From the NCBI RefSeq assembly GCF_013378075.1, contig NZ_CP051131.1, positions 1,426,001 to 1,490,000 on the forward strand: DNA of 64,000 nt, read 5' to 3'. The translations under genes and the position numbers were made by a program. This document shows, piece by piece, positions 1 through 64,000 of this stretch (position 1 is its first letter; each line of letters begins with the position of its first letter). The notes under the pieces were generated by a model, which saw only the letters and a list, made by a program, of their open reading frames with translations, was not told the origin of the DNA and ran no database searches. Source of the DNA: Parasphingopyxis algicola (GTDB taxonomy: Bacteria; Pseudomonadota; Alphaproteobacteria; Sphingomonadales; Sphingomonadaceae).

Positions 1-191
1 ACGCGCTGCGACGCCCGCGATGATTACAAGCGACGAGAGCGTCATCCGTCAGGATTGTCTCGGATATCTGATGGCGCCGCTCTGATTTGTCCTGGATCAA
101 AATTCCCGGCATCGATCGCGCTACAGTCGTCGAACCGACCGGGTTTCGGTCGCATGGTCGAATACGCAACAGGCTGAGGAGATAAGAGACT

Positions 192-437
192 ATGTCACAT
201 GTACCGCACGAACTGGCGGAGGAATTTCCGGACCATGTCGATCGGCTTCACGACCTCAAGGTCGGCAATGCCCATTTCGCGAAGCTGGCCGACGAATACC
301 ACACGATCAACCGCGAGATTCACCGGATCGAAAGCGGTGTCGAGCCGGGAACCGACGAGCGCACCACGGTGCTGCGCAAACAGCGGCTCGAGTTGAAAGA
401 CGAGATCGCGGCGATGATATTCGAAACCGCCCGGTAG
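192..437 (+). CDS. YdcH-like DUF465 small protein
   Basis: An 81-residue acidic, almost wholly alpha-helical protein. Its central and C-terminal part carries the pattern of the YdcH/DUF465 family: a helix with FAKLADEYHTINREIHRIE, a short turn, and a second helix with LRKQRLELKDEIAAMI. The length is normal for the family, whose members are short antiparallel coiled-coil proteins of unknown role. The start ATG follows a purine-rich stretch (gaggagataagagact). It stands alone, upstream of a gene on the other strand, and nothing nearby hints at its function. Confidence 0.9.
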   Translation: MSHVPHELAEEFPDHVDRLHDLKVGNAHFAKLADEYHTINREIHRIESGVEPGTDERTTVLRKQRLELKDEIAAMIFETAR

Positions 438-465
438 CCATCGGCCAATTGCCGCAGACCGCCGA

Positions 466-1323
466 TCAGTATGCGGCCGGCGGCGCCCATTCGGTATCGG
501 CCAGATACGCCAGTTTGTCGGGAAGGACCGGCGCATAGGGCGCATCGTACCGGAAAGGCGCCTGCTCGTCCGTCCATTGATTGACATGCCGTCCACCGAC
601 GAAGCGGATCAGGGACACGCATCCCCAGCGCGCGCCGAATGGGCCGTGAGCAATGCCCGGCGGCCGCCAGAAATAGGCGCCGGGATACATGGTACCGAAC
701 GGGCCGGTCAGCGACCCGGCGATCAGATACGCCTCTTCCACCACCGGATGCATTTCCTGCGGTCCTTCCCCGGTCGGCGGTGCGCTTTGCGGCAGGATGA
801 GCGACAGGAAGGTGCGCTCGCCGGTAACGGGATCGGTGCGCAGATTCTTGCGCGAAATGCCCAGATGCCGAAGATTGGGATCGTTCAGGGTCATGTCCCA
901 CTCCATCGCGGCCGCATCGATATGTGGAATGGCGCGGGATGCATCCTCTTCGGCCAGTTCGCCCTTGTCGGGCATCAGCGTCGGTTCGCGATCGTAAAAG
1001 GCCAGCAGGGCGCAGCCGTCCGGCGCGCTCATCGAGCGGCGCGTCCACCCGGCCGGCAGATAGGCATAACTATCGGCCGGATAGACATGATCGTCCATAT
1101 GCAGTGCGCCTTCGAGCACGTAGAATTCTTCGCTCGCGGCGATATGCTCGGGCCCTTCGCGCGACCAGCCCGCCGGATAGCGTATCAGCGCCGTACAGGC
1201 GCCATCGGCGGGATCCCGGCTCAACATCTTGTATTCGGCGTCCGGCCTGGCGAGCCCCGCGCCGATCCGCCGCCAGGGCAGCATCTGGGCCTGGACGAAT
1301 TCGATATGATCGCGCGTCAGCAT
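466..1323 (-). CDS. Bicupin protein, DUF4437-like
   Basis: About 285 residues forming two cupin (double-stranded beta-helix) repeats. The first repeat has the region EEFYVLEGALHMDDHVYPAD followed by YLPAGW. The second has VVEEAYLIAGSLTGPFGTM followed by YFWRPPGIAHGPFG. This two-repeat layout fits the DUF4437 group. Such proteins bind a metal or small ligand and the substrate here is unknown. An upstream in-frame ATG at 1344 exists, but the ATG at 1323 is preceded by GGGAGGG at good spacing and is preferred. It lies just downstream of, and on the same strand as, the sulfotransferase and glycosyltransferase genes, with a gap of about 100 bp. Confidence 0.82.
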   Translation of the reverse strand: MLTRDHIEFVQAQMLPWRRIGAGLARPDAEYKMLSRDPADGACTALIRYPAGWSREGPEHIAASEEFYVLEGALHMDDHVYPADSYAYLPAGWTRRSMSAPDGCALLAFYDREPTLMPDKGELAEEDASRAIPHIDAAAMEWDMTLNDPNLRHLGISRKNLRTDPVTGERTFLSLILPQSAPPTGEGPQEMHPVVEEAYLIAGSLTGPFGTMYPGAYFWRPPGIAHGPFGARWGCVSLIRFVGGRHVNQWTDEQAPFRYDAPYAPVLPDKLAYLADTEWAPPAAY

Positions 1324-1427
1324 GGAACGCCCTCCCGATGGCATTGCAAGACGGACAATCCATAGATCCGCCGCCGGCCGCTGCTTTGATCTATCTCAAC
1401 GGCCTCTCCCGAGCCTGGCGTGCCGGA

Positions 1428-2135
1428 TCAGTCCGAAGCGGCCTCTTTCAGGTCCCGGTAAAGGCGTCGGGTTCGATCGGGTATCACCAACTCGGCGCCC
1501 GTGCCGTTCCGTTGCGCCGTCCTGAGCGACGCTTCGAAGAACCGCTCATCCGACCGCGCAGGATCGAGCCCGAGCCGTTCGCAGATCGCGGCCAGGCGAT
1601 CGAGATAGCGATCGGAGTCCGTATCGAAATCGACCAACGGAAACCGTTCGCGCCGCCAGAGCGCGAACAGCCGTTCGTTGTAGTGATGCCAGAGATCGAC
1701 GAACGCGCCCGAAGTGCCAAACTCCGGATTGCGCTTCAGCAACGACCGGGCGACGGCGACAGGGCTGCGAACGGTTCCCACGAATTCGGCGTCGGGAAGC
1801 GCAGCACGCCAACCGTCGAGCAGCAGCAATAAGCGGGGATCCTTGAGCCCCCAAGGGCTTCTGCCCCGATAGTCGGCTATGATTGCGTCACGCCGGGCCC
1901 GATGATCCGCCTGCCACTCCATCCGCGGCGGCGGGCGGTGCCAGGCACCTCCGTTCGATGTGAGAATCTCCTCATTGAGCAACATGACTTTCTTGTTTTC
2001 GCGATTGCCCTTCCGGTTGTGCGGCGATGCCTCGATCACATCGCCTAGGAAAAGCCCGGCCGATTGCAGTGTGCCGGCGAGCGCGCTGGTGCCGCTTCGG
2101 TGCATGCCGAGGATGAGGATGACACGACCGGTCAT
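1428..2135 (-). CDS. Sulfotransferase family protein
   Basis: About 235 residues. The N-terminus has a P-loop-like 5'-phosphosulfate-binding motif (LGMHRSGTSALAGTLQSAG). A second conserved segment, GTVRSPVAVARSLLKRN, corresponds to the 3'-phosphate-binding region of PAPS-dependent sulfotransferases. The ATG at 2135 has GGGGAGA six bases upstream and is chosen over an in-frame ATG at 2219, which would overlap the preceding gene. The likely reaction is sulfate transfer from PAPS to a glycan or lipid acceptor. The acceptor cannot be read from sequence. It follows the glycosyltransferase-like gene with a 37-bp gap, so the two are probably co-transcribed. Confidence 0.85.
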   Translation of the reverse strand: MTGRVILILGMHRSGTSALAGTLQSAGLFLGDVIEASPHNRKGNRENKKVMLLNEEILTSNGGAWHRPPPRMEWQADHRARRDAIIADYRGRSPWGLKDPRLLLLLDGWRAALPDAEFVGTVRSPVAVARSLLKRNPEFGTSGAFVDLWHHYNERLFALWRRERFPLVDFDTDSDRYLDRLAAICERLGLDPARSDERFFEASLRTAQRNGTGAELVIPDRTRRLYRDLKEAASD

Positions 2136-2172
2136 GCGTCTCCCCTTGCCGTTCCCTTCGGCTCGCGCATCG

Positions 2173-3078
2173 TCAGCCGGCATGGAGCGCGAAGAATTTT
2201 TCGCGATGCTCCCGGTCATAGTCGGGATAATCGTATATATTCAGCAAGGAGAGATGCCGATGGGCGACCTCGGTCGAGATGAGCGACTGCCAACCCTTCG
2301 CCCTCAACGCCTTGTGCATCGCCGTATCGCGGTCGAATCCGATCTCGGCAAATGCCTTTTTCCGCATGACGAGCAACCGCAGGGGCGGACAATGCGGCGA
2401 AATCAGCGGATCGTCGACATGGACGTACCGGCGCATCGGCGCCCGTGCCTTGATGAGGAAGGTCAGGTCCTCCTCGCTCATATCGGGGCAGAGTTTCCGC
2501 GCCTGTTCCATATCGACGAAATCGGGCTGGTAGACACGGGATCCGATCGAACCGATTTCGGGATCAGCGCGCATGTGAGACAGGATCGTTTCCAGCCAGC
2601 ATCGTTCGGTTTCCACGACCGCCGTATCGCCCTCGATGAAGACGAAAAACTCGTCGATCTCGTCCCAATAGCGCTCGATGAGCTTCTCGAAACGCCGCGG
2701 GTGATTTTCAGAGCAGAAATGGACGGCTTCGAACATGCCGCGCCGATCGAAACCGTCGATCACATTGCGCACCAGCGGATCGCCGGAGGCGTTATCGGCG
2801 AGGACGAACCGGCAGGGCGACCGGGTCCCCCGATAGAAGCTGTCCAGGCATGCCCACAGATAGATCGGCCGTTCCCAGCTCAGAATAAAGGCATGCGGCC
2901 CGCCGCCGGTGTCTTCACAGATAGGCACGCGCTGTCTATCGACGATCTCCATGCCCGACGCAATCCGCGCCTCCGCAAAATCCGGCAGTCTTTCCGCCAA
3001 ACCGGGGACCGATTGGGAAAGGGTCCGGGGCGGAATGGCGAAGCGCGCGACCCGCAATGTGCTGCGCTCGCGCGGCAA
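2173..3078 (-). CDS. Glycosyltransferase-like protein (family 2 type fold)
   Basis: Up to 301 residues. Features of a GT-A type nucleotide-sugar transferase are HAFILSWERPIYLWACLDSF near residue 62, FVLADNASGDPLV (DNxS motif typical of GT2), and FFVFIEGDTAVVE, an acidic metal-binding-like position. The start is uncertain. The longest frame opens with a TTG at 3078, which would overlap the ATG of the divergent sulfotransferase. The first in-frame ATG is at 2952 and would leave a more usual 125-bp divergent promoter region, but the intervening residues look coding. Its neighbours are two sulfotransferases, which suggests assembly of a sulfated surface glycan. Confidence 0.75.
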   Translation of the reverse strand: MPRERSTLRVARFAIPPRTLSQSVPGLAERLPDFAEARIASGMEIVDRQRVPICEDTGGGPHAFILSWERPIYLWACLDSFYRGTRSPCRFVLADNASGDPLVRNVIDGFDRRGMFEAVHFCSENHPRRFEKLIERYWDEIDEFFVFIEGDTAVVETERCWLETILSHMRADPEIGSIGSRVYQPDFVDMEQARKLCPDMSEEDLTFLIKARAPMRRYVHVDDPLISPHCPPLRLLVMRKKAFAEIGFDRDTAMHKALRAKGWQSLISTEVAHRHLSLLNIYDYPDYDREHREKFFALHAG

Positions 3079-3851
3079 TGACTGACGTGCCGAAAGTCGA
3101 TTTTCTCGTCGTCGGCGTACAAAAAGCCGGAACGACGGCGCTATACCAGTTTCTGCGCTCGCATCCCCGGCTTTTCCTGCACCGCAAGGCCAAGGAATTG
3201 CATTTCTTCGACCGGGATCATCTTATAGACTGGGCGTCGCCCGACTATTCGCGCTACGAGGCCATGTTCGCCGGCAAGCAGCCTGGGCAATATGCAGGCG
3301 AAGCGACGCCAGCCTATGCGTTCTGGCCGCGATCGCCCGAACGCATCGCGCGGTACAATCCCCAAATGCGACTGATCATGTGCCTGCGGGACCCGGCAGA
3401 CCGGGCTTTTTCGCACTGGCAGATGGAGAGTCAGCGCGGCAACGAGTGGTTGAATTTAGCCGATGCGGTGCGGACCGGACGTCACAGGACGTTGATCAAC
3501 GACAAAAGCCTGCGGCGTTTCAGCTATGTCGAACGGGGGTTTTACGGCGAACAGATCGCCCGCCTGCACGACCATTTTCCGAAGGACCAGCTACTCGTGA
3601 CAACGCATGACGCAATGCGCGCCGACTTGCCGGCCTTTCTGGATATGATTTGCCGCTTTCTCGATATCGCGCCGTTCGCCGATTATCCCGAAAACCGGAC
3701 GATCCGGCCGCAGCAAATGAGCGCCCCCGCCGGTGCGCCGGATCCTGCCGAAATCGAGTATCTGCGCACGCTCTATCGGGACGATATAGAAAAAACCGAG
3801 GCCCTGACCGGACTCGACCTGTCAGCCTGGCGGACGGGCGTGTCAGTCTGA
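3078..3851 (+). CDS. PAPS-dependent sulfotransferase (PF00685 type)
   Basis: 257 residues. The N-terminal VDFLVVGVQKAGTTALYQFL is the 5'-phosphosulfate loop. KELHFFDRD, GEATPAYAFW and the 3'-phosphate region LIMCLRDPADRAFSHWQME follow in the order seen in heparan-sulfate N-sulfotransferase-like enzymes. The frame extends upstream to 3057, but the ATG at 3078 starts the conserved fold. It is divergent from the glycosyltransferase gene. The reaction (sulfuryl transfer from PAPS) is well supported by family knowledge. The acceptor is unknown. Confidence 0.88.
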   Translation: MTDVPKVDFLVVGVQKAGTTALYQFLRSHPRLFLHRKAKELHFFDRDHLIDWASPDYSRYEAMFAGKQPGQYAGEATPAYAFWPRSPERIARYNPQMRLIMCLRDPADRAFSHWQMESQRGNEWLNLADAVRTGRHRTLINDKSLRRFSYVERGFYGEQIARLHDHFPKDQLLVTTHDAMRADLPAFLDMICRFLDIAPFADYPENRTIRPQQMSAPAGAPDPAEIEYLRTLYRDDIEKTEALTGLDLSAWRTGVSV

Positions 3852-3877
3852 TCCGCTCCCTGTCCGGCGATACCCGG

Positions 3878-4327
3878 CTATTCCGCCCTTACCGCCCATT
3901 CACTGCCGGCCAAGCTTGGCGGGACGACGGTCTCGATATTCAGCTGGCCTTTGAGGCCGGCCGTTCTGTGGACGCTGATCTCCTGCCATTCGGGCGACAT
4001 CGACATGCGGACCATGTCGGCGCGAGACGGATAGGAAGCGATGGCGATCTCGTCCCACAGCTCCTCGACCTGGCCGAGCGACAGGAAGGTGACATCGCCT
4101 AAAAATACCGGCTTCCCTCCGAATTTCGGAAGGAGTTCGGCGACTGCCTTGCCGTAGATCGCATAGGCTTCGCGGCCTGTAAGATCGGTTTCGCGGCCGT
4201 CCGCATATTCGGCCCTGTCCTTGAACTTGAGCAGATTGACCATGAATATGGGCCCCTCCGGCCCCGGCTCCATCAACCCCTTGATACGATCCGGATCGGT
4301 CGGCGTTACCTCGTTCAGGACTTCCAT
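3878..4327 (-). CDS. DUF1330 dimeric alpha-beta barrel protein
   Basis: 149 residues starting at an ATG preceded by AGGAGA. The stretch GPIFMVNLLKFKDRAEY followed by GREAYAIYGKAVAELLPKFG and later SRADMVRMSMSPEWQEI matches DUF1330/EthD-like proteins of the dimeric ferredoxin-like alpha-beta barrel group. No catalytic role is established. It begins 14 bp after the end of speD, so it is the last gene of the polyamine operon by position. Whether it takes part in polyamine metabolism is inference from location only. Confidence 0.8.
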   Translation of the reverse strand: MEVLNEVTPTDPDRIKGLMEPGPEGPIFMVNLLKFKDRAEYADGRETDLTGREAYAIYGKAVAELLPKFGGKPVFLGDVTFLSLGQVEELWDEIAIASYPSRADMVRMSMSPEWQEISVHRTAGLKGQLNIETVVPPSLAGSEWAVRAE

Positions 4328-4341
4328 ACCGGTCTCCTTCC

Positions 4342-4725
4342 TCAGTCGACGAGCGCGGCAACGCCGTAGCCACGCGCGATCGTCCGTCTGGCGATGTCCG
4401 CCGGCGCGAAGGCGTCCGCCAGCACCCGCAGCGCCGCATCGATATCGTGGCGCCGGCCGCACAGGAACAGGTCGAGCGCGGCGTAATCATGTTCGGGCCA
4501 GGTGTGGATCGACAGATGCGATTCCGCGAGCAGGGCGACGCCCGTCACCCCCTGCCCCTGGCCGAAATGATGGAGATTGAGATCGAGGATCGTCGCGCCG
4601 GCCGTCTGCGCCGCATCGCGCAGCGCGCGTTCGACAAGCCCGATATCGTCGAGCGGCGCTGCGCAGCCATGAAAGTCCGCCAGCACATGGCGGCCGTCAT
4701 AGGGTAAGGGCGGCCTAACCGTCAT
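4342..4725 (-). CDS. speD: S-adenosylmethionine decarboxylase proenzyme
   Basis: 127 residues, the size of the short prokaryotic (class 1B) AdoMet decarboxylase. The motif LAESHLSIHTWPEHDYAA contains the Glu-Ser self-cleavage site that generates the pyruvoyl cofactor. The His in SIHTWPE and the Cys in LDLFLCG are the other conserved catalytic positions. The N-terminal GRHVLADFHGC is also typical. The product, decarboxylated AdoMet, is the aminopropyl donor for spermidine synthase. It overlaps the spermidine synthase gene by 11 bp, so translation is probably coupled. Confidence 0.95.
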   Translation of the reverse strand: MTVRPPLPYDGRHVLADFHGCAAPLDDIGLVERALRDAAQTAGATILDLNLHHFGQGQGVTGVALLAESHLSIHTWPEHDYAALDLFLCGRRHDIDAALRVLADAFAPADIARRTIARGYGVAALVD

Positions 4726-6259
4726 AGCGCCGCCATTCGTCGGCGAAGGTGCGCACGAGGAGCTGATTGTCGAGCCGGTTCGGCTCGGCCGCGACGGGCG
4801 CCATATCCGGCGGGAATTCGAACAGGGCGGGTTCGGAATCGGCGGTCACGAAACGGCCGCCCGGCAGGATCTCGGCGTCTTCCGGCACGCCGGCCGGCGA
4901 GGCGAGGATGAAACCCCATTCGCCGAAGCTCGGAACATAGGCATGATAGGGCCGTGTCTCGAAACCGGCCGCCTCCAGCGTCGCGGCGATCGTCCAGAAG
5001 GCGCGCGGCGCGACATAGGGCGAGCCGCTCTGCACCGAAACCATCCCGCCCGGCGCCAGCCGGTTGCGAAGCGCGCGGTAGAAGCTTGTTGTGTATAGCT
5101 TGCCGAGCGAGAAATCGGTGGGATCGGGAAAGTCGATGACGATCGCATCGTACAGTCCATCATCCTCGCGGACCCAGCGGAAACCGTCCGCGTTGATCAC
5201 CGTCATCCGGGAATCGCTGAGCGAACCGTCATTGAGCCGGGCGAGCAACGGCGTATCGCGAAACAATCGCGTCATCGCCGGATCGAGATCGACCAGGGTG
5301 ACGCGCTCGACCTCGGGATGGCGGAGCACTTCGCGCGCCGCGAGCCCGTCGCCGCCGCCGAGGATCAGCACATTGCGCGGGTTTTCCACACGGCCAAGAT
5401 TGGGGAGCACCAGCGCCTCATGATAACGATATTCGTCGAGCGAAGAAAATTGCAGATTGCCGTTCAGGAACAGCGAGACATTGTCGCCCCGCCGGGTCAG
5501 CACGATGCGCTGGAACGGCGTCGAGGTCGCATGGATAATCGGCTCGTCGATACTCGCGGTCTCGGCCAGCCGCTGGAACCGTTCGGCGCCGAGAAAGCCG
5601 ATGACGAGCGACGCAGCGACCAGCGACCCGGCCAGCATCTCGACCGGCAGGCGCCTGCTCCTGGGCTGGATGGCGATCAACGCGATCGCGACCACGACAT
5701 TGAGCAGCCCGAACAGGAAGCCGGTGCGGATCATCCCGATGAACGGCATCAGGATCAGCGGGAAAAGCAGCGACGCGGCAAGCGCGCCGACATAGTCGAA
5801 GGTCAGGACGGTCGAGACGGTCTCTCGGAAGTCGAAATCCTCGCGCAGGATCTGCATCAGCAGCGGGATTTCGAGACCGACGAGAAAGCCGATGACGAGA
5901 ACCAGCGCATAAAGAGCGACGCGGAACTCATCGACGACCGGGAAGAGCATAAAGAGGATCGCCGCTGCCCAACCGCCGATCAGCGCGATCAGGATTTCGG
6001 CACGAATGAAGAGCCTTAGCTCATCCTTCTTCACATAGCGTGAGAACCAGCTGCCGATCCCCATCGCGAACAGATAGACACCGATGATCGTGGAAAACTG
6101 GGTAACGCTGTCGCCGAGCAGATAGCTGGCAATGGTGCTGGCGAGCAGCTGATAGACGAGCCCGCAGATCGCGACGACGAAGACCGACGCGATCAGGGCA
6201 TAGGCGAGCGGCCCTGCATGGCCCCCGGACCGGGGCTCGGGCGCGGCCGTGTCAGCCAA
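4715..6259 (-). CDS. speE: Membrane-anchored spermidine synthase (polyamine aminopropyltransferase)
   Basis: 514 residues, roughly twice a soluble SpeE. The first about 215 residues form around seven hydrophobic membrane segments. A Rossmann-type aminopropyltransferase domain follows, with VLILGGGDGLAAREVLRH (decarboxylated-AdoMet binding), VTLVDLDPAM, and the catalytic YDAIVIDFPDP segment. This is the known long, membrane-fused architecture of SpeE homologues. The start overlaps the DUF350 gene by 8 bp and the end overlaps speD by 11 bp. The expected reaction is transfer of an aminopropyl group to putrescine or another amine at the membrane. Acceptor specificity is not determinable here. Confidence 0.92.
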   Translation of the reverse strand: MADTAAPEPRSGGHAGPLAYALIASVFVVAICGLVYQLLASTIASYLLGDSVTQFSTIIGVYLFAMGIGSWFSRYVKKDELRLFIRAEILIALIGGWAAAILFMLFPVVDEFRVALYALVLVIGFLVGLEIPLLMQILREDFDFRETVSTVLTFDYVGALAASLLFPLILMPFIGMIRTGFLFGLLNVVVAIALIAIQPRSRRLPVEMLAGSLVAASLVIGFLGAERFQRLAETASIDEPIIHATSTPFQRIVLTRRGDNVSLFLNGNLQFSSLDEYRYHEALVLPNLGRVENPRNVLILGGGDGLAAREVLRHPEVERVTLVDLDPAMTRLFRDTPLLARLNDGSLSDSRMTVINADGFRWVREDDGLYDAIVIDFPDPTDFSLGKLYTTSFYRALRNRLAPGGMVSVQSGSPYVAPRAFWTIAATLEAAGFETRPYHAYVPSFGEWGFILASPAGVPEDAEILPGGRFVTADSEPALFEFPPDMAPVAAEPNRLDNQLLVRTFADEWRRYDG

Positions 6260-6467
6260 CGATCGCGGCCGCCACGATGATCGACAGGCCCAGCGCGATG
6301 GCGCCGGCGAATATGGCTACCGCGACATTCTGCTTCTTCTCGATCTCTTCCCAGAGGCTGCCCGGGGTCAGCAGGTCGAGAATGACGAAGGCGACGACCA
6401 TGACGAAGATGCCGACGCCCGCGTAGAGCAGCGTCGCGCCCACTAGATAAAAGCTGAATAGGTTCAT
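6252..6467 (-). CDS. DUF350 small integral membrane protein
   Basis: About 71 residues with two hydrophobic helices: LVGATLLYAGVGIFVMVVAF and, after a short charged loop (LWEEIEKKQNV), VAIFAGAIALGLSIIVAAAI. This is the DUF350 pattern, shorter than many members, which have four segments. The ATG at 6467 has GGGAGA upstream. The open frame continues upstream to 6605, but that part is non-conserved and overlaps the adjacent small gene's territory. It overlaps the spermidine synthase start, which indicates coupled translation. Function is unknown. DUF350 genes are known to occur beside polyamine-type genes and band-7 genes. Confidence 0.85.
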   Translation of the reverse strand: MNLFSFYLVGATLLYAGVGIFVMVVAFVILDLLTPGSLWEEIEKKQNVAVAIFAGAIALGLSIIVAAAIVG

Positions 6468-6504
6468 GACTGGCTCTCCCTGATAATCTCTCTTGCGCTC
6501 AAAA

Positions 6505-6666
6505 TCATTTGTGCCGCGGCCCGCGGCCGATAAAGACGCCGCCCGGTCCGACGCCGCTCGCGCGTTGACCATCGGCGAAAGGCGAATAGCCGCTGAACGA
6601 GGCATAGGCGAAACCCGATGTCACGAGCAGGCACCACAATCCGAAAATGAAAACCCCGCGATTCAT
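6505..6666 (-). CDS. 53-residue membrane or secreted peptide in the polyamine operon
   Basis: A short frame read directly from the minus strand: ATG with GGAGAGA just upstream, 53 codons, then TGA. The N-terminus (MNRGVFIFGLWCLLVTSGFA) is a single hydrophobic helix or signal-anchor. The tail is short, Gly-rich and basic (GVGPGGVFIGRGPRHK). It sits exactly in the gap between the DUF4178 gene (24 bp upstream) and the DUF350 gene (37 bp downstream). Good ribosome-binding site, compact spacing and a sensible hydrophobic N-terminus argue that it is real. I do not recognise a family. Confidence 0.7.
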   Translation of the reverse strand: MNRGVFIFGLWCLLVTSGFAYASFSGYSPFADGQRASGVGPGGVFIGRGPRHK

Positions 6667-6690
6667 GGTCTCTCTCCGAACATCATGGCC

Positions 6691-8061
6691 TCAATCATCG
6701 TCACCTCCCGCGAAATCGCTGTCCGACTTCCGGCGCGATTCAAAGCTCAGATGCTTGAACCATTGCCAGAGCGCCGGGGCGAACACGACCAGCAACGCAA
6801 GGAAGAGGTTCGAGTAGAAGGTCGCGCCCTTCTCGATCGTCACGTCGACCTGCGCGTTGCTGCTGCTGCCGAACTGGCTTTGTGTCCAGCGGCTTCCCGC
6901 CGCGAACACGTTGAGCTCATAAGTTCCTGCCGGAATCATCGAGAATTTGCTGGTCGAATAGCTGCTCCCCTCGGACCAGTTGCCCTCCGCATCCCGACCC
7001 GAATAGCGTTCGACGACATTGTTCGCCTCGAATATCTCGCCCGTATCGCGATTGGTCAGCGTATAGGTGAGATCGATCCAACTATTCTCGATCCCCGGCG
7101 CCTGGGCCGAAACCGTGACCGCCTGGCGCGGGCGATCCAGGACGATCGGCCCGACCTTGGCGGTCTGCTCGACGCCGTTGGTCGCGAGATTGATTCGCGT
7201 CGTTTGCGGATCGCTGGTTCCCCCGAACAGGAATGTGATGACAAGCAGGGCGACAGCCACCGCCACCGCCAGTTTCATGAATTGCCCGGCCTTTTGGCGA
7301 TAGGGCGATGGCTGATGAGGCAGCGGCAAACCTCCGCCCTTGGGCGGATCGATGCCGAAGGCGTCGGTAATCTCGTGCGGTTCGAGCAGTTCGGACAGCG
7401 TCCAGACCGTCTCGTTGCGCGTTCGTTCCCAGCTTAGCATCTTGCCGGGCCGGACGAAATCGGCCGTCAGCGCCTCGTCGCCGACCTTCACGCGCCAGTA
7501 GAACTCGCCGAGCACATAATCGACCTGCGCGCGGGTCTGGGCATAGAAGGGCTCGTAGAATTCGCCATCGACCTCGAAGCCGACCAGCGTCTTCTTTTCG
7601 GGCGCCGCGGTGAGCTGCCGCCCCAGGCTCCAGCCGCGTCCGTCGGTGTCCAGAAACGCGTAGCCCTCGTACGGATTGAACAGCAGATATTCGTCCCACG
7701 GATATTGACCGTTCTCCGAACGGCGCTGATAGCCGATCACTTCCCATTCGGTGCCACGCATCATGCCCCTGCTGCCAAGCGGCAGTTCGAGCTTACGGAC
7801 TTCGCCTTCGTAACGCTGGATTATACTGACATCGGGATTACTGACATCCAGCGTGGACCCGCAATATTGGCAGGCGATGCTGACCGAATAGCCGGCTGCC
7901 TTGATCTCCACCGTGCCGCCGCAATTGGGACAGTTGAACTGTTCGGCGGCGGGCGCGCTGTCGCTTTCGGACGGCACGACGATGCGCTCGGCCGTCGGCC
8001 CTGCCGCTGCTTCCGGGGCCGGTTCGCCCCAGGGGTTGGGCCGATCGTCCTCAGGCGGCAT
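6691..8061 (-). CDS. DUF4178 protein with zinc ribbon and C-terminal membrane segments
   Basis: About 456 residues. The N-terminal region is Pro/Ala-rich. A zinc ribbon (FNCPNCGGTVEI, then IACQYCGSTLDV) follows. A DUF4178 domain has GTEWEVIGYQRR and YPWDEYLLFNPYEGYAFLD. A membrane helix (FMKLAVAVAVALLVITFLFG) leads to a beta-rich domain, and a second helix lies near the C-terminus (FYSNLFLALLVVFAPALWQW). The chosen ATG (8061) overlaps the end of the upstream DUF4178 gene by 11 bp. Role unknown. The context ties it to the SPFH and polyamine genes. Confidence 0.88.
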   Translation of the reverse strand: MPPEDDRPNPWGEPAPEAAAGPTAERIVVPSESDSAPAAEQFNCPNCGGTVEIKAAGYSVSIACQYCGSTLDVSNPDVSIIQRYEGEVRKLELPLGSRGMMRGTEWEVIGYQRRSENGQYPWDEYLLFNPYEGYAFLDTDGRGWSLGRQLTAAPEKKTLVGFEVDGEFYEPFYAQTRAQVDYVLGEFYWRVKVGDEALTADFVRPGKMLSWERTRNETVWTLSELLEPHEITDAFGIDPPKGGGLPLPHQPSPYRQKAGQFMKLAVAVAVALLVITFLFGGTSDPQTTRINLATNGVEQTAKVGPIVLDRPRQAVTVSAQAPGIENSWIDLTYTLTNRDTGEIFEANNVVERYSGRDAEGNWSEGSSYSTSKFSMIPAGTYELNVFAAGSRWTQSQFGSSSNAQVDVTIEKGATFYSNLFLALLVVFAPALWQWFKHLSFESRRKSDSDFAGGDDD

Positions 8062-8725
8062 AATCGGGCATCTTCCAGCCATGGATAGCGCGCAGATTTT
8101 TGGGGTTGAGTTCGGCCAGCGTCACATAGTGCCCCATATAGAAGGCCGGGTCCTCGTCTTCCTCCAGCTCGAAATTCGCCGAGAATCCGTCGGCATCGCG
8201 AAGATCGACATTGAAGACTTCCCAACCCGTCGACGGCGCGAAGGGCAGTTCGCCCTCCGCCGCCACACAGGTCGCCATACGCGCATCGGCGACGACGAAC
8301 TCGGAACCGTCGATCTGCGTGCGATCGCCGATCCGGGCCTTCTTACCCTTCGCCAGTCCCCGGATCAGCTTGGAGCGGATTTCCTTGAGCGGTCGCTCGA
8401 TAACCATCTGGAACTGGCCGTCGGACTCGCTGAGCCAGCCATGCGTCATGTCCGAAAACAGGCAGAGCCAGTCGTTCCACGCCCCCTGGTCATAGGCCAG
8501 ACGAATGCGACCGATGACATCGAAATGCTTGCCGCCATATTCGCCGCGCGTGCCGATCTGGATCGGGCTCACATCGAACGGCAGCACAGCGACTTCGCCG
8601 GCCAGCTCGACGCCGTCGGCGATGCGCTTCACCGTACTGTGGCAATAGTCGCAGATGCGGGCGGGCAGCGCGGGCGAGCGGAAGATCACTTCCGCACCGC
8701 AGTTGGGGCAGTTTTCGGACTGCAT
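8051..8725 (-). CDS. DUF4178 protein with N-terminal zinc ribbon
   Basis: 224 residues beginning with a four-cysteine zinc ribbon (CPNCGAEVIF and ARICDYCHSTV). It continues with two DUF4178-like beta-rich blocks: IQIGTRGEYGGKHFDVIGRI with NDWLCLFSDMTHGWLSES, and KKARIGDRTQIDGSEFVV. There are no membrane segments, so it is probably cytoplasmic and associated with its membrane-bound paralogue. It follows the SPFH gene by 28 bp and overlaps the next gene. The two DUF4178 proteins look like a divergent duplicated pair that could form a complex. That is inference. Confidence 0.87.
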   Translation of the reverse strand: MQSENCPNCGAEVIFRSPALPARICDYCHSTVKRIADGVELAGEVAVLPFDVSPIQIGTRGEYGGKHFDVIGRIRLAYDQGAWNDWLCLFSDMTHGWLSESDGQFQMVIERPLKEIRSKLIRGLAKGKKARIGDRTQIDGSEFVVADARMATCVAAEGELPFAPSTGWEVFNVDLRDADGFSANFELEEDEDPAFYMGHYVTLAELNPKNLRAIHGWKMPDYAA

Positions 8726-8753
8726 CGCCTCGCCTGATTCCCCCTCGTCGCGC

Positions 8754-9761
8754 CTAGACCTGGCTCAGCAGATCGGCTTTTTTGGCCTCGAATTCTTCCT
8801 TGCTGATTGCGCCCATCTCGTGAAGCTTGTGCAGCTTCTCGATCTGTTCGAACGGATCGGCTGCTGGAGCCGCGGGCGCAGCCGGGGCCGCCGGCGCGGC
8901 GGCTGGCTGTTGAGCCAGCGCGCCGGCCATGGTCTGGCCGATCGCCATGCCCGCACCCGCGCCAGCGCCGAGACCGGCCATGCCGCCTTCCTGTTCGGCG
9001 GCCTTTTCGATCGCCTCGGCGGCCTGGAATTTCGCATATTGATCGAGATCGCCCAGTACGCGCATCGAGCTTTTCTTGTCGAGATGCTTCTGCACGGCTT
9101 CGGGCAGCGAAACGCTTTCGACGAAGAAGGTCGGTACTTCGAGGCCATATTGCTCGAACGCCGGTCCCACGGCTTCCTTCAGCGCTTCGGAAAGCTTCTG
9201 CTGGCTCGCCGCGAGATCGATGAACGGTACGTCCCCGCTGCCGAGGCCCGTCGCGAGCGCCGTCATGATCGCGGCGCGCAATTGCGGTTCGATCGAACCG
9301 ACCGTGACCCGGTCGAGCGTCCCGACCAGCGCGGCATAGAAGGGCGCGATATCCTTGATCCGGAACGAATAGGTGCCGAATGCGCGCAGGCGGATCGGGC
9401 CGAGCTCGGGATCGCGAATGGTGACCGGCTGCGCCGTACCCCATTTCAGGTTCACCTGCTCCTTCTGCGAGAAGAAATAGACGTCCGTCTTGAACGGCGA
9501 TTTGAACGCCTTGTCCCAGTTTCGCAGGTTGGTGAGGATCGGCATGCTCGACGTGTCGAGCGTGTGCAGCCCAGGTCCGTACATATCGGCGAGAACGCCT
9601 TCGTCGATGACCACAGCGGCCTGCGTCTCGCGCACCGTGAGCTGGGCGCCGTTCTGGATCTCATTGTCGGCGAAATCGATCTTTTCGGCGAGTTCGCCGG
9701 GCTCCTCCTCCCACTCGATGACATCGACAAATTGTTTCGAAATGAAATCCCTGAGGCCCAT
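8754..9761 (-). CDS. SPFH/band-7 (virion-core-like, YdjI-type) protein with C-terminal SHOCT
   Basis: 335 residues. The N-terminus (MGLRDFISKQFVDVIEWEEE) and the block LTVRETQAAVVIDEGVLADM match the SPFH-related virion-core/YdjI group. A long helical region follows to about residue 250 and an Ala/Pro linker to about 297. A SHOCT motif ends the protein (IEKLHKLHEMGAISKEEFEA). SPFH proteins form membrane-microdomain scaffolds. YdjI-type members are linked to envelope stress. It is the first gene of the minus-strand run that ends in speD/DUF1330. A strong terminator for the preceding receptor gene lies about 120 bp upstream. Confidence 0.9.
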   Translation of the reverse strand: MGLRDFISKQFVDVIEWEEEPGELAEKIDFADNEIQNGAQLTVRETQAAVVIDEGVLADMYGPGLHTLDTSSMPILTNLRNWDKAFKSPFKTDVYFFSQKEQVNLKWGTAQPVTIRDPELGPIRLRAFGTYSFRIKDIAPFYAALVGTLDRVTVGSIEPQLRAAIMTALATGLGSGDVPFIDLAASQQKLSEALKEAVGPAFEQYGLEVPTFFVESVSLPEAVQKHLDKKSSMRVLGDLDQYAKFQAAEAIEKAAEQEGGMAGLGAGAGAGMAIGQTMAGALAQQPAAAPAAPAAPAAPAADPFEQIEKLHKLHEMGAISKEEFEAKKADLLSQV

Positions 9762-9876
9762 CGCATCACTCCCTTTTCCGTGCGGACATTAGCGTTGCCG
9801 CGCGCACGCGCCAACCATGTTACTGATATAGGGTGGCAACACGCGAATTTTTAGGGGGCGGACCGGAAAATCGACG

Positions 9877-9910
9877 AAAAAAGGGCGAGAAAGCATGCTT
9901 CCCCGCCCTT
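9877..9910 (-). terminator. Intrinsic terminator of the TonB receptor gene
   Basis: On the minus strand AAGGGCG pairs with CGCCCTT around an inner palindromic AAGCATGCTT, and the stem is followed directly by a run of six T residues. It begins about 23 bp after the receptor stop codon. It separates the receptor gene from the SPFH-polyamine operon. Confidence 0.85.
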
Positions 9911-9932
9911 CCGCTGAGACCGTGACCAGGTC

Positions 9933-12659
9933 CTAGAAGGTCGTACTGAGGCCGAAAGAGACGCTGCGACCGCGTTCGTAGCTCAATGCGTCGATCGTCG
10001 AGCCGTCCGGCGCGCGATAGAATTCGCGGAAATCCTCGTTGAGGATATTGCGAACCTCGAGCGTCGCCTGCAATTCCTGGCCGAACAGGGTGAGCGCCTG
10101 GCGCCAGACGAAATCGAGCTGAATCCGGCCCTCCTCGCGGATATCCGGCGCGTCGCCGATCGGCGACCGGTTGGTGATCCGGTCGCTGGTATAGGTCAAC
10201 AGGATCGACTGTTGCGAGAGCCGGTCCTCATCCTCGAGGCTGAGTTGCAGGTTGACGATATGGTCCGACTGGCCGGTCAGGGCGACGCCGTCGATGAAAT
10301 AGCTGGTCGCCGGCTGCGGATCCGAGAAGCCCGGCACGATGACCGCGTCGCCATCGCTCACCGAGATTTCCGATTGTGTGTAAGTATAGTTGACCTGCGC
10401 ACGCAGCCGCCGCGAGGAGAACAGCCCACCCCAGTCGTAGAGCGGGAAGAATTTCACCAGCTCCGTCTCGAAACCGTAAAGCGTCGCCGCCGGCGCGTTG
10501 AGGAAGGTGACGTTGATGTCATTGTCCCCGCTCGTCGCCAGCTGCTCGATCGGGTTGTCGATATCCTTGTAAAAGGCGGCGATGCTGAACAGCTCGTCGC
10601 GCTGGAAATACCATTCGAAACGCGCTTCGGCGTTGAACAGCTCGGTGTCGATCAGGCCCGGATTGCCGCGGAAGGTGCGGTCGTTATCCGGGTCGGTATA
10701 GGACGGCGCCGCGAGCTCGCGGAACTGGGGCCGGCCGATCGTCCGCGAGGCGCCGAGGCGCAACTGCATGTCCTCGGCGAAGTTCCAGGTCAGCGTAGCC
10801 GCCGGGAGCCAATAGTCATTGTCGAGCGGCGGTGCGACGAAGAGCGGGTTTACCTCGAAACCGAAGAACGGAAGCGGCGTCACGCTCTGGGTCGCATCTT
10901 CGTACCGGACGCCGGCGGCGATGCTGAAACCGTCGAAAATCTCAACGTCCAGCTGGCCATAGCCGGCATGGACTTCCAGTTCGGCCGTATAGGCATCGCC
11001 GCCCTGTGCATCGGTCCGTTCCTCGACGAAGATATCGTAAAAGCCGAGGATCGCGTCGGAAAAGAGGAAATCCGGGCGCAGCTGGCTCACCTCGAACGGC
11101 AGACCGCCCTGCCGCTGGGTGACGAAGCGGAAAGCGCGCCGCTCGAAATCGCGCTCGTTCAGATAATAGGCATAGCCCGCATTGATATCGAAGCGCCGCC
11201 CGGTCGGAACGCTGTAGGTCAGATCGATCTGCGCGCCGTATACATTGTCGTCGAGGTTGGAAAAGCTCAACAAATCCGTCTGACCGCCGGTCCGCGTATC
11301 ATGGATGAAATCATTGGCGGTCGTATCGAAGGCATATTGGATCTCGCGCTCATAGGGCGCTTCGCGCTGCGCATTGGCGTAACTGCCGCGCAGATCGATA
11401 TTGAGATTGTCGAATTCGAACTCGCCGACCAGCTGGGTGCTGATCAGCTGCCGTTCGAACCATTCGGTGTTCTGGTTGTTCTGGATCCGGCCGGTGTTGC
11501 GGACCGGGCTTACCGATGTGCTGATCCGCGCTTCCTTCGCGGTGTCGCGGATATACAGGTTCGTGAAACGGATCTGGTGCTCGCCGAATTCGGCGCCGAT
11601 CCCGACCAGGCCGTTCACGACGATCCGGTTTTGCGTCGACAGAAAGCGATAATCGGAAACGTTGGGCGTGATCGTCTGGTCGTCATTGGTGAATTCGCCC
11701 TGCTGACGGAGGCCGCCGCGGGTTTCCCAGCTATTGTCCCAGCCGGCCGTCGCCACGAAACCGAGCCGGAAATCGCTGCCGATATCGATATAGGTGCCGC
11801 CGGTAACGTTGACGCTCCCGTTGAACGGTATGTCGTCGTTGCGCTGCACGAGGTTGATATTGGCGTTCTGGAAGCTGCGCGAGATATCCGCGATGTCGGC
11901 CACGAAGCCGGGAGCCGACGGATCGCTGAACTCGGGCTGGTCGAAACGGATGCGTACGCCGCTGTCGAGTGCGGTCTGCACGATCGTCGGGATGTCGCGC
12001 GTGCCATCGTCGAATCCGGTCCAGTCCGTGTCGCTGCCATAATAGGTATAACCGGTTTCCAGCGTGGTTTCGGAGTTCCCGCTCACGCTGCCGCTGAACG
12101 TGATGAAGGGCTCGTCGGGTACCGCGCGGGTCGTGAGATTGATCACGCCGCCGCCAAATTCGCCCGTATAATTGACCGAATAGGTCTTCTGGACCAGCGA
12201 ACTCGCAAGAATGCTCGTCGGGAAGAGATCGAGCGGAACCGTGCGCTTCAATGGTTCGGGCGACGGCAGGGGCGATCCGTTGAGCAGCGCCAGCGAATAG
12301 CGTTCGCCGAGACCGCGGACATAGACGAACCGGCCGCCGACCAGGCTGAGACCCGAAACGCGCTGGAGGGCGCCCGCGGCATCTCCCTCGCCCGTCCGGG
12401 CCAGGTCTTCGGTCGACAGGACCGAAAGCACTTCGGAGGATTCGCGAATCGGCTCGGGTATGTACCGGCCGGTCACGACGATGGGCGTACCGCTGCCGCC
12501 GCCGGTCGAGATATCGACATCGTCCCGGGTTTCATCCTCGTCGGGCGTTTCGGTTTCGGCAGCCTCGTCGACCGGTCCTACGGTCTGCGCGACGGCTGCC
12601 GGTGCAGTCAGCGCGCTCGATACGAGCAGGAGGCCCGCGAGCTTCAATGTCTTGGTCAT
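9933..12659 (-). CDS. TonB-dependent outer-membrane receptor
   Basis: About 908 residues. A signal peptide (MTKTLKLAGLLLVSSALTAP...AVAQ) precedes an acidic linker and a plug domain (GTPIVVTGRYIPEP, GLSLVGGRFVYVRGLGERYS, GEFGGGVINLTTR). A long beta-barrel follows and ends in an aromatic residue (SVSFGLSTTF), as required for barrel assembly. The ATG at 12659 starts the signal peptide. The frame upstream is non-conserved. It follows a lipoprotein gene by 77 bp on the same strand. Receptors of this subtype paired with a beta-helix lipoprotein are known in caulobacters and sphingomonads. The substrate is not established from the sequence. Confidence 0.93.
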   Translation of the reverse strand: MTKTLKLAGLLLVSSALTAPAAVAQTVGPVDEAAETETPDEDETRDDVDISTGGGSGTPIVVTGRYIPEPIRESSEVLSVLSTEDLARTGEGDAAGALQRVSGLSLVGGRFVYVRGLGERYSLALLNGSPLPSPEPLKRTVPLDLFPTSILASSLVQKTYSVNYTGEFGGGVINLTTRAVPDEPFITFSGSVSGNSETTLETGYTYYGSDTDWTGFDDGTRDIPTIVQTALDSGVRIRFDQPEFSDPSAPGFVADIADISRSFQNANINLVQRNDDIPFNGSVNVTGGTYIDIGSDFRLGFVATAGWDNSWETRGGLRQQGEFTNDDQTITPNVSDYRFLSTQNRIVVNGLVGIGAEFGEHQIRFTNLYIRDTAKEARISTSVSPVRNTGRIQNNQNTEWFERQLISTQLVGEFEFDNLNIDLRGSYANAQREAPYEREIQYAFDTTANDFIHDTRTGGQTDLLSFSNLDDNVYGAQIDLTYSVPTGRRFDINAGYAYYLNERDFERRAFRFVTQRQGGLPFEVSQLRPDFLFSDAILGFYDIFVEERTDAQGGDAYTAELEVHAGYGQLDVEIFDGFSIAAGVRYEDATQSVTPLPFFGFEVNPLFVAPPLDNDYWLPAATLTWNFAEDMQLRLGASRTIGRPQFRELAAPSYTDPDNDRTFRGNPGLIDTELFNAEARFEWYFQRDELFSIAAFYKDIDNPIEQLATSGDNDINVTFLNAPAATLYGFETELVKFFPLYDWGGLFSSRRLRAQVNYTYTQSEISVSDGDAVIVPGFSDPQPATSYFIDGVALTGQSDHIVNLQLSLEDEDRLSQQSILLTYTSDRITNRSPIGDAPDIREEGRIQLDFVWRQALTLFGQELQATLEVRNILNEDFREFYRAPDGSTIDALSYERGRSVSFGLSTTF

Positions 12660-12736
12660 GGCGACTCTCTTCAAAGCGTGTGGAAACATGACGGGGCGAC
12701 GGCCGGAACTGGCCGCCGCCCGCGCATGATCGCGGG

Positions 12737-14290
12737 TTAGCCGTAGAAGGGCGTGACCAGGCAGGAGAGCGTCGCGCTGCCGGTGTCCTGATCGTCCGAT
12801 CCGAACAGGCCGCACGTCCAGTCCTGCGTCCAGGGCGTCGCCGCGGCCTGGTCCACCGCACCGATATAATCGACCGTATCGATCGACGGATCGGTGAAGG
12901 CGGTGACCGCGTCTTCGTTCGGCCCGTTGACGAACCCGTCCGTCAACGAGGTGGTGAACGAAGCATCGTTATTGGCACCCATGTTGAACAAGGTCTGGAT
13001 GTCGGCTGCCGAGATATCGCCTTCGCTGCCGAAGGCCGTCGGGCAGTCGATCACGACCGACTGGAAGTCGGGCATGCCATCGTCGATCGTCTCCTGATCG
13101 GCGACATTCAGACATTCCGCACTGCCGGTGATGACACCGTTCCAATATTGGCCGCCGATCCCCTCGCGGATCAGAACGCCGAAGTCGGTGCTGCCCCCTC
13201 CGCCGTAGAAGGTGAAGTTGGCAAAGGTCGGATCCGAACGCGGCAGATCGTCGAAGCGCGAATCGGCTTCGATGAAGTGATCGCCGCCGGCCGCGCGCTG
13301 GCGCACGATGATGAACTGGTTGACGCCGACATAGCCGCTATCGACGTCGAGACTGTCATCGTCGGCGCCGGTGACGACGAGGTGATCCCCGTTCACGGTC
13401 CCGCCGAACCATTCGAAGCCGTCGTCCGAGCTGTTGTGAACCTGGACGTAGCTGATCTCGGTACCGCTGCCGACGCCGCCCAGCGAGATGCCGTTCAGCT
13501 CATTGCCGGTGCTGACCTCGAAACCCGGATAGCGGACCTGGACATAGCGCAACGTACCGCTGTCGTCTGCGGCCTGATCGCCGCCGTAAAAGGCGCCGGA
13601 CGTGCCTTCGATTTCGGTCTGGCAATCGGCGGCGCCGCCGGTCGCCGTCCCGTCGCAGTCGTTGATCGGGGCGCGGCCGAGGATGACGAGACCGCCGAAC
13701 AGGCCGATCGAGTCCTCGTTGACCGTCCCCGAACCGTCCGTCTCGTTCTGGAAATTGGCACGCGCCGTAAAGGTGATCGGCTGCGTCTGGGTGCCGATGG
13801 CGTTCAGCTGCGAACCGCGCTGCACGACCAGGAAGTCAGCCGTACCGGCGCCGATCACGACGACGCCGGGATCGATGTTGAGAATGCCCTGCGTGCCGCC
13901 GGCCGCCAGGCCGTCACCACCCACATCGACGCCGACATCGACGCGGCCGTTGAGCGAGTAGACGACGCCGTCGAGCTTCTCCAGCCTGACCGTACCCGTG
14001 ATCGTCCCGCCAATCCGGCAGATGCGGAAATCGACCGTGCCGTCGTCGTCACCGTCGATCGTGCCGTCATTGGTCGTCCCCATCGGGCAGTCCGCGGCCG
14101 GGGTGATCGAGGCGAAACGTTCGGTCGAAGGGGCCGGGCCAGAGGGCGGGGGCGGCGGAGGCGGCGGCGCCGGTGTCGACGGCGTTACGACGACAATATT
14201 GCCTTCGCCGGGCGATGCGACATCGTCGGCGCCGCAGGCGGCAAGCGGAATAGCGGCGCTCATCATGAGCATGATGCGAGTACGTGACAT
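12737..14290 (-). CDS. Large surface or secreted lipoprotein with beta-helix-like repeats
   Basis: 517 residues. The N-terminus has a lipobox (IPLAACGADD, Cys19), then a Pro-rich linker with a run of eight prolines. A long Gly/Asp/Val-rich body follows, with repeated strand-turn patterns (GTEISYVQVHNSSDDGFEWFGG, trimmed to ISYVQVHNSSDDGFEWFG; LDVDSGYVGVNQFIIV) typical of a right-handed parallel beta-helix. The residue after the lipobox Cys is Gly. It is the promoter-proximal partner of the TonB receptor. A PHO-box-like element lies 100-130 bp upstream. The likely role is a surface-exposed binding or processing partner of the receptor, possibly exported by type II secretion. The last two points are inference. 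Confidence 0.85.
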   Translation of the reverse strand: MSRTRIMLMMSAAIPLAACGADDVASPGEGNIVVVTPSTPAPPPPPPPPSGPAPSTERFASITPAADCPMGTTNDGTIDGDDDGTVDFRICRIGGTITGTVRLEKLDGVVYSLNGRVDVGVDVGGDGLAAGGTQGILNIDPGVVVIGAGTADFLVVQRGSQLNAIGTQTQPITFTARANFQNETDGSGTVNEDSIGLFGGLVILGRAPINDCDGTATGGAADCQTEIEGTSGAFYGGDQAADDSGTLRYVQVRYPGFEVSTGNELNGISLGGVGSGTEISYVQVHNSSDDGFEWFGGTVNGDHLVVTGADDDSLDVDSGYVGVNQFIIVRQRAAGGDHFIEADSRFDDLPRSDPTFANFTFYGGGGSTDFGVLIREGIGGQYWNGVITGSAECLNVADQETIDDGMPDFQSVVIDCPTAFGSEGDISAADIQTLFNMGANNDASFTTSLTDGFVNGPNEDAVTAFTDPSIDTVDYIGAVDQAAATPWTQDWTCGLFGSDDQDTGSATLSCLVTPFYG

Positions 14291-14390
14291 GTAGAAAACC
14301 CCTTTGGACCGAAATTAGCCGTGACGAACCGCGAGCTATGGGAGCCGGCGGGTTCCGGTGCTGCGTCTATGGGGAGCGTGTGATTCCTTG

Positions 14391-14419
14391 ATGACGGACT
14401 CTTTGTGCTTTTATGACAC
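14391..14419 (-). promoter_or_regulatory. PHO-box-like element upstream of the lipoprotein gene
   Basis: On the plus strand ATGACGG and ATGACAC begin exactly 22 bp apart, which is two 11-bp steps. Between them lies the weaker TTTGTGC at the 11-bp step, with a TTTT spacer. The consensus PHO box has 7-bp half-sites (CTGTCAT in the other orientation) spaced by 4 A/T-rich bases. Two of the three positions match well. It lies about 100 bp upstream of the lipoprotein ATG, in the correct orientation. Family knowledge links this type of locus with phosphate starvation. Confidence 0.45.
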
Positions 14420-14469
14420 CCGCCGAAACGAAAATGTCACAAAGCTTACGGGCCCGCTAATATGCTGCG

Positions 14470-15252
14470 CTAGCGAGCATCCATGATAATCGTTTGTGGC
14501 GTGCCGTCGCGCAATATTTCGATTTCGACCCGCCCGCGCTGACGAATGCGCCGTGGGATTCCCGCGACAGCGTCGGCATCTTCGAGCCCGAGTCCGCCGA
14601 CTCGCACGACCACGTCGCCATCCTGCAGACCGGCGTCGCGAAACATGTCCGGCATCCGGCCTTCGCGAAACCGATAGCCCGCATGACGTCCGTTGATACG
14701 GTACGGCGCAAGCGCCGCCTGATATTCCCGCGCCTCGCGCCGCTCCGCTTCGCTGCCGCGGGGAGCGAATCGGGAGCCTGTCCCGGGCGCGGCAGCCGAT
14801 GTCGGGCGCGCAACCATATCCTCCTCGGCAAAGGCCAGCCGCACTTCGCGGCCGCGCTCGCGCACGAGAATATGATCGCCCGCGACGGCGAGCAGCGGAA
14901 CGCCCGGCGCAACATCGCGGCCCACCCGCACCAGCCGCTGCGGCCCGGCGCCCGTCGAGACGATCGCCGCGGCTGCCTCCCCGGATCCCATCACGCCGTG
15001 CAGGCGCAGTTCGGCGACCGAAGCCGAGCCGGATGCCAGTGGCGGCGCGACGGCGGAAGGCGGGATTGGCGGCGCGGCGGGTGCGGCGGCCGGCGGCGGC
15101 GTGTCCGCCGGCCGAGCCGCATCATCGCCGCTGAACAGCCAGAGGAGAAGCAGAAGCGCGATCGCACCGCCACCAACCAGAATGGCCAGGCGGCGCGGCG
15201 AGGTCGCAGCGTTGCGATCGAATTGGAAAAGGCCGGGCCGCTGCTCAGCCAT
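14470..15252 (-). CDS. GspC-like type II secretion protein (HR and PDZ domains)
   Basis: 260 residues. A short cytoplasmic tail is followed by one membrane helix (LAILVGGGAIALLLLLWLFS), a Pro/Ala-rich linker, an HR domain (VAELRLHGVMGSGEAAAAIV ... LLAVAGDHILVRERG) and a C-terminal PDZ domain (GYRFREGRMPDMFRDAGLQD ... DVVVRVGGLGLED). This is the architecture of T2SS inner-membrane component C. The ATG at 15252 has GAGGAGA upstream. No other gsp gene is in the window, so this is either an orphan or a cluster-specific GspC. It is directly upstream of, and co-oriented with, the lipoprotein and receptor genes. Confidence 0.83.
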   Translation of the reverse strand: MAEQRPGLFQFDRNAATSPRRLAILVGGGAIALLLLLWLFSGDDAARPADTPPPAAAPAAPPIPPSAVAPPLASGSASVAELRLHGVMGSGEAAAAIVSTGAGPQRLVRVGRDVAPGVPLLAVAGDHILVRERGREVRLAFAEEDMVARPTSAAAPGTGSRFAPRGSEAERREAREYQAALAPYRINGRHAGYRFREGRMPDMFRDAGLQDGDVVVRVGGLGLEDADAVAGIPRRIRQRGRVEIEILRDGTPQTIIMDAR

Positions 15253-15415
15253 GCTGGATTCTCCTCGGCGCGCGGTTGCTAGGGTCAAGAGATGACGATG
15301 TGATGACAGAAAGCAACCCGCACACCGCCGGCCAGACCGGCAACCGCGAAAACGGGCTTGCCATCTCCCCCGCCCAGCCTGCACTACGGGCCCGTATGCA
15401 TAGGGAGACTGACAG

Positions 15416-17356
15416 GTGAGCGAGCAAGATGTTTTCCCGGTTCCGGCGCAATGGGCGAAACGGGCCCATGCGGACGAGGCGGAATATGAGCTGCTATACG
15501 GCCGCTCGCTCGCAGACCCCGGCACCTTCTGGCTCGAACAGGCCCGCACGCTCGACTGGATCAAGCGTCCCGAGATATCCGGCGACTGGAGCTTCGACGC
15601 CAGCGACTTCCACATCAACTGGTTCACCGACGGACAGCTCAACGTTTCAGCCAATTGCATCGATCGCCACCTTCCCGAACGGGGCGAGGATGTCGCCATC
15701 ATCTGGGAGCCCGACGATCCCGCCGAGGAACCGAAACGCTTTACCTACCGTCAACTGCACAACGAGGTCTGCCGGTTCGCCAATGTCCTGAAACAGGAGG
15801 GGGTGCGGCGCGGCGACCGGGTGACCGTATATATGCCGATGATCCCCGAGGCGGCATTCGCGGTTCTCGCCTGTGCGCGGATCGGCGCGATCCATTCGGT
15901 CGTGTTCGGCGGCTTCTCGCCCGACGCCTTGGCGGGCCGGATCACCGATTGCGACAGCAGCCATGTCATCACCGCCGACGAAGGCCGGCGCGGCGGCAAA
16001 CGGGTCGCGCTCAAGGCGAATGTCGACAGGGCGGCCGAACAGGTGAGCAGCCTCAAAAAGGTCATCACCATCCGGGCGACGGGCGGCGCGGTCGACATGA
16101 CCGACGGGCGCGACGTCTGGTATCACGAGGCCGCCGAGACGGTGGACAGCGAATGCCCGCCCGAGACGATGGGCGCGGAGGACCCGCTCTTCATCCTCTA
16201 CACGTCGGGATCGACCGGGAAGCCCAAGGGCGTACTCCACACCTCCGGCGGCTATCTGCTCTGGGCGTCGCTCACGCACAAATATGTGTTCGATTACAAT
16301 CCGGGCGAGATCTACTGGTGCGCTGCCGATATCGGCTGGGTCACCGGCCACAGTTATATCGTCTACGGGCCGCTCGCGAACGGCGCGACGACGCTCATGT
16401 ATGAGGGCGTCCCCAACTGGCCGACGCCGAGCCGCATCTGGGAAGTTGCCGACCGGCACGATGTCGAAATCCTCTACACTGCGCCGACCGCGCTGCGCGC
16501 ACTGATGCGTGAAGGCGACGACTATGTGAAGCAGACGAGCCGGGCCAGCATCCGATTGCTCGGAACGGTCGGCGAGCCCATCAATCCCGAAGCCTGGCGG
16601 TGGTATTACAATGTCGTAGGCGAGGGCCGCTGCCCGATCGTCGACACCTGGTGGCAGACCGAAACCGGCGGCGCGATGATCACGCCGCTGCCTGGTGCAA
16701 CGGACCTCAAGCCCGGCAGCGCAACCAAGCCCTTTTTCGGCATCGAGCCGCAGATCGTCGATGGCGAGGGACAAGTGCTGCACGGCGCGACCGAAGGCAA
16801 TCTGTGCATCGCGCGCTCCTGGCCCGGCCAGATGCGTACCGTGTATGGCGACCATGCCCGCTTCTTCGACACCTATTTCACGACCTTCCCCGGCAAATAT
16901 TTTACCGGCGACGGCTGCCGGCGGGACGAGGATGGCTATTACTGGATCACCGGGAGGGTCGACGATGTGATCAACGTTTCGGGCCACCGGATGGGCACCG
17001 CGGAAGTCGAAAGCGCGCTCGTTCTGCACAAGGATGTGTCGGAAGCCGCCGTCGTCGGCATGCCGCACGACGTGAAAGGTCAGGGCATCTACGCCTATGT
17101 CACGCTCAACGCGCATACCGAACCGAGCGAGGAACTGCGCAAGGAGCTGGTGAGCTGGGTGCGGACCGAGATCGGTCCGATCGCTTCGCCCGATGCGATC
17201 CAGTTCACCCCCGCCCTGCCCAAGACCCGCTCCGGCAAGATCATGCGGCGCATCCTGCGCAAGATCGCGGAAGGCGATATGAGCAGTCTGGGCGATACCA
17301 GCACCCTGGCCGAACCCGCGGTGGTCGACGAACTGGTGGCGAACCGGGTCGGCTAG
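15416..17356 (+). CDS. acs: Acetyl-CoA synthetase
   Basis: 646 residues, full length for AMP-forming acetate-CoA ligase. Key motifs are the phosphate-binding loop [20 protein letters not shown] with the acetate-pocket Trp, [20 protein letters not shown] (hinge region), and [10 protein letters not shown], whose Lys is catalytic and is the acetylation target in known enzymes. The start is GTG with AGGGAGA upstream. It activates acetate to acetyl-CoA via acetyl-AMP. It is divergent from the GspC-like gene and its stop overlaps that of the convergent Crp-family regulator by 3 bp. Confidence 0.97.
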
Positions 17357-18054
17357 TCGGGCTCGACGAGCGGCGACACGACGCTGCGTTCGGCGATCCA
17401 GTCTTCGAGCGCCGCGATGTCCGGGATATGCACGGTGCGATAACCGGTCTCGACGAGCTCCGCGTCGGCCAGCTCGGCCAACGCCTTGCCAGCCGTCACC
17501 CGACTGGTCGCAATCGCTTCGGCGAGCCCCGACTGGCTGCCGCGCGCGACATGCCCTGCCCCGTCCCGTTCCGCCATTACGATCAGGGTTTTCGCCAGCC
17601 GCACGGCGGCCGGGAGGCGGCGCTGATCGTCGAGCCGTTCGAGCGCCAACGATAACTGGCTGGCGAGCGTGACGAGCAGATGATCGCGCAGCGCCGGCTG
17701 TTGATCGAGGAGCCTTGTAAAACGATCGCGCGAGACCTCCCGGATGACCGTCTCGCCCACCGCAACCGCATCCATCGCCCGGGGAATGTCGAGAAACAGC
17801 GTCATCTCGCCAAAACTGTCGCCTGCCTTCATTTCGATATAGGTCGAGCGCTCGCCCTCGGCATCCGTCGTGCTGAGCCGGGCCGTGCCTTCGCTGACGA
17901 TGGACAGGCCGGGCTTGCGGTCGCCGCGCTGGTGAATCGTCGCACCGTCCGGATAGCGCACCAGCACCCCGGCCGCCTCGACCGCCGCGCGCAAGGCGGG
18001 CGGCATCCGGCCGATGAACTGGCCGAGTAACGGCGAAAGCGCCGCGTCGCTCAA
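17353..18054 (-). CDS. Crp/Fnr-family transcriptional regulator
   Basis: About 233 residues. A cyclic-nucleotide-binding-like beta-roll ([20 protein letters not shown] ... [18 protein letters not shown]) is followed by a dimerisation helix and a winged helix-turn-helix ([20 protein letters not shown]). The cysteine set of Fnr is absent. No ATG exists in frame near the expected N-terminus. I placed the start at the TTG at 18054. The frame stays open to an ATG at 18159, but that would overlap the divergent desaturase gene. An odd 8-codon leader overlaps this TTG and is listed separately. Targets are unknown. Confidence 0.82.
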
Positions 18055-18077
18055 TTGCCAATTTCTTTGCAGTTCAT
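18051..18077 (-). promoter_or_regulatory. Eight-codon leader frame overlapping the Crp-family start
   Basis: On the minus strand AGGAAG is followed seven bases later by ATG, then a mini-frame encoding MNCKEIGN that ends in TGA. The TGA overlaps the TTG taken as the regulator start. Either this is a leader peptide that couples translation to the TTG, or one base is missing from the sequence and the leader is the true N-terminus. The two cannot be told apart here. Confidence 0.4.
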
Positions 18078-18127
18078 GATGGCGCTTCCTGCTACGAATC
18101 GGCTCGAAAGACAAGGAAGAGGGTGCG

Positions 18128-18967
18128 ATGCAAACCAGCACGATCGCCATATTGGCCATCTATCTCGGCTTCGCGCTGATCGAACTGGCGCGCACCGGCC
18201 TGTTCAGCAAGCCCGAGCAGACGACCGGCGACGGGATCGTCGAAGCGGTCAGCACGGTGGTTCTCCTCTTCGTCACCCAGCCCCTGATCCTGTTCAGCTC
18301 CGCCTGGCTCGCCGGTGCGATCGCGCCGCAATATGCGGGCGCGCTCGCGGGTATCCCCATACTCGCCGCCATCGGGCTTTTCCTCCTGTTCGACGATATG
18401 ATGCAATATTGGTGGCACCGGGCGGCGCACACTTTCCCCTGGCTCTACAAGCTGCACCGCCCGCATCACGACGCGCGCTATATGAGCATCCGCCTCGTCT
18501 ACCGGAACAACCTCTTCTACTATCTGACGATGCCCGGCATCTGGTTCTCAGGCGTGCTCGTCTATCTCGGTCTCGGCTATGTCTATGCCGGCTATATCGT
18601 CGTGAAGCTGGCGGTGATCATCGGCGCGCATTCCGATGTCGCCTGGGACCGGCCGCTCTACAGGATCGCCTGGCTGTCGCCCGTCATGTGGGTCGTCGAA
18701 CGGACGATCTCGACGCCGTCGACGCACCACGCGCATCACGGCCGCCACAAGGCCGACGGGGTAACCAACTATAAGGGCAATTTCGGAAACCTGCTCTTCT
18801 TCTGGGACGTGCTGTTCGGCACGGCCAAGATCACGCGCCGCTATCCCGACAGCTATGGCGTCGAGAATCTCCCGCCGACCTCGACCGGCGAGATGCTGGT
18901 CTGGCCGCTGATCAGCACGGGGAATTCAGCCGAGGCGGAGGTGCCCGAAAAGATGGCGCTGGCATAG
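18128..18967 (+). CDS. Sterol desaturase / fatty acid hydroxylase superfamily protein
   Basis: 279 residues with about four to five membrane segments. The three histidine boxes of the di-iron integral-membrane hydroxylases are WWHRAAH, KLHRPHHD and THHAHHGRHK. These enzymes use O2 to hydroxylate or desaturate lipids. The natural substrate (for example a membrane lipid, carotenoid or ornithine lipid) cannot be assigned. The start ATG lies 73 bp from the assumed start of the divergent Crp-family gene, so the two may share a control region. A hairpin follows the stop within 10 bp. Confidence 0.88.
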   Translation: MQTSTIAILAIYLGFALIELARTGLFSKPEQTTGDGIVEAVSTVVLLFVTQPLILFSSAWLAGAIAPQYAGALAGIPILAAIGLFLLFDDMMQYWWHRAAHTFPWLYKLHRPHHDARYMSIRLVYRNNLFYYLTMPGIWFSGVLVYLGLGYVYAGYIVVKLAVIIGAHSDVAWDRPLYRIAWLSPVMWVVERTISTPSTHHAHHGRHKADGVTNYKGNFGNLLFFWDVLFGTAKITRRYPDSYGVENLPPTSTGEMLVWPLISTGNSAEAEVPEKMALA

Positions 18968-18975
18968 TTTACGAT

Positions 18976-18995
18976 GCTCGACCCTATGGTCGAGC
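18976..18995 (+). terminator. Hairpin after the desaturase gene
   Basis: GCTCGACC and GGTCGAGC form a perfect 8-bp stem with a 4-base loop, starting 8 bp after the stop codon. There is no T-run, so it is a possible 3'-end or processing hairpin more than a classical intrinsic terminator. Confidence 0.5.
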
Positions 18996-18996
18996 G

Positions 18997-19070
18997 CCGC
19001 ACCGGCCCGTACCCGATCTCCCATCGTATACCCTGAATGGGAAATCGGGTGGGGGTGCGGGCCGGTGCGG
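18997..19070. repeat. Palindromic intergenic element, copy 1
   Basis: The outer arms CCGCACCGGCCCG (18997-19009) and CGGGCCGGTGCGG (19058-19070) are exact inverse complements. Partly complementary inner arms and a core TACCCTGAATGGGA lie between them. The second copy at 30049-30121 carries the same core in reverse complement and the same arms, so the two are one family in opposite orientation. Both are intergenic. Confidence 0.85.
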
Positions 19071-19106
19071 TTGCTTTCCGGTTGCGGAGGGCTGTTGCTC
19101 CTTGGC

Positions 19107-19141
19107 GCTGACCCTTAGGTGCTGACCCCTAGGTGCTGACC
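19107..19141. repeat. Short tandem repeat over the SDR stop codon
   Basis: A 14-bp unit (GCTGACCCTTAGGT, then GCTGACCCCTAGGT, then a partial GCTGACC) is repeated two and a half times. The last unit contains the final codons and stop of the SDR gene. The earlier units repeat them downstream with the stop-like sequence still visible. Confidence 0.75.
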
Positions 19142-20145
19142 ACGCCGTTATCGATCAGACTGCGCGCCGTATCGACGATCGTCTGTTCCTCGTCGCGCGT
19201 CTGCCAGCCGAGCTTTTCCCTGGCGTGGCTCGCATCGGCATGGCGGACCTTGCCGAGTTCCGACTTCACCTGGCGGGCGACCGGATCCCAGATCGCGACG
19301 ATCTTCATTAGCCAGTCGGGGAGCTTGCGGGACGGCACCTTGCGCGCCTCCTCGCCGAGCCTGTCCTTCAGCACCATCGCGATATCGTGGAGCTTGAAGA
19401 ATTTGCCGGCCGCGAAGAAACGTTCGCCGTCCATATTGGCCGCGGTCAGCGCGCGGACATGAAGGTCGGCGACGTCGCGGACATCGACGACGCAAAAGCC
19501 GAGATCGGGCGCGCCCGGGAAGCTGCCATCCATCATCTTTTTCACCGCCTCCAGAGACGTCGAGAAATCCGGGCTGAGGATCGGCCCGAGCACCATGCTC
19601 GGATTGATCGTGCAGAACTCCATGTCACCGCCACTGGCTTCCATCCAGTCGCGCGCCGCGCGCTCGGCGATCGTCTTCGATTTGACGTATGGATAGACGT
19701 CCGGATGCTCGAGATTGGTCCAGTCCTTCTCGCTGAACGTATATACGCCGCGATCGACGCCATAGGCGATCGCGGCCATCGACGAGGTCATTACGACCCG
19801 TTTCACGCCCGCCTCCTTGGCGAAGCGCAGCGCCCGGAGCGCACCGTCGCGCGCTGGCACGATCAGGTCGTTCTCGTCTTTGGGCGAGGCTTCGGGAAGC
19901 GGCGAGGCGAGATGCGCGACATGGCTGCACCCCTTCATCGCCTCGGCCCAGCCGGCATCGTCGGTCAGGTCCGCCTCGAAAAAGCTGAGCTTGGAGTTGT
20001 CAACGTTGAGGATATCGCGGACCTGCTGTTCCTTGGCGAGCGAACGGATGGTCGTGCGAACCGTCCAGCCCTCGGCGACAAGCTGACGGATCGTGAAGCC
20101 CGCGATATAGCCGCTGCCTCCGGTGACGAGTACGGTTCCGGCCAT
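19129..20145 (-). CDS. NAD(P)-dependent epimerase/aldehyde reductase (extended SDR)
   Basis: 338 residues. The N-terminal VLVTGGSGYIAGFTIRQL is the dinucleotide-binding glycine motif. MTSSMAAIAYG and YPYVKSKTIAE supply the catalytic Ser and Tyr-x3-Lys of extended short-chain reductases. The overall pattern matches dihydroflavonol-reductase-like aldehyde reductases. It is expected to reduce a carbonyl compound with NADPH. The substrate is unknown. The gene stands alone between divergent and convergent neighbours, and its 3' end is duplicated as a short tandem repeat. Confidence 0.9.
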   Translation of the reverse strand: MAGTVLVTGGSGYIAGFTIRQLVAEGWTVRTTIRSLAKEQQVRDILNVDNSKLSFFEADLTDDAGWAEAMKGCSHVAHLASPLPEASPKDENDLIVPARDGALRALRFAKEAGVKRVVMTSSMAAIAYGVDRGVYTFSEKDWTNLEHPDVYPYVKSKTIAERAARDWMEASGGDMEFCTINPSMVLGPILSPDFSTSLEAVKKMMDGSFPGAPDLGFCVVDVRDVADLHVRALTAANMDGERFFAAGKFFKLHDIAMVLKDRLGEEARKVPSRKLPDWLMKIVAIWDPVARQVKSELGKVRHADASHAREKLGWQTRDEEQTIVDTARSLIDNGVVST

Positions 20146-20231
20146 TGTTACTCTCCTGATCGATTATCGTTCTTGGTACGGAACGAAATTAGTAGTTATT
20201 TGCAACGCAAGCAAGCGAAGGAGCGCGGCCT

Positions 20232-21365
20232 GTGCGGACGATCGAGACGCTGGTGATCGGCGGCGGCATTGCGGGCCTGTCCGCTGCCGCGCGGATCGCA
20301 AGACATGGCGAGACGGTCGTGCTCGAACGCGAGGGCGCGCCCGGCTATCACTCCTCGGGGCGCAGCGCGACCTTCTGCCATTTCGGAATCGGCGACGGGC
20401 TCGTTCACAAACTGACGGCGGTGAGCAAGGCGGTGTTCGCGGCGCCGGCGGTAGACGGTTATCCGCCGCTCGCCCGGCGCATGGCGGCCCTTTTCATCGC
20501 CCGGGCCGAAGAGAAAGACACGCTCGACCGGCTGACTGCGACTACCCTCGCCCATTCGCCCGATGCCGAGCGGATCGCTGGCGACGCGCTGCGCGAGATC
20601 GTGCCGGTGCTGAAGACGGGCGCCGGCGGTTTCGCGGCAGGGCTCCACGATCCCGACGCCTACAAGCTCGACAGCGATGCGATGTTGCAAGCCAATATCC
20701 GGGCGCTCCGCGATGCCGGGGGCGAGCTGGTCGCCGACGCGCCGGTCGAGGCGATCCGCCGCGACGGCGCGCGCTGGATCGTCGATATGCCGGGCGAAAG
20801 CTATGCGGCCAGGCGGATCGTGAACGCCGCCGGGGCCTGGGCCGATACGATAGCGGTAATGGCGGGCGTCGAACCGCTCGGCCTCACGCCGCTCAAACGC
20901 ACGATTATCGCCTTCCGCCCGCCCGAGGGCATCGACGTTTCCGGCTGGCCCTTTACCAAGACGGTCGGCAAGGGCTTCTACATGTTGCCAGAGGGATCGG
21001 GTCGGCTGCTCGCCTCGCCGATGGACGAAACGGCGAGCGAACCCCGCGATGCGCAGCCCGACGAGGAAACCGTCGCGCTGGCCGCCTGGAATGTCGAACA
21101 GGCAACGACGATGCCGATCCGCCGGATCGACCATAAATGGTCGGGGCTCCGGACGTTCGCGCCCGATAACAGTCCGGTCGCCGGATATGCGCCCGACGCG
21201 CCCGGTTTCTTCTGGCTTGCCGGCCAGGGCGGTTTCGGCCTGCAAACTTCGCCCGGCATGGCGATGGCGGCCGAAGCGCTGCTGTTCGGAATCGACTGGC
21301 CCGGGCCATTGGCAGCGGCGGGCGTAGATCGGGCGGATCTCGCCGCCGAACGGCTCGCGCACTGA
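20232..21365 (+). CDS. FAD-dependent oxidoreductase of the DAO family
   Basis: 377 residues. The N-terminus TLVIGGGIAGLSAAARIARH is the FAD-binding Rossmann motif with VVLERE. Near residue 205 is RRIVNAAGAWAD, and the C-terminus has GFFWLAGQGGFGLQTSPGMA, the second FAD contact. This matches D-amino-acid-oxidase/glycine-oxidase-like enzymes, some of which act on 2-hydroxy acids. The start is GTG with AGGAG nine bases upstream. It is divergent from the SDR gene. The substrate cannot be assigned. Confidence 0.88.
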   Translation: MRTIETLVIGGGIAGLSAAARIARHGETVVLEREGAPGYHSSGRSATFCHFGIGDGLVHKLTAVSKAVFAAPAVDGYPPLARRMAALFIARAEEKDTLDRLTATTLAHSPDAERIAGDALREIVPVLKTGAGGFAAGLHDPDAYKLDSDAMLQANIRALRDAGGELVADAPVEAIRRDGARWIVDMPGESYAARRIVNAAGAWADTIAVMAGVEPLGLTPLKRTIIAFRPPEGIDVSGWPFTKTVGKGFYMLPEGSGRLLASPMDETASEPRDAQPDEETVALAAWNVEQATTMPIRRIDHKWSGLRTFAPDNSPVAGYAPDAPGFFWLAGQGGFGLQTSPGMAMAAEALLFGIDWPGPLAAAGVDRADLAAERLAH

Positions 21366-21437
21366 TTTCGGGCCTGACCAATTTGGGTCGGCCCGTGCGT
21401 TATGGTAAAATGGGCCACTGGCAAGAGGGGAAAAGCC

Positions 21438-22346
21438 GTGGCGGAGACGATCAACTGGCCGGAGAAAACGCGCGAGCTGCACAGCCACCATTTCGATTCG
21501 ACGATATGGAACGATTTCGAGTTCCGCGACGACGACATCATTATCGGTACCTATGCGAAGTCGGGGACGACCTGGCTCCAGCAAATCGTCGCGCAGCTCG
21601 TCTTTCGCGGCGAAGAGGGGCTGCCGGTCGCCGACATGTCGCCCTGGCTCGATCTCAGGGTGCCGCCCAAGGAGGTGAAGCTGGAGGTTGTCGAGACGCA
21701 AGACCATCGGCGATTTCTCAAGACGCATCTGCCGGTCGACGCGCTCGTGTTCAGCCCGAAGGCCAGATATCTCTATGCGGCGCGCGACGGTCGCGACGTG
21801 GTGTGGAGCTTTTTCCACCATTTTCGCAATGCCAACGACAAGCTTTATGACCTCCTCAACGATACGCCGGGTCGCGTCGGGCCGCCGATGCCGCGCCTGT
21901 CCGACGATGTCTGCGAGGTCTTCCGTACCTGGCTCGCCGAGGACGGGGCGCCTTGGTGGTCTTTCTGGGAGAATATCCGTACCTGGTGGGAGATTCGCGA
22001 CCTTCCGAATGTCCGGCTCGTCCACTTCGCGGAGCTGAAGGCCGATCTCGAGGGCGAGATGCGGCGGATCGCCGATTTCCTCGACATCGAGATCGACGAT
22101 TCGCTCTGGCCCGTCCTGATCGACCATTGCGGCTTCGACTATATGAAAGCCAATGCCGACGCAGCAGCGCCGCTCAACGGCTCGGTCTGGCAGGGCGGCG
22201 GCAAGACGTTCATTCACAAGGGGACGAACGGGCGCTGGCGCGACATGCTCCCGCAAACCGATTCCGAAGCCTATGAGGCCAAGGCGGTCGAGGAACTGGG
22301 CGAAGACTGCGCCCACTGGCTCGCAACGGGAGAGATGCGCGAATAG
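21438..22346 (+). CDS. Aryl/alcohol sulfotransferase-like protein
   Basis: About 302 residues. IIIGTYAKSGTTWLQQIVAQ is the PAPS 5'-phosphosulfate loop, KTHLPVDAL carries the typical catalytic-region sequence (His after Thr), YAARDGRDVVWSFFHHF is the 3'-phosphate region, and the C-terminal GGGKTFIHKGTNGRWRDML (R-K-G-x-x-G-x-W) completes the SULT-type signature. The GTG at 21438 has GAGGGGAA upstream. An in-frame ATG at 21402 lacks a ribosome site. This is the clearest cytosolic-SULT-like enzyme of the three sulfotransferases in the window. The acceptor is unknown. Confidence 0.9.
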   Translation: MAETINWPEKTRELHSHHFDSTIWNDFEFRDDDIIIGTYAKSGTTWLQQIVAQLVFRGEEGLPVADMSPWLDLRVPPKEVKLEVVETQDHRRFLKTHLPVDALVFSPKARYLYAARDGRDVVWSFFHHFRNANDKLYDLLNDTPGRVGPPMPRLSDDVCEVFRTWLAEDGAPWWSFWENIRTWWEIRDLPNVRLVHFAELKADLEGEMRRIADFLDIEIDDSLWPVLIDHCGFDYMKANADAAAPLNGSVWQGGGKTFIHKGTNGRWRDMLPQTDSEAYEAKAVEELGEDCAHWLATGEMRE

Positions 22347-22355
22347 CTCTCCGCC

Positions 22356-23705
22356 CTAACGCAACAAAACCAGTTCTTCCGCCATCGTCGGGTGGAGCGC
22401 GACGACATTGTCGAAATCGGTCTTGGTCAGACCCGCCTTCACGGCCACCGCGGCCGCCTGCAGGATTTCCGGCGCGTCGGGGCCGATCATGTGCAGGCCG
22501 ACGATCCGGTCGGTATCGGCATCGGTGATCATCTTGTAGAGCGCGCGCTCGTTGCGTTCGGCGAGCACATTCTTCATCGCCCGGAAATCGGATTGATAGA
22601 CCTTGACCGAGCCGAGCTGGTTTCTCGCTTCGCCCTCGGTCATCCCGACACCGGCAAGCGGCGGGTGGCTGAACACGGCCGACGGGATGCAGTCATAATC
22701 GACGGTCGACGGATTGTCGTTGAACACCGTCTCGGCGAACGCATGGCCCTCGCGGATCGCAACGGGCGTGAGCTGGACGCGATCGGTAACGTCGCCGACG
22801 GCGTAGATGCTGTCGACATTGGTCTTGCTGTACTCGTCGACCTTGATCGCACCCTTGTCGTCGAGCGCGACCCCGGCCGCATCGAGCCCGAGCCCTTCGG
22901 TCTTGGGCCGCCGCCCGGTCGCGATGAGGATGAGGTCGACTTCCTTCTCCTCCTCGCCCGTCACCTTGACGAGAAACGAGCCGTCCTCCTGTTTCTCGAT
23001 ATATTCGAACTCGGCATTGAAGCAGAAATCGATGCCCTTGGTCATCGAGATCTGGAGCAGCCGGTCGCGGATGGACTGGTCATATTGACGCAGGATGACG
23101 TCGGACCTGTTGACCAGCGTCACCTTGCTGCCGAGCTTGTTGAAGATGCCGGCGAACTCGTTGGCGATATAGCCGGCGCCGGCGATCAGCACGCGCCCGG
23201 GCAGTTTTTCGAGATGAAAGACCTCGTTCGAGCTGATCGCATGTTCGCTGCCCTGGAATTCCGGCATATGCGGCCAGGCGCCGGTCGCGACGAGGATATG
23301 TTTCGCCGTCCTGGTCTCGCCGCTCGCCAGCTTGACGCTGTTCGGGCCTTCGATCGTAGCGCGTTCCTTGAAGATTTCGACATCATGGTTTTCGAGCGTA
23401 TCGGTATAGGCGCCGTTGATCCGGTCGACCTCGGCCAGCACATTGTCGCGCAAGGTCGCCCAGTCGAAATCCGGCTTGCCGTCGAGTTTCCAGCCGAATT
23501 TCCGCGCGTCCTTCAGATCCTCGGCGAAATGCGCGCCATAGACGAGCAGCTTTTTGGGTACACAACCGCGGATCACGCAGGTGCCGCCCACCTTGTGCTC
23601 CTCGGCGATCGCCACTTTCGCGCCAAAAGCCGCCGAAACCCGCGCGGCGCGGACGCCGCCCGAGCCCGCGCCGATTACGAAAAGGTCATAGTCAAATTCG
23701 GCCAT
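22356..23705 (-). CDS. gor: Glutathione-disulfide reductase
   Basis: 449 residues. The N-terminus DLFVIGAGSGGVRAARVSA binds FAD, GGTCVIRGCVPKK holds the redox-active disulfide, AGAGYIANEFAGIFNKLGS is the NADPH site, and the C-terminal ALHPTMAEELVLLR contains the catalytic His-Glu pair. It reduces oxidised glutathione with NADPH. It converges with the sulfotransferase gene with a 9-bp gap and lies 122 bp downstream of pgi in the same direction, so co-transcription with pgi is possible. Confidence 0.95.
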   Translation of the reverse strand: MAEFDYDLFVIGAGSGGVRAARVSAAFGAKVAIAEEHKVGGTCVIRGCVPKKLLVYGAHFAEDLKDARKFGWKLDGKPDFDWATLRDNVLAEVDRINGAYTDTLENHDVEIFKERATIEGPNSVKLASGETRTAKHILVATGAWPHMPEFQGSEHAISSNEVFHLEKLPGRVLIAGAGYIANEFAGIFNKLGSKVTLVNRSDVILRQYDQSIRDRLLQISMTKGIDFCFNAEFEYIEKQEDGSFLVKVTGEEEKEVDLILIATGRRPKTEGLGLDAAGVALDDKGAIKVDEYSKTNVDSIYAVGDVTDRVQLTPVAIREGHAFAETVFNDNPSTVDYDCIPSAVFSHPPLAGVGMTEGEARNQLGSVKVYQSDFRAMKNVLAERNERALYKMITDADTDRIVGLHMIGPDAPEILQAAAVAVKAGLTKTDFDNVVALHPTMAEELVLLR

Positions 23706-23827
23706 CGGAATTTCCTGTTCTTGATATCTGGTCGGGGTTCGATCTGGGTAGGCAAAGGGTTACGCACAAGCGGAGTTTGCCGATCAGAGTGATCGCTCCA
23801 CTCGCCGAGAAGATGTCGCGATCTGTA

Positions 23828-25330
23828 TCACAGCGCGCGCTCGATCAGGGCGCGCGTCGAAGCGTCGAGTTCCAGCGCCTCTTCGTCCTCCGCAATCGCC
23901 CGCGCGATATCCTTGCCGAGCTCCACGCCGAACTGGTCGAACGGATTGATGCCGAGCAGCGCCGCGTTGACGAAGGTCCGGTGCTCGTAAAAGGCGAGCA
24001 GCGCGCCGAGATCGGCCGGATCGAGCCGCTCGAGCAGAATCGTGCTCGATGGCCGGTCGCCCGGGAAATGGCGAGCCGGATCGTCGGACGGCCGGCCGCT
24101 CATCAGCGCCGCGCCTTGCGCGAAACAGTTGACCAGCAACTGCTCGTGATGCGCGGGATCGCGATGGTCGTGCGCTTCGGCGACCGCGACGAATTCGGCC
24201 GGCACGAGATGGGTGCCCTGGTGAAGCAGCTGGAACACCGCATGCTGGGCGTCGGTACCCACGCCGCCCCAGACGATCGACGCGGAGGTCCGGTCCAGCG
24301 GTTTTCCGTCCGCGGTCGCCGCCTTGCCGTTCGATTCCATCTCAAGCTGCTGGAGATAGGGCGGGAGCAGCCGCAGCCGCTCGTCATAGGCGAACACCGC
24401 GCGCGTTTCCGCGCCCCGCACCTGTGTGTAATAGAGATCGGCGAAGGCGGCGAGGACGGGCGCATTCTCGCGCCACTCGGCGAGCCGGAAATGCCGGTCC
24501 ATCGCCGCCGCGCCCTCGAGCAGCTGTTCGAACGCTTCCCAGCCCAGCGCCAGCGCGATCGGAAAGCCGATCGACGACCAGAGCGAATAGCGGCCGCCGA
24601 CGGTTTCGGGGAAAGGCAGCACGCGCGTCTGGTCGATGCCGAATTCGACCGCCTTGTCCGGTTCGGCGGTCAGCGCGACCATCTGGCCGAAAGGATCGGC
24701 GATGCCCGCATTGCGCATCCACTGAATCGCGCTCTGCGCGTTGAGCATGGTCTCCGCCGTCGTGAAGCTTTTCGAGGCGATAACGACCAGCGTATATTCG
24801 GGATCGAACAGCGTGAACGGCGTTTCGAGCGCGGCGCCATCGACATTCGAAACGACCGCGACGTCATGGGCCGGCTCCTCCCGCCCCAGCGCGTCTATTA
24901 CAAAATCCGGCCCGAGCGCCGACCCGCCAATGCCGAGATGCAGGACATGGCGGATCTCGCCCATCGCGCCGGCTTCGATGGCGTCGACCAGCGCCCGCAT
25001 TCGCATGTGCAGCGCATTGGCCAGCGCGACGCTTTCGGGCGCCCCCTGCCCGCGCTGCGCCATATGTTCGGCCGCCCGGCCCTCGCTTGCGTTCACCGGC
25101 TCGCCAGCAAACAGCGCGTCGCGCTTGCCCGCCAGATCGGCTGCGTCGGCCAGGGCGACGAACTTGTCGATCAACCCGGCCTCCAGATGAGTCTTGGCGA
25201 AATCGAAATAGAGGCCGGCTTCTTCGATCGTCAGCCGGTCGAGCCGGTCGGGATCGGATTCGAACAATGCCTCGAGGCGTTCGGGTTCGGAATGTTCAAT
25301 CGCCTGCCAGGCGGTAGCGGTATCGGACAT
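23828..25330 (-). CDS. pgi: Glucose-6-phosphate isomerase
   Basis: 500 residues. VVIASKSFTTAETMLNAQ binds the phosphate, GGRYSLWSSIGFPIALALG is the first family signature, and LLVNCFAQGAALMSG and NPFDQFGVELGKDIA lie near the C-terminus, the latter with the conserved Gln-Phe-Gly-Val-Glu-x-Gly-Lys. It interconverts glucose-6-phosphate and fructose-6-phosphate in the cytoplasm. Length is slightly short of the E. coli enzyme but no domain is missing. Confidence 0.96.
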   Translation of the reverse strand: MSDTATAWQAIEHSEPERLEALFESDPDRLDRLTIEEAGLYFDFAKTHLEAGLIDKFVALADAADLAGKRDALFAGEPVNASEGRAAEHMAQRGQGAPESVALANALHMRMRALVDAIEAGAMGEIRHVLHLGIGGSALGPDFVIDALGREEPAHDVAVVSNVDGAALETPFTLFDPEYTLVVIASKSFTTAETMLNAQSAIQWMRNAGIADPFGQMVALTAEPDKAVEFGIDQTRVLPFPETVGGRYSLWSSIGFPIALALGWEAFEQLLEGAAAMDRHFRLAEWRENAPVLAAFADLYYTQVRGAETRAVFAYDERLRLLPPYLQQLEMESNGKAATADGKPLDRTSASIVWGGVGTDAQHAVFQLLHQGTHLVPAEFVAVAEAHDHRDPAHHEQLLVNCFAQGAALMSGRPSDDPARHFPGDRPSSTILLERLDPADLGALLAFYEHRTFVNAALLGINPFDQFGVELGKDIARAIAEDEEALELDASTRALIERAL

Positions 25331-25375
25331 GGCGCCCTTCTGGCGTGCCGACGGGACGGCGGCAAGCGCCTTGGC

Positions 25376-26731
25376 TCATTCGTCCCGCAGTGGCAGCGAA
25401 AGACAGGCTTTGAGTCCGTGGCCGGACAGGTTTTCCAGATTCAGCTCTCCGCCATGCTCGCGGACGATCGCGCGGGCCAGCGCCAGCCCGAGACCCGAGC
25501 CGCCTTGTTCGCGATTGCGCGATCCTTCCAGCCGGGCAAAGGGTTCGAACACCGATTCCAATGCCGCCTCGTCGATCCCCGGCCCCTCGTCGTCGACTTC
25601 AATCACGACCGTGCCGTCGGATCGGCGCAGGCGCACGGTCGCGCTGCCCCCATAACGGACCGCATTGTCGATCAGGTTGCGGATCGCGCGCTTGAGCAGA
25701 TTGGCGCGGCCATTGACCACCAGCCGCTCGCTATCCTCCAGTTCGACGGGCGCGCCGACATCGCGAAAATCCTCGATCGCGCTGTCGACGAGTGCGGTGA
25801 GATCGAGCGGTTCGGATTCCGCATTGGGCCGGCCGAGCCGGGCGAGCGACAGGATATCGTCGAGCGTCTCCGTCATGTCGGCGATCGTCTCGACCATCCG
25901 TCGGCGCTCGGCTTCGTCGGGCACATTTTCGGCATGGATACGCAGCGCCGCCAGCGGCGTGCGCAGATCATGACCGATGGCGCCGAGCATATGATCCTTC
26001 TCGCCCAGCATCGCGGCGATCCGCACGCGCATCGCGTTGAACGCCTCGATCAGGCTGGCGACGTCGCGCGGGCCTTCGACCGGGACCGGAGCCGCATCCG
26101 TCCCGTCGCTGAAATCCCGGACCGCGCCTGTCAGCGACCGCAGCGGACGCGAGACGCGGCGCGCGAACAGGAACAGCACGAACAGCAATACGCCATACAG
26201 GATTACCGTCTGCGCGATGATCGAGATCAGCGCACCGATGCCGCCGGGCCGGATACGCATCCAGCTGTTGATCCAGCGTCCGTCCTGCAGCTGGGCCGAA
26301 ACCCGCAATATGTCTGGCGGGCGGCGATGGTTCATTCTCCGTTCGAACCGGCGAGGCGGCGGCATCCGGGCAACGTCCACCCGCCCGACCTCGACAACAA
26401 GAGGCGAAAAACCCGCCGTTTCCAAACCACTTGCCAGCCGTTGCTCATATGTTGGCACACGATCATGAGATTCCGTGCGAACAGCGCTTCGGTCGTCGAT
26501 GCGCACGAAGGCACGGCGCCGAAACCGCTGCGGCAGGACGGGTTCGCCCGTTTCCAGCCGCTCGGCCACGGTGACGACCCGTGCGATGACCGGGCCGGCG
26601 GCTTCGGCGAAACGCAGCCGCTCGCCGGCGCGAACGAGCATCGCGAAATTGATCGCCTGCGCGACGAACAGCGCCAGCGCGACGAGCAGCATCAGCTGCC
26701 CGAACAGGCTCTTGGGCCACAACGCTTTCAT
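25376..26731 (-). CDS. Sensor histidine kinase
   Basis: 451 residues. Two membrane helices (LFGQLMLLVALALFVAQAIN and LISIIAQTVILYGVLLFVLF) flank a periplasmic sensor region of about 150 residues. A HAMP segment, the H-box HDLRTPLAALRIHAE with the phospho-accepting His, the N-box LIDNAVRYG and the G-box GSGLGLALARAIV follow. This is the EnvZ-like class. The gene overlaps the end of its response-regulator gene by 4 bp (ATGA). The signal is unknown. Confidence 0.95.
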   Translation of the reverse strand: MKALWPKSLFGQLMLLVALALFVAQAINFAMLVRAGERLRFAEAAGPVIARVVTVAERLETGEPVLPQRFRRRAFVRIDDRSAVRTESHDRVPTYEQRLASGLETAGFSPLVVEVGRVDVARMPPPRRFERRMNHRRPPDILRVSAQLQDGRWINSWMRIRPGGIGALISIIAQTVILYGVLLFVLFLFARRVSRPLRSLTGAVRDFSDGTDAAPVPVEGPRDVASLIEAFNAMRVRIAAMLGEKDHMLGAIGHDLRTPLAALRIHAENVPDEAERRRMVETIADMTETLDDILSLARLGRPNAESEPLDLTALVDSAIEDFRDVGAPVELEDSERLVVNGRANLLKRAIRNLIDNAVRYGGSATVRLRRSDGTVVIEVDDEGPGIDEAALESVFEPFARLEGSRNREQGGSGLGLALARAIVREHGGELNLENLSGHGLKACLSLPLRDE

Positions 26732-27447
26732 AGTCGGGTGACGTCCGTCGCCAGCGTATAGCCTCCGCCCCAGACTGTCTTGATCAGTTCGGGCGATTTC
26801 GGATCCCGCTCGATCTTGCGGCGCAAGCGGCTGACCTGGTTGTCGACGGCCCGGTCGAAAGCATGCGCCTCGCGCCCCTGGGTCAGGTCGAGCAGCTGGT
26901 CGCGCGAGAGCACCTGCTGGGGATGCGTCACGAGCGCGAGCAGCAGCTGATATTCGCCGGTCGAAAGGGCGACCGAAACGCCGTCGCGATCGACGAGCGC
27001 GCGCTCTCCCGCTTTCAGCACCCAGCCGCCAAAGCCGTAGCTTTGCTGGTCGGGTGCGCGCTGATGCACGCCACCCGCCCCGGCCCGGCGCAGGATCACC
27101 TTGACCCGCGCCAACAGCTCGCGCGGCGAGAAGGGTTTCACGACATAATCGTCCGCGCCCATTTCGAGGCCGATGATCCGTTCGGTCTCTTCGGATTTGG
27201 CGGTCAGCAGGATGACCGGGGTTTCGCTCGTCGCCCGGATGTGCCGCGTCAGGCTGAGGCCGTCCTCGCCCGGCATCATGATATCGGAAATCACGCAGTC
27301 GATCGCATAGGCGGCAAGCTTCTGCCGCGCCGTTTCGGCATCGGCGGCTTCGGTTACGCGATAACCGTTCTTGCCGAGAAACGCGGCGAGCGGTTCGCGA
27401 ATGCTGCGCTCGTCCTCGACGAGCAGGAGATGAGGGTTGCCGGTCAT
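26728..27447 (-). CDS. OmpR-family response regulator
   Basis: About 239 residues. A receiver domain has LLLVEDERSIREPL (acidic pocket), CVISDIMMPGEDG (phospho-acceptor Asp) and MGADDYVVKPFSP (Lys switch). A winged-helix DNA-binding domain ends the protein (RAVDNQVSRLRRKIERD ... TVWGGGYTLA). The start is taken at the ATG at 27447, directly before the receiver. In-frame upstream ATGs at 27459 and 27495 lack ribosome sites. It is coupled to the kinase gene. Targets are unknown. Confidence 0.94.
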   Translation of the reverse strand: MTGNPHLLLVEDERSIREPLAAFLGKNGYRVTEAADAETARQKLAAYAIDCVISDIMMPGEDGLSLTRHIRATSETPVILLTAKSEETERIIGLEMGADDYVVKPFSPRELLARVKVILRRAGAGGVHQRAPDQQSYGFGGWVLKAGERALVDRDGVSVALSTGEYQLLLALVTHPQQVLSRDQLLDLTQGREAHAFDRAVDNQVSRLRRKIERDPKSPELIKTVWGGGYTLATDVTRL

Positions 27448-27488
27448 CGAGCCGAGCATAGCGCGGCCAAATCGCTTATGCGACATGA

Positions 27489-27522
27489 CGGGCAACCGGC
27501 CAGGGAAGCCACCGGTTGCCCG
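27489..27522 (-). terminator. Strong hairpin after the EF-hand gene
   Basis: CGGGCAACCGG and CCGGTTGCCCG form a perfect 11-bp stem with a 12-base loop. It lies 64 bp after the EF-hand stop codon and about 40 bp before the response-regulator start. No T-run follows on the minus strand, so termination would be partial or factor-aided. Confidence 0.6.
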
Positions 27523-27585
27523 CCATTCGCCACGCGCCCCGAAATGGGAGGGGCAAGGCGCGCGGCATGGTTGAACCTCTCGGAC

Positions 27586-28209
27586 CTAGCCGCCCTGCCG
27601 TTCGGCACGGCGGGCAGCCCGGGCGGCGCGACGCTCTTCGCGGGTGACCGTTCCGTCGTTATTGGCATCGGCCTGGTCGAACCGGGCGAAGGCGCGCGCG
27701 GCAATCTCGTCCCGCGTGATCAGACCGTCGCCATTGGCATCGGGGTTCGGGCGATTGGCCCGCCGCTCGGCCCGGCGTTCGCGATGGCGTTCGCGCATCT
27801 GCTCGCGTTCTGCCTGATCGATCTGCCCATCACCATTGCTATCGACCCGGTCGAACATGGCGAGACCGCGTTCGCCCGGCACCTCGTCGCGGGTAATCAC
27901 GCCGTCGCCATTGGCGTCCAGCCGCGCCATCCGGCCGCCACGCCGGCCATTCTGACCCCGCTCCGCCCGGCGCTCGGCGCGGCGCGCACGGCGTTCTTCG
28001 CGCATCGTGGTGCGCTCGGCTTCGTCGATGGCGCCGTCGCCATTGACGTCGGCCCGGGCGAAACGCTCATCGATCGCGGCATTGAGCTCGGCGCGGGTCA
28101 GATTGCCGTCGCCATCGGCATCGGCGCGCATGCCGTGCGGCTGGGCGATGGCGGCGCCGGCGACCGCAAGGGCGGCGGCGCTCGAAACGATCAATATCTT
28201 CTTCTTCAT
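27586..28209 (-). CDS. Secreted protein with six EF-hand loops and Arg-rich linkers
   Basis: 207 residues with a signal peptide (MKKKILIVSSAAALAVAGAA...IAQ). Six calcium-binding loops follow: DADGDGNLTRAE, DVNGDGAIDEAE, DANGDGVITRDE, DSNGDGQIDQAE, DANGDGLITRDE and DANNDGTVTREE. They lie roughly in pairs, joined by strongly basic segments such as REERRARRAERRAERG and RHRERRAERRANR. AAGGAGA precedes the ATG. It is expected to bind Ca2+ in the periplasm. The basic linkers may contact anionic envelope material, which is inference. A hairpin follows the gene. Confidence 0.9.
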   Translation of the reverse strand: MKKKILIVSSAAALAVAGAAIAQPHGMRADADGDGNLTRAELNAAIDERFARADVNGDGAIDEAERTTMREERRARRAERRAERGQNGRRGGRMARLDANGDGVITRDEVPGERGLAMFDRVDSNGDGQIDQAEREQMRERHRERRAERRANRPNPDANGDGLITRDEIAARAFARFDQADANNDGTVTREERRAARAARRAERQGG

Positions 28210-28391
28210 CGGGATTCTCCTTACTCTGTACAATCCGGTTCGGCGGCATTCGTCCCGCCTTGGCCACCGGAATAGGCGGCGAATGTCGCAGGCCTTTGTC
28301 GGATCGCGAGAAAAGTGTCGCAAAATGTCGCAGAATCGCATCGAGGCTTCGGGACTTGACCGAAACCCGCGTCTCGTCGACATCGCGGGCG

Positions 28392-29249
28392 ATGCTCAGG
28401 GAACTTGACGAGAAGACCGGCGACGGATCGCCGCAACCCTATCCCGCCCTGCGTCCTCGCCGGACGCTATGGGGCTGGGTGCGCTTTATCCTTTCGCTGG
28501 CGATCCTCGCGCTGGCGCTGCGCAGCCTCGTCATCGCACCGTTCAATATCCCATCGCGGTCGATGACCCCCACGCTCTTCGTCGGCGACTATCTGTTCGT
28601 CGCAAAATGGCCCTATGGCTATTCGCGCTACAGCTTCCCTCTCGCGCCGGATTTCATCGACGGCCGGATCGGCAACGGTCGGCCAAGCCGCGGCGACATC
28701 ATCGTCTTCCGCTCGCCGGCCGATCCTGCGAGCGCGTACATCAAACGCGTGATCGGCCTCCCCGGCGATCGCATCCGGATGATCGGCGGCGAACTGCATC
28801 TGAACGGCGAAGCGGTCGCCCGCGAGGAAGTCGCCGAATTCGCCGAACCCGTCGACGATGCGAGCGGCTGCGCGACCCGGCCCGGCGGCAACGGCCGTCT
28901 CGAAAGCGCCGATGAGGGGTCGCTGGTCTGTTACACGCCCCGCTACCGTGAAACGCTGCCCGGCGGGCGCAGCTATCTCGTGCTGGATGCCGGGGACAGC
29001 ATGGCGGATACGACGGCGGAGTTCGTCGTGCCCGACGGCCACTATTTCCTGATGGGCGACGATCGCGACCGCAGCGCCGATAGCCGTTTTCCCGCCGAGC
29101 CGGGCGGCGGGATCGGCCTCGTGCCGGAGGAGTATATCGTCGGCCGGGCGCTGGTCATCTTCTGGTCGACCGACGGATCGGCCAGCTGGGCCAATCCTGT
29201 CAGCTGGTTCGGCGCCGCGCGCTGGAACCGGATCGGCCGCGGTTTTTGA
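28392..29249 (+). CDS. lepB: Signal peptidase I
   Basis: About 285 residues. A membrane anchor (WGWVRFILSLAILALALRSL) precedes the catalytic Ser box (FNIPSRSMTPTL), the Lys box (YIKRVIGLPGDRI) and the box-E segment MGDDRDRSADSRF, which is usually GDNRDNSxDSR, so two positions differ. The ATG at 28392 is preferred over an upstream frame extension beginning at 28260. It removes signal peptides at the outer face of the inner membrane. It is followed 37 bp later by rnc, an arrangement common in bacteria (lepB-rnc-era). Confidence 0.94.
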   Translation: MLRELDEKTGDGSPQPYPALRPRRTLWGWVRFILSLAILALALRSLVIAPFNIPSRSMTPTLFVGDYLFVAKWPYGYSRYSFPLAPDFIDGRIGNGRPSRGDIIVFRSPADPASAYIKRVIGLPGDRIRMIGGELHLNGEAVAREEVAEFAEPVDDASGCATRPGGNGRLESADEGSLVCYTPRYRETLPGGRSYLVLDAGDSMADTTAEFVVPDGHYFLMGDDRDRSADSRFPAEPGGGIGLVPEEYIVGRALVIFWSTDGSASWANPVSWFGAARWNRIGRGF

Positions 29250-29286
29250 TGGTGCGCAAGGCCGGCCGCCGTTACAGAGCCGCGCA

Positions 29287-29958
29287 ATGACCGATAATCC
29301 CGAAACCGATGCCTGGCTGGCCGATACGCTCGGCCACAGGCCGCGTGACTCCGCGCTGTTCGAGCGCGCGCTTACCCATCCGAGCATGGACGAGCCCCAT
29401 TATCAGCGGCTCGAGTTTCTCGGCGACCGGGTGCTCGGCCTGATTATCTCGACCTGGCTCTACGAGCGCCACGAGGGCGATGCCGAGGGCAAGCTCAACA
29501 GCCGGCTCGCCTTGCTCGTCTCGCGCACGACCTGCGCAGATATCGCGCGCGAGATCGGAGTCGCGCCGCATATCCGCTTCGGCAAACAGGCGCGCGACGA
29601 CGGCAGCGCGGACAGCGACAATGTTCTGGGCGACGTGATGGAGGCGCTGATCGGCGCGCTCTACCGCGATGCGGGCTTCGATGCCGCGCGCTCCTTCGTC
29701 TACAAGGTTTGGGAAAGCCGGGTCGAGGAAGTCGATCGCGCGCCCCAGCACCCCAAGAGTGCGCTACAGGAATGGGCGGCCGCCAACCGGGCCAAGCCGC
29801 CCGTCTACTCGATCGTCGACCGCAGCGGTCCCCCGCACAATCCGCGCTTCACGATCCGCGTCGAGATCCCGAACCGCGACAGCGCACAAGCCGAAGGTTC
29901 GTCGAAGCAGGAAGCCGAAAAGGCGGCCGCGCTGGCGCTGCTGGAAAAACTCGCATGA
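29287..29958 (+). CDS. rnc: Ribonuclease III
   Basis: 223 residues. The catalytic domain carries the signature RLEFLGDRVLGLIIS and the acidic metal-binding segment NVLGDVMEALIGALYRDAG. A double-stranded-RNA-binding domain is at the C-terminus (PKSALQEWAAA ... SSKQEAEKAAALALLEKL). It processes rRNA precursors and other structured RNAs. It sits between lepB and era, separated from era by 220 bp that hold a palindromic repeat, so the usual tight rnc-era coupling is interrupted here. Confidence 0.96.
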   Translation: MTDNPETDAWLADTLGHRPRDSALFERALTHPSMDEPHYQRLEFLGDRVLGLIISTWLYERHEGDAEGKLNSRLALLVSRTTCADIAREIGVAPHIRFGKQARDDGSADSDNVLGDVMEALIGALYRDAGFDAARSFVYKVWESRVEEVDRAPQHPKSALQEWAAANRAKPPVYSIVDRSGPPHNPRFTIRVEIPNRDSAQAEGSSKQEAEKAAALALLEKLA

Positions 29959-29973
29959 GTCGGGCTTCTCTCT

Positions 29974-30045
29974 GTCAGACCTTCGCTAGCGCTCAGGCGC
30001 CGCACCAGGATTTGTTTGTCAGACCTTCGGCTTCGCCTCAGGCGC
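29974..30045. repeat. Direct repeat pair after rnc
   Basis: GTCAGACCTTCG followed by a variable 8-9 bases and CTCAGGCGC occurs at 29974-30000 and again at 30018-30045, 44 bp apart. Each unit has a small hairpin in its variable part. The pair abuts the palindromic element. Confidence 0.7.
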
Positions 30046-30048
30046 GGT

Positions 30049-30121
30049 ACCGGCCCGCACCCCCTCCCGACCTCCCATTCAGGGTACACTCGTGGGAGGC
30101 CGGGAGGGGGTGCGGGCCGGT
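30049..30121. repeat. Palindromic intergenic element, copy 2
   Basis: ACCGGCCCGCAC (30049-30060) pairs with GTGCGGGCCGGT (30110-30121). Inner arms CCCCTCCCG/CGGGAGGGG and CCTCCCA/TGGGAGG extend the stem close to 30 bp. The core TCCCATTCAGGGTA is the reverse complement of the core in copy 1 at 18997-19070. Confidence 0.88.
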
Positions 30122-30178
30122 GCGGCGAACTTCCGCCAGGAAGTTTCTGAAAAATAACCAGCATTTCAGGGCAACCAT

Positions 30179-31084
30179 ATGACCGACGAACCCAACCAGC
30201 GCTGCGGTTTCGTGGCCGTCGTCGGCGCGCCCAATGCGGGCAAGTCGACGCTCGTCAACGCGCTGGTCGGCCAGAAGGTCGCGATCACCAGCCCCAAGGC
30301 GCAGACCACCCGCACCCGGCTGATGGGAATCGCGATCGAGGGCGATACGCAGATCGTGCTGATCGACACGCCGGGCATCTTCGCGCCGAAGCGCCGGCTC
30401 GACCGGGCGATGGTCGCCGCGGCCTGGGGCGGCGCGGAAGGCGCCGACCTGATCGCGCTGATCGTCGACGCGCATGCAGGCCTCAAGGGCGGGATCGAGC
30501 AGATGGTGGAGACGCTGCGCAAACGGCCCGAGCCCAAGCTGCTGATCCTCAACAAGGTCGATATTGCCAAAAAGGACGAGCTGCTCCGCATCGCCGCGGC
30601 GCTCAACGCATTACTCGAACCGGTCGACACCTTCATGATCGCGGCGACCACCGGCGACGGAGTTGCCGACCTCAAGGCCGCGCTCGCCGAGGCGATGCCC
30701 GAAGGCCCCTGGCATTTCCCCGAGGACCAGGTCTCGGATGCCAGCCAGCGCCTGCTCGCCGCCGAGGTAACGCGCGAACAGCTCTACCACCAGCTGCGCA
30801 ACGAACTCCCCTATGCGAGCGCGGTCGACACCGAGAGCTATACCGAACGCAAGGACGGCTCGGTCGAAATCCGCCAGCAGATCCTTGTCGCGCGGCCGAC
30901 GCAGAAGGCCATCGTCCTCGGCAAGGGCGGCAGCCGGATCAAGCAGATCGGCCAGGCCGCACGCGAAGAGCTATCCGGCCTGCTCGGCCGCACGGTCCAT
31001 CTGTTCCTGCACGTGAAGGTGAAACCCGACTGGGAAGAGGATCAGACCCTCTATCGCGATATCGGGCTCGACTGGGTGGAATAG
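30179..31084 (+). CDS. era: GTPase Era
   Basis: 301 residues. GTPase motifs are GAPNAGKSTLVNALVG (G1), TTRTRLMG (G2), LIDTPGI (G3) and LNKVDIAKK (G4). A C-terminal KH domain (AIVLGKGGSRIKQIGQAARE) binds 16S rRNA. It acts in 30S ribosome maturation at the membrane. Upstream, the palindromic repeat leaves era with about 55 bp of its own leader. Its stop is 1 bp from the convergent sirtuin stop. Confidence 0.97.
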   Translation: MTDEPNQRCGFVAVVGAPNAGKSTLVNALVGQKVAITSPKAQTTRTRLMGIAIEGDTQIVLIDTPGIFAPKRRLDRAMVAAAWGGAEGADLIALIVDAHAGLKGGIEQMVETLRKRPEPKLLILNKVDIAKKDELLRIAAALNALLEPVDTFMIAATTGDGVADLKAALAEAMPEGPWHFPEDQVSDASQRLLAAEVTREQLYHQLRNELPYASAVDTESYTERKDGSVEIRQQILVARPTQKAIVLGKGGSRIKQIGQAAREELSGLLGRTVHLFLHVKVKPDWEEDQTLYRDIGLDWVE

Positions 31085-31085
31085 A

Positions 31086-31790
31086 TCACCCGCCCAAAAC
31101 CGCATCCACCCATTCCGGCACCAGGTCGCCCGCCCTCCCCATCCGGCTTTCGTTGAAAAAGATGCTGCCCTCGCTCGGATCGAGGTTGAGCTCCAGCGTC
31201 TCGGCCCCCGCATAGCGCGCGCTCTGGACGAAGCCGGCGGCCGGATAGACAGCGCCCGACGTGCCGACCGAGACGAACAGGTCGCAGGTCGCGATCGCCA
31301 CGTCGATTTCCTCCATCCGATAGGGCATCTCGCCGAACCAGACGATATCGGGGCGGACATGGCCGCTGACCCCACAAACCGCGCAGGCCGGATAGCCGGC
31401 CATCTTCCCATCGAACGGGTGACGCTCGCCGCAGGACAGGCACCATGCCGATTTGAGTTCGCCATGCATATGAAGCAGCCGCTCCGCCCCGCCCCGCTCA
31501 TGCAGGTCGTCGACATTTTGCGTGACGATCAGCAGCTTTCCCTTCCATTCGGCATCGAGGCGGCCGAGCGCGACATGGGCGGGGTTGGGCTCGACGCTGG
31601 CAAGCTTGGCCCGCCGCTGATCGTAGAAATCGAGGACGAGGTCGGGGTCGCGCCGATAGGCTTCGGGCGTCGCCACGTCTTCCACGCGATGCCCTTCCCA
31701 CAGGCCGTCCGGCCCGCGAAAGGTCGGCACGCCGCTTTCGGCCGAAATGCCGGCCCCGGTGAGGACGACGATATTGCGGATATCCCCCAT
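31086..31790 (-). CDS. cobB: NAD-dependent protein deacylase (sirtuin)
   Basis: 234 residues. LTGAGISAESGVPTFRG binds NAD, TQNVDDLHERGG and the catalytic His in LLHMHGELKS follow, and the zinc cysteines are CLSCG and CAVCG. The sequence FYDQRRAKL has the Tyr-x2-Arg pair that favours acidic acyl groups (succinyl, malonyl) in class III sirtuins. The ATG at 31790 has GGAG upstream. Another in-frame ATG lies at 31811. The acs gene earlier in the window encodes a classical sirtuin target, but the two loci are 14 kb apart. Confidence 0.94.
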   Translation of the reverse strand: MGDIRNIVVLTGAGISAESGVPTFRGPDGLWEGHRVEDVATPEAYRRDPDLVLDFYDQRRAKLASVEPNPAHVALGRLDAEWKGKLLIVTQNVDDLHERGGAERLLHMHGELKSAWCLSCGERHPFDGKMAGYPACAVCGVSGHVRPDIVWFGEMPYRMEEIDVAIATCDLFVSVGTSGAVYPAAGFVQSARYAGAETLELNLDPSEGSIFFNESRMGRAGDLVPEWVDAVLGG

Positions 31791-31911
31791 ATCTCCATCA
31801 TAACCGTCCATTATGGACCGGCAAGTCAAGCCGCCGGTTCCCTTTCCCGGACGGTCCGGCGCTTTGCCGCGGCAATCCGATCTTAAGCAATTTCGCTTAG
31901 AAATCGGCAAT

Positions 31912-33924
31912 ATGCCGACCCAACTTGTCAGCCAGTCGACGCCGAGAAGCGTCCAGACGGTCTTCGGACTGTGCGCCCGCCTCGCGCTGCCGGGCACGGT
32001 GCTCGTCGCGCTGCTGGCCGAGCTGGCGCTCGCCGAACGCAAATTCGCGATCTTCGGCGGCGGGTTCGGCCAGTCGCAGACGCTCGACACAGCCGGCGAG
32101 ATCGCCGCCTTCCTCATCGTCCTGCTCGTCTGTCAGGCCGCGATATTCTACGGCGCGTTCCGCCTCGTCCGCCGTCTCCATGGCGCGAGGGCCGATACGC
32201 CGCTCTTCTACTTCAACTTCGTCTTTCTCGGTCTGTTGGTCTGGGTCGGAGCTCTCGTCGCGAAATATCAGGCGCTCGCCTATTTCAGCGACGCGATGAG
32301 CTTCCAGATCGTCCGCAATCTCGGCGGCGGCAGCCTGCTCGATGCGCTGCTCTTTTCGATGAGCGAAGCCGGCCTCATCTTCCTGTCGGCGGGCGGCGCG
32401 CTGCTCGTCTATGTCCTCGCCTGCCGCCTGCTGGTGCGGCGCTGGAGCAGCCTGCCGCCCGCTCCGGACCGCACCCGGCGCACCGCCCGCCAGCTCGGTC
32501 TGCTGATCCTGATCGCACCCCTGCTCCTCTTTTCCGCCAATCGCATCGACGATACCCGTAGCGCGCTCGCGCGGTTCAACGCGATCTTCCTCTGGTCGGC
32601 CCCGCTCCAGCAGATCACCGATTTCGATCGCGACGGCTGGAGCCTGTTCTCGCACCCGATCGACCTCCAGCCGTTCGATCCCGCCCGTCACCCCTATGCG
32701 CTCGACATTCCGGGCAACGGGATCGACGAAGACGGTTTCGGCGGCGATCTGGTCTTCCAGGAGCCTCCGGAAATCGCGACGCCGGCGATCGGCGGCGCGC
32801 GGCCGCATGTGATCCTGATCGTGCTCGAGAGCGCGCGCGCCGACGCCATCGGCCATCGCATCGACGGCCGCTCGATCACGCCGGTCATCGACGGGCTGGT
32901 CGCCCGCGGCAGCAGCGCGCCGGCCGCCTACAGCCATGTCGGCTTCACCACCTTCTCGCTCAAGAGCCTGTTCTCGGGGCGGCTCGACCCCGCCCCCGGC
33001 GCGCCCTCGCTGGTCGACGATTTTCTCGCCAATAGATATGAAGTCGGAGTCTTCTCGGCCCAAGCGGAAGATTTCGGCGATATCGCCGCGGTGACGGGGA
33101 TGCGGCGCGGCCGCTATTTCGTCGACGCCAACACGCAGCGCGAGGAACGCGCTTTCAGCTTCGCCGCCGAAGGCTCGCTCTACATCGACGGCCGGATCGT
33201 GCTGCGCGAGTTCCGCGAACAGCTCGGCGATCCGGCGCAATGGGACACACCCCATTTCCTCTATTTCAATTTCCAGTCCGCCCATTTCCCCTATTTTGCG
33301 CCGGGCACCGACCGGATCGTCGAGGACGATCCGATCCCGCGCGGCGAGATCAGCGCCGCCAATCGCGCATGGCTGCAACGCACCTATTGGAACGCGATCG
33401 CCTATAACGACCGGCTGGTCGGCGAACTCATCGCCGAACTCGAAAGGCTCGGCGTGTACGAGAACAGCCTGATCGTGATTACGGCCGATCACGGCGAATC
33501 CCTGTTCGACGACGGCTTTCTCGGCCATGGCCATATGCTGAGCGCCGAACAGACGCAGATACCCTTCATACTCAGCGCGCCCGATATCCCGCTCGGCAAT
33601 CCGATCGGACTGGCCGATATGCGGCCGATCGTCCTCCGGGCCGCCGGCGCCGATATCGTTCCGCCGACGCCGCAGCGTGTGTTCCAGTATCTCGGGACGC
33701 TCGACCGGCCGGGCAAGATCGGCTCGGTCGATGCCGAGGGGCGCTGGACCGTTTTCGATCTCAACCGCGAGGCCGTGCGCACCGGCGACGGCCCGTGGCG
33801 GCGCTATGCCGAACTGGCTAACGGCTCGGCCGAACGGCGCTCCGCCGACCGGCTGATCGACCGCTGGGCGAGCGAGCGGTGGCTAGGCGCCATCCAGCGC
33901 CGCGAGCGCCGCGCCGAGCGCTAA
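31912..33924 (+). CDS. Membrane sulfatase-like hydrolase/transferase
   Basis: About 670 residues. Four to five membrane helices fill the N-terminal 220 residues. A periplasmic alkaline-phosphatase-fold domain follows, with VILIVLESARADAIGH and, after it, the nucleophile-region SHVGFTTFSLKSLFSG. LIVITADHGESLFDDGFLGH supplies the Asp-His metal ligands. This is the layout of LTA-synthase/phosphoethanolamine-transferase-type enzymes. It may transfer or remove a phospho- or sulfo-group on envelope glycans or lipids. The ATG at 31912 is chosen. An earlier ATG at 31813 would overlap the sirtuin start. Confidence 0.85.
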   Translation: MPTQLVSQSTPRSVQTVFGLCARLALPGTVLVALLAELALAERKFAIFGGGFGQSQTLDTAGEIAAFLIVLLVCQAAIFYGAFRLVRRLHGARADTPLFYFNFVFLGLLVWVGALVAKYQALAYFSDAMSFQIVRNLGGGSLLDALLFSMSEAGLIFLSAGGALLVYVLACRLLVRRWSSLPPAPDRTRRTARQLGLLILIAPLLLFSANRIDDTRSALARFNAIFLWSAPLQQITDFDRDGWSLFSHPIDLQPFDPARHPYALDIPGNGIDEDGFGGDLVFQEPPEIATPAIGGARPHVILIVLESARADAIGHRIDGRSITPVIDGLVARGSSAPAAYSHVGFTTFSLKSLFSGRLDPAPGAPSLVDDFLANRYEVGVFSAQAEDFGDIAAVTGMRRGRYFVDANTQREERAFSFAAEGSLYIDGRIVLREFREQLGDPAQWDTPHFLYFNFQSAHFPYFAPGTDRIVEDDPIPRGEISAANRAWLQRTYWNAIAYNDRLVGELIAELERLGVYENSLIVITADHGESLFDDGFLGHGHMLSAEQTQIPFILSAPDIPLGNPIGLADMRPIVLRAAGADIVPPTPQRVFQYLGTLDRPGKIGSVDAEGRWTVFDLNREAVRTGDGPWRRYAELANGSAERRSADRLIDRWASERWLGAIQRRERRAER

Positions 33925-33951
33925 CGACACCGGGTCTGTAGACGCCGCCGG

Positions 33952-34407
33952 TCAGGCCGCGCGTTCTGCCTCCTCCGCGAGCGCCGCCAGTTTCTTCGAC
34001 CAGTCGGCCAGCATGGCATCGAATCCCAGGTCGAAAGCGGCCAGCCGCTCATTCGCCTCGGGTACGAGCGCGGTGAGATCGTAGCCGATCCGGACGCGCG
34101 TCCCCGCCCCGTCCGCCGTCAAAGCCACCTCTGCGAAGCCGGCCCGGGATCCCGGCGTAACCCGCGAATAGAGAGCCCGCCCAGCGCGGGCATCGCTTTC
34201 CAGCACCGTCCAGATGGTCAATTCGCCATCGGCGTCGGTGGTGAACACGCTGCCGCGTTCCTGCTCGGCGCCGCCATCCGCCATGCGCGGATCCCAGCTG
34301 TCGATATAGGCCCGTTCGCCTTCCGCCGTGAAATAGAAGAACGCCTGTTCGGGCGGCAGGTCGATATGCAGCGTTCCGGCGCGCCGCACGCGCAAATTCG
34401 ATGCCAT
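33952..34407 (-). CDS. SRPBCC-fold protein
   Basis: 151 residues with the START/SRPBCC pattern: RRAGTLHIDLPPEQAFFYFT at the N-terminus, YIDSWDPRM, TIWTVLESDARAG, and a long C-terminal helix (AFDLGFDAMLADWSKKLAAL). Such proteins bind a hydrophobic ligand, and this type resembles polyketide-cyclase/Aha1-like members. Function is unknown. It begins 3 bp after the ribbon-helix-helix gene, so the two form an operon controlled from the palindrome at 34699-34718. Confidence 0.85.
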   Translation of the reverse strand: MASNLRVRRAGTLHIDLPPEQAFFYFTAEGERAYIDSWDPRMADGGAEQERGSVFTTDADGELTIWTVLESDARAGRALYSRVTPGSRAGFAEVALTADGAGTRVRIGYDLTALVPEANERLAAFDLGFDAMLADWSKKLAALAEEAERAA

Positions 34408-34410
34408 CTT

Positions 34411-34674
34411 TCACTCCTCCTCATTCTCTTCGACGAGCCGGTGACTGTCGGCCGCCGAGAGCGTGAACCCGTAGACCGACCGGAGCTGCTCGATCTTCGC
34501 CGCGGTCGTTTCGGAAAAGGGCGGCTTGCCCTCGAAGGCATGGAGCACGATCCCCTCGAGCAGGTCGCCGAGCGACAGGTCGAGATATTCGGCCAGGCCC
34601 TTCAGCACCTTGAGCATATCGGCCTCCATGCGGACGCCGGTCTGCACGCGCTTCACAACGGATTTCTTCGCCAT
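34411..34674 (-). CDS. Small ribbon-helix-helix-like DNA-binding protein
   Basis: 87 residues. The N-terminal basic stretch KKSVVKRVQTGVRMEADMLK could form the DNA-contacting beta-strand. Two helices follow (MLKVLKGLAEYLDLSLGDLLEGI). The C-terminus is acidic (RLVEENEEE). This fits a CopG/Arc-like regulator, but the fold is inferred from pattern only. A perfect 20-bp palindrome lies 25 bp upstream, which suits autoregulation. It is translated just before the SRPBCC gene. Confidence 0.7.
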   Translation of the reverse strand: MAKKSVVKRVQTGVRMEADMLKVLKGLAEYLDLSLGDLLEGIVLHAFEGKPPFSETTAAKIEQLRSVYGFTLSAADSHRLVEENEEE

Positions 34675-34698
34675 TCCGATCTCCTTGTTATCTGTTAT

Positions 34699-34718
34699 TT
34701 ATGTACCATGGTACATAA
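34699..34718. promoter_or_regulatory. Perfect 20-bp palindrome, probable operator
   Basis: TTATGTACCATGGTACATAA reads identically on both strands. It lies 25 bp upstream of the ribbon-helix-helix gene start (minus strand) and about 146 bp upstream of dapB (plus strand). Position and symmetry suit a dimeric regulator binding at its own promoter. Confidence 0.75.
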
Positions 34719-34863
34719 CGTCAAGGCGATATGCGCGGATGGCTGTTTTTGTGCGGGCGCATCTGTCATGGTCGGACGGCGGACGGACCGGAATCGGGTT
34801 TTTGTGGAACCGGCGATCCGCTCTATTAGGGTACGACTTCTGGTGACTTCCGAGACGGGTGCG

Positions 34864-35589
34864 ATGAAGAATATCGGCATAATCGGCAGCGAAGGACGGA
34901 TGGGCCGGACGATCGCCGCCCTGCTGGACGGCAGCGCGGGCCATGCGGGCGGCGTCGATGCGGGCGAGGATGTGGCCGCGCTGGCCGGGGCCAGCGACGT
35001 GCTGGTCGATTTTTCGGCCCCCGGCGCGCTCGAAGCCAATCTTTTGGCCGCGCGCGAGACGGCGACCCCGATCATGATCGGCACGACCGGGCTCGGCGAA
35101 CGGCATCACGCGCTGATCGACGAGGCGGCGCAGGATATCGCGATCCTCCAGGCCGCGAACACCTCGCTCGGCGTCAACCTGCTCGCCCATCTCGTCCGCG
35201 ATGCCGCGGCGCGGCTCGGCACGGAATGGGATATCGAGATCGTCGAGATGCACCATCGCCACAAGGTCGATGCGCCGTCGGGTACGGCGCTGCTGTTCGG
35301 CGAGGCGGCGGCGGCGGGACGCGAAACGACACTTGGCGAGGTCGCCGAAGAAGGCCGGGCCGGGCTCGATTGCACGCGGACGGAAGGCGCGATCGGCTTC
35401 GCCTCGCTGCGCGGCGGATCGGTCGCCGGCGACCATCAGGTGGTGTTCGCGGCCGAGGGCGAGCGGATCGAACTCGGCCATCGCGCGGAGAGCCGCGAGA
35501 TCTTCGCCCGCGGCGCGATCCGGGCCGCGCTCTGGCTCGCCGGCAAGCCGGCCGGGCGCTACGCGATGGCCGATGTGCTGGGCCTGTAG
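34864..35589 (+). CDS. dapB: 4-hydroxy-tetrahydrodipicolinate reductase
   Basis: 241 residues. The N-terminal GIIGSEGRMGRTIAALL is the NAD(P)H-binding motif, IGTTGLGE lines the active site, and EMHHRHKVDAPSGTALLFGE contains the catalytic His and Lys of the family. RGGSVAGDHQVVFAAEGERI is the tetrahydrodipicolinate-binding region. The enzyme acts in the diaminopimelate/lysine pathway. It is followed by a membrane-protein gene 18 bp later and then nth, in one direction, so the three probably form an operon. Confidence 0.96.
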   Translation: MKNIGIIGSEGRMGRTIAALLDGSAGHAGGVDAGEDVAALAGASDVLVDFSAPGALEANLLAARETATPIMIGTTGLGERHHALIDEAAQDIAILQAANTSLGVNLLAHLVRDAAARLGTEWDIEIVEMHHRHKVDAPSGTALLFGEAAAAGRETTLGEVAEEGRAGLDCTRTEGAIGFASLRGGSVAGDHQVVFAAEGERIELGHRAESREIFARGAIRAALWLAGKPAGRYAMADVLGL

Positions 35590-35607
35590 GGATCGGGTGG
35601 ACACCGG

Positions 35608-36264
35608 ATGAACCCGTTTTCCCCGCGCCAGAGCGTCATCACCTATCTCATGTGGGGCCTGCTGATCTGGGCCGGCGGGTTCGCGATAGTGACGGGCAAC
35701 TGGACGACGCTCTTCATCGCCTCCGTCACGCTGGCCCTCACCTTCCTGCCGATCGTTTTCCAGAGCTGGTCGGGCATCCGCATCCCCAACGCCTTTACCG
35801 GCGCCATCGTCTTCTTCCTCGTCGCCACGCTATTCCTCGGCGAAGTCGGCGATTTCTACGAGCGCTTCTGGTGGTGGGACGTGGTGCTGCACACCGGCTC
35901 CGCCATCGGCTTCGGCATGATCGGCACGATATTGATCCTGATGCTGCTCGGCGCGGACCGGATGACGGGCTCGCCCCGCCTGGTCGCGCTGTTCGCCTTC
36001 GTCTTCGGCATCGCGATCGGCGCGGTCTGGGAGATATTCGAGTTCGTGATGGACCAGACGTTCGGCCTCAACATGCAGAAATCCGGGCTGGTCGACACGA
36101 TGTACGACCTCATCGTCGATTGCGTCGGTGCCGGGGTCGGCGCCTTTGCCGGATACGCCTATCTCAAGGGCAGGCAGGACGGCTGGCTTTCCGGCATGAT
36201 CGGTACTTTCGTCGCTGACAATCGCCACCTGTTCGACCGGGAAGAAGAGCAGGACACCGCATGA
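35608..36264 (+). CDS. Integral membrane protein, DUF2238/YjdF-like
   Basis: 218 residues with about six membrane helices. Conserved charged pieces lie in or near the membrane: FWWWDVVLHTGSAIGFGMI, AVWEIFEFVMDQTFGLNMQK and DTMYDLIVDCVGAGVGA. These acidic and His residues resemble those of the YjdF/DUF2238 family, whose function is unknown. The stop overlaps the nth start by 4 bp (ATGA), so translation is coupled. Its link with dapB and nth is probably positional only. Confidence 0.82.
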   Translation: MNPFSPRQSVITYLMWGLLIWAGGFAIVTGNWTTLFIASVTLALTFLPIVFQSWSGIRIPNAFTGAIVFFLVATLFLGEVGDFYERFWWWDVVLHTGSAIGFGMIGTILILMLLGADRMTGSPRLVALFAFVFGIAIGAVWEIFEFVMDQTFGLNMQKSGLVDTMYDLIVDCVGAGVGAFAGYAYLKGRQDGWLSGMIGTFVADNRHLFDREEEQDTA

Positions 36265-36920
36265 AAAAGGCTGATATCTACGAATTCTTCCATCGCCTGT
36301 CCGAGAACAATCCCGAACCGGAGACCGAACTCAATTACACCAACCCCTATACGCTTCTCGTCGCCGTGGCGCTGTCGGCCCAAGCGACCGATGTCGGGGT
36401 GAACAAGGCGACCAAGAAGCTGTTCGGGGAGGTGGAGACGCCGGAACAGATGCTCGAACTCGGCGAAGAACGGCTGAAGGAGCACATCAAGACGGTCGGG
36501 CTGTTCAACACCAAGGCCAAGAACGTTATCAAGGCGGCGGAAATCCTGATCGCCGAACATGACGGAGAGGTACCGCAAACCCGCGAGGCGCTCGAAGCGC
36601 TGCCCGGCGTCGGCCGCAAGACTGCCAATGTCGTTCTCAACACCGCCTTCGGCCATGAGACGATCGCCGTCGATACGCATATCTTCCGGGTCTCGAACCG
36701 CACGGGCCTCGCGCCCGGCAAAACCGTACTCGCGGTCGAAAAGAAGCTCGAAAAGGTGACGCCGGCCGATTTCAAGCGCCACGCGCATCACTGGCTGATC
36801 CTGCACGGCCGCTATGTCTGCAAGGCCCGGACGCCCGAATGCTGGCGCTGCCCGGTTGTCGAATATTGTAACTTCAAGGCCAAAACGCCCGAACCGGCAA
36901 AAAAGCGGAAAAACGCTTAA
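36261..36920 (+). CDS. nth: Endonuclease III (DNA glycosylase/AP lyase)
   Basis: 219 residues. The helix-hairpin-helix LPGVGRKTANVVLNTAFG includes the catalytic Lys (after GR), the catalytic Asp lies in AVDTHIFRVSNR, and the C-terminal [4Fe-4S] cluster is formed by CKARTPECWRCPVVEYC (Cys-x6-Cys-x2-Cys-x5-Cys). It removes oxidised pyrimidines in base excision repair. It is the last gene of the dapB operon. Confidence 0.96.
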   Translation: MKKADIYEFFHRLSENNPEPETELNYTNPYTLLVAVALSAQATDVGVNKATKKLFGEVETPEQMLELGEERLKEHIKTVGLFNTKAKNVIKAAEILIAEHDGEVPQTREALEALPGVGRKTANVVLNTAFGHETIAVDTHIFRVSNRTGLAPGKTVLAVEKKLEKVTPADFKRHAHHWLILHGRYVCKARTPECWRCPVVEYCNFKAKTPEPAKKRKNA

Positions 36921-36969
36921 ACTGGCGTTCATCTCATGATCGCTATGCGGATATTACAAGGAGATAGCC

Positions 36970-37377
36970 ATGCGTAGATCGATTCTTGCCCTTCCCGTCG
37001 CGGGCGCCGCGGCCGCGATCGCCGCTTTCGCGATCCCCTCGATGTCGGTAGCCGAAGACGAAGTGCCGCGCTGGCAACAGGCGCGGGCGGTCGGCGAGCC
37101 GGTCACCTGCGTTGCGCTGAGCCAGATCCGGAACACGCGGGTGCATGACGACCGAACGATCGATTTCCACATGACCGGCGGCCGGATCTACCGCAACACG
37201 CTGCCGCGTGAATGCAACGGTCTCGGCTTCGAAGAAGCCTTCAGCTACCAGACGTCGCTGAGCCGGCTCTGCTCGACCGACATCATCACGGTTATCCGGA
37301 CGGGCGGCGGGGCGATCAGCGGGCCGAGCTGTGGCCTCGGCCAGTTCCAGCCGGTCGAATTTCCTGAAGACGAGTAA
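36970..37377 (+). CDS. Secreted DUF6491-like protein
   Basis: 135 residues with a signal peptide (MRRSILALPVAGAAAAIAAF). The mature part includes CVALSQIRNTRVHDDRTIDF, GGRIYRNTLPRECNGLGFE and FSYQTSLSRLCSTDIITVIR, which fit the DUF6491 family of small periplasmic proteins with four conserved cysteines. AAGGAG precedes the ATG. Function is unknown. It is the last core-type gene before the tRNA. Confidence 0.8.
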   Translation: MRRSILALPVAGAAAAIAAFAIPSMSVAEDEVPRWQQARAVGEPVTCVALSQIRNTRVHDDRTIDFHMTGGRIYRNTLPRECNGLGFEEAFSYQTSLSRLCSTDIITVIRTGGGAISGPSCGLGQFQPVEFPEDE

Positions 37378-37440
37378 CGGCTGAAGACCCGAAAAACGGG
37401 CTGGCGGGAGCGAACGCTTCCTGCTAGGCGCATTCGCCAC

Positions 37441-37517
<77 letters not shown>

Positions 37518-37544
37518 TTTTCCTAATAAAATCAAATGCTTATC

Positions 37545-37601
37545 TTGCTTCCAAATGCAGCCGTTGCACTGCAAAAACGCTTGGAAGCAATTTGGAAGCA
37601 A
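37545..37601. repeat. Arm-site-like repeats beside the tRNA
   Basis: TTGCTTCCAA at 37545-37554 is the inverse of TTGGAAGCAA, which then occurs twice at 37581-37590 and 37592-37601. The group starts 28 bp after the tRNA 3' end in AT-rich DNA without genes. Such short repeats next to a tRNA are reminiscent of integrase arm-type sites. No integrase gene is present here. Confidence 0.55.
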
Positions 37602-37673
37602 AATAGTCAGAAATTCCGGGTTCTGTGGATAAGTTGAAAAGTCAGGCGCGATGAAAGCGAAGGGCGCCACCCG

Positions 37674-38369
37674 TTAGTCGATGAAGCTCTTTTCGATCTC
37701 GATCGCCGGTTCCGGTTCACCTGACCAAGTGAACCTGTAGCGCGCGCTCTTGCGGACATTGTTCATCAGCGCCGGCCGGAAACAGGCGAGGCAGGTGCCG
37801 CCGTCGCGGCGCACGCCGGGATAGACGATGCCAGCCGACCCATCGTTCAACAGCCGGTCGGCGAGATTCTGCGAGGCCTGGTAGCTTTCGGGATCGAGGC
37901 AATCCGCGAACCCCTCCGGTCCGCGAATGTCATGAAACTCGCCCCCGAAATCGGCGAGATAGCCGTCATAGGTCACGCTTTCGTCGAACCAGTCGATCTC
38001 GGCGAGCTCGACCGATTTATGAAACGCGATCTCGGCTTGCGATGTTTCGAGTTCGAAACCGGCATACCAGGCCCCGCGATCGGGGCTGTTGAACCGGCTA
38101 CCCAACGGATTTGCATGCGTAAAGGCGGCATTGACGATGCGGTAATAGGAGATGCCGAAAACCAGCTCATCGACTCCTATGCCTGGCAGCAGATTATTCT
38201 CAGCCAGCAATCGATCGTTGGTCGCGTGATCGAGATCGAAGATCGCGTGAAGATGATCAGCGTCATCGGCGATGCGGGTGAGCACACTGTCGCCGCTCTT
38301 GCTATATTTGGATGGGATGAGACGGTGCGTGTCTTGCTGGCGTATCGCCGTGACGGGTGGCAGCTTCAA
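37674..38369 (-). CDS. RES-domain toxin (NAD+ phosphorylase type)
   Basis: 231 residues. GISYYRIVNAAFTHANPLGS and SRFNSPDRGAWYAGFELETS carry the Arg, Glu and Ser-region residues of RES domains. ADRLLNDGSAGIVYPGVRRD and CLACFRPALMNNV are typical of the C-terminal half. RES toxins of type II systems consume NAD+ and stop growth. The start overlaps the antitoxin stop by 4 bp (ATGA), the usual layout with antitoxin first. Confidence 0.9.
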   Translation of the reverse strand: MKLPPVTAIRQQDTHRLIPSKYSKSGDSVLTRIADDADHLHAIFDLDHATNDRLLAENNLLPGIGVDELVFGISYYRIVNAAFTHANPLGSRFNSPDRGAWYAGFELETSQAEIAFHKSVELAEIDWFDESVTYDGYLADFGGEFHDIRGPEGFADCLDPESYQASQNLADRLLNDGSAGIVYPGVRRDGGTCLACFRPALMNNVRKSARYRFTWSGEPEPAIEIEKSFID

Positions 38370-38803
38370 TGCCCGCCCCGCCGCGCGTCGAGCAGCCGCC
38401 GTACCGTCTGGAAGGCTGGCAGACCACCCTTCATCATATAGGCGAGCGGTGTATCGTCACTGAAAATGCGATTCTTGTTGGAAAGCTGAATCCAACGATC
38501 AGCCAGCTTCTCGCTGTAGAGGATATTGAGTGCCTTGAAGATGCCAACGAGATAGGAAATGCGCCGCAGCCGATCCTCGCCAAGGGCGCGGTCAGGATTC
38601 TTCTTGAGAGTATAGAAAGCACCGTTCGACATGCCGCCGAGCAGCTGTCGCGCGTCGGCATCGCGGATTTCCCAGCGCTTCATGATGTTGAAAAAGGCGC
38701 GTATGGCGTCCGAGCTCAGTCGGTCGCGCTCAGCACGAACCGACAAGTTGATCGGCGGGATCAGGTCTTTGCGCGTAGCTGGATATACGAGCTGCGCAAC
38801 CAT
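38366..38803 (-). CDS. Xre/MbcA/ParS-type antitoxin
   Basis: About 145 residues. An N-terminal helix-turn-helix region (AIRAFFNIMKRWEIRDADAR, QLLGGMSNGAFYTLKKNP) is followed by the toxin-binding DUF2384 region (RISYLVGIFKALNILYSEKL ... TPLAYMMKGGLPAFQTVRRL). The ATG at 38803 has GGAG seven bases upstream. It neutralises the RES toxin and normally represses the operon. Inverted repeats just upstream could be its operator. Confidence 0.9.
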   Translation of the reverse strand: MVAQLVYPATRKDLIPPINLSVRAERDRLSSDAIRAFFNIMKRWEIRDADARQLLGGMSNGAFYTLKKNPDRALGEDRLRRISYLVGIFKALNILYSEKLADRWIQLSNKNRIFSDDTPLAYMMKGGLPAFQTVRRLLDARRGGH

Positions 38804-38810
38804 CGTTTTC

Positions 38811-38855
38811 TCCAATATTGAAGCTTAAATGACTCCAACATTGGATATTGTCAAT
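38811..38855. promoter_or_regulatory. Candidate operator of the RES/Xre pair
   Basis: Directly upstream of the antitoxin gene are TCCAATATTG (38811-38820), the near-palindrome TCCAACATTGGA (38834-38845) and ATTGTCAAT (38847-38855). The stretch is AT-rich and covers the expected promoter. The remaining DNA to 39146 holds no gene I can support. Confidence 0.5.
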
Positions 38856-39146
38856 ACTGAGCGCCGTTTTCGACCTCGCCGAATTTCTGCTTCCGACCAA
38901 TCCCCGCCATCGAAAGGGTAATGGATGAAATCTCGAAAGCCGACGTTGGGCAAAGTTGTGCCGAGCCAAGTGGAGGTATCCGACTTTCATAAGATCGCCC
39001 AGGTTCTTCGCTTCCGGCGGATGCTTATGCAAGAGTTCGAAGCAGGTGCATCGACGAATTGGATTGATGCAATTTTGCTGGTTGGCAGTCTGCGCATCCG
39101 GTACGCTCTCGCTAGCCACTGAAAGGTCAAATCACAGGAGAAGATT

Positions 39147-39371
39147 ATGGCTGTCGAAGTTAGGGCTCTGAAGAACGGCCCATATGAGGTATCGGGTGAT
39201 CTCGGCGGTGTTGCGCTCAAGGATAAGGACGGCAATCCGTATGATCTTGAGGGCAAGCCCAAAATGTATCTCTGCCGATGCGGAGCTTCCACCACGAAAC
39301 CATTTTGCGACGGCCAGCACAGCAAGGTTGGTTTCGAAGCTGCCGAGGCCGCCGTTAAGACCGAAGACTGA
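39147..39371 (+). CDS. CDGSH iron-sulfur protein
   Basis: 74 residues. The motif CRCGASTTKPFCDGQHSKVG has the three Cys and one His ligands of the CDGSH [2Fe-2S] cluster. ACAGGAGAAG precedes the ATG. Bacterial short CDGSH proteins are electron-transfer or redox-sensing proteins of uncertain role. It is oriented the same way as the broken cation-efflux gene 170 bp downstream. Confidence 0.93.
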   Translation: MAVEVRALKNGPYEVSGDLGGVALKDKDGNPYDLEGKPKMYLCRCGASTTKPFCDGQHSKVGFEAAEAAVKTED

Positions 39372-39539
39372 TTTTCGCCCCCCATTGTAGCCAATTACTG
39401 ACGGTGAACGCCATTGCCGAAAGCTGGTTTCCACTGCTTCGGTTGGGCGACGCATGGTGCCCGTAGACGCTTAGGAACCTCTCAATCGGCTGGCGGCGAA
39501 AGCCTTGGCCGGCGCGCGGCTGATCTCTAAATCTGCCAT

Positions 39540-40148
39540 ATGGCAGATTGCGGATGCGAACCGAAACCGGTTGAGACCAAGGCTCAGCAATGCACGCTCT
39601 AGATCGCACTGGTTTTGAACGCGGCGATGTTCGTGACGGAAGTGACGGCCGGTATCCTCATCAATTCGGCGGGCCTTATCGCCGATGGATTGGACATGCT
39701 GTCCGATGCGTCCGTTTACGCGATTGCGCTGGCTGCAATCGGGCGCAGCAGTCGGTTCAAGGCCAACGCAGCCACATGGAGCGGAGTGATGCTTCTCTTC
39801 CTCGGCATCGGGCTGATCGCCGAAGTGATAAGAAGGCTTTTCGATGGCAGCCCACCTGACGGCGCCTGGATGATTGCCATTTCGCTTGTAGCACTCGCCA
39901 TAAACATCATTGTGCTGCGGCTGCTCTCCCGGCAACGCAGCGCCGAGGTTCATCTGCGGGCGGCATGGATCTTCACAAGAGCCGACGTGGTTGCCAATGC
40001 CGCCGTGATCCTATCCGGATTGGCCGTGTTCCTGACCAGTAACCGGTATTTCGACCTCGTCGTCGGTGCCGGGATCGGCGTTTACGTCGTTAAGGAAGCC
40101 TTCGAAATATTGCGGGAGGCACGGGAAGCAAAGGGACCAACGACCTAG
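39540..40148 (+). pseudogene. Cation-efflux (CDF-like) transporter broken by an amber codon
   Basis: From the ATG at 39540 the frame encodes MADCGCEPKPVETKAQQ, then TAG at 39600-39602, then continues in the same frame with IALVLNAAMFVTEVTAGILI and four or five more membrane helices to 40148. Homologues normally have Trp at the stop position (TGG to TAG is one change). The remaining open part could be translated from an ATG at 39615, but this lies inside the first membrane helix. Metal-binding Asp pairs (GLIADGLDMLSDASV and FTRADVVANAAVIL) are intact, so the mutation is recent. Confidence 0.75.
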
Positions 40149-40359
40149 CTGATGACACAAGTCTTGGATTGCGCAAACCTGAGCAGATACCGGATCTCTT
40201 GCGCGTTTCGGCCCATGCGAGGCTCATCGCCTGCGGCAAATTTTCGATGCATGATGCCCCCCTTCATGGCTTATGACTTGAAACCGGCTCAGGCCTTGAC
40301 GCTCCTTATGACGCCACCGATAGACTTTGGGCGAGCAACCGGTTGGCGAGAAAGAGACG

Positions 40360-41367
40360 ATGGAGCTTCTGGGCGATTTTCTGACGCGTCTCGTCACGCA
40401 ATTCCAGTCGCCAGCGCTCGCCTTCCTGATCGGCGGAATGTTGCTCGCGGCGTTCCAGAGCAAGCTCGAAATTCCCGATGCGATCTACAAATTCGCCGTG
40501 TTCATGCTGCTGATGCGGATCGGCATCGAGGGAGGGTTGGATATCCGCGAGGCCAATCTTGCACAGATGCTGCTTCCTGCCTTGGCCTCCGTCATTCTGG
40601 GTTGCGCCATCGTGCTGATCGGCCGGTTTACTCTGGCCCTTTTGCCAGGCGTAAAAACCGAAGACGCGATCGCAACGGCCGGCCTGTTCGGCGCAGTCAG
40701 CGCCTCAACGCTCGCCGCGGCGATGGTCCTGCTAGAGGAGGAGGATATCTTTTACGAAGCTTGGGTACCGGCGCTCTATCCGTTCATGGATATCCCGGCG
40801 CTGGTGCTCGCCATCGTGCTCGCCAATCTCTATTTCGCCAAACGCGACGGTGACAAGGAAGACAGGCCGGGCATATGGTCGATTGTCACTGACAGCCTAC
40901 GCGGCTCCGCGCTGTCGGCCTTGTTGCTGGGTCTTGCGCTCGGCTTGCTGACCCGTCTCGAACAGGTGTTCGAAGGGTTTTACGATCCGCTGTTCCGTGG
41001 GCTACTGTCAATCCTGATGCTGATCATGGGGATCGAGGCGTATCAGCGGCTCAATGAGATCCGCAAGGTGGCGCATTGGTATGCGGTCTATGCGGTCGTC
41101 GCGCCCCTGGCTCATGGCCTGATTGCCTTCGGCCTTGGCTATCTGCTGCATCTCGCCATCGGTTTCAGCCCGGGTGGTGTCGTTCTGCTGGCGGTGATCG
41201 CCGGATCGAGTTCGGATATTTCCGGGCCGCCGACGCTGCGCGCCGCGATCCCCTCGGCCAATCCTTCCGCCTATATCGGTTCATCGACCAGTATCGGGAC
41301 GCCCGTGGCTATCGCGATCGGTATCCCGCTCTATCTGGCGCTCGCGCAAATCGTGTTCGGAATTTAA
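40360..41367 (+). CDS. sbtA: SbtA-like sodium-dependent bicarbonate transporter
   Basis: 335 residues with about ten membrane helices in two inverted halves. AAFQSKLEIPDAIYKFAVFM and LLMRIGIEGGLDIRE are in the first half. GVVLLAVIAGSSSDISGPPT and AYIGSSTSIGTPVAIAIGIP are in the second. This matches the SbtA/DUF897 family of Na+/HCO3- symporters. The ATG at 40360 follows GAGAAAGAGA. It is convergent with an SbtB-like PII gene 18 bp away. In a probable heterotroph, bicarbonate may feed anaplerotic carboxylation. The ligand has not been shown here. Confidence 0.85.
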   Translation: MELLGDFLTRLVTQFQSPALAFLIGGMLLAAFQSKLEIPDAIYKFAVFMLLMRIGIEGGLDIREANLAQMLLPALASVILGCAIVLIGRFTLALLPGVKTEDAIATAGLFGAVSASTLAAAMVLLEEEDIFYEAWVPALYPFMDIPALVLAIVLANLYFAKRDGDKEDRPGIWSIVTDSLRGSALSALLLGLALGLLTRLEQVFEGFYDPLFRGLLSILMLIMGIEAYQRLNEIRKVAHWYAVYAVVAPLAHGLIAFGLGYLLHLAIGFSPGGVVLLAVIAGSSSDISGPPTLRAAIPSANPSAYIGSSTSIGTPVAIAIGIPLYLALAQIVFGI

Positions 41368-41385
41368 GCTGAATAAGCGCTGCGG

Positions 41386-41709
41386 CTAATACTGCAGGAA
41401 TTTGTCCGGGCGCAGGATTTCGACCTCTTCGAGATAGGTTATGCCTGAATAATCGCCGAAATAGCGCGCGGCGACCGTGTCCGTGATCCGCTCGGCAATG
41501 TCATGGTCGGAGACGATCACCTCGATCTTCACATTGGTGAAGGCATCCACCACCGAGGCTCGGCTTGTGGAACGCACACCGCGGCTGCCCTTGCCGCCCG
41601 CGGCAACGACCGTGTAGCCAGTGCCGCCCGCCTCCTCGATGATTTCGGCCACGCCGTCGAAGATCAGCTTTTCGGTGATGATCACGACCTTGATCGCTTT
41701 ATAGGTCAC
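41386..41709 (-). CDS. sbtB: PII-like regulator of the SbtB type
   Basis: 107 residues with the ferredoxin-like PII fold: AIKVVIITEKLIFDGVAEII, then GGTGYTVVAAGGKGSRGVRS (T-loop region), then VKIEVIVSDHDIAERITDTV and YFGDYSGITYLEEVEIL. SbtB proteins bind adenyl nucleotides and gate SbtA. It faces sbtA tail-to-tail instead of following it in one operon, so its expression is separately controlled. Confidence 0.85.
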   Translation of the reverse strand: MTYKAIKVVIITEKLIFDGVAEIIEEAGGTGYTVVAAGGKGSRGVRSTSRASVVDAFTNVKIEVIVSDHDIAERITDTVAARYFGDYSGITYLEEVEILRPDKFLQY

Positions 41710-41835
41710 GGCTTTCGCCCTCTCGACAGGTTGCCGCTTTGCTATGTCCCAGTCTGCCTGGGGTCAAGCCGACATGTCGCGGACATAATGTGCGCTTCGC
41801 CGAAGCTGTGCTAGGATAACATCCGGCCTTTTTTG

Positions 41836-42252
41836 GTGGAGCTATCGACCATAGCCCTTACTCGTCTTGTCTATGCTTCGCGCCTGTTCGGTTTCGATGA
41901 GGCGACGCTCAACGGTATCTTGGTCGAGGCCCGGGCCCACAATGCGCGCAATGATATCTCCGGCGCGCTGATTTGCCGCGCGGATCTCTATCTCCAATTG
42001 CTTGAAGGCCCCGACAACGCGGTCGATGGCCTCTACGCCCGCATCGTGCATGACGACCGGCATGTTGAACCGAAATTGCTGATCCGCGAATCCGCTGAGG
42101 GCCGTCTGTTCGGCGTTTGGGCGATGCGAGACGATCCGGTGCAATCCTGGATGTGGACACAGGAGGAAGTCGCGAATGGCGCTGTCGAAAGCGCGAACAA
42201 GGAAGAGATATTGGCCGTTTTCGGGCGGCTTTCAAAAGAGGTCGGGAGTTGA
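41836..42252 (+). CDS. BLUF-domain blue-light sensor
   Basis: About 138 residues, a stand-alone BLUF domain. TRLVYASRLFGF contains the key Tyr, ARAHNARNDISGALICRAD the conserved Asn, LYLQLLEGPDNAVDGLYARI the conserved Gln, and the FGVWAMRDDP segment lies where Trp/Met vary. Such domains bind FAD and sense blue light, then act on a partner by protein contact. The start may be TTG 41833 or GTG 41836. Neither has a clear ribosome site. No obvious partner is encoded nearby. Confidence 0.9.
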   Translation: MELSTIALTRLVYASRLFGFDEATLNGILVEARAHNARNDISGALICRADLYLQLLEGPDNAVDGLYARIVHDDRHVEPKLLIRESAEGRLFGVWAMRDDPVQSWMWTQEEVANGAVESANKEEILAVFGRLSKEVGS

Positions 42253-42892
42253 AGGGCGAAGCAGGCGATTGAAGACGTCTTCGCTTCCTGTCCGAAGTCG
42301 GTTTTCTCGGTCTCGAGCATTTCCGCCTGCCGGAATTCTGGCCTGATAGCCTGTTTGGCATTGCGGTGCGGCTGGTCTCAGTATCCTGGATTTAGGACTG
42401 GTCGCGCTAGGGCGATCTTGCTGACAGCTAGTGTCCAATCTTCGTATCCTCCGCTTCGAAAACCGACGGGCTGCAATCGACCAATTTACGACGTCCATCG
42501 TGCGACACCGAATGCCCAAAAATGGCCGTTCGTTCGACTTCGACATGTGGCGAGAAATGAGCCGACAGCGGACGGTCCACAAAAACACGACGAATAGCGG
42601 AAACGGGTATTCCGTCATGCGGTAGCGCTACGGTCGCTTCCGACCCAATGTTGGACATACCAAACGCAATTGCGGTCGCGTGAAAGCGGACATTCGTAAA
42701 CGCTAAGATCTCTCGATTTTGCGCGCCGTCAAAACGTTACAATGGGGTTTAGATCCTCGCCTTCGAGCGTTGCAAATTGCCAAAACGACCCTGCTGCAAT
42801 ACTCAAACCGGCGCGCACTGACGTTGCGTTTGAGATCTGAGAAGCACGCATCCCTGCGTCCTGTCCGCCTTAAGTTGACAGTCCTGCCGACT
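42253..42892. other. Non-coding gap of about 640 bp
   Basis: Short frames occur on both strands but none has homologue-like patterns, a ribosome site or consistent codon use. The stretch looks like decayed DNA between the BLUF gene and the catabolic region. I see no clear hairpin terminator or mobile-element end in it. Confidence 0.6.
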
Positions 42893-43306
42893 CTATGCGT
42901 CGAAGAAGTTCAGCTCGAGCAGGACGTTGTTCGGATCTGCAGTGAAGATCTGCCTCAAGCCGACCGAGGGGATATCTCTTATCTCATATTCCGCGCCGCG
43001 CTGGTCGAGCCGCGATTTGACCTCGTCGAACTCGCCGCACAGGAAGGCAACGTGGTGGATCGCTCCGGTCTCGCTGCCAGGCTTCACTTCGCGGTTGTAC
43101 GCGCGTTCGTATCCGGGCGGCTCGTCGAGTGAGTTGAGATGCAGAATTGCCTGATCGGAATGGTCATACATCCACAGGACGTTATCAGGCGTCGATGGTG
43201 GCGGGCCATTACGCTGTTCCAGATCGAGCAACTCGGCGTAAAACTGGGCTGTTGCAGCCAGGCGGTCGGTGAAGATATTTACATGATCGAGACGTTTGAT
43301 AATCAT
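42893..43306 (-). CDS. VOC-family (glyoxalase-fold) protein
   Basis: 137 residues with two beta-alpha-beta-beta-beta modules. The N-terminus IKRLDHVNIFTDRLAATAQF supplies one metal-ligand His, and GAIHHVAFLCGEFDEVKSRL the second. The C-terminal NVLLELNFFD carries the usual Glu. Such proteins include extradiol dioxygenases, isomerases and glyoxalases. It follows the RraA-like and quinone-reductase-like genes on the same strand with a 95-bp gap, so it may act on the same compound. Confidence 0.88.
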   Translation of the reverse strand: MIIKRLDHVNIFTDRLAATAQFYAELLDLEQRNGPPPSTPDNVLWMYDHSDQAILHLNSLDEPPGYERAYNREVKPGSETGAIHHVAFLCGEFDEVKSRLDQRGAEYEIRDIPSVGLRQIFTADPNNVLLELNFFDA

Positions 43307-43401
43307 ATCCTGTCCTTATCTTGTCGTGAAACCACCGTGACAGCACTTTCGTTCGAGTGTCGCCAAACGAGGAGGTATGCCTCACGGGTGCTGTTGGAAT
43401 C

Positions 43402-44121
43402 TTAGCTATTATCCGCGACCTCCGCGTTAGCTCCATAAAGCTGATCAATCAGATCCTCGACCGTAAGACCGCTCTCTATGTCGTTCTCAAGTTTGGTTTC
43501 ATATTCGGAAATCTGCTCGCACCGCTCGACGACTTCAGCGACCCTTTCCGCCGGGACGAAGCACACTCCGGTCTCGTCGGCGATCACCAAGTCGCCTGCC
43601 GAGACGGTGACGCCGACCAACGTCACCGGACCATTGATCTCGCGTGTTATGCATCGCCATTTGCCGGTTATGGGACTGACATGGCTCGACCAAATTGGAA
43701 ACTCGATGCCACGTGAGTGCGCCACGTCGCGAACCGCACCATCAACTACCGCCCCCGCCAGGCCTTGACGCTTTGCAATAGTCGCTATGAGCCCGCCCAT
43801 ATTGGAGACATGGGCGACACCTCCAATGAGCAGGACGTCACCACGTTCGGCCTCCGCAATGGCCACAATTTCGGCCATCTTCCAGTCGCACCCGGTTGCA
43901 TTCGCGAGCGGCGAGACACGCTGTTCCTGATTTCGAACGGTAATCGCCCTTCCGATTACCCGACCGCCAGGCAACGTAGGACGGAGTGCCGAGGCGCCGA
44001 CCGCCCCCACCAATCCGAGTTCGTCGAGCACATCGGAAACCGTGCTCGACAGATCGCCGATGGCCTCGAGACGTTTGATCAGAGAGCGTGGTATAGGCGC
44101 CGGAACGTCGCCGCGCACCAT
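43402..44121 (-). CDS. RraA-family aldolase-like protein
   Basis: About 239 residues. The conserved segments GDVLLIGGVAHVSNMGGLIA, GAVVDGAVRDVAHSRG and VSAGDLVIADETGVCFVPAE match the RraA/4-hydroxy-4-methyl-2-oxoglutarate aldolase family, with the Arg-Asp pair in AVRDV as metal and substrate ligands. The ATG at 44121 is chosen. A TTG at 44163 would place the start 1 bp after the upstream gene. Members cleave 4-hydroxy-2-oxo acids from aromatic degradation. The precise substrate is not known. Confidence 0.85.
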   Translation of the reverse strand: MVRGDVPAPIPRSLIKRLEAIGDLSSTVSDVLDELGLVGAVGASALRPTLPGGRVIGRAITVRNQEQRVSPLANATGCDWKMAEIVAIAEAERGDVLLIGGVAHVSNMGGLIATIAKRQGLAGAVVDGAVRDVAHSRGIEFPIWSSHVSPITGKWRCITREINGPVTLVGVTVSAGDLVIADETGVCFVPAERVAEVVERCEQISEYETKLENDIESGLTVEDLIDQLYGANAEVADNS

Positions 44122-44164
44122 CCATCCGAGCGGGCCTTCATTATCTCTGCGACTATCTGGCAAC

Positions 44165-45235
44165 TTAAATACCCTTCGAAAACTCCGGCCGCAGCGTTAT
44201 AACTTCGGGCGGCGCGGCCAGCAGGCCACCGAGATCCGCGGCGATACCATCGAACGAAGGCGACTGTTGATGTCGCTTATGCGCATCGGCGTCCTCATAC
44301 GCTTCGATGAGCCAGACTTCGTCGGAATTGTGAGGCGAGCGAAGCACCGAGTAGATCGGTGCGCCGATGTCATTCACTGCCGCCTCGACATAGGGTCGCA
44401 GCTTGTCGACTAAAGCATCGCTCTTGCCGCTTTGCGCCTTGAGCTTTGCCATAACAACCTTTTCGGCAATCGCCCTGTCATTGCCGTAGGGCCATACCCA
44501 GTCGCCGGGAGAGCGCGCTCGACCGGTCAGCAATTCCGGCGCAGGTGTCGGACCCTTGGCCACAGGAATCTCGGGTTCCTCGTCAAACAGATTATGCAGG
44601 CGATCGGCCCATTCGTCCATGCGAGCATCGAGCGCCTCTTGTCCGACCCAAGGAACGCCCCAGGCGATAAAAGGTGTCAGAACGTCAAAACCAGCATAGT
44701 TCAACGAGCCGTTTTGCATCGCCTCGATTCGCTCGTGATGGCGGCTCACGGTCAAACCCTCTTCGGGGGCCGGTGCCCCCGAAGTCATGCCGATCAGAGC
44801 CCGTTTTCCGCTTAATCCAGCCTGGGCGTAAGCGCCGATCGTGGGGTGATCGAACGCATAATATTTCCAGTATACGATCACGCGTTCGCACCACCCCTTG
44901 AGGATCGCTGGCATGTTGAAAAAGTAATACGGGAATATGAACAGAACAGCATCCGCCCAATCGAGCTTGTCTTGTTCGTCGAGAATATCCTGCGTGAACG
45001 TCCCAAGTTCGACCGCGTCCTTCTGGCGAGCCTGATAGCTCGTAACGGAACTAGGGCCGTCCGGTCTGGGTGTTGTAAAATCATCGTCATCGGCGACGGC
45101 CTTGAAATTCATCGCATGCAAGTCCGAAACGCGAACCTCATGCCCCTCTTCGGCGAGGACTTCCAACGCTCGATCAAGCATCCCACGCGCGAACGAGTTG
45201 CGGTCGTGATGGGCATAAACGACGAAGACTTTCAT
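44165..45235 (-). CDS. NAD(P)H quinone reductase-like flavodoxin fused to an ABM domain
   Basis: About 356 residues. The N-terminal 240 residues form a flavodoxin-2 fold: KVFVVYAHHDRNSFARGMLD, then DWADAVLFIFPYYFFNMPAI and LKGWCERVI, as in NQO/MdaB proteins. After a Pro-rich linker a second domain of about 100 residues starts at AIAEKVVMAKLKAQSGKSDA and continues with GAPIYSVLRSPHNSDEVWLI and HKRHQQSPSF, an antibiotic-biosynthesis-monooxygenase (ABM) fold. The ATG at 45235 has AGGAAG upstream. The fusion may couple quinone formation and reduction. That is inference. Confidence 0.85.
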   Translation of the reverse strand: MKVFVVYAHHDRNSFARGMLDRALEVLAEEGHEVRVSDLHAMNFKAVADDDDFTTPRPDGPSSVTSYQARQKDAVELGTFTQDILDEQDKLDWADAVLFIFPYYFFNMPAILKGWCERVIVYWKYYAFDHPTIGAYAQAGLSGKRALIGMTSGAPAPEEGLTVSRHHERIEAMQNGSLNYAGFDVLTPFIAWGVPWVGQEALDARMDEWADRLHNLFDEEPEIPVAKGPTPAPELLTGRARSPGDWVWPYGNDRAIAEKVVMAKLKAQSGKSDALVDKLRPYVEAAVNDIGAPIYSVLRSPHNSDEVWLIEAYEDADAHKRHQQSPSFDGIAADLGGLLAAPPEVITLRPEFSKGI

Positions 45236-45493
45236 CTTGCTTCCTGAATCGACTGAACAATTAGTTGCAGATACCCCCTCGGTTAGCCGTGGGCGAGAAT
45301 GCCGCAGGGAATGGCAGTCCTTCCTGAAAGTCATCAATTAGCCGCTCACTCGGAGTTGCGCGAATTCACTTCACTAGTGCCATGACTTTGACCGCGCTTG
45401 CGCCGTAGGTGAGTTGCCTGCGATCCTACTTCAACGAGATGTGGTGTAGTGCGTCTTTAAAGTGCCTTGGTACCACTTTCAGATGGAGGACCT

Positions 45494-46285
45494 ATGAATC
45501 TCGGACTTCGGGGCAAAGTTGCAGTGGTTACCGGCGCTGGCTCCGGAATCGGACTTGCTGTCTGTCGCATGTTAGTAGAGGAGGGCGCTCGGGTCGTCGC
45601 AGGCGACATTGCGATCGATGATCTTAAGTCTCTTGCCGACGCCGGCACCCTTGTAGGCGTAGAAGTCGATCTCGGGACATCGAAGGGTCCAGGATCGTTG
45701 ATCTTGCGCGCGAAGAACGAGTTTGACGGCATAGACATTTTGATCAATTGCGTCGGCGTCGGGCCAGTGAGAGGCGGCTTCAACGATATCACTGACGACG
45801 ATCTTCAAAAGACTATGGACATCAACTTTATGAGCATGCTGCGCGCATGTCGCGCAGTGCTTCCCGAGATGGTGGCCAAAGGGGGAGGCGTTATCGTCAG
45901 CGTCGCGTCGGATGCAGGCCGAATGCCTGATCCATTCTTTGTCGATTACTCGCTGTCCAAGGCGGCGATGCTAATGTTCTCGAAGACAATCTCTATCGAG
46001 TTCGGTCCCAAGGGCGTTCGCTCGAACATTGTGAGCCCCGGTCCGATCCGGACACCCATGTGGGATCGCCCTGGCGGTTTTGCCGACATTCTTGCGGACC
46101 AGTACGGCGTTGACCGCGAAACCGCCGTGCATCTTTTCGCCACCGAACAACGCCGTCTTCCGCTGGGACGATTGGGCACCCCAGAGGAAGTTGCGGCGCT
46201 GTGCGTATTCTTAGCGTCAGAACGCCCCGGTTTCGCCACCGGATCGGACTTCGCGATCAACGGCGGCTCGATTCCCGTCGTTTAA
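45494..46285 (+). CDS. Short-chain dehydrogenase/reductase
   Basis: 263 residues. VAVVTGAGSGIGLAVCRML is the dinucleotide motif, NCVGVGP replaces the usual NNAG (Cys for Asn at the second position), Ser in SVASDAG and YSLSKAAMLMF (Tyr-x3-Lys) are catalytic. FATGSDFAINGGS ends the protein. GGAGG precedes the ATG at 45494. It is divergent from the quinone-reductase fusion with 258 bp between, which probably holds both promoters. Confidence 0.9.
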   Translation: MNLGLRGKVAVVTGAGSGIGLAVCRMLVEEGARVVAGDIAIDDLKSLADAGTLVGVEVDLGTSKGPGSLILRAKNEFDGIDILINCVGVGPVRGGFNDITDDDLQKTMDINFMSMLRACRAVLPEMVAKGGGVIVSVASDAGRMPDPFFVDYSLSKAAMLMFSKTISIEFGPKGVRSNIVSPGPIRTPMWDRPGGFADILADQYGVDRETAVHLFATEQRRLPLGRLGTPEEVAALCVFLASERPGFATGSDFAINGGSIPVV

Positions 46286-46293
46286 CGAGTTTT

Positions 46294-47304
46294 TTACCGC
46301 GAAGCGACGAGACGTGGGCGGTGGTGAGCGGCCACATTCGCTGACGTGTCCGCGCCCTGGTCGGACTGGGCTTCTAACAAGTGCTGGCGATCGGACGAAC
46401 GATCTGGCCGATTTCTGAAGTTATCGGTAACGATGTCGATGAAGGCCCTGACTTTCGGCGTAAGGTGACGAGGGGATGGATAAAGGATACAGATCGGCGG
46501 TCCCTCGACGGCGTAGGTTCCCAACACCTGTACGAGCTCGCCGGAGACTAGATACGGCTCGGCCATGTAATCGTGGAGCTGGGCCAGGCCGGAACCAGCC
46601 AAAGTTGCTTCGATCACCGCATCCGCAGAATCCAAGCTCAACGATCCCGAAACGGAGCGGTCAAAAGAAGCACCGGTCTCTAGGTCGGTAAACTTCCATG
46701 CCCCATCTGGGGAGCAAGCGTGCGGAAGGCGCTGAATACAATCGTATTGCGAAAGTTCGTCCGGCGTACTCGGTGGGCTGCTCCGTGCGAGGTACGAAGG
46801 CGCGGCGCAAACGATGTAACGTACTGAACCGACGCGCTTCATCATAAGCCCGGAGTCGCGCGGCTCGCCGATTCGAACGGTCACGTCGAGGCCAGCATCA
46901 ACCATGTCGATTACGTCGTCGCTCAACAAGGCGTCGATACGCAGATCAGGAAACTTACTTGTCAGTAATCCGAGGATGGGCAGGATCTTGATCCGCCCGA
47001 GTGCGGTCGGAAGGCCAACACGCAACGCGCCGCTCGGCGCAGCGGCGCGCTCGACCATCACATTTTCAGCATCGTCAAGATCGGCGAGGATAGGCGCACA
47101 CCGATCACGAAACTCGCGCCCTTCATCAGTAAGGCTCAAAGCGCGGGTCGTGCGATTAAACAATCTGACGCGGAGCCGGTCTTCCAAACGCGAGACGCTC
47201 TTGCTGACCGCGGAACCCGAAACGCCCATTACTTTACCTGCGCTGGCAAAGCTGCCGAGCTCCGCAACCTGCAGAAAGGCCGATATGCTGCCCAGTCTGT
47301 CCAT
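46294..47304 (-). CDS. LysR-family transcriptional regulator
   Basis: 336 residues. An N-terminal winged helix-turn-helix (ISAFLQVAELGSFASAGKVM ... SAVSKSVSRLEDRLRVRLF) is followed by a periplasmic-binding-like effector domain. AGGAGGGG precedes the ATG. The C-terminal about 30 residues (HLLEAQSDQGADTSAN...) extend past the usual end of the effector domain. It converges with the SDR gene. A palindromic operator-like site lies about 150 bp upstream. Confidence 0.93.
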   Translation of the reverse strand: MDRLGSISAFLQVAELGSFASAGKVMGVSGSAVSKSVSRLEDRLRVRLFNRTTRALSLTDEGREFRDRCAPILADLDDAENVMVERAAAPSGALRVGLPTALGRIKILPILGLLTSKFPDLRIDALLSDDVIDMVDAGLDVTVRIGEPRDSGLMMKRVGSVRYIVCAAPSYLARSSPPSTPDELSQYDCIQRLPHACSPDGAWKFTDLETGASFDRSVSGSLSLDSADAVIEATLAGSGLAQLHDYMAEPYLVSGELVQVLGTYAVEGPPICILYPSPRHLTPKVRAFIDIVTDNFRNRPDRSSDRQHLLEAQSDQGADTSANVAAHHRPRLVASR

Positions 47305-47450
47305 ACTCTCGCCCCTCCTAAAGGCGGGCGATCAGCGCTATAGCCAGACTCAGCGGTGAGAAAAGCGTCGCGACGCCTACACCGTCAATCCCGCGACATG
47401 GCCTGTCGCCTTACAGAAGGTAGTTTCCCAGATCGACATTGGCCAGTCAA

Positions 47451-47463
47451 GTGTATAATACAC
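47451..47463. promoter_or_regulatory. MarR-type operator candidate 1
   Basis: GTGTATAATACAC is a perfect palindrome around a central A. A near-identical site (GTGCATAATACAC) lies directly upstream of the MarR gene at 55974. It sits in the 259-bp gap between the LysR start and the esterase stop, so LysR is the likely target. Confidence 0.55.
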
Positions 47464-47563
47464 ATAATGGCGTTGCGCTTGGTGAGAGCATCTTGGCATG
47501 CCGGTGGCATCCCATAATTTCCTCCGGCTATTGAACTGTTGTCTGCGCTGTCTGCGGCATCGC

Positions 47564-48526
47564 TTAAAGGTCGATTAGCAATTGCCGCACTGCCACTGCG
47601 GCGTCATAGGCGAACCGCTTCGAAACGGATGCTTGCGGTATGGCGTTGAAGCCATGGACAGCCCCCTCGTAGACGTGCATCTCGGTTGGCACACCGCGCC
47701 TGCGAAGGCGGCGGGCGTAATCCAGATTCTCGTCCAAAAAGAGATCAAGAGCCCCTGTGCCGATCCATGTCGGGGGTAGACGGGTCAAGTCATCCGCAAG
47801 TGCAGGCGAAAACCAACCTTTGCGTGCATCATCGGCGCGATAATCACCTCGCAAAGCTTCCCAGCCGAACTGAGTTCGTTCGCGTGTGCACACAAATTCT
47901 CCGGTAATCGGATTGCAATAGGGGTCATCTGGCCCACCGGTGCGATGATCGAGCATGGGAAAGACGAGCAGCTGTGCTGCTGGAGAAAAGTCGTCCCGGT
48001 CCCGGATCATGAACGCGAGGGCGGCTGCTAAGCCCCCGCCAGCGCTATCACCTGAAATCGCAATTTTTGACGGTGAGACGCCTAGCTCCGCCGCATGAGC
48101 TAGAAGCCAGTGTAGTGCCACGTAGCAATCCTCTTGCGGCCCAGGAAAGGGGGTCTCTGGAGCTAGGCGATAGTCTACCGAAACAACAACCACGCCGAGC
48201 TCCAACGCAATCGGCGCGATACCGAGGATGCTCAGTTCCGCGCTCCCCGAAATCATGCCCCCGCCGTGGATGTGTAGCATCACCGGACGCTCTTTGTCCG
48301 TCCCGCCTGGGTCATAAACAAGGAGTCTAACGTCAGGCGCTCCGTTCTGTCCAGACGCTAGGCGTCCCATAGGTGTAATGCCTGGACATGGCAGTGCCAT
48401 TAAGCGCTTGGCCAACGATTGGCGAAAATCGATCAGATTATCGCGATTGAGGGGCTCGCTTGGCGACGCTTCGATGAGCGGGATTAGTTCTGGATCGACG
48501 AGGTGCCGGGTTGACGACGTGCGCAT
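47564..48526 (-). CDS. Alpha/beta hydrolase of the HSL/steryl-esterase type
   Basis: 320 residues. The oxyanion motif HIHGGGMISGSAE, nucleophile elbow ISGDSAGGGLAAALAF, catalytic Asp region ALDLFLDENLDYA and His in YEGAVHGFNAI follow the hormone-sensitive-lipase order. It should hydrolyse a small carboxyl ester. It lies 116 bp downstream of the TonB receptor gene on the same strand, so the two may be co-transcribed. Confidence 0.92.
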   Translation of the reverse strand: MRTSSTRHLVDPELIPLIEASPSEPLNRDNLIDFRQSLAKRLMALPCPGITPMGRLASGQNGAPDVRLLVYDPGGTDKERPVMLHIHGGGMISGSAELSILGIAPIALELGVVVVSVDYRLAPETPFPGPQEDCYVALHWLLAHAAELGVSPSKIAISGDSAGGGLAAALAFMIRDRDDFSPAAQLLVFPMLDHRTGGPDDPYCNPITGEFVCTRERTQFGWEALRGDYRADDARKGWFSPALADDLTRLPPTWIGTGALDLFLDENLDYARRLRRRGVPTEMHVYEGAVHGFNAIPQASVSKRFAYDAAVAVRQLLIDL

Positions 48527-48642
48527 ATTAGATCCTGACGGCTTGATGCCGGTGGCCTCGCAGCCTTATAGATGGCGTAGCATGCGGAAACCTCGCCGAA
48601 ATCTTCATAGGTTCAGCACATGCATTTTCTCTTCATCGATCT

Positions 48643-50877
48643 TCAGAAGCGAACGTTCGTCTCCACGCCGAATGTCCTACCCTCGTTGGGCTGTTGGAAC
48701 AGCCCCAAACCGGTGAGAGTTGCGCCGTTCAACGTCACTTCGTTTGTCAGATTGCGAACGAAGAATGAAACACTCATATCGACGTCCTCCGGTCTAAGGA
48801 CGATACTAGCATCAACAATGTCTGATGCGGGAAGAAACGCATTGTTGCGATCCGCCACAGCTGTCCGATCACGGTGCGAATATTCTGCGCGCAGCACGAC
48901 ACTACCAATATTCTCGAGGAAGATCTCGTAGTTCGCCCCGAAACCTAATGACCACGGTGCTGCGCGTACAAGCTCCAAATTTTCGTCAACTTGGTCAATT
49001 GCTCCATCGCCGTTGATATCGAAAAAAACGTCCGTATATTCGGCGTCTACGTAGCCGATTGTTCCGGTCAAAACGAGATCCTGAACGGGTCGCGCCGTGA
49101 ACTCTACTTCTACGCCCCTGATGCGGGCATCTGCAGAGTTGCGGATAACTTGTGCATTGCCGGAGTTTTGCGTGGGGAAGTTAATGTCGCGCTGAAGATC
49201 CGATAACTCGTTCCAGAACACAGCCGTATTCACGCGAAGGCGCCGATCGAAAAGGTCGGACTTAAAGCCAAGCTCGAAGGCATCGTTCGTTTCTTCATCA
49301 TACGGTCCAGGAGGCACGACTGTGCTAAAGCTGCGGAAGTTGTACCCCCCGCTCCGGAAGCCGCGCGACCAATTGCCGTAGACCTGCAAGTCGTTATTGG
49401 GTTGCCACTGCAAACCAACTCGCGGCATCCAGCTGCTCCAGTTTTCGCTGTCGGAAAAGTCAAAATTGCAGATGCCTGTCCCAAGATCGCAAGGCGGGTT
49501 TGTAGTATTGAATGTCGCAATCTGCACAGACTTTTCTTCCTCAGTATATCGAAGACCAAGGTTCAACGTTATCGTGTCGCTTAGGTCGATATCGATCGCG
49601 GTGAAAGCAGCTGCTGTCCAGGAGTCTTGTCGGCCGCCCAGCGAGCCGACGATCAATCTATCGAGGATTTCGCGCCGTTCAATGTAAAACAAATCCTGCT
49701 CGAAATAGTAGGCGCCGACAGTAAATTTTACCCCATCCATAGGCGTGCCGCTGAAACGGAGTTCATTGCTGATCTGGTCTTGTGCGTAATCAATATTGGC
49801 ATGAAACAAGAAGTTCGGACTACCGTCGAGATCGAGCCGGGTCTGTTGCCCCACGTCACGCCAGCCAAAAATATTTGTGATCGTTCCATCCCAAAACCCA
49901 ACGTCGAGATTTATCTCCGCAATGAATTGGTCCCAACGGATTCTGTTGGAACCCTCTTCGTCGCTTCCGGTCTGGAAGCCAGAGAATGTGTCCGCGAATT
50001 GCCAGACCGGCCCATCGCCCGTGATTTTACCATACTCGTAGCGCAAGATGATCTCACCAGGGCCTGACGGACTAATGCGAAGAGCCGGTCGGATAACCAA
50101 GGTTTCACTTTCTCCGAAGTCATCACTAACTGAGCTTTCGAAGAACCCATTGTCATCGGTATAATAGGACGTCAGCCTCGCAGAAACGCCATCGCTGATC
50201 GGTACGTTAATCGCTCCCGCAACGCCCCACTCTGGACCTGTCTCTAAGGTGGCACGGAACTTCGCCTCGAACTCATCGGTTGGCGTGGTCGTATTCACGA
50301 GAATAGCGCCGCCCGTCACGTTTCGTCCGAATGCCACGCCTTGCGGCCCTCTGAGAACCTCAATTACTTCTAAATCGTATACATCAGTGAGAACGCCGTA
50401 CGTAGTTCCGAGATAGACGCCGTCCACAAGAACGCCGACCGTTGGATCAATAGAAGGAACAGTCCCGACAGTACCAAGCCCGCGGATGGAGAAATTCTGA
50501 ATGCCGGGGAAAGCAGCACCTTGATCCAAGGCGACGTTCGGTATGGCATAGCTCAGTCCTTGAAGGTCTCGCACGTAAGCTGCCTCAAGCTGCGCTTCCC
50601 CGAAGGCTGTCACGGCAACAGGAGCATCTTGCAGGGCCTCGCCTTGTCCGATCCGCCGACCAGTGACCAGGATCACGTCCGTAAGCATATCGGCAGAACT
50701 CTGCCGTGCATCCTCGCTCGCTTGCTGATAATCGACGGCCTCTTCGTCGGCCAGCGCCTGGCTCTCGGGCTGAGCATCGGCCTCTTGGCCGAAGGCTGGA
50801 GTTGATAGAGTCGCTAGGAATACTGCCGCCGTGGATGCAAAAAGGCCCGCACGGCAAGTTCCGTGTATATTGCGCAT
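48643..50877 (-). CDS. TonB-dependent receptor (catabolic-cluster type)
   Basis: 744 residues. A signal peptide (AGLFASTAAVFLATLSTPAF) is followed by a plug domain (DVILVTGRRIGQGEALQDAP, NFSIRGLGTVGTV, VLVDGVYLGTTYG, IEVLRGPQGVAFGRNVTGGA) and a barrel ending in EGRTFGVETNVRF. AGGGGAG precedes the ATG. Sphingomonads commonly place such receptors in degradation clusters, where they take up the substrate rather than iron. Substrate uncertain. A 42-bp element shared with the GMC promoter lies 120 bp upstream. Confidence 0.93.
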   Translation of the reverse strand: MRNIHGTCRAGLFASTAAVFLATLSTPAFGQEADAQPESQALADEEAVDYQQASEDARQSSADMLTDVILVTGRRIGQGEALQDAPVAVTAFGEAQLEAAYVRDLQGLSYAIPNVALDQGAAFPGIQNFSIRGLGTVGTVPSIDPTVGVLVDGVYLGTTYGVLTDVYDLEVIEVLRGPQGVAFGRNVTGGAILVNTTTPTDEFEAKFRATLETGPEWGVAGAINVPISDGVSARLTSYYTDDNGFFESSVSDDFGESETLVIRPALRISPSGPGEIILRYEYGKITGDGPVWQFADTFSGFQTGSDEEGSNRIRWDQFIAEINLDVGFWDGTITNIFGWRDVGQQTRLDLDGSPNFLFHANIDYAQDQISNELRFSGTPMDGVKFTVGAYYFEQDLFYIERREILDRLIVGSLGGRQDSWTAAAFTAIDIDLSDTITLNLGLRYTEEEKSVQIATFNTTNPPCDLGTGICNFDFSDSENWSSWMPRVGLQWQPNNDLQVYGNWSRGFRSGGYNFRSFSTVVPPGPYDEETNDAFELGFKSDLFDRRLRVNTAVFWNELSDLQRDINFPTQNSGNAQVIRNSADARIRGVEVEFTARPVQDLVLTGTIGYVDAEYTDVFFDINGDGAIDQVDENLELVRAAPWSLGFGANYEIFLENIGSVVLRAEYSHRDRTAVADRNNAFLPASDIVDASIVLRPEDVDMSVSFFVRNLTNEVTLNGATLTGLGLFQQPNEGRTFGVETNVRF

Positions 50878-50996
50878 AGTCCAACTCCCCTTAGATTATC
50901 TTTGTTTTCTTCTCCGGCTTCTGGGACGCGCACACGAGCATGGTGCGCGACGACGGCCGATCGTCGGTTTGTTATAATCGCGACCTGGAGACTGAG

Positions 50997-51038
50997 AAGT
51001 GCACTTGGCGGAAGCTCACTCGTGACTGAAAGTCGCGA
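50997..51038. repeat. Shared 42-bp upstream element, copy at the TonB receptor
   Basis: This copy agrees with 52945-52986 at 32 of 42 positions. The invariant blocks are AAGTGC, CGGAAGCTCA, TCGTG and TCGCGA. It lies 120 bp upstream of the receptor ATG. The rest of the 295-bp gap to the GMC stop shows no gene. Confidence 0.65.
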
Positions 51039-51172
51039 TGGCGACGGGCTGTCAGGCTGACACTGCTAAAGACTCTGGATCGACGTCACGGTCCAGATCG
51101 ATGATCCCCGATTAACCCACCGCGCGGGTTCGGGCCGTCGCGAAGTCCCTTTTTCGACTATGCCGTTGCAGT

Positions 51173-52816
51173 CTATTGATTGACCTTAGCTTGCGCATCG
51201 CTATCGCCACGCTTTTCAGTGCGGCCAAGAATTAGGGCCGCTGCCTTCTCGGCGAGCATGATGGTCGGTGCATTGGTGTGCCCTGTTGGGATCGACGGCA
51301 TGACCGACGCATCGACGACGCGCAGCCCATCAATGCCGTTCACTCGCAGCTCAGGGTCCACGACGCTGTCTTCGCCCGTACCCATCGCGCACGTGCCACA
51401 AGCATGCATCATCGAGCGCATGGTCTCGCGGATGAAGCCCGCGAGTGCCTCATCGTCATTCGCGGCGGCACCCGGGAACACTTCCTCACTGACGACAGAC
51501 GCGATGGGTTCGGTTTCCATGAACGAACGGACCATATGAGCTGCACGAAGAAAAGCAGCGCGATCTTCGGGATCCGCGAGATAATTGTGCGTAATGCGCG
51601 GTACCGCCTCGGGATCGTCAGAACCAAGTTTCACATGTCCTTTAGTTTGTGGGCGGAGAAGCGATACTGAGATAGCCAATTGTTGACCATTAGCAGGGCG
51701 CCAACCAGGGAACCACATTTGAGCGTCAAGCGAAGCGGGCGTGAACAGCAACTCGATATCCGGCCGCTCCATTCCTTCCCTCGTTTTCAAGTATCCGATC
51801 GCGGATAAAGGAAGCCCGGAAACAGGTCCGCCGCCGGTCAGACCCCAGCGCAAGACGGATCCCGCAAGCCGATCCATGCGCATTTGCCGGTCGACGCTCA
51901 TCAGTTCATGTGTGTGATAGACGATCGAATAGCCGTAATGATCTTGAAGGTTGTTTCCGACGCCGCGCAACTCCCGAATGACGGGAATGTTCATTTCCCG
52001 CAGATGATCGGCCGGACCGATGCCGGACAGCATCAGTAATTTAGGCGAATGATAAGCACCTGCCGAGAGAATGACTTCCCTGGATGCCTTGACTCTGTAG
52101 ACCTTACCCTCATGGACATATTCGACACCTACGGCGCGGCGTCCGTCCAAAAGGACTTTTCGAGTTTGCGCGTTGCAAACCAATGTGAGGTTTTTTCGAT
52201 TGAGCGCCGGGCGAAGATAGCGCCTAGCGGTACTGCCTCGCCGACCACCATGGGTCGTCGTATCGGTGATCCCGAACCCCTGCGGGCCATCTCTTTCGAA
52301 GTCGTCTGTCAGGGTGTGCCCGAGTTCTTGGGCGGTCTCGGTGATAAAGTCGAAAAGATCATCCTTTACCGCTGCAGAGACCGTCAGCGGCCCATCACCC
52401 CCATGGCTCTCGCTTTTCCCGCGCCAGTTGCGCTCTGCTTGAAGAAAATATGGGAGAACTTCTGAATGAGACCATCCAGGGCAACCCACTTGCGCCCATT
52501 GATCGTAGTCCCGCGGATGACCTCGGGTGTACATCATACCATTGATGGACGAGCTACCGCCCAGCACCTTGCCCGCAGCGAGAATGATTTCCCGATCGTC
52601 AGCATGGGGCTCCGGCTCGGTCGTAAGCGGCCAGTTGAAGGCAGGGTTATAGAACATCTTGCCGGCGGCGAGCGGCATTTGCATTAAGAGGCTGCTATCC
52701 ATTCCGCCCGCCTCGAGCACCAAAACGCTTGTAGAGCCCTCGGCGGAAAGGCGGTTTGCTAAAACACCTCCCGCCGACCCACTGCCTACGATGATGAAGT
52801 CGTAAACTTCTCTCAT
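51173..52816 (-). CDS. GMC-family FAD oxidoreductase
   Basis: About 547 residues. The N-terminus DFIIVGSGSAGGVLANRLSA binds FAD, GGSSSINGMMYTRGHPRDYD is the first GMC signature, ILSAGAYHSPKLLMLSGIGP the second, and the C-terminal region has GTCAMG and ASVMPSIPTGHTNAPTIMLA with the catalytic His. It fits choline-dehydrogenase-like alcohol dehydrogenases. GGAGGGAGAA precedes the ATG at 52816. The likely role is oxidation of an alcohol group in the cluster substrate. Confidence 0.94.
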   Translation of the reverse strand: MREVYDFIIVGSGSAGGVLANRLSAEGSTSVLVLEAGGMDSSLLMQMPLAAGKMFYNPAFNWPLTTEPEPHADDREIILAAGKVLGGSSSINGMMYTRGHPRDYDQWAQVGCPGWSHSEVLPYFLQAERNWRGKSESHGGDGPLTVSAAVKDDLFDFITETAQELGHTLTDDFERDGPQGFGITDTTTHGGRRGSTARRYLRPALNRKNLTLVCNAQTRKVLLDGRRAVGVEYVHEGKVYRVKASREVILSAGAYHSPKLLMLSGIGPADHLREMNIPVIRELRGVGNNLQDHYGYSIVYHTHELMSVDRQMRMDRLAGSVLRWGLTGGGPVSGLPLSAIGYLKTREGMERPDIELLFTPASLDAQMWFPGWRPANGQQLAISVSLLRPQTKGHVKLGSDDPEAVPRITHNYLADPEDRAAFLRAAHMVRSFMETEPIASVVSEEVFPGAAANDDEALAGFIRETMRSMMHACGTCAMGTGEDSVVDPELRVNGIDGLRVVDASVMPSIPTGHTNAPTIMLAEKAAALILGRTEKRGDSDAQAKVNQ

Positions 52817-52944
52817 AGGGTTCTCCCTCCCTGCCTGAGCGATCATCTCTTCGACGTATGATGACCGTCGGCCTATAATCGAGCCGCTTGCTCAAACTTA
52901 CTGATTTGGCCTCGACTTACGGTACGGCAGGTGCCGTGTGGGGA

Positions 52945-52986
52945 AAGTGCGTTCACCGGAAGCTCAGTCGTGCCGGAATATCGCGA
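52945..52986. repeat. Shared 42-bp upstream element, copy at the GMC/MFS promoter
   Basis: The same blocks (AAGTGC, CGGAAGCTCA, TCGTG, TCGCGA) occur at nearly the same distance (129 bp) from the GMC ATG as in the receptor copy. It lies in the 312-bp divergent gap between the GMC and MFS genes, which holds no other gene I can see. Confidence 0.65.
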
Positions 52987-53128
52987 GTAATAAACCGCTT
53001 GATCCGATATCCCTACGAGCAGAAACACAATAATCAATGCGTGTTGATTGGCATATTCTGCCTAACATAATCCGCTCGTCGCGGGTTGGCGAGGGCCTGG
53101 CCGCGTAGATTGGGTAGGGGATAAGACG

Positions 53129-54433
53129 ATGCGCGGAATGCCTCGCGGCTTTGTGCTGTTCACGTTGACCTTGGCGATCGCGCTGAGCTTTGTCGATCGG
53201 CAGATACTCTCCTTGCTGGTCGCTCCGGTTAAGAGCGAACTGCTCCTGTCTGACTTCCAGATCAGCCTTTTGCACGGCCTCGCCTTTGCGCTCCTGTATA
53301 TGGTCCTGGGACTGCCGTTTGGTTGGCTCGCCGACCACCGAAACAGGAAAAGGGTCATCCTCGCAGGCATAGGCTTCTGGAGCCTGATGACGGCGACCTG
53401 CGGTTTCGCTCGCAACTTTGCGGAGCTTTTTTTGGCGCGGATCGGCGTGGGCGTTGGTGAGGCGAGCTTGCAGCCTGCCGCGTATTCGCTGCTTGCTGAT
53501 ATCTATCCGCCGGAAAAGCTTTCGCTGGCGATATCTATTTTTTCACTTGGTGCCTGGCTTGGGGTCGGAAGCGCTTTTCTGCTCGGGGGGCAAGTTGTTC
53601 AGATTGCTGATCTGGTAGCAAACGCATCGCAATTGGATTGGTCAGGATGGAGGCTGCTCTTCATTTTGCTTGGATTGATGGGTGCCCCGATCTGCTTCCT
53701 CGTTTTTGTAGTTATCCGAGAGCCTCCTCGGCGTCAGCTTGCCAAGCCTTTGCCTCTCATCGAAACGGGCCGATTTCTGAAAAGGCGGGCAGGATTGATG
53801 GCTCCGCTCGCCATTGGGTACGGGCTAATATTGCTTAGCGTCTACGCATTTCTGGCATGGGCGCCCGCACTTCTGATGCGCACCTATGGTTGGTCAGTAT
53901 ACGAGGTCGGTTTCGCATTAGGTCTGTCTGCACTGCTGCTTTGCCCACTGGGAGCGGTTTCCGGCGGGATGTTGTCAAATCGACTTATCAAGAGTGGGCG
54001 GATATCAGGCCCGGTAGTTGTAGGGGTCTTCGAGGCTGCGCTTCTGGCCCCTTGCTTGGTGGGGTTGGCTCTCGTGAATACTGCAGGCGCAACCATCGCT
54101 CTTCTCGCAGTCTGCTTTTTCCTCGGACCGTTCGCCCTCGGGTCAGCCGCTGCATCTGTACAGATTAGCACTCCGCCGCGTTTTCGCGGTCAGATCTCCG
54201 CAGTTTACCTGCTGGTCACCAGTCTCTTGGGCGTTGCCGGCGGTCCTGCGCTTACAGCCTTCTATACCGACTACGTACTCGGCGATGAGAGCCGGATAGA
54301 TGAATCGCTTGCCTTGGTAGGCGCCACGGCTCTTCCGATCGCGGGGATCCTTCTGACCATAGCAGCGCGGCGTTTTTCAGTGCCGGACGAAGACGAAGCC
54401 CTACCCTGCTTAACGGTGAGTCAGGCAGAATAG
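53129..54433 (+). CDS. MFS transporter (spinster-like)
   Basis: 434 residues with twelve membrane helices. ALSFVDRQILSLLVAPVKSE and GLPFGWLADHRNRKRVILAG contain the family motif A region, and RIGVGVGEASLQPAAYSLLA the conserved fourth helix. This resembles spinster-type MFS proteins that often sit in sphingomonad degradation clusters. It is divergent from the GMC gene and probably imports a substrate or exports a product. GGGGATAAG precedes the ATG. Confidence 0.92.
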   Translation: MRGMPRGFVLFTLTLAIALSFVDRQILSLLVAPVKSELLLSDFQISLLHGLAFALLYMVLGLPFGWLADHRNRKRVILAGIGFWSLMTATCGFARNFAELFLARIGVGVGEASLQPAAYSLLADIYPPEKLSLAISIFSLGAWLGVGSAFLLGGQVVQIADLVANASQLDWSGWRLLFILLGLMGAPICFLVFVVIREPPRRQLAKPLPLIETGRFLKRRAGLMAPLAIGYGLILLSVYAFLAWAPALLMRTYGWSVYEVGFALGLSALLLCPLGAVSGGMLSNRLIKSGRISGPVVVGVFEAALLAPCLVGLALVNTAGATIALLAVCFFLGPFALGSAAASVQISTPPRFRGQISAVYLLVTSLLGVAGGPALTAFYTDYVLGDESRIDESLALVGATALPIAGILLTIAARRFSVPDEDEALPCLTVSQAE

Positions 54434-54544
54434 CGCAGTCTACCACCACAGCGCTGATTTAGGGGGCGCCAATCTCAGCGGCAAGGCGGGGCGACGGAAG
54501 GAGCCGTCGCCTCACCCTTTTCAAGTTGACCAAGATCAGTCCGC

Positions 54545-55279
54545 TTAGCGCAAGGTCCGATCGAACAGCGCAAGGAGTTCACACCAACCGCGGTTCGCTG
54601 CCTCCTCGTCGAATACCGGGAAATCGGGTTTCATCCAGCCATGTCGGGCGCCAGTATAGGTTTCGGCGCGATATCGCACCTTGGCTGAGCCCATCGCCGC
54701 CTCGAACCGTTCTGCCATTTCAGGCGGATAGAGGACATCCCCATCAGCCGCTGCAATATAAACTTCCGCTTGCATCTGAGGCATCAGCAAGTGCGGACTG
54801 TTAGGGTCATCTGTGGCAAGACTGCCCCCGTGAAAGCTCGCGACTGCCGCGAAGCGGTCAGGGTAGGTCGCGGCAGCTGTCAGTGCCATCCCGCCGCCCA
54901 TGCAGAAACCCACCGCGCCGAATTTGCTTTGGGCATCATCGCGAGAGTCAAGATAATTTATGAACGCGGCGGTATCTGCAGCAGCCTTAGCGTTGTTTGT
55001 TGTTGCCATTAACGGACCAAGGATAGCCATTACATCGCCTTGGAAAACCTCTTCAGGCACAAGCGGACCATAAGGCCCAAAGCGATAGAACAAATCAGGC
55101 ACAAGGACGATATAGCCGGCGGCGGCGAGCCGCTCCGCCATTTGAACTGAGGCGGGTCGTATCCCGCCCGCATCCATATAAAACAATACAGCCGGCAAGG
55201 AGGCCTTGCTTTCGGGCTTCAGTACTAAGACAGGGCAATCACCGTCATCTGTGGAGATGGTTATTTTATCGATGTTCAC
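54545..55279 (-). CDS. Dienelactone hydrolase family protein
   Basis: 244 residues. The nucleophile region GAVGFCMGGGMALTAAATYP carries the Cys of dienelactone hydrolases, the acidic residue is in YIAAADGDVLYPPE, and the His is in YTGARHGWMKPD. It hydrolyses lactone or ester intermediates of ring-cleavage pathways in known cases. The start is GTG, overlapping the preceding 65-codon frame as GTGA. It lies downstream of the SnoaL-like gene. Confidence 0.9.
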   Translation of the reverse strand: MNIDKITISTDDGDCPVLVLKPESKASLPAVLFYMDAGGIRPASVQMAERLAAAGYIVLVPDLFYRFGPYGPLVPEEVFQGDVMAILGPLMATTNNAKAAADTAAFINYLDSRDDAQSKFGAVGFCMGGGMALTAAATYPDRFAAVASFHGGSLATDDPNSPHLLMPQMQAEVYIAAADGDVLYPPEMAERFEAAMGSAKVRYRAETYTGARHGWMKPDFPVFDEEAANRGWCELLALFDRTLR

Positions 55280-55473
55280 CGGACGATTTTTCTGAGTTGA
55301 ACTAGGAGCAATTTAGGCGGCGACCGACCTTGGAAAGGAGCGCTGCCAACAAAGATCGATGTGAGAGCACCATGCGCCGTGCGCGACATAAGCAAGGCGA
55401 TAATTTCGAAGGTATGGGACGACGAGTAACCGGCGGGATTTCTGTCATTCATGCTCGATTCGACCACAATCAT
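55276..55473 (-). CDS. Possible 65-residue coupled protein
   Basis: A 65-codon frame that fits exactly between two genes. Its ATG overlaps the SnoaL-like stop (ATGA) and its TGA overlaps the GTG of the dienelactone hydrolase (GTGA). The protein (MIVVESSMNDRNPAGYSSSH...) is not recognised and is moderately basic, with no clear membrane helix. Position favours a coupled gene; lack of any family and weak ribosome sites argue against it. Confidence 0.35.
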   Translation of the reverse strand: MIVVESSMNDRNPAGYSSSHTFEIIALLMSRTAHGALTSIFVGSAPFQGRSPPKLLLVQLRKIVR

Positions 55474-55832
55474 AGATATGTGATGTCGAGCCGACTGATG
55501 AGGTCACCGCGCATCTCGAAGAAATATTCGAAACTGCCTTTCGAAACCTCTTCCCCTTTAAGGTCACGCACAACCTGGTCCAGACGAACCATGACCCTCC
55601 CGTCGGGTAGCTCGGTTACTTCAGTGGGCGTATCGCGGGTAACAGTGACATCCCATTGCTTCTGCCAATACTCACGAAGCGCATCACGACCATGTAAGCG
55701 CTTGTCGGGATCGGAGGTCGTACCGTCCGGCCAATTAACGTCCTCAGTGACATACCCTATTAGCGTGTCGGCATCTCGCGAATTGAAGGCGTCGTAAGCG
55801 TCGCGAATGATTTGCTCTTTTCGATTCCTCAT
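55470..55832 (-). CDS. SnoaL-like/NTF2-fold protein
   Basis: About 120 residues. EQIIRDAYDAFNSRDADTLI at the N-terminus and YVTEDVNWPDGT are typical of the SnoaL/ketosteroid-isomerase-like fold, followed by LHGRDALREYWQKQW. GAGGGGAAC precedes the ATG at 55832. Such proteins are isomerases, cyclases or dehydratases. It heads the short operon that ends in the dienelactone hydrolase and is divergent from MarR. Confidence 0.85.
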   Translation of the reverse strand: MRNRKEQIIRDAYDAFNSRDADTLIGYVTEDVNWPDGTTSDPDKRLHGRDALREYWQKQWDVTVTRDTPTEVTELPDGRVMVRLDQVVRDLKGEEVSKGSFEYFFEMRGDLISRLDITYL

Positions 55833-55973
55833 GGTTCCCCTCTTCAATTCGCGACCTGATTTCGCATTAATCGGACGAAAAACATCATCAATATGGCATC
55901 AGATTTCCGAACATCGGTTGACGCGACACATTTGCTCATGCCAGCCAACCCAAACCTGTTGCAATCTATATAA

Positions 55974-55986
55974 GTGCATAATACAC
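55974..55986. promoter_or_regulatory. MarR-type operator candidate 2
   Basis: GTGCATAATACAC, one base from the perfect palindrome GTGTATAATACAC at 47451. It lies 20 bp before the MarR ATG and within the divergent promoter of the SnoaL-like operon, a good place for autorepression. Confidence 0.6.
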
Positions 55987-56005
55987 TAATTTCGATGGGA
56001 GCGAT

Positions 56006-56548
56006 ATGTCAACTTCTCGTTTGGACGACAAGCACATTGTCGGTGCGCTTCCCGAGATGCTCTCTTCGATCCTTGACATCGTTGGGGTCTTCAACAGTCC
56101 TGAGCGCGACGCTGCCATGCTCGAAAGCGCCGGGTTAAAGCTCGAGCGCGCCCTCTTTCCGCTCTTGGTGCTGATTGGGAATCTCGGGCCGATCGGCGTT
56201 TCCGACCTCGCGGAGCGAGTGGGCCGCGATTATTCAACCGTCAGCAGGCAGACAGCTCGTCTTGAAGCTCTCGGCCTAGTGACACGCAGAAGAAGCCCCA
56301 ACGACAAAAGATCTCGGGAAGCCATCGTTACGAAGCGCGGACGCCTGGCAACCGAGGCCGTCGATGGCGCGCGCGAACGACTCGCTTTGGAGTTGTTCAG
56401 CGGCTGGAACGGCAAGGACTTTGATCAACTCGTTCGACTTCTTCGAACATTGGCTGACGGCTTGGTCGACACGCCAGCACCCGGCTCGCGCCTTGCGGAT
56501 GAGCGCAAAGCCAAAGTGCTCAAGGCCAGAAGTACTTTAACCGCGTAA
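56006..56548 (+). CDS. MarR-family transcriptional regulator
   Basis: 180 residues. A winged helix-turn-helix (PIGVSDLAERVGRDYSTVSR, QTARLEALGLVTRRRSPNDK) lies between dimerisation helices. The wing and the RSPNDKRSREAIVTKRGR segment are standard. GGGAGCG precedes the ATG. It is divergent from the SnoaL/dienelactone hydrolase operon and has an operator-like palindrome at its promoter, so it probably controls that operon and perhaps the LysR gene at 47 kb. The IS element starts 28 bp after its stop. Confidence 0.93.
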   Translation: MSTSRLDDKHIVGALPEMLSSILDIVGVFNSPERDAAMLESAGLKLERALFPLLVLIGNLGPIGVSDLAERVGRDYSTVSRQTARLEALGLVTRRRSPNDKRSREAIVTKRGRLATEAVDGARERLALELFSGWNGKDFDQLVRLLRTLADGLVDTPAPGSRLADERKAKVLKARSTLTA

Positions 56549-56573
56549 ATGCAGATCACCGCACACTCACAAC

Positions 56574-57044
56574 TTAGGCTTCGTGGACAAAGGGTATCCA
56601 TAGTTTAATTGAGACGAGCGCGACGAAGCCGAGGTAGGATTCCTTGGTTTTGTCGTAGCGGGTCGCGATGCGACGCCAGTTCTTGAGTTTGTTGAACAGG
56701 CGCTCGATCAGGTTGCGCCACTTGTATTTTGCGCGATCGTGCTGCGCGGGATTGCGCCGGTTGGCCTTGGCGGGGATCACTGCCTCGACGCCTGCAGCGG
56801 CAATCTCACCGCGGATGGCGTCGGCATCATAGCCGCGGTCGGCGAGAAAGGCTTCGATCCGATCGCCGATTATCCGGAACAGCGGCGCAAAGCCTTGTAC
56901 GTCATGCGCCTGGCCCGGTGTCAGCACGAAGCCGAGTGGGAGGCCTCTCGCATCGCACCGCGCGTGGAGCTTGGTGGTGAAGCCGCCTCGCGATCGGCCA
57001 AGCGCCTCGGTTTGCTGAGTCCCCTTTTTATGCCGACGGCACAA
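56574..57044 (-). CDS. IS5-family transposase, second frame
   Basis: 156 codons giving the catalytic C-terminal part. EALGRSRGGFTTKLHARCDA and FLADRGYDADAIRGEI (second Asp of the DDE triad) precede WRNLIERLFNKLKNWRRIAT with the Glu and the Y-x-K-like end. It is not translated alone. It should be joined to the first frame by a -1 frameshift at the run of five A and four G near 57020. The stop lies 2 bp outside the inverted repeat. Confidence 0.88.
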   Translation of the reverse strand: MCRRHKKGTQQTEALGRSRGGFTTKLHARCDARGLPLGFVLTPGQAHDVQGFAPLFRIIGDRIEAFLADRGYDADAIRGEIAAAGVEAVIPAKANRRNPAQHDRAKYKWRNLIERLFNKLKNWRRIATRYDKTKESYLGFVALVSIKLWIPFVHEA

Positions 57045-57425
57045 TGATGTGCCCGGACTACCGTGCTATCGATCATGTCGGCGGCGCTATCGCGGCCAGC
57101 CAGTTCGGCCAGCGTCTCGAGCATGGCATCGAACACACCGGTCGTGACCCATCTTCGATAGCGCCGGAAAACGCTGTTCCACTTGCCATACTCATCGGGG
57201 AGATGTCGCCATTGCGCGCCCGTCCGGGCGATCCACATCATGCCCTCGAAGTAACGGCGGTTATCCTGCGCAGGTCGGCAGCTGCGTCCCCGCTCCGGAG
57301 GCAGCAACGGCCCTATCAACGCCCATTCTTCATCCAACACCCCGATCCGCTCGCCCAATGCCGCCTCCAAAAGGCAGCCTTGAATCGAAGGACGAGTCTC
57401 AGGTCAAGCTTTGTCCACGAAGCCT
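56576..57425 (-). mobile_element. IS5-family insertion sequence
   Basis: AGGCTTCGTGGACAAAG at 56576-56592 is the exact inverse of CTTTGTCCACGAAGCCT at 57409-57425. The 850-bp element carries two overlapping transposase frames on the minus strand. A TA is present at both junctions. The left side abuts the MarR gene and the right side interrupts hsdS, while the missing hsdS half is not on the left side. Confidence 0.92.
56921..57370 (-). CDS. IS5-family transposase, first frame
   Basis: 149 codons giving the N-terminal domain (DEEWALIGPLLPPERGR ... MMWIARTGAQWRHLPDEYGK) and the first catalytic Asp (DMIDSTVVRAHHCAVGIK). Beyond that point, in this frame, the sequence turns unrelated (RGLSKPRRLADREA), while the other frame carries the expected continuation. 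The change occurs at AAAAAGGGG, a likely frameshift site. Confidence 0.88.
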   Translation of the reverse strand: MEAALGERIGVLDEEWALIGPLLPPERGRSCRPAQDNRRYFEGMMWIARTGAQWRHLPDEYGKWNSVFRRYRRWVTTGVFDAMLETLAELAGRDSAADMIDSTVVRAHHCAVGIKRGLSKPRRLADREAASPPSSTRGAMREASHSASC

Positions 57426-57848
57426 AGTCAATGAGACTCCGCCGATAACCCCCGTCATTTTGGATCGAAATTCTTCCTGAAATTCCTCGCCCTGCAGATA
57501 ATAGTACACATATCGCGGGTCGAAATCCTCATGAGGCAAAATGCCGTAGAGCTTGTTTACAAACGCAACTGGTCGGTCAGTGATGCCAATCTTTCGACCC
57601 GCACTACCCCCTTCCGCACATATAAGAACTGTGCCTGACGGAGCTATTTTGAACGTATCCACGCGGTCGGCCGGGATCTTCACTCCCGTGTCATAGCTAA
57701 TCCTATGATCAAAGCTGATGTCCTTTGTGGCGACGTAGGGCAAACCTTCAGATACGCCAGCAAACTCGGCTGCCTTCGTTTTCGCAGGAATGCTGTTGCC
57801 GTTTATGACGCGACGCTTTCCGAGCTGTATTTGAGGGATCGCGCTCAC
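57426..57848 (-). pseudogene. hsdS: Truncated type I restriction specificity subunit
   Basis: 141 codons of the N-terminal target-recognition domain remain: IPQIQLGKRRVINGNSIPAK, then GLPYVATKDISFDHRISYDT, GTVLICAEGGSAGRKIGITD and YVYYYLQGEEFQEEFRSKMT. The IS inverted repeat starts directly after GVSLT and adds a few foreign codons. Normal HsdS has about 400 residues with two such domains. The GTG start overlaps the hsdM stop (GTGA). Without the second domain the enzyme should not recognise a normal bipartite site. Confidence 0.85.
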
Positions 57849-59293
57849 ACCAATTCCCTCACCCGCACCAAAATCTCCGCCGTCTCTGCATCGAGCTGCT
57901 CGATCTCGTCTAGTATCTCCTCAGGGCTGCGCAGCGGTTCTTCCTCCGGCGCGTTGGGGTTGCCGACCGACAGATCGTAGGTCGCCTCGTCAACATCGCC
58001 GATTGGCGCCGTCCAGCTCTGCGCGCTATCCGCCAGGTCCTGCGCCCGCGCCAGGAAATCCTCGAAATCCGCGTCGGTCAGCGCATTGGTCTTGCCGAGG
58101 CTGCGGCCCGGATCGAGCTGATAGTAGAAAATCTCGCGCGTCGGCGCGCCGCGGGTGAAGAACAGCACCACCGTCTTCACCCCCGCGCCGGTGAAGGTGC
58201 CCTGCGGCATGTCGAGCACCATATCGAGCGTACACTCCTCGAGCAGTTCGCGGCGCAGTGCGGTAGCGGCGTTGTCGGTGTTCGACAAGAAGGTGTTCTT
58301 GATGACGATCGCCGCCCGCCCGCGGGGCTTCAGCCGCTTGATGGCGTGCTGGAGGAACAGGAACGCCGTCTCGCCGGTCTGGATGCTAAAATTGTGCTGC
58401 ACCTCCTTGCGCTCCTTGCCGCCGAAGGGCGGGTTGGCGAGGATGATGTCGAAGCGGTCCTTGGGCTGTATCTCCTGCAGGTTCTCGTTGAGCGTATTGG
58501 TGTGCAGCACGTTGGGCGCCTCGATCCCGTGCAGGATCATGTTCATCACGCCGATCACATAGGCGAGGCTCTTCTTCTCCTTGCCGGTGAAGGTGGCGTT
58601 CTGGATCGTATCGCGTTCGCCCGTGCTGTCCGCCTTGTCCCACAGATGTTCGAAGGCTTCGCACAGAAAGCCGCAGGAGCCGCAGGCGGGATCGTAGATC
58701 GTCTCGCCGATCTCAGGGCCGATCACCTTCACCATCGCGCGGATCAACGGGCGCGGTGTGTAATATTCGCCGCCGTTCCGCCCGGCATTGCCCATATTCT
58801 TGATGCGCGTTTCGTAGAGATGCGAGAGCTCGTGGCGATTGGCGTCTGAGCCAAAATCGAGCGCATCGACGGTCTCCAGCGCGTCGCGCAGCGAATAGCC
58901 GCTGCGGAAGCGGTTGGTAATCTCGGAGAATATCTCGCCGATCTTGTATTCGATGCTGCCCGGTTCGGCCGACTGGCGGAACTGGCCGAGATAGGGAAAG
59001 AGCTCCTTGTCGACGAATTCGATAAGATCGTCCCCGGTCAGCGCATTGTCATGATCGAAAGCGCCATCGGCATTTTTCGGCGCGGCCCAGGCGGACCAGC
59101 GGTGCTCCGCGTCCATGATCGGGGCGTAATCCTCGCCGCGCAATCCGGCATCGTCCTTGCGCTTCTCCTCCAGATCATCGAGATATTTGAGAAACAGCAT
59201 CCAGCTCGTCTGCTCGGCATAGTCGAGCTCGGTTTGGCACCCCGCTTCCTGCCGCAGCACATTGTCCAGATTTTTGAATGCGTTTTCGAACAA
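57845..59293 (-). CDS. hsdM: Type I DNA methyltransferase subunit
   Basis: 482 residues. An N-terminal helical domain (LRQEAGCQTELDYAEQTSWM) is followed by an adenine methyltransferase domain with GEYYTPRPLIRAMVKVIG, DPACGSCGFLCEAFEHLWD (AdoMet site) and the catalytic NPPF in DIILANPPFGGKE. The start is TTG with GGATAAG upstream. It is intact and GC-rich compared with its surroundings. No hsdR gene is visible in the window. Confidence 0.94.
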   Translation of the reverse strand: MFENAFKNLDNVLRQEAGCQTELDYAEQTSWMLFLKYLDDLEEKRKDDAGLRGEDYAPIMDAEHRWSAWAAPKNADGAFDHDNALTGDDLIEFVDKELFPYLGQFRQSAEPGSIEYKIGEIFSEITNRFRSGYSLRDALETVDALDFGSDANRHELSHLYETRIKNMGNAGRNGGEYYTPRPLIRAMVKVIGPEIGETIYDPACGSCGFLCEAFEHLWDKADSTGERDTIQNATFTGKEKKSLAYVIGVMNMILHGIEAPNVLHTNTLNENLQEIQPKDRFDIILANPPFGGKERKEVQHNFSIQTGETAFLFLQHAIKRLKPRGRAAIVIKNTFLSNTDNAATALRRELLEECTLDMVLDMPQGTFTGAGVKTVVLFFTRGAPTREIFYYQLDPGRSLGKTNALTDADFEDFLARAQDLADSAQSWTAPIGDVDEATYDLSVGNPNAPEEEPLRSPEEILDEIEQLDAETAEILVRVRELV

Positions 59294-59540
59294 GCGACTT
59301 ATCCCTTTCGATTGCCATAATTCGTTAGCAACTAGTCATCGGCCATAGCAATCGCTTCGAGCCGCTTCGTTCGACCTTCGACGTGAGATTATCTGTTTGT
59401 TAGGTCCGCTATTTCAAACTGCTCGCCTTTACCGGACAGTCCGCAAACGGCCCAGTTTACGTCTAATGCAGCAGGCTCGGCTCAAAGGCGAACGGACAAT
59501 TTCCTGTGCGCGCCAATGCATTTGGCTGAGCTGATGATGG

Positions 59541-60446
59541 CTATTCGGCTTCGGCATTTGCGATGGCCATCGGAATTGATTGAGTCGCGGCCTCGATGAA
59601 GGCCCGCACTGCCGGACGCATTTGACGGTCTTGCGCAAACACTAGGTGTACTGGCACCTGTCGGGCAAACCAGGTCGGTAGTATCCGTTGCAGGCGTCCT
59701 TCACGCAGCGCGGGCGCGGCGATGATCTCAGGCAGCACGACGACAAGATTAGTCGAACTCGCAGCGTCCAAAAGCAGCCACGGGTTCATGCAGATGAGTC
59801 GCGCGTTCGCAGCGCAGATCACCGTCTCCTCGCCGTTCTGTGAGACAAGCGGCAAGAGCGGTGGGGTTTTTCCCGCATCGTGCAACAAGCCCATTGGCAC
59901 ATGACCTAATTCGTCAATGGCGATGTCCGCCGCTTTTGCGCAGCGATACAATCCAGCCCGAACGGTCCCGACCGGGCGAGCTATCAAACCATCATCCACA
60001 ATCGGACCGATGCGTATCGCCACGTCATAGGGTTCTTCGACCAGATTGACCGGTCGATCGAGCAAGTCGATCTTCAGATCGCATCGTGCATGCTCGTTGA
60101 GAAAACCCGCAACCACTTCGCCAAGTAGGGCTTGGCCGAAGATCGTCGGGGTTGTTACCCGAACGGTTCCAATCACGTTTTCGCGCATAGAGGCGAGCGA
60201 AACTTCAAAGCCTTCGTGCTCGGTCAGCATTCGGGTCGCATGATCGAATGCAAGCAGACCTGCATCTGTAGGCGCCACAGCGCGGGTAGTACGATCAAAC
60301 AGTTTGAGACCTGCGCGTTGTTCCATGCGCATGATCCTGCGGCTCACAGTCGCAGCAGGAATGCCCAGCGCACTTGCTGCCTCTGAAAAGCTCAGACGAT
60401 TGTGCAACTCCACGATGATGCGCGCGTCGACGAGGTCCTCGATCAT
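59541..60446 (-). CDS. LysR-family transcriptional regulator
   Basis: About 301 residues. The N-terminal helix-turn-helix LSFSEAASALGIPAATVSRR and effector domain are typical, with VRVTTPTIFGQALLGEVVAG and the strand-turn VAIRIGPIVDDGLIARPVG. Start at ATG 60446 or 60476. Two direct repeats TTGCATTC overlap this region. It is divergent from the four-gene operon that starts at 60626, which is the likely target. The 247 bp between its stop and hsdM show no gene. Confidence 0.92.
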   Translation of the reverse strand: MIEDLVDARIIVELHNRLSFSEAASALGIPAATVSRRIMRMEQRAGLKLFDRTTRAVAPTDAGLLAFDHATRMLTEHEGFEVSLASMRENVIGTVRVTTPTIFGQALLGEVVAGFLNEHARCDLKIDLLDRPVNLVEEPYDVAIRIGPIVDDGLIARPVGTVRAGLYRCAKAADIAIDELGHVPMGLLHDAGKTPPLLPLVSQNGEETVICAANARLICMNPWLLLDAASSTNLVVVLPEIIAAPALREGRLQRILPTWFARQVPVHLVFAQDRQMRPAVRAFIEAATQSIPMAIANAEAE

Positions 60447-60448
60447 TA

Positions 60449-60478
60449 TTGCATTCCCGTAAGTAAGCTTTTGCATTC
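60449..60478. promoter_or_regulatory. Direct repeats at the LysR promoter
   Basis: TTGCATTC occurs at 60449-60456 and again at 60471-60478, 22 bp (two helical turns) apart, between the LysR gene and the divergent hydrolase operon. Confidence 0.45.
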
Positions 60479-60625
60479 GGGGCGCCTAATCATGCTGGGC
60501 CGGCGCCCATATCTCTTATCGGACCGAAACGGAATGGCGCCGCAATTGACGCGCCTGAGTTTCGGTCTCGGCAAGAATCCTGTGCGTCGCTCCTGGCGTT
60601 AGCCTTGTTTAGATTGGAGAAAATT

Positions 60626-61309
60626 ATGGCCCTTCCTGCTTCCGAATTGACGCCCGAAAATTGTGCGTTTCTTATGATCGACCACCAAGTCGGACTGATG
60701 CAGTTTCTTTCATCTATCGACCCGATGCTTCTCAAGAACAACATCCTGGGCCATGCAAAAACGGCGAAGGCGATGGATATTCCCGTCATCATGGGCACAA
60801 GCTGGCCAGATGGCCCGAACGGTCCGACCATGCCCGAGTTGAAGGCGATCTTTCCCGATGTAGATGTCATCGACCGCCCGTTCGTCAACTTCTGGAATGA
60901 CGAAGCATCTCGCAAGGCCGTCGAGGCGACCGGTCGAAAGAAGCTTGTGATTTCTGGTCTTGCAACCGAGGTCTGCGCCGCCTTCCCGGCATTGTCGGCG
61001 CTCCGCGAAGGATATGAAGTCTATGTCGTGATGGACGCCAGTGCAGACTTCAACCCGTTCATTCAGAACGTCACCATGACGCGTCTCGCAGCAGCCGGCG
61101 CGATCGTCACCACCTGGGTAGCGGTGCTCGCTGAGCTGGCCGCGAACACGCAGGTCAACGGGCAATACATCGGAAGTCTACTGAGCCAACACATGGGTCA
61201 GTATCAGGCCGCAATGAACAATTATCTTGGCGTTGCGTCCAACGCCGACGCGGTGGCTCAAGGCGTCGGCCTGACCGGCACTCCCCCGATCCCGACACAT
61301 CTGGACTGA
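60626..61309 (+). CDS. Isochorismatase-like hydrolase (YcaC type)
   Basis: 227 residues. NCAFLMIDHQVGLMQFL contains the catalytic Asp and GLATEVCAAFPALSALREGY the nucleophilic Cys of the isochorismatase fold. The C-terminal extension (NTQVNGQYIGSLLSQHMGQY) resembles YcaC proteins. GGAG precedes the ATG at 60626. Members hydrolyse amides or similar bonds. It is the first gene of the operon downstream of the divergent LysR. Confidence 0.9.
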   Translation: MALPASELTPENCAFLMIDHQVGLMQFLSSIDPMLLKNNILGHAKTAKAMDIPVIMGTSWPDGPNGPTMPELKAIFPDVDVIDRPFVNFWNDEASRKAVEATGRKKLVISGLATEVCAAFPALSALREGYEVYVVMDASADFNPFIQNVTMTRLAAAGAIVTTWVAVLAELAANTQVNGQYIGSLLSQHMGQYQAAMNNYLGVASNADAVAQGVGLTGTPPIPTHLD

Positions 61310-61409
61310 CGTTCAGACAAAGTGCCACCGGCTATCGCACAGGCTCACAGTCTCAAGGCCTCGTTAGCTGGTGGCATTTGCCTCTTCCTCCTAAGATTGG
61401 ATACGACGT

Positions 61410-61838
61410 ATGCCTCTGACAGCATTCAAGACCCGCATCGATTGCACATCTGCAAAGCTCTGGGACATGTTGATCGACAAGATCCGGCATCCGGACAAGT
61501 TCGTTCCTGGCGTCGTCTCAGTGGAGGTGGTGCAGGAATTCGGTCCTACGTCGATCGAGCGCAAGATGGTCGTCCGCCAAGGCGATACGGAGAAAGTCGT
61601 GAGTGAATTGATCACTGCCGACGAAGCGACCAAGACGGTCATCTTCAAGCTCAAGGATGATCCCATCTACACCGGCTATGTGGCGAATGTTATCTTTGAA
61701 GAAAACGGGGTTGTCGAACTCGACTACACCCTTCACTGGACCGCAAAAGATCCGGCTAACGAGCCACCGGCGCCCAATATGAGCGAAGCGATCAAAGGTG
61801 CCGTACTGCACACCAAGGAATTGGCCGAGCAGGCATGA
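61410..61838 (+). CDS. SRPBCC-fold protein, AtaL/DUF1857-like
   Basis: 142 residues. AFKTRIDCTSAKLWDMLIDK, HPDKFVPGVVSVEVVQEFGP and VVELDYTLHWTAKDP fit the SRPBCC lipid-binding fold of the DUF1857 type. Role unknown. The stop overlaps the next gene by 4 bp (ATGA), so it belongs to the same operon. Confidence 0.8.
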   Translation: MPLTAFKTRIDCTSAKLWDMLIDKIRHPDKFVPGVVSVEVVQEFGPTSIERKMVVRQGDTEKVVSELITADEATKTVIFKLKDDPIYTGYVANVIFEENGVVELDYTLHWTAKDPANEPPAPNMSEAIKGAVLHTKELAEQA

Positions 61839-62716
61839 CCGAGCTAGGAGTGGCCATGCGCATTCCAGTGCAGGGCGGCAATCTCTTCGCGGTTGAAATT
61901 GGCTCGGGGCCGGAAACGGTGCTCTTGCTTCATGGCTGGCCCCAAACCCATCGCGAATGGCTTCCTTTGGCAAACCTGCTCTCAGACGAGATGCGGCTGA
62001 TCATGCCGGACCTGCGCGGCTGCGGCGAGAGCCTCAAAGCCTATGACGGATATGATGCAGCTACGCTCGCGGACGATGTACTGGCGGTCCTAGACTATTG
62101 CGATGTAGACCGAGCACACATTGTCGCACACGATATAGGCGGTGGGTCAGCGTACGCATTTGCGCATCTTCACCAAGACCGGGCAGCGTCGCTCACCCTG
62201 TTCGAAACACCGCTCTGGGGCGTGACGAGCGAGGATGTTCCGCATTTGCCGGACCTGTTCTGGCACTTGCGCTTCCATAGCGAGGTTGATCTTGCGGCGG
62301 CACTGATCGGCTCGAACCTCCCGCTTTATCTCGATCACTTCTTCAGCGACTTTGCCTTCGATGCGCGCGCAATTCCAGCTGACGATCGTGCGGCCTATGT
62401 GAGGAGCTACGCCGCCTCCGGAGCGCTGCGCGCAAGCCTGATGCACTATCAGGCAATACCGAAGCTGTCGGAACAGTTCGCCAGCTTCTCTAACATGAAG
62501 CTCGACCTCCCAGTCCAAGCCTATGGGAGCGAGGCCGTTATGGGCGAATATGTCGTAAAGGCCGCTCGCTTGGTGGCGAGACAGGTCGAAGGGGGTGTGA
62601 TCGAAACATGCGGGCACTGGATCCCCGAGGAGCGTCCGGAAGCAGCCGCAAGAATCATCCGCGAGAGCATTGCTATGGCCGCGCACCATCGCAAAATAGA
62701 AAAGAAGCCGAAATGA
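61835..62716 (+). CDS. Epoxide-hydrolase/dehalogenase-like alpha/beta hydrolase
   Basis: 293 residues. LLLHGWPQTHREW has the oxyanion motif, VAHDIGGGSAYAFAHL has Asp in the nucleophile position (as in epoxide hydrolases and haloalkane dehalogenases, not Ser as in esterases), and CGHWIPEERPEA carries the catalytic His. It acts with the neighbouring hydrolase and SRPBCC proteins in an unknown pathway. Both ends overlap its neighbours by 4 bp, so the three genes are coupled. Confidence 0.9.
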   Translation: MTELGVAMRIPVQGGNLFAVEIGSGPETVLLLHGWPQTHREWLPLANLLSDEMRLIMPDLRGCGESLKAYDGYDAATLADDVLAVLDYCDVDRAHIVAHDIGGGSAYAFAHLHQDRAASLTLFETPLWGVTSEDVPHLPDLFWHLRFHSEVDLAAALIGSNLPLYLDHFFSDFAFDARAIPADDRAAYVRSYAASGALRASLMHYQAIPKLSEQFASFSNMKLDLPVQAYGSEAVMGEYVVKAARLVARQVEGGVIETCGHWIPEERPEAAARIIRESIAMAAHHRKIEKKPK

Positions 62717-63114
62717 CCCAGCGATCAGACGCCAACATCGAAACTGTGAAGTCTTTCCTTGAGAAAGCCTATTCCGGCGCAATCCCTGAAGCGGCCCGAT
62801 TGCTGGACGAACACGTTCGTCTGGAAATACCCGGTGATGGCCCGATAGCGGGTGTGCACAATGGGCCTGACGAATTCTTCGCCAACTTCGCTCGCATGCT
62901 TGAGACGACCGAAGGCAGCTACACCATGACCGAGCAAACCGATTTTTGCGCGAGCAATGATCGTGTGATCCTGTTGGCCACGGAACAGGTTACACGCGGC
63001 GGCCATACGATTAACTTCCGTCGCGCCGTGCGTTACGATGTCACAGATGGGATGATTACCGCTGTGACGATTTACGAAGCGGATCCAAAACTGGCGGAAG
63101 AAGCGTTTAGATGA
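62713..63114 (+). CDS. SnoaL-like/NTF2-fold protein
   Basis: 133 residues starting at an ATG that overlaps the previous stop (ATGA). IETVKSFLEKAYSGAIPEAA, RLLDEHVRLEIPGDGPIAGV and YDVTDGMITAVTIYEADPK fit the SnoaL/ketosteroid-isomerase-like fold. It is the last gene of the operon. A second SnoaL-like protein lies in the other cluster at 55.5 kb. Confidence 0.85.
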   Translation: MTQRSDANIETVKSFLEKAYSGAIPEAARLLDEHVRLEIPGDGPIAGVHNGPDEFFANFARMLETTEGSYTMTEQTDFCASNDRVILLATEQVTRGGHTINFRRAVRYDVTDGMITAVTIYEADPKLAEEAFR

Positions 63115-63528
63115 TGGCCTTTCAGAAGGGAGAAAAGACTTCCCCAACAGTCATCCGCAAAACCTGGTAGTCTACTCTAGCATTGTTCAAACCAAGCCGA
63201 AGTCCTATGCAGTCCGCATAAGGTCGTGCCTCCAAATCAACGGCCTAGGCCTCATCCGGAAAACACGCGGATATTTAAACGAACCACGCGGTGATTTTCT
63301 CGGTGTCGATGCAGTTCAAATGAATGAAGACCTTCTGAACTAACCGTCCATGATTGCCTTCGTGCGCCGCTTGCCAGATAATGCGCGGCCAAGCGAGCCT
63401 TAGGAGCGAGCGAAGGTAGGCAGAATCGCGGATCGATTTGATATTCGCGTTTTGGGTCGCTTGCTGAAGGTCTGCTTTCGATCTCTGAACCGCCAAGAGC
63501 GGACAGTCAGCCTTCGGCCCAATTACCG
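63115..63528. other. Non-coding gap of about 410 bp
   Basis: A frame of 85 codons is open on the minus strand and runs into the CopG-type gene's end, but it has no recognisable pattern or ribosome site. The stretch separates the hydrolase operon from conjugation-type DNA and looks like a junction left by rearrangement. Confidence 0.55.
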
Positions 63529-63984
63529 TCATTTGCCGATGGTAGTGAAGTCCATTGTATCCGCAAATTGACTTGCTTCTGGGACGGTATCATCGAGCAC
63601 TTCCGCCGAGAGGCTTTTTCCAGACGCCAATCGTTTCGCCAACTGCTCGATAAAATAGCCGAAACGCTCTCGGCCAAGCGCTTGGGCCGCCTGCCGATCC
63701 TGCTCGGGCAGTGGCGGGGTGACAGTCAGAAAATAGCGGGCGAAAAGCGCCAAGGTCTCAGCGGTCACCGTGATGTCCCGATCCGCCCGGTCAATACGGC
63801 GATCAATCCGGTCGAGCCGCCGGATAATGGCCGCGTCACGACGGTCATCGGCCTCAGGCGATAGAAACGCTGCCAGCGCCGCATCGACGATCGCTGCTTT
63901 CGAGACGCCCGGCCGCTTCGCCATCTCGTCCAACCGCTTCCAGACCTCGCGGGTGATGTGGACGTTGATGCGCGGCTTGGCCAT
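63529..63984 (-). CDS. CopG-like protein of tra/trb conjugation loci
   Basis: 151 residues. The N-terminus KPRINVHITREVWKRLDEMA followed by RPGVSKAAIVDAALAAFLSP is a ribbon-helix-helix. A charged coil (RRDAAIIRRLDRIDRRIDRA) and FARYFLTVTPPLPEQDRQAA follow. This form is usual between traG and trbB in alphaproteobacterial conjugative elements. Here no trbB follows. The expected downstream side contains decayed DNA and the convergent hydrolase operon. Confidence 0.85.
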   Translation of the reverse strand: MAKPRINVHITREVWKRLDEMAKRPGVSKAAIVDAALAAFLSPEADDRRDAAIIRRLDRIDRRIDRADRDITVTAETLALFARYFLTVTPPLPEQDRQAAQALGRERFGYFIEQLAKRLASGKSLSAEVLDDTVPEASQFADTMDFTTIGK

Positions 63985-64000
63985 GCGTCACAAGCCCGGA

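Follow-up and report, generated by a model that had tools for sequence, protein, structure and literature searches.

A locus of Parasphingopyxis algicola places a membrane-fused aminopropyltransferase (SpeE) in one operon with an AdoMet decarboxylase (SpeD), an SPFH protein and members of the DUF4178 and DUF350 families, which raises the question of what such an enzyme makes at the membrane and on which acceptor. Here, we analyzed this operon within a 64,000-nucleotide stretch of contig NZ_CP051131.1 (positions 1,426,001 to 1,490,000), hereafter called the window, and compared it with related loci. All coordinates are those of the window.

Gene content of the operon and of related loci

The operon is a single minus-strand run of eight genes with overlaps or short gaps between neighbours; all reading frames are real and follow the order first described for this DNA. 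Seven of the eight proteins matched Pfam families above curated cut-offs. From the highest coordinates down, the genes encode an SPFH protein with Band_7_1 and C-terminal SHOCT domains (8754..9761; E-values of 4.7e-71 and 9.2e-10), a soluble DUF4178 protein with zinc-ribbon-like N-terminal Cys-x-x-Cys pairs (protein a, 8051..8725; E = 1.1e-12), a second DUF4178 protein (protein b, 6691..8082; E = 3.2e-16), a 53-residue peptide with a hydrophobic anchor (6505..6666), a small integral membrane DUF350 protein of 71 residues (6252..6467; E = 8.9e-15), SpeE (4715..6259; Spermine_synth), SpeD (4342..4725; AdoMet_dc) and a DUF1330 protein (3878..4327; E = 6.1e-07). Improved starts were adopted for the DUF350 gene (6467-6252) and, read by eye, for the DUF1330 gene (4327-3878). 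The AlphaFold model of DUF4178 protein b (pLDDT 80.6) predicts a zinc-ribbon-like part, the DUF4178 beta domain, a transmembrane helix, a beta-sandwich and another transmembrane helix. It had no useful PDB match (query-normalised TM-score of at most 0.18 among the best 50), and hence no function was drawn from this fold. A phage origin of the operon was set aside; PHROGs gave matches to the SHOCT end, matches to SpeD and one weak match to SpeE.

To survey relatives, we used 109 stretches, namely 108 fetched loci and positions 1-15000 of the window, selected by DUF4178 or by closeness to the window's SpeE, so that the counts for SpeE (107 stretches) and DUF4178 (97) are partly by design. DUF350 was found in 95 stretches, flavin oxidase in 74, SpeD in 67, SPFH in 52, and PspA and CesT in five each. 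The operon core recurs across several phyla, which bears out the earlier note's view of a conserved membrane polyamine system built on a membrane-fused aminopropyltransferase. Two other parts of that note were not supported: the SPFH protein, proposed as the organising centre, is an optional partner, and the DUF1330 protein, counted as a member of the system, is a local, lineage-specific passenger, placed outside the conserved unit because it was seen only in the window and in the locus from the same genus (L040). The expectation of a conserved gene order was borne out in part, the order being kept in many loci while some operons are split. Nine SpeE loci have no DUF4178 gene nearby, and all nine genomes encode DUF4178 elsewhere. 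In its own order the system is rare, with DUF4178 in six of 196 genomes including that of P. algicola, and all six also carry a full-length membrane SpeE.

No flavin oxidase is encoded in the operon, and none was found in the genome by a search run without a positive control. Among the 74 best oxidase matches in the survey, 60 had scorable N-termini, of which 41 showed twin arginines followed by a hydrophobic run, 24 the stricter RR-x-F type and 24 a lipobox-like cysteine. Two oxidases were scanned with Pfam; that of L065 passed Amino_oxidase and that of L041 matched only NAD_binding_8.

The lysine-ended tail

The 53-residue peptide had no family match in Pfam, NCBIfam or PHROGs. Nevertheless, it looks like a real gene, because it differs from its L040 counterpart by 16 synonymous and four non-synonymous codons (raw counts, not per site) and because its counterpart in Novosphingobium sp. 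ES2-1, which ends in GPSHK, is annotated as a protein gene. The peptide itself ends in ...GRGPRHK, and the AAA codon of the terminal lysine (6508..6510), our proposed acceptor, abuts the stop codon.

Under our final rule, which demands no ribosome-site-like match, has a lower hydrophobicity limit and was loosened after earlier counts, a lysine-ended tail was found in 96 of the 97 sampled DUF4178 loci. The sole exception (L058) comes from a 71% complete genome and has no SpeE in its stretch. Eighty tails are free small peptides with a hydrophobic anchor and 16 are carried by the DUF4178 protein itself, the fused class requiring lysine by definition and the other-residue control existing only for the free class. 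In this control, hydrophobic free ORFs with any other final residue, taken by the same rule, occurred in at most four loci per residue. A stricter rule requiring a ribosome-site-like match gave lysine in 75 of the 97 loci, with Asp ends in 31 and Glu ends in 21, the DUF4178 proteins' own ends included. With a separate rule that ignored the final residue, lysine ended 87 of 93 picks, and four loci had no pick; the six other picks (L089, L090, L113, L115, L122, and L144) were wrong ORFs, with K-ended peptides seen at the same loci. The terminal codon of the 87 lysine-ending tails was AAA in 57 and AAG in 30. As a last residue of four partner proteins, lysine occurred in only four of 324 sequences (SPFH 2/53, DUF350 0/96, SpeE 1/108, SpeD 1/67).

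The residue before the lysine varies: the 96 endings comprise 75 HK, 16 GK, three VK, and two IK. One locus (L092) holds two tandem cassettes whose tails both end in YYHK, larger or lipoprotein-like variants end in RRGK, RSGK, SSGK or ESGK, and an RGGK-ended variant adjoins SpeE in a genome without Pfam DUF4178. On a Halorussus plasmid encoding a distant haloarchaeal membrane SpeE, no lysine end was present among the neighbouring proteins read; the last two residues are RI in the two secreted-type proteins that precede SpeE, and DD and LR in the two proteins that follow. In the split operons the tail lies beside DUF4178 in seven of nine genomes (one runs off the contig end and one has none). 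As these operons keep the tail with DUF4178 while SpeE is elsewhere, the primary partner of the tail may be DUF4178. It is conceivable, although we hold this only tentatively and as part of the modification proposed below, that the tail serves as a transferable tag at the C-terminus, occurring as a free peptide, a DUF4178 fusion or a lipoprotein. The retention of lysine in nearly all relatives suggests that SpeE decorates it with polyamine units at the envelope.

SpeD, SpeE and the predicted site of catalysis

SpeD, an AdoMet decarboxylase of the class 1b type, passed TIGR03330 (116.8 against a cut-off of 75.65) and is the only AdoMet_dc match in the genome. Compared by eye with the residues named in the accessible part of PMC10407285, it has the processing-site Ser, His and Cys (ESHLSIHTWPE...LFLCG). 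According to the same part of that paper, SpeD homologues may instead be ornithine or arginine decarboxylases, an option that we set aside, short of proof, because SpeD passes TIGR03330 and the genome's only SpeE adjoins it.

SpeE exceeded the NCBIfam NF002956 cut-off (643.5 against 472 bits) and is the genome's only Spermine_synth match. Its catalytic domain (residues 241-514; 4718..5539) matched solved aminopropyltransferases with E-values down to 3.5e-56, the best Foldseek match being 1uir. Across 107 homologues, 19 of 22 listed columns were invariant and the other three were kept in 104 to 106 sequences. The GGGDG motif and the Asp, Tyr and Gln that we take to be catalytic are present in SpeE and invariant in all 107. 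The enzyme thus shares fold and catalytic residues with soluble spermidine and thermospermine synthases (1uir, 3anx, 6bq2). Unlike these cytosolic enzymes, it has seven predicted membrane helices (residues 17-223; 5591..6211; AlphaFold pLDDT 88.7 for the protein), a predicted outside location and a companion lysine tail.

This location was predicted from the charge bias and the structural model. Loops 2, 4, and 6 together are richer in Lys and Arg than loops 1, 3, and 5 in all 107 homologues, the stretch downstream of helix 7 has a negative mean net charge, and helix 7 matches the other helices in hydrophobicity. By this prediction, the catalytic domain would lie outside the cytoplasm, on the same, outer side of the inner membrane as the tail. 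Decarboxylated AdoMet is not known to occur outside the cytoplasm, and an outside catalytic domain therefore requires an unproven transport step. Alternatively, helix 7 might not span the membrane and the catalytic domain would be cytoplasmic; the tail, if modified at all, would then receive its modification in the cytosol, ahead of insertion. AdoMet chemistry is cytosolic in well-known cases, and loop 5 carries the same net charge as loop 4 (+1.1 each); at least two Lys or Arg residues are found at the N-terminus of only 31% of homologues. The low Cys content of the catalytic domain (0.22%), dropped as a topology test, gives no help against this arrangement, because that of SPFH is lower still (0.08%). 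It must however account for the loop bias in every homologue, the negative stretch after helix 7 and the hydrophobicity of helix 7 itself, and we regard it as unlikely, though far from negligible.

Since the genome has two Orn_Arg_deC_N matches, ordinary spermidine synthesis at the membrane also has to be weighed. In that case putrescine would be converted by SpeD and SpeE into spermidine or a relative, the membrane domain would tie this synthesis to export or to use nearby, and the tail would serve the DUF4178/DUF350 complex as a small subunit with a structural or regulatory function. The clear aminopropyltransferase character of the SpeE catalytic domain and its canonical catalytic columns suit this scheme well, as does the link between polyamines and membrane stability drawn in the accessible part of Ravi et al. 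(2024; PMC11237479). However, it does not explain why tails that have diverged in other respects share a C-terminal lysine (96/97) or why the tail is in some loci fused to another protein, and the charge bias separates the catalytic domain from putrescine in the cytosol. We would give this explanation a minor share of the probability. The earlier note had left it undecided whether the system makes or attaches a polyamine; attaching fits better than making, because of the lysine-ended tail and because sister operons contain named peptide--spermidine ligases.

A candidate envelope modification and its relation to known systems

The reading that we prefer, while placing it somewhat short of an even chance, is that the operon encodes an envelope machine that extends the terminal lysine of a membrane-anchored tail with aminopropyl (polyamine) units. 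Its basis is the gene set, the intact catalytic residues and the lysine-ended tail in nearly all sampled relatives. SpeD would produce decarboxylated AdoMet in the cytosol, which would cross the membrane through the SpeE membrane domain, DUF350 or both. SpeE would transfer 3-aminopropyl groups onto the side chain of the terminal lysine, a four-carbon amine resembling putrescine. The tail would be held by the DUF4178 proteins in a membrane patch organised by SPFH (elsewhere by PspA with CesT). An exported flavin oxidase may then, in many relatives, trim or oxidise the polyamine, and the product could be a polycationic anchor on anionic lipid, LPS or wall. That this amounts to a widespread bacterial post-translational modification, with an outside aminopropyltransferase building polyamine on the lysine from decarboxylated AdoMet that has crossed the inner membrane, often followed by the exported oxidase, is a bolder claim that we advance only as a tentative possibility.

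A different use of the lysine is that the tail acts as a ligand or plug, its end docking in a pore or pocket of DUF350, DUF4178 or SpeE and competing with free polyamines for an acidic pocket, thereby gating transport or signalling polyamine level. The side chain of a terminal lysine presumably resembles the end of a polyamine, the tail stays beside DUF4178 in seven of the nine split genomes, and Asp or Glu is the last residue of 56 of the 97 DUF4178 proteins. This explanation is rather doubtful, as neither the aminopropyl transfer expected of SpeE, which is present in 107 of 109 stretches, nor the flavin oxidase, present in 74, would have any part in it. A metal-binding tail of the Gly-His-Lys kind in a system handling metal stress appears very improbable, for although HK is the commonest ending and the DUF1190 partners of sister systems are called metal-chelating lipoproteins in the accessible part of PMC11237479, the His is missing from 21 of the 96 endings and the Lys from none.

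The closest published relative of the operon is a PspA-CesT/Tir operon with a 7TM-fused spermidine synthase, DUF350, DUF4178 and a lipoprotein, as presented by Ravi et al. (2024, mSystems, PMC11237479), who also note that a related polyamine operon has a band-7/SHOCT variant. Both share a membrane SpeE, DUF350, DUF4178, a small membrane or lipoprotein member and a membrane-dynamics partner. In contrast, the P. algicola operon has SPFH-SHOCT instead of CesT/PspA, includes SpeD, and has the short peptide in place of the lipoprotein; the CesT/Tir-PspA dyad is absent from it, and PspA_IM30 was matched at other sites of the genome. The role of the Ctha_1186-type lipoprotein may be taken by the lysine-tailed peptide. 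Since the word "lysine" is absent from the accessible main text of PMC11237479, the terminal lysine is not described there.

Escherichia coli yjfIJKLMC offers a second parallel, with DUF350, a PspA family protein, a Gly/Ser-rich DUF1190 protein with a fixed C-terminus and peptide polyamine chemistry. YjfM ends in ...HWGG and YgiB, from the ygiBC operon, in ...SMGG, and both adjoin genes named peptide--spermidine ligase (YjfC/YgiC); across 14 genomes, DUF1190 proteins ended in GG in nine, GS in two and SS in two, one being unreadable. The yjf and ygi systems thus combine a ligase with a Gly-Gly end, whereas the operon studied here combines an aminopropyltransferase with a Lys end (RHK); no ATP-grasp ligase family match was obtained among the nine window proteins scanned. 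Work by Pederick et al. from 2023 reportedly concerns, by its title, polyamine chemistry on peptides. In eukaryotes, silaffins and hypusine carry polyamine units on the side chains of internal protein lysines; those cases involve other organisms and enzymes, and the candidate lysine here is C-terminal. Lysine aminopropylation had no match in the open-licence PMC literature, and among the matches listed, the titles and abstract starts of that literature, which mostly leaves subscription papers outside, held no lysine tail or extracytoplasmic aminopropyltransferase.

If the preferred reading is true, the operon would represent an undescribed protein modification, a polyamine chemistry at the envelope common to bacteria of several phyla, and an AdoMet-derived donor would be used outside the cytoplasm. 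It would also assign a function to DUF4178, DUF350 and the membrane spermidine synthases and link them to SPFH/PspA membrane-stress systems. Together with the peptide-spermidine ligases of E. coli, these operons would then follow one theme, the attachment of polyamines to Gly-rich envelope tails at their C-terminus.

Gene content and distribution of the operon

Eight minus-strand genes form one run at 3878-9761 of the window, with overlaps or short gaps as the earlier note had described. They encode, in order, SPFH-SHOCT, a soluble and a membrane DUF4178 protein, a 53-residue peptide (6505-6666), DUF350, an aminopropyltransferase fused to a membrane domain (SpeE), an AdoMet decarboxylase (SpeD) and DUF1330. 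Seven of the eight proteins were named by Pfam, and SpeE and SpeD by NCBIfam, while the peptide had no match in Pfam, NCBIfam or PHROGs. The host genome (3.67 Mb, one contig) holds a single Spermine_synth and a single AdoMet_dc match, each inside the operon, two Orn_Arg_deC_N matches, and three PspA_IM30 matches outside the operon, two of them above the cut-off. Beside the operon (1428-3851), a sulfotransferase-family gene (3057-3851, plus strand) faces a minus-strand frame that by eye resembles another sulfotransferase (1428-2219).

DUF4178 was present in 6 of 196 Sphingomonadales and 26 of 398 Pseudomonadota genomes, host counted. Full-length membrane SpeE (E below 1e-100) was found in seven of the 196, namely all six DUF4178 genomes and one other, G109; many of the other 65 SpeE matches were weak or covered the catalytic part only. 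The 28 relatives fetched represent every non-host genome with a match in either DUF4178 search, and 80 further named loci were the best 80 of at least 580 from a SpeE-based contig scan, so that all loci were selected by DUF4178 or by closeness to the window SpeE. Judged by their titles, the 80 loci include Pseudomonadota groups, Bacteroidetes, Acidobacteria, Verrucomicrobia, Gemmatimonas, Leptospiraceae, Elusimicrobia and Fibrobacteres. Because metagenome-assembled sequences make up many of them, binning errors are possible. Across the 109 stretches (108 loci and window 1-15000), we counted SpeE in 107, DUF4178 in 97, DUF350 in 95, a flavin oxidase in 74, SpeD in 67, SPFH in 52, and PspA and CesT in 5 each, all lower bounds since many contigs are short. 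DUF1330, previously taken as an operon member, occurred only in the window and in another genome of the same genus (L040), and we do not count it in the conserved unit. Twelve stretches lacked DUF4178 by the models used, and all nine of these searched genome-wide carried it elsewhere. In two of the other three, L051 and L055, with Pfam DUF4178 matches at 23.7 bits (below cut-off) and 35.6 bits (above), respectively, a large lysine-ended protein precedes DUF350. The third, a 3.3-kb contig (L086), bears a lysine-ended peptide.

A tail ending in lysine

The window peptide contains a hydrophobic stretch, and its last residues are GRGPRHK. Relatives carry at the same place a small ORF with a hydrophobic anchor, often a Gly/Ser-rich tail, and a final lysine; the sequences are little alike between lineages and the plan is the same. 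At several loci without a separate peptide, the DUF4178 protein itself ends in a transmembrane helix and a tail (e.g., ...GGYSSGGGHK). A count blind to the last residue gave lysine in 87 of 93 picks. Under the final rule, which was loosened after earlier results were known, 96 of 97 DUF4178 loci had a lysine-ended tail (80 free, 16 fused; L058 being the sole miss), and free hydrophobic ORFs with any other single final residue occurred in at most four loci. A stricter rule requiring a ribosome-site-like match gave 75 of 97. The endings of the 96 tails were HK (75), GK (16), VK (3) and IK (2); among the 87 lysine-ended picks of the blind count, the final codons were AAA (57) and AAG (30). Lysine ends were found in 2 of 53 SPFH, 0 of 96 DUF350, 1 of 108 SpeE and 1 of 67 SpeD proteins. 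Raw codon differences between the window tail and its counterparts (16 synonymous and 4 non-synonymous in L040; 17 and 11 in L070) suggest purifying selection on the peptide.

Among plasmid records, the small gene is annotated in Novosphingobium sp. ES2-1 (ending GPSHK), and an ORF without annotation in Ensifer ends in ESGK. In G109, whose genome has no Pfam DUF4178, the gene for a lipoprotein-like protein with the C-terminus SRGGK is followed by a DUF350-like gene and SpeE, as labelled by eye. Solitalea agri (L092:4440-7910) has two tandem DUF4178-tail-DUF350 cassettes, each with its own SYYHK-ended tail. The operon on an Alteromonas mediterranea plasmid (L186:6932-13590) includes a 510-residue hypothetical protein ending SSGK and a gene annotated as toxic anion resistance protein. 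On a Halorussus plasmid with a distant membrane spermidine synthase and DUF2617 (L187:4445-8384), a lysine end was not seen, and two secreted-type proteins end in VSPRI. In 56 of 97 loci, the final residue of the last DUF4178 protein is Asp or Glu, often within an acidic run (...FAGGDDD in the window), and a polycationic tail might pair with such a C-terminus.

SpeE topology and the flavin oxidase

The SpeE model (pLDDT 88.7) has seven membrane helices followed by an aminopropyltransferase domain near solved enzymes. Of 22 listed catalytic-domain columns, 19 were invariant in 107 homologues and the remaining three were kept in 104, 106 and 106. Loops 2, 4 and 6 carry more Lys and Arg than loops 1, 3 and 5 in all 107 (mean 8.9 vs. 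2.1), the even windows being slightly longer in total (49 vs. 42 reference residues). Helix 7 is hydrophobic and the stretch after it net negative on average. The positive-inside rule predicts that the catalytic domain lies outside. However, net charge alone gives a less clear picture, since loops 4 and 5 both stand at +1.1. The tails are likewise expected outside, because in the fused form one helix separates them from an N-terminal, presumably cytosolic zinc-ribbon part.

The oxidases at L041:3439-5070 and 73 other loci are flavoproteins of about 540 residues, adjoining SpeE or lying between SpeE and SpeD. Twin arginines and a hydrophobic run stand near the start in 41 of 60 scorable sequences. 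Of two compared with Pfam, one passes Amino_oxidase and the other NAD_binding_8 only. A similarity search of the window genome, run without a positive control, found no such oxidase.

A parallel in Escherichia coli and a proposed mechanism

The E. coli yjfIJKLMC genes encode DUF350, a PspA family protein, a DUF1190 protein and a product named peptide--spermidine ligase; ygiBC pairs DUF1190 with a second gene so named. The ligase is reportedly the subject of a paper by Pederick and colleagues from 2023. Gly-Gly is the C-terminus of both YjfM and YgiB, and also of 9 of 14 DUF1190 proteins from other genomes (of the other five, two end in GS, two in SS, and one was unreadable). In an excerpt citing Pederick et al. 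(2023), YgiC and YjfC are termed peptidylpolyamine synthetases. A glycine end would suit an amide-forming ligase there, whereas a lysine end would suit an aminopropyltransferase here, and we infer that the two pairings may run parallel.

The gene association is already known from Ravi et al. (2024; PMC11237479), who suggest a role in monitoring polyamines or the aminopropylation of other substrates. Neither the kept C-terminal lysine, the free-or-fused nature of the tail nor the outside placement of SpeE was found in the open-licence literature, among the matches listed. The earlier reading of an SPFH-scaffolded system that makes or attaches a polyamine at the inner membrane under stress holds in part, with the emphasis moving from SPFH (52 of 109 stretches) to the lysine tail (96 of 97 DUF4178 loci). 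The SpeE catalytic domain, the tail and the flavin oxidase would meet on the same side, outside, and chemistry on the tail is favoured because these three partners may share one side; decarboxylated AdoMet would have to reach it by a putative transport step. We therefore propose tentatively, at somewhat under an even chance, that SpeE may carry out its chemistry on the lysine tail at the envelope.
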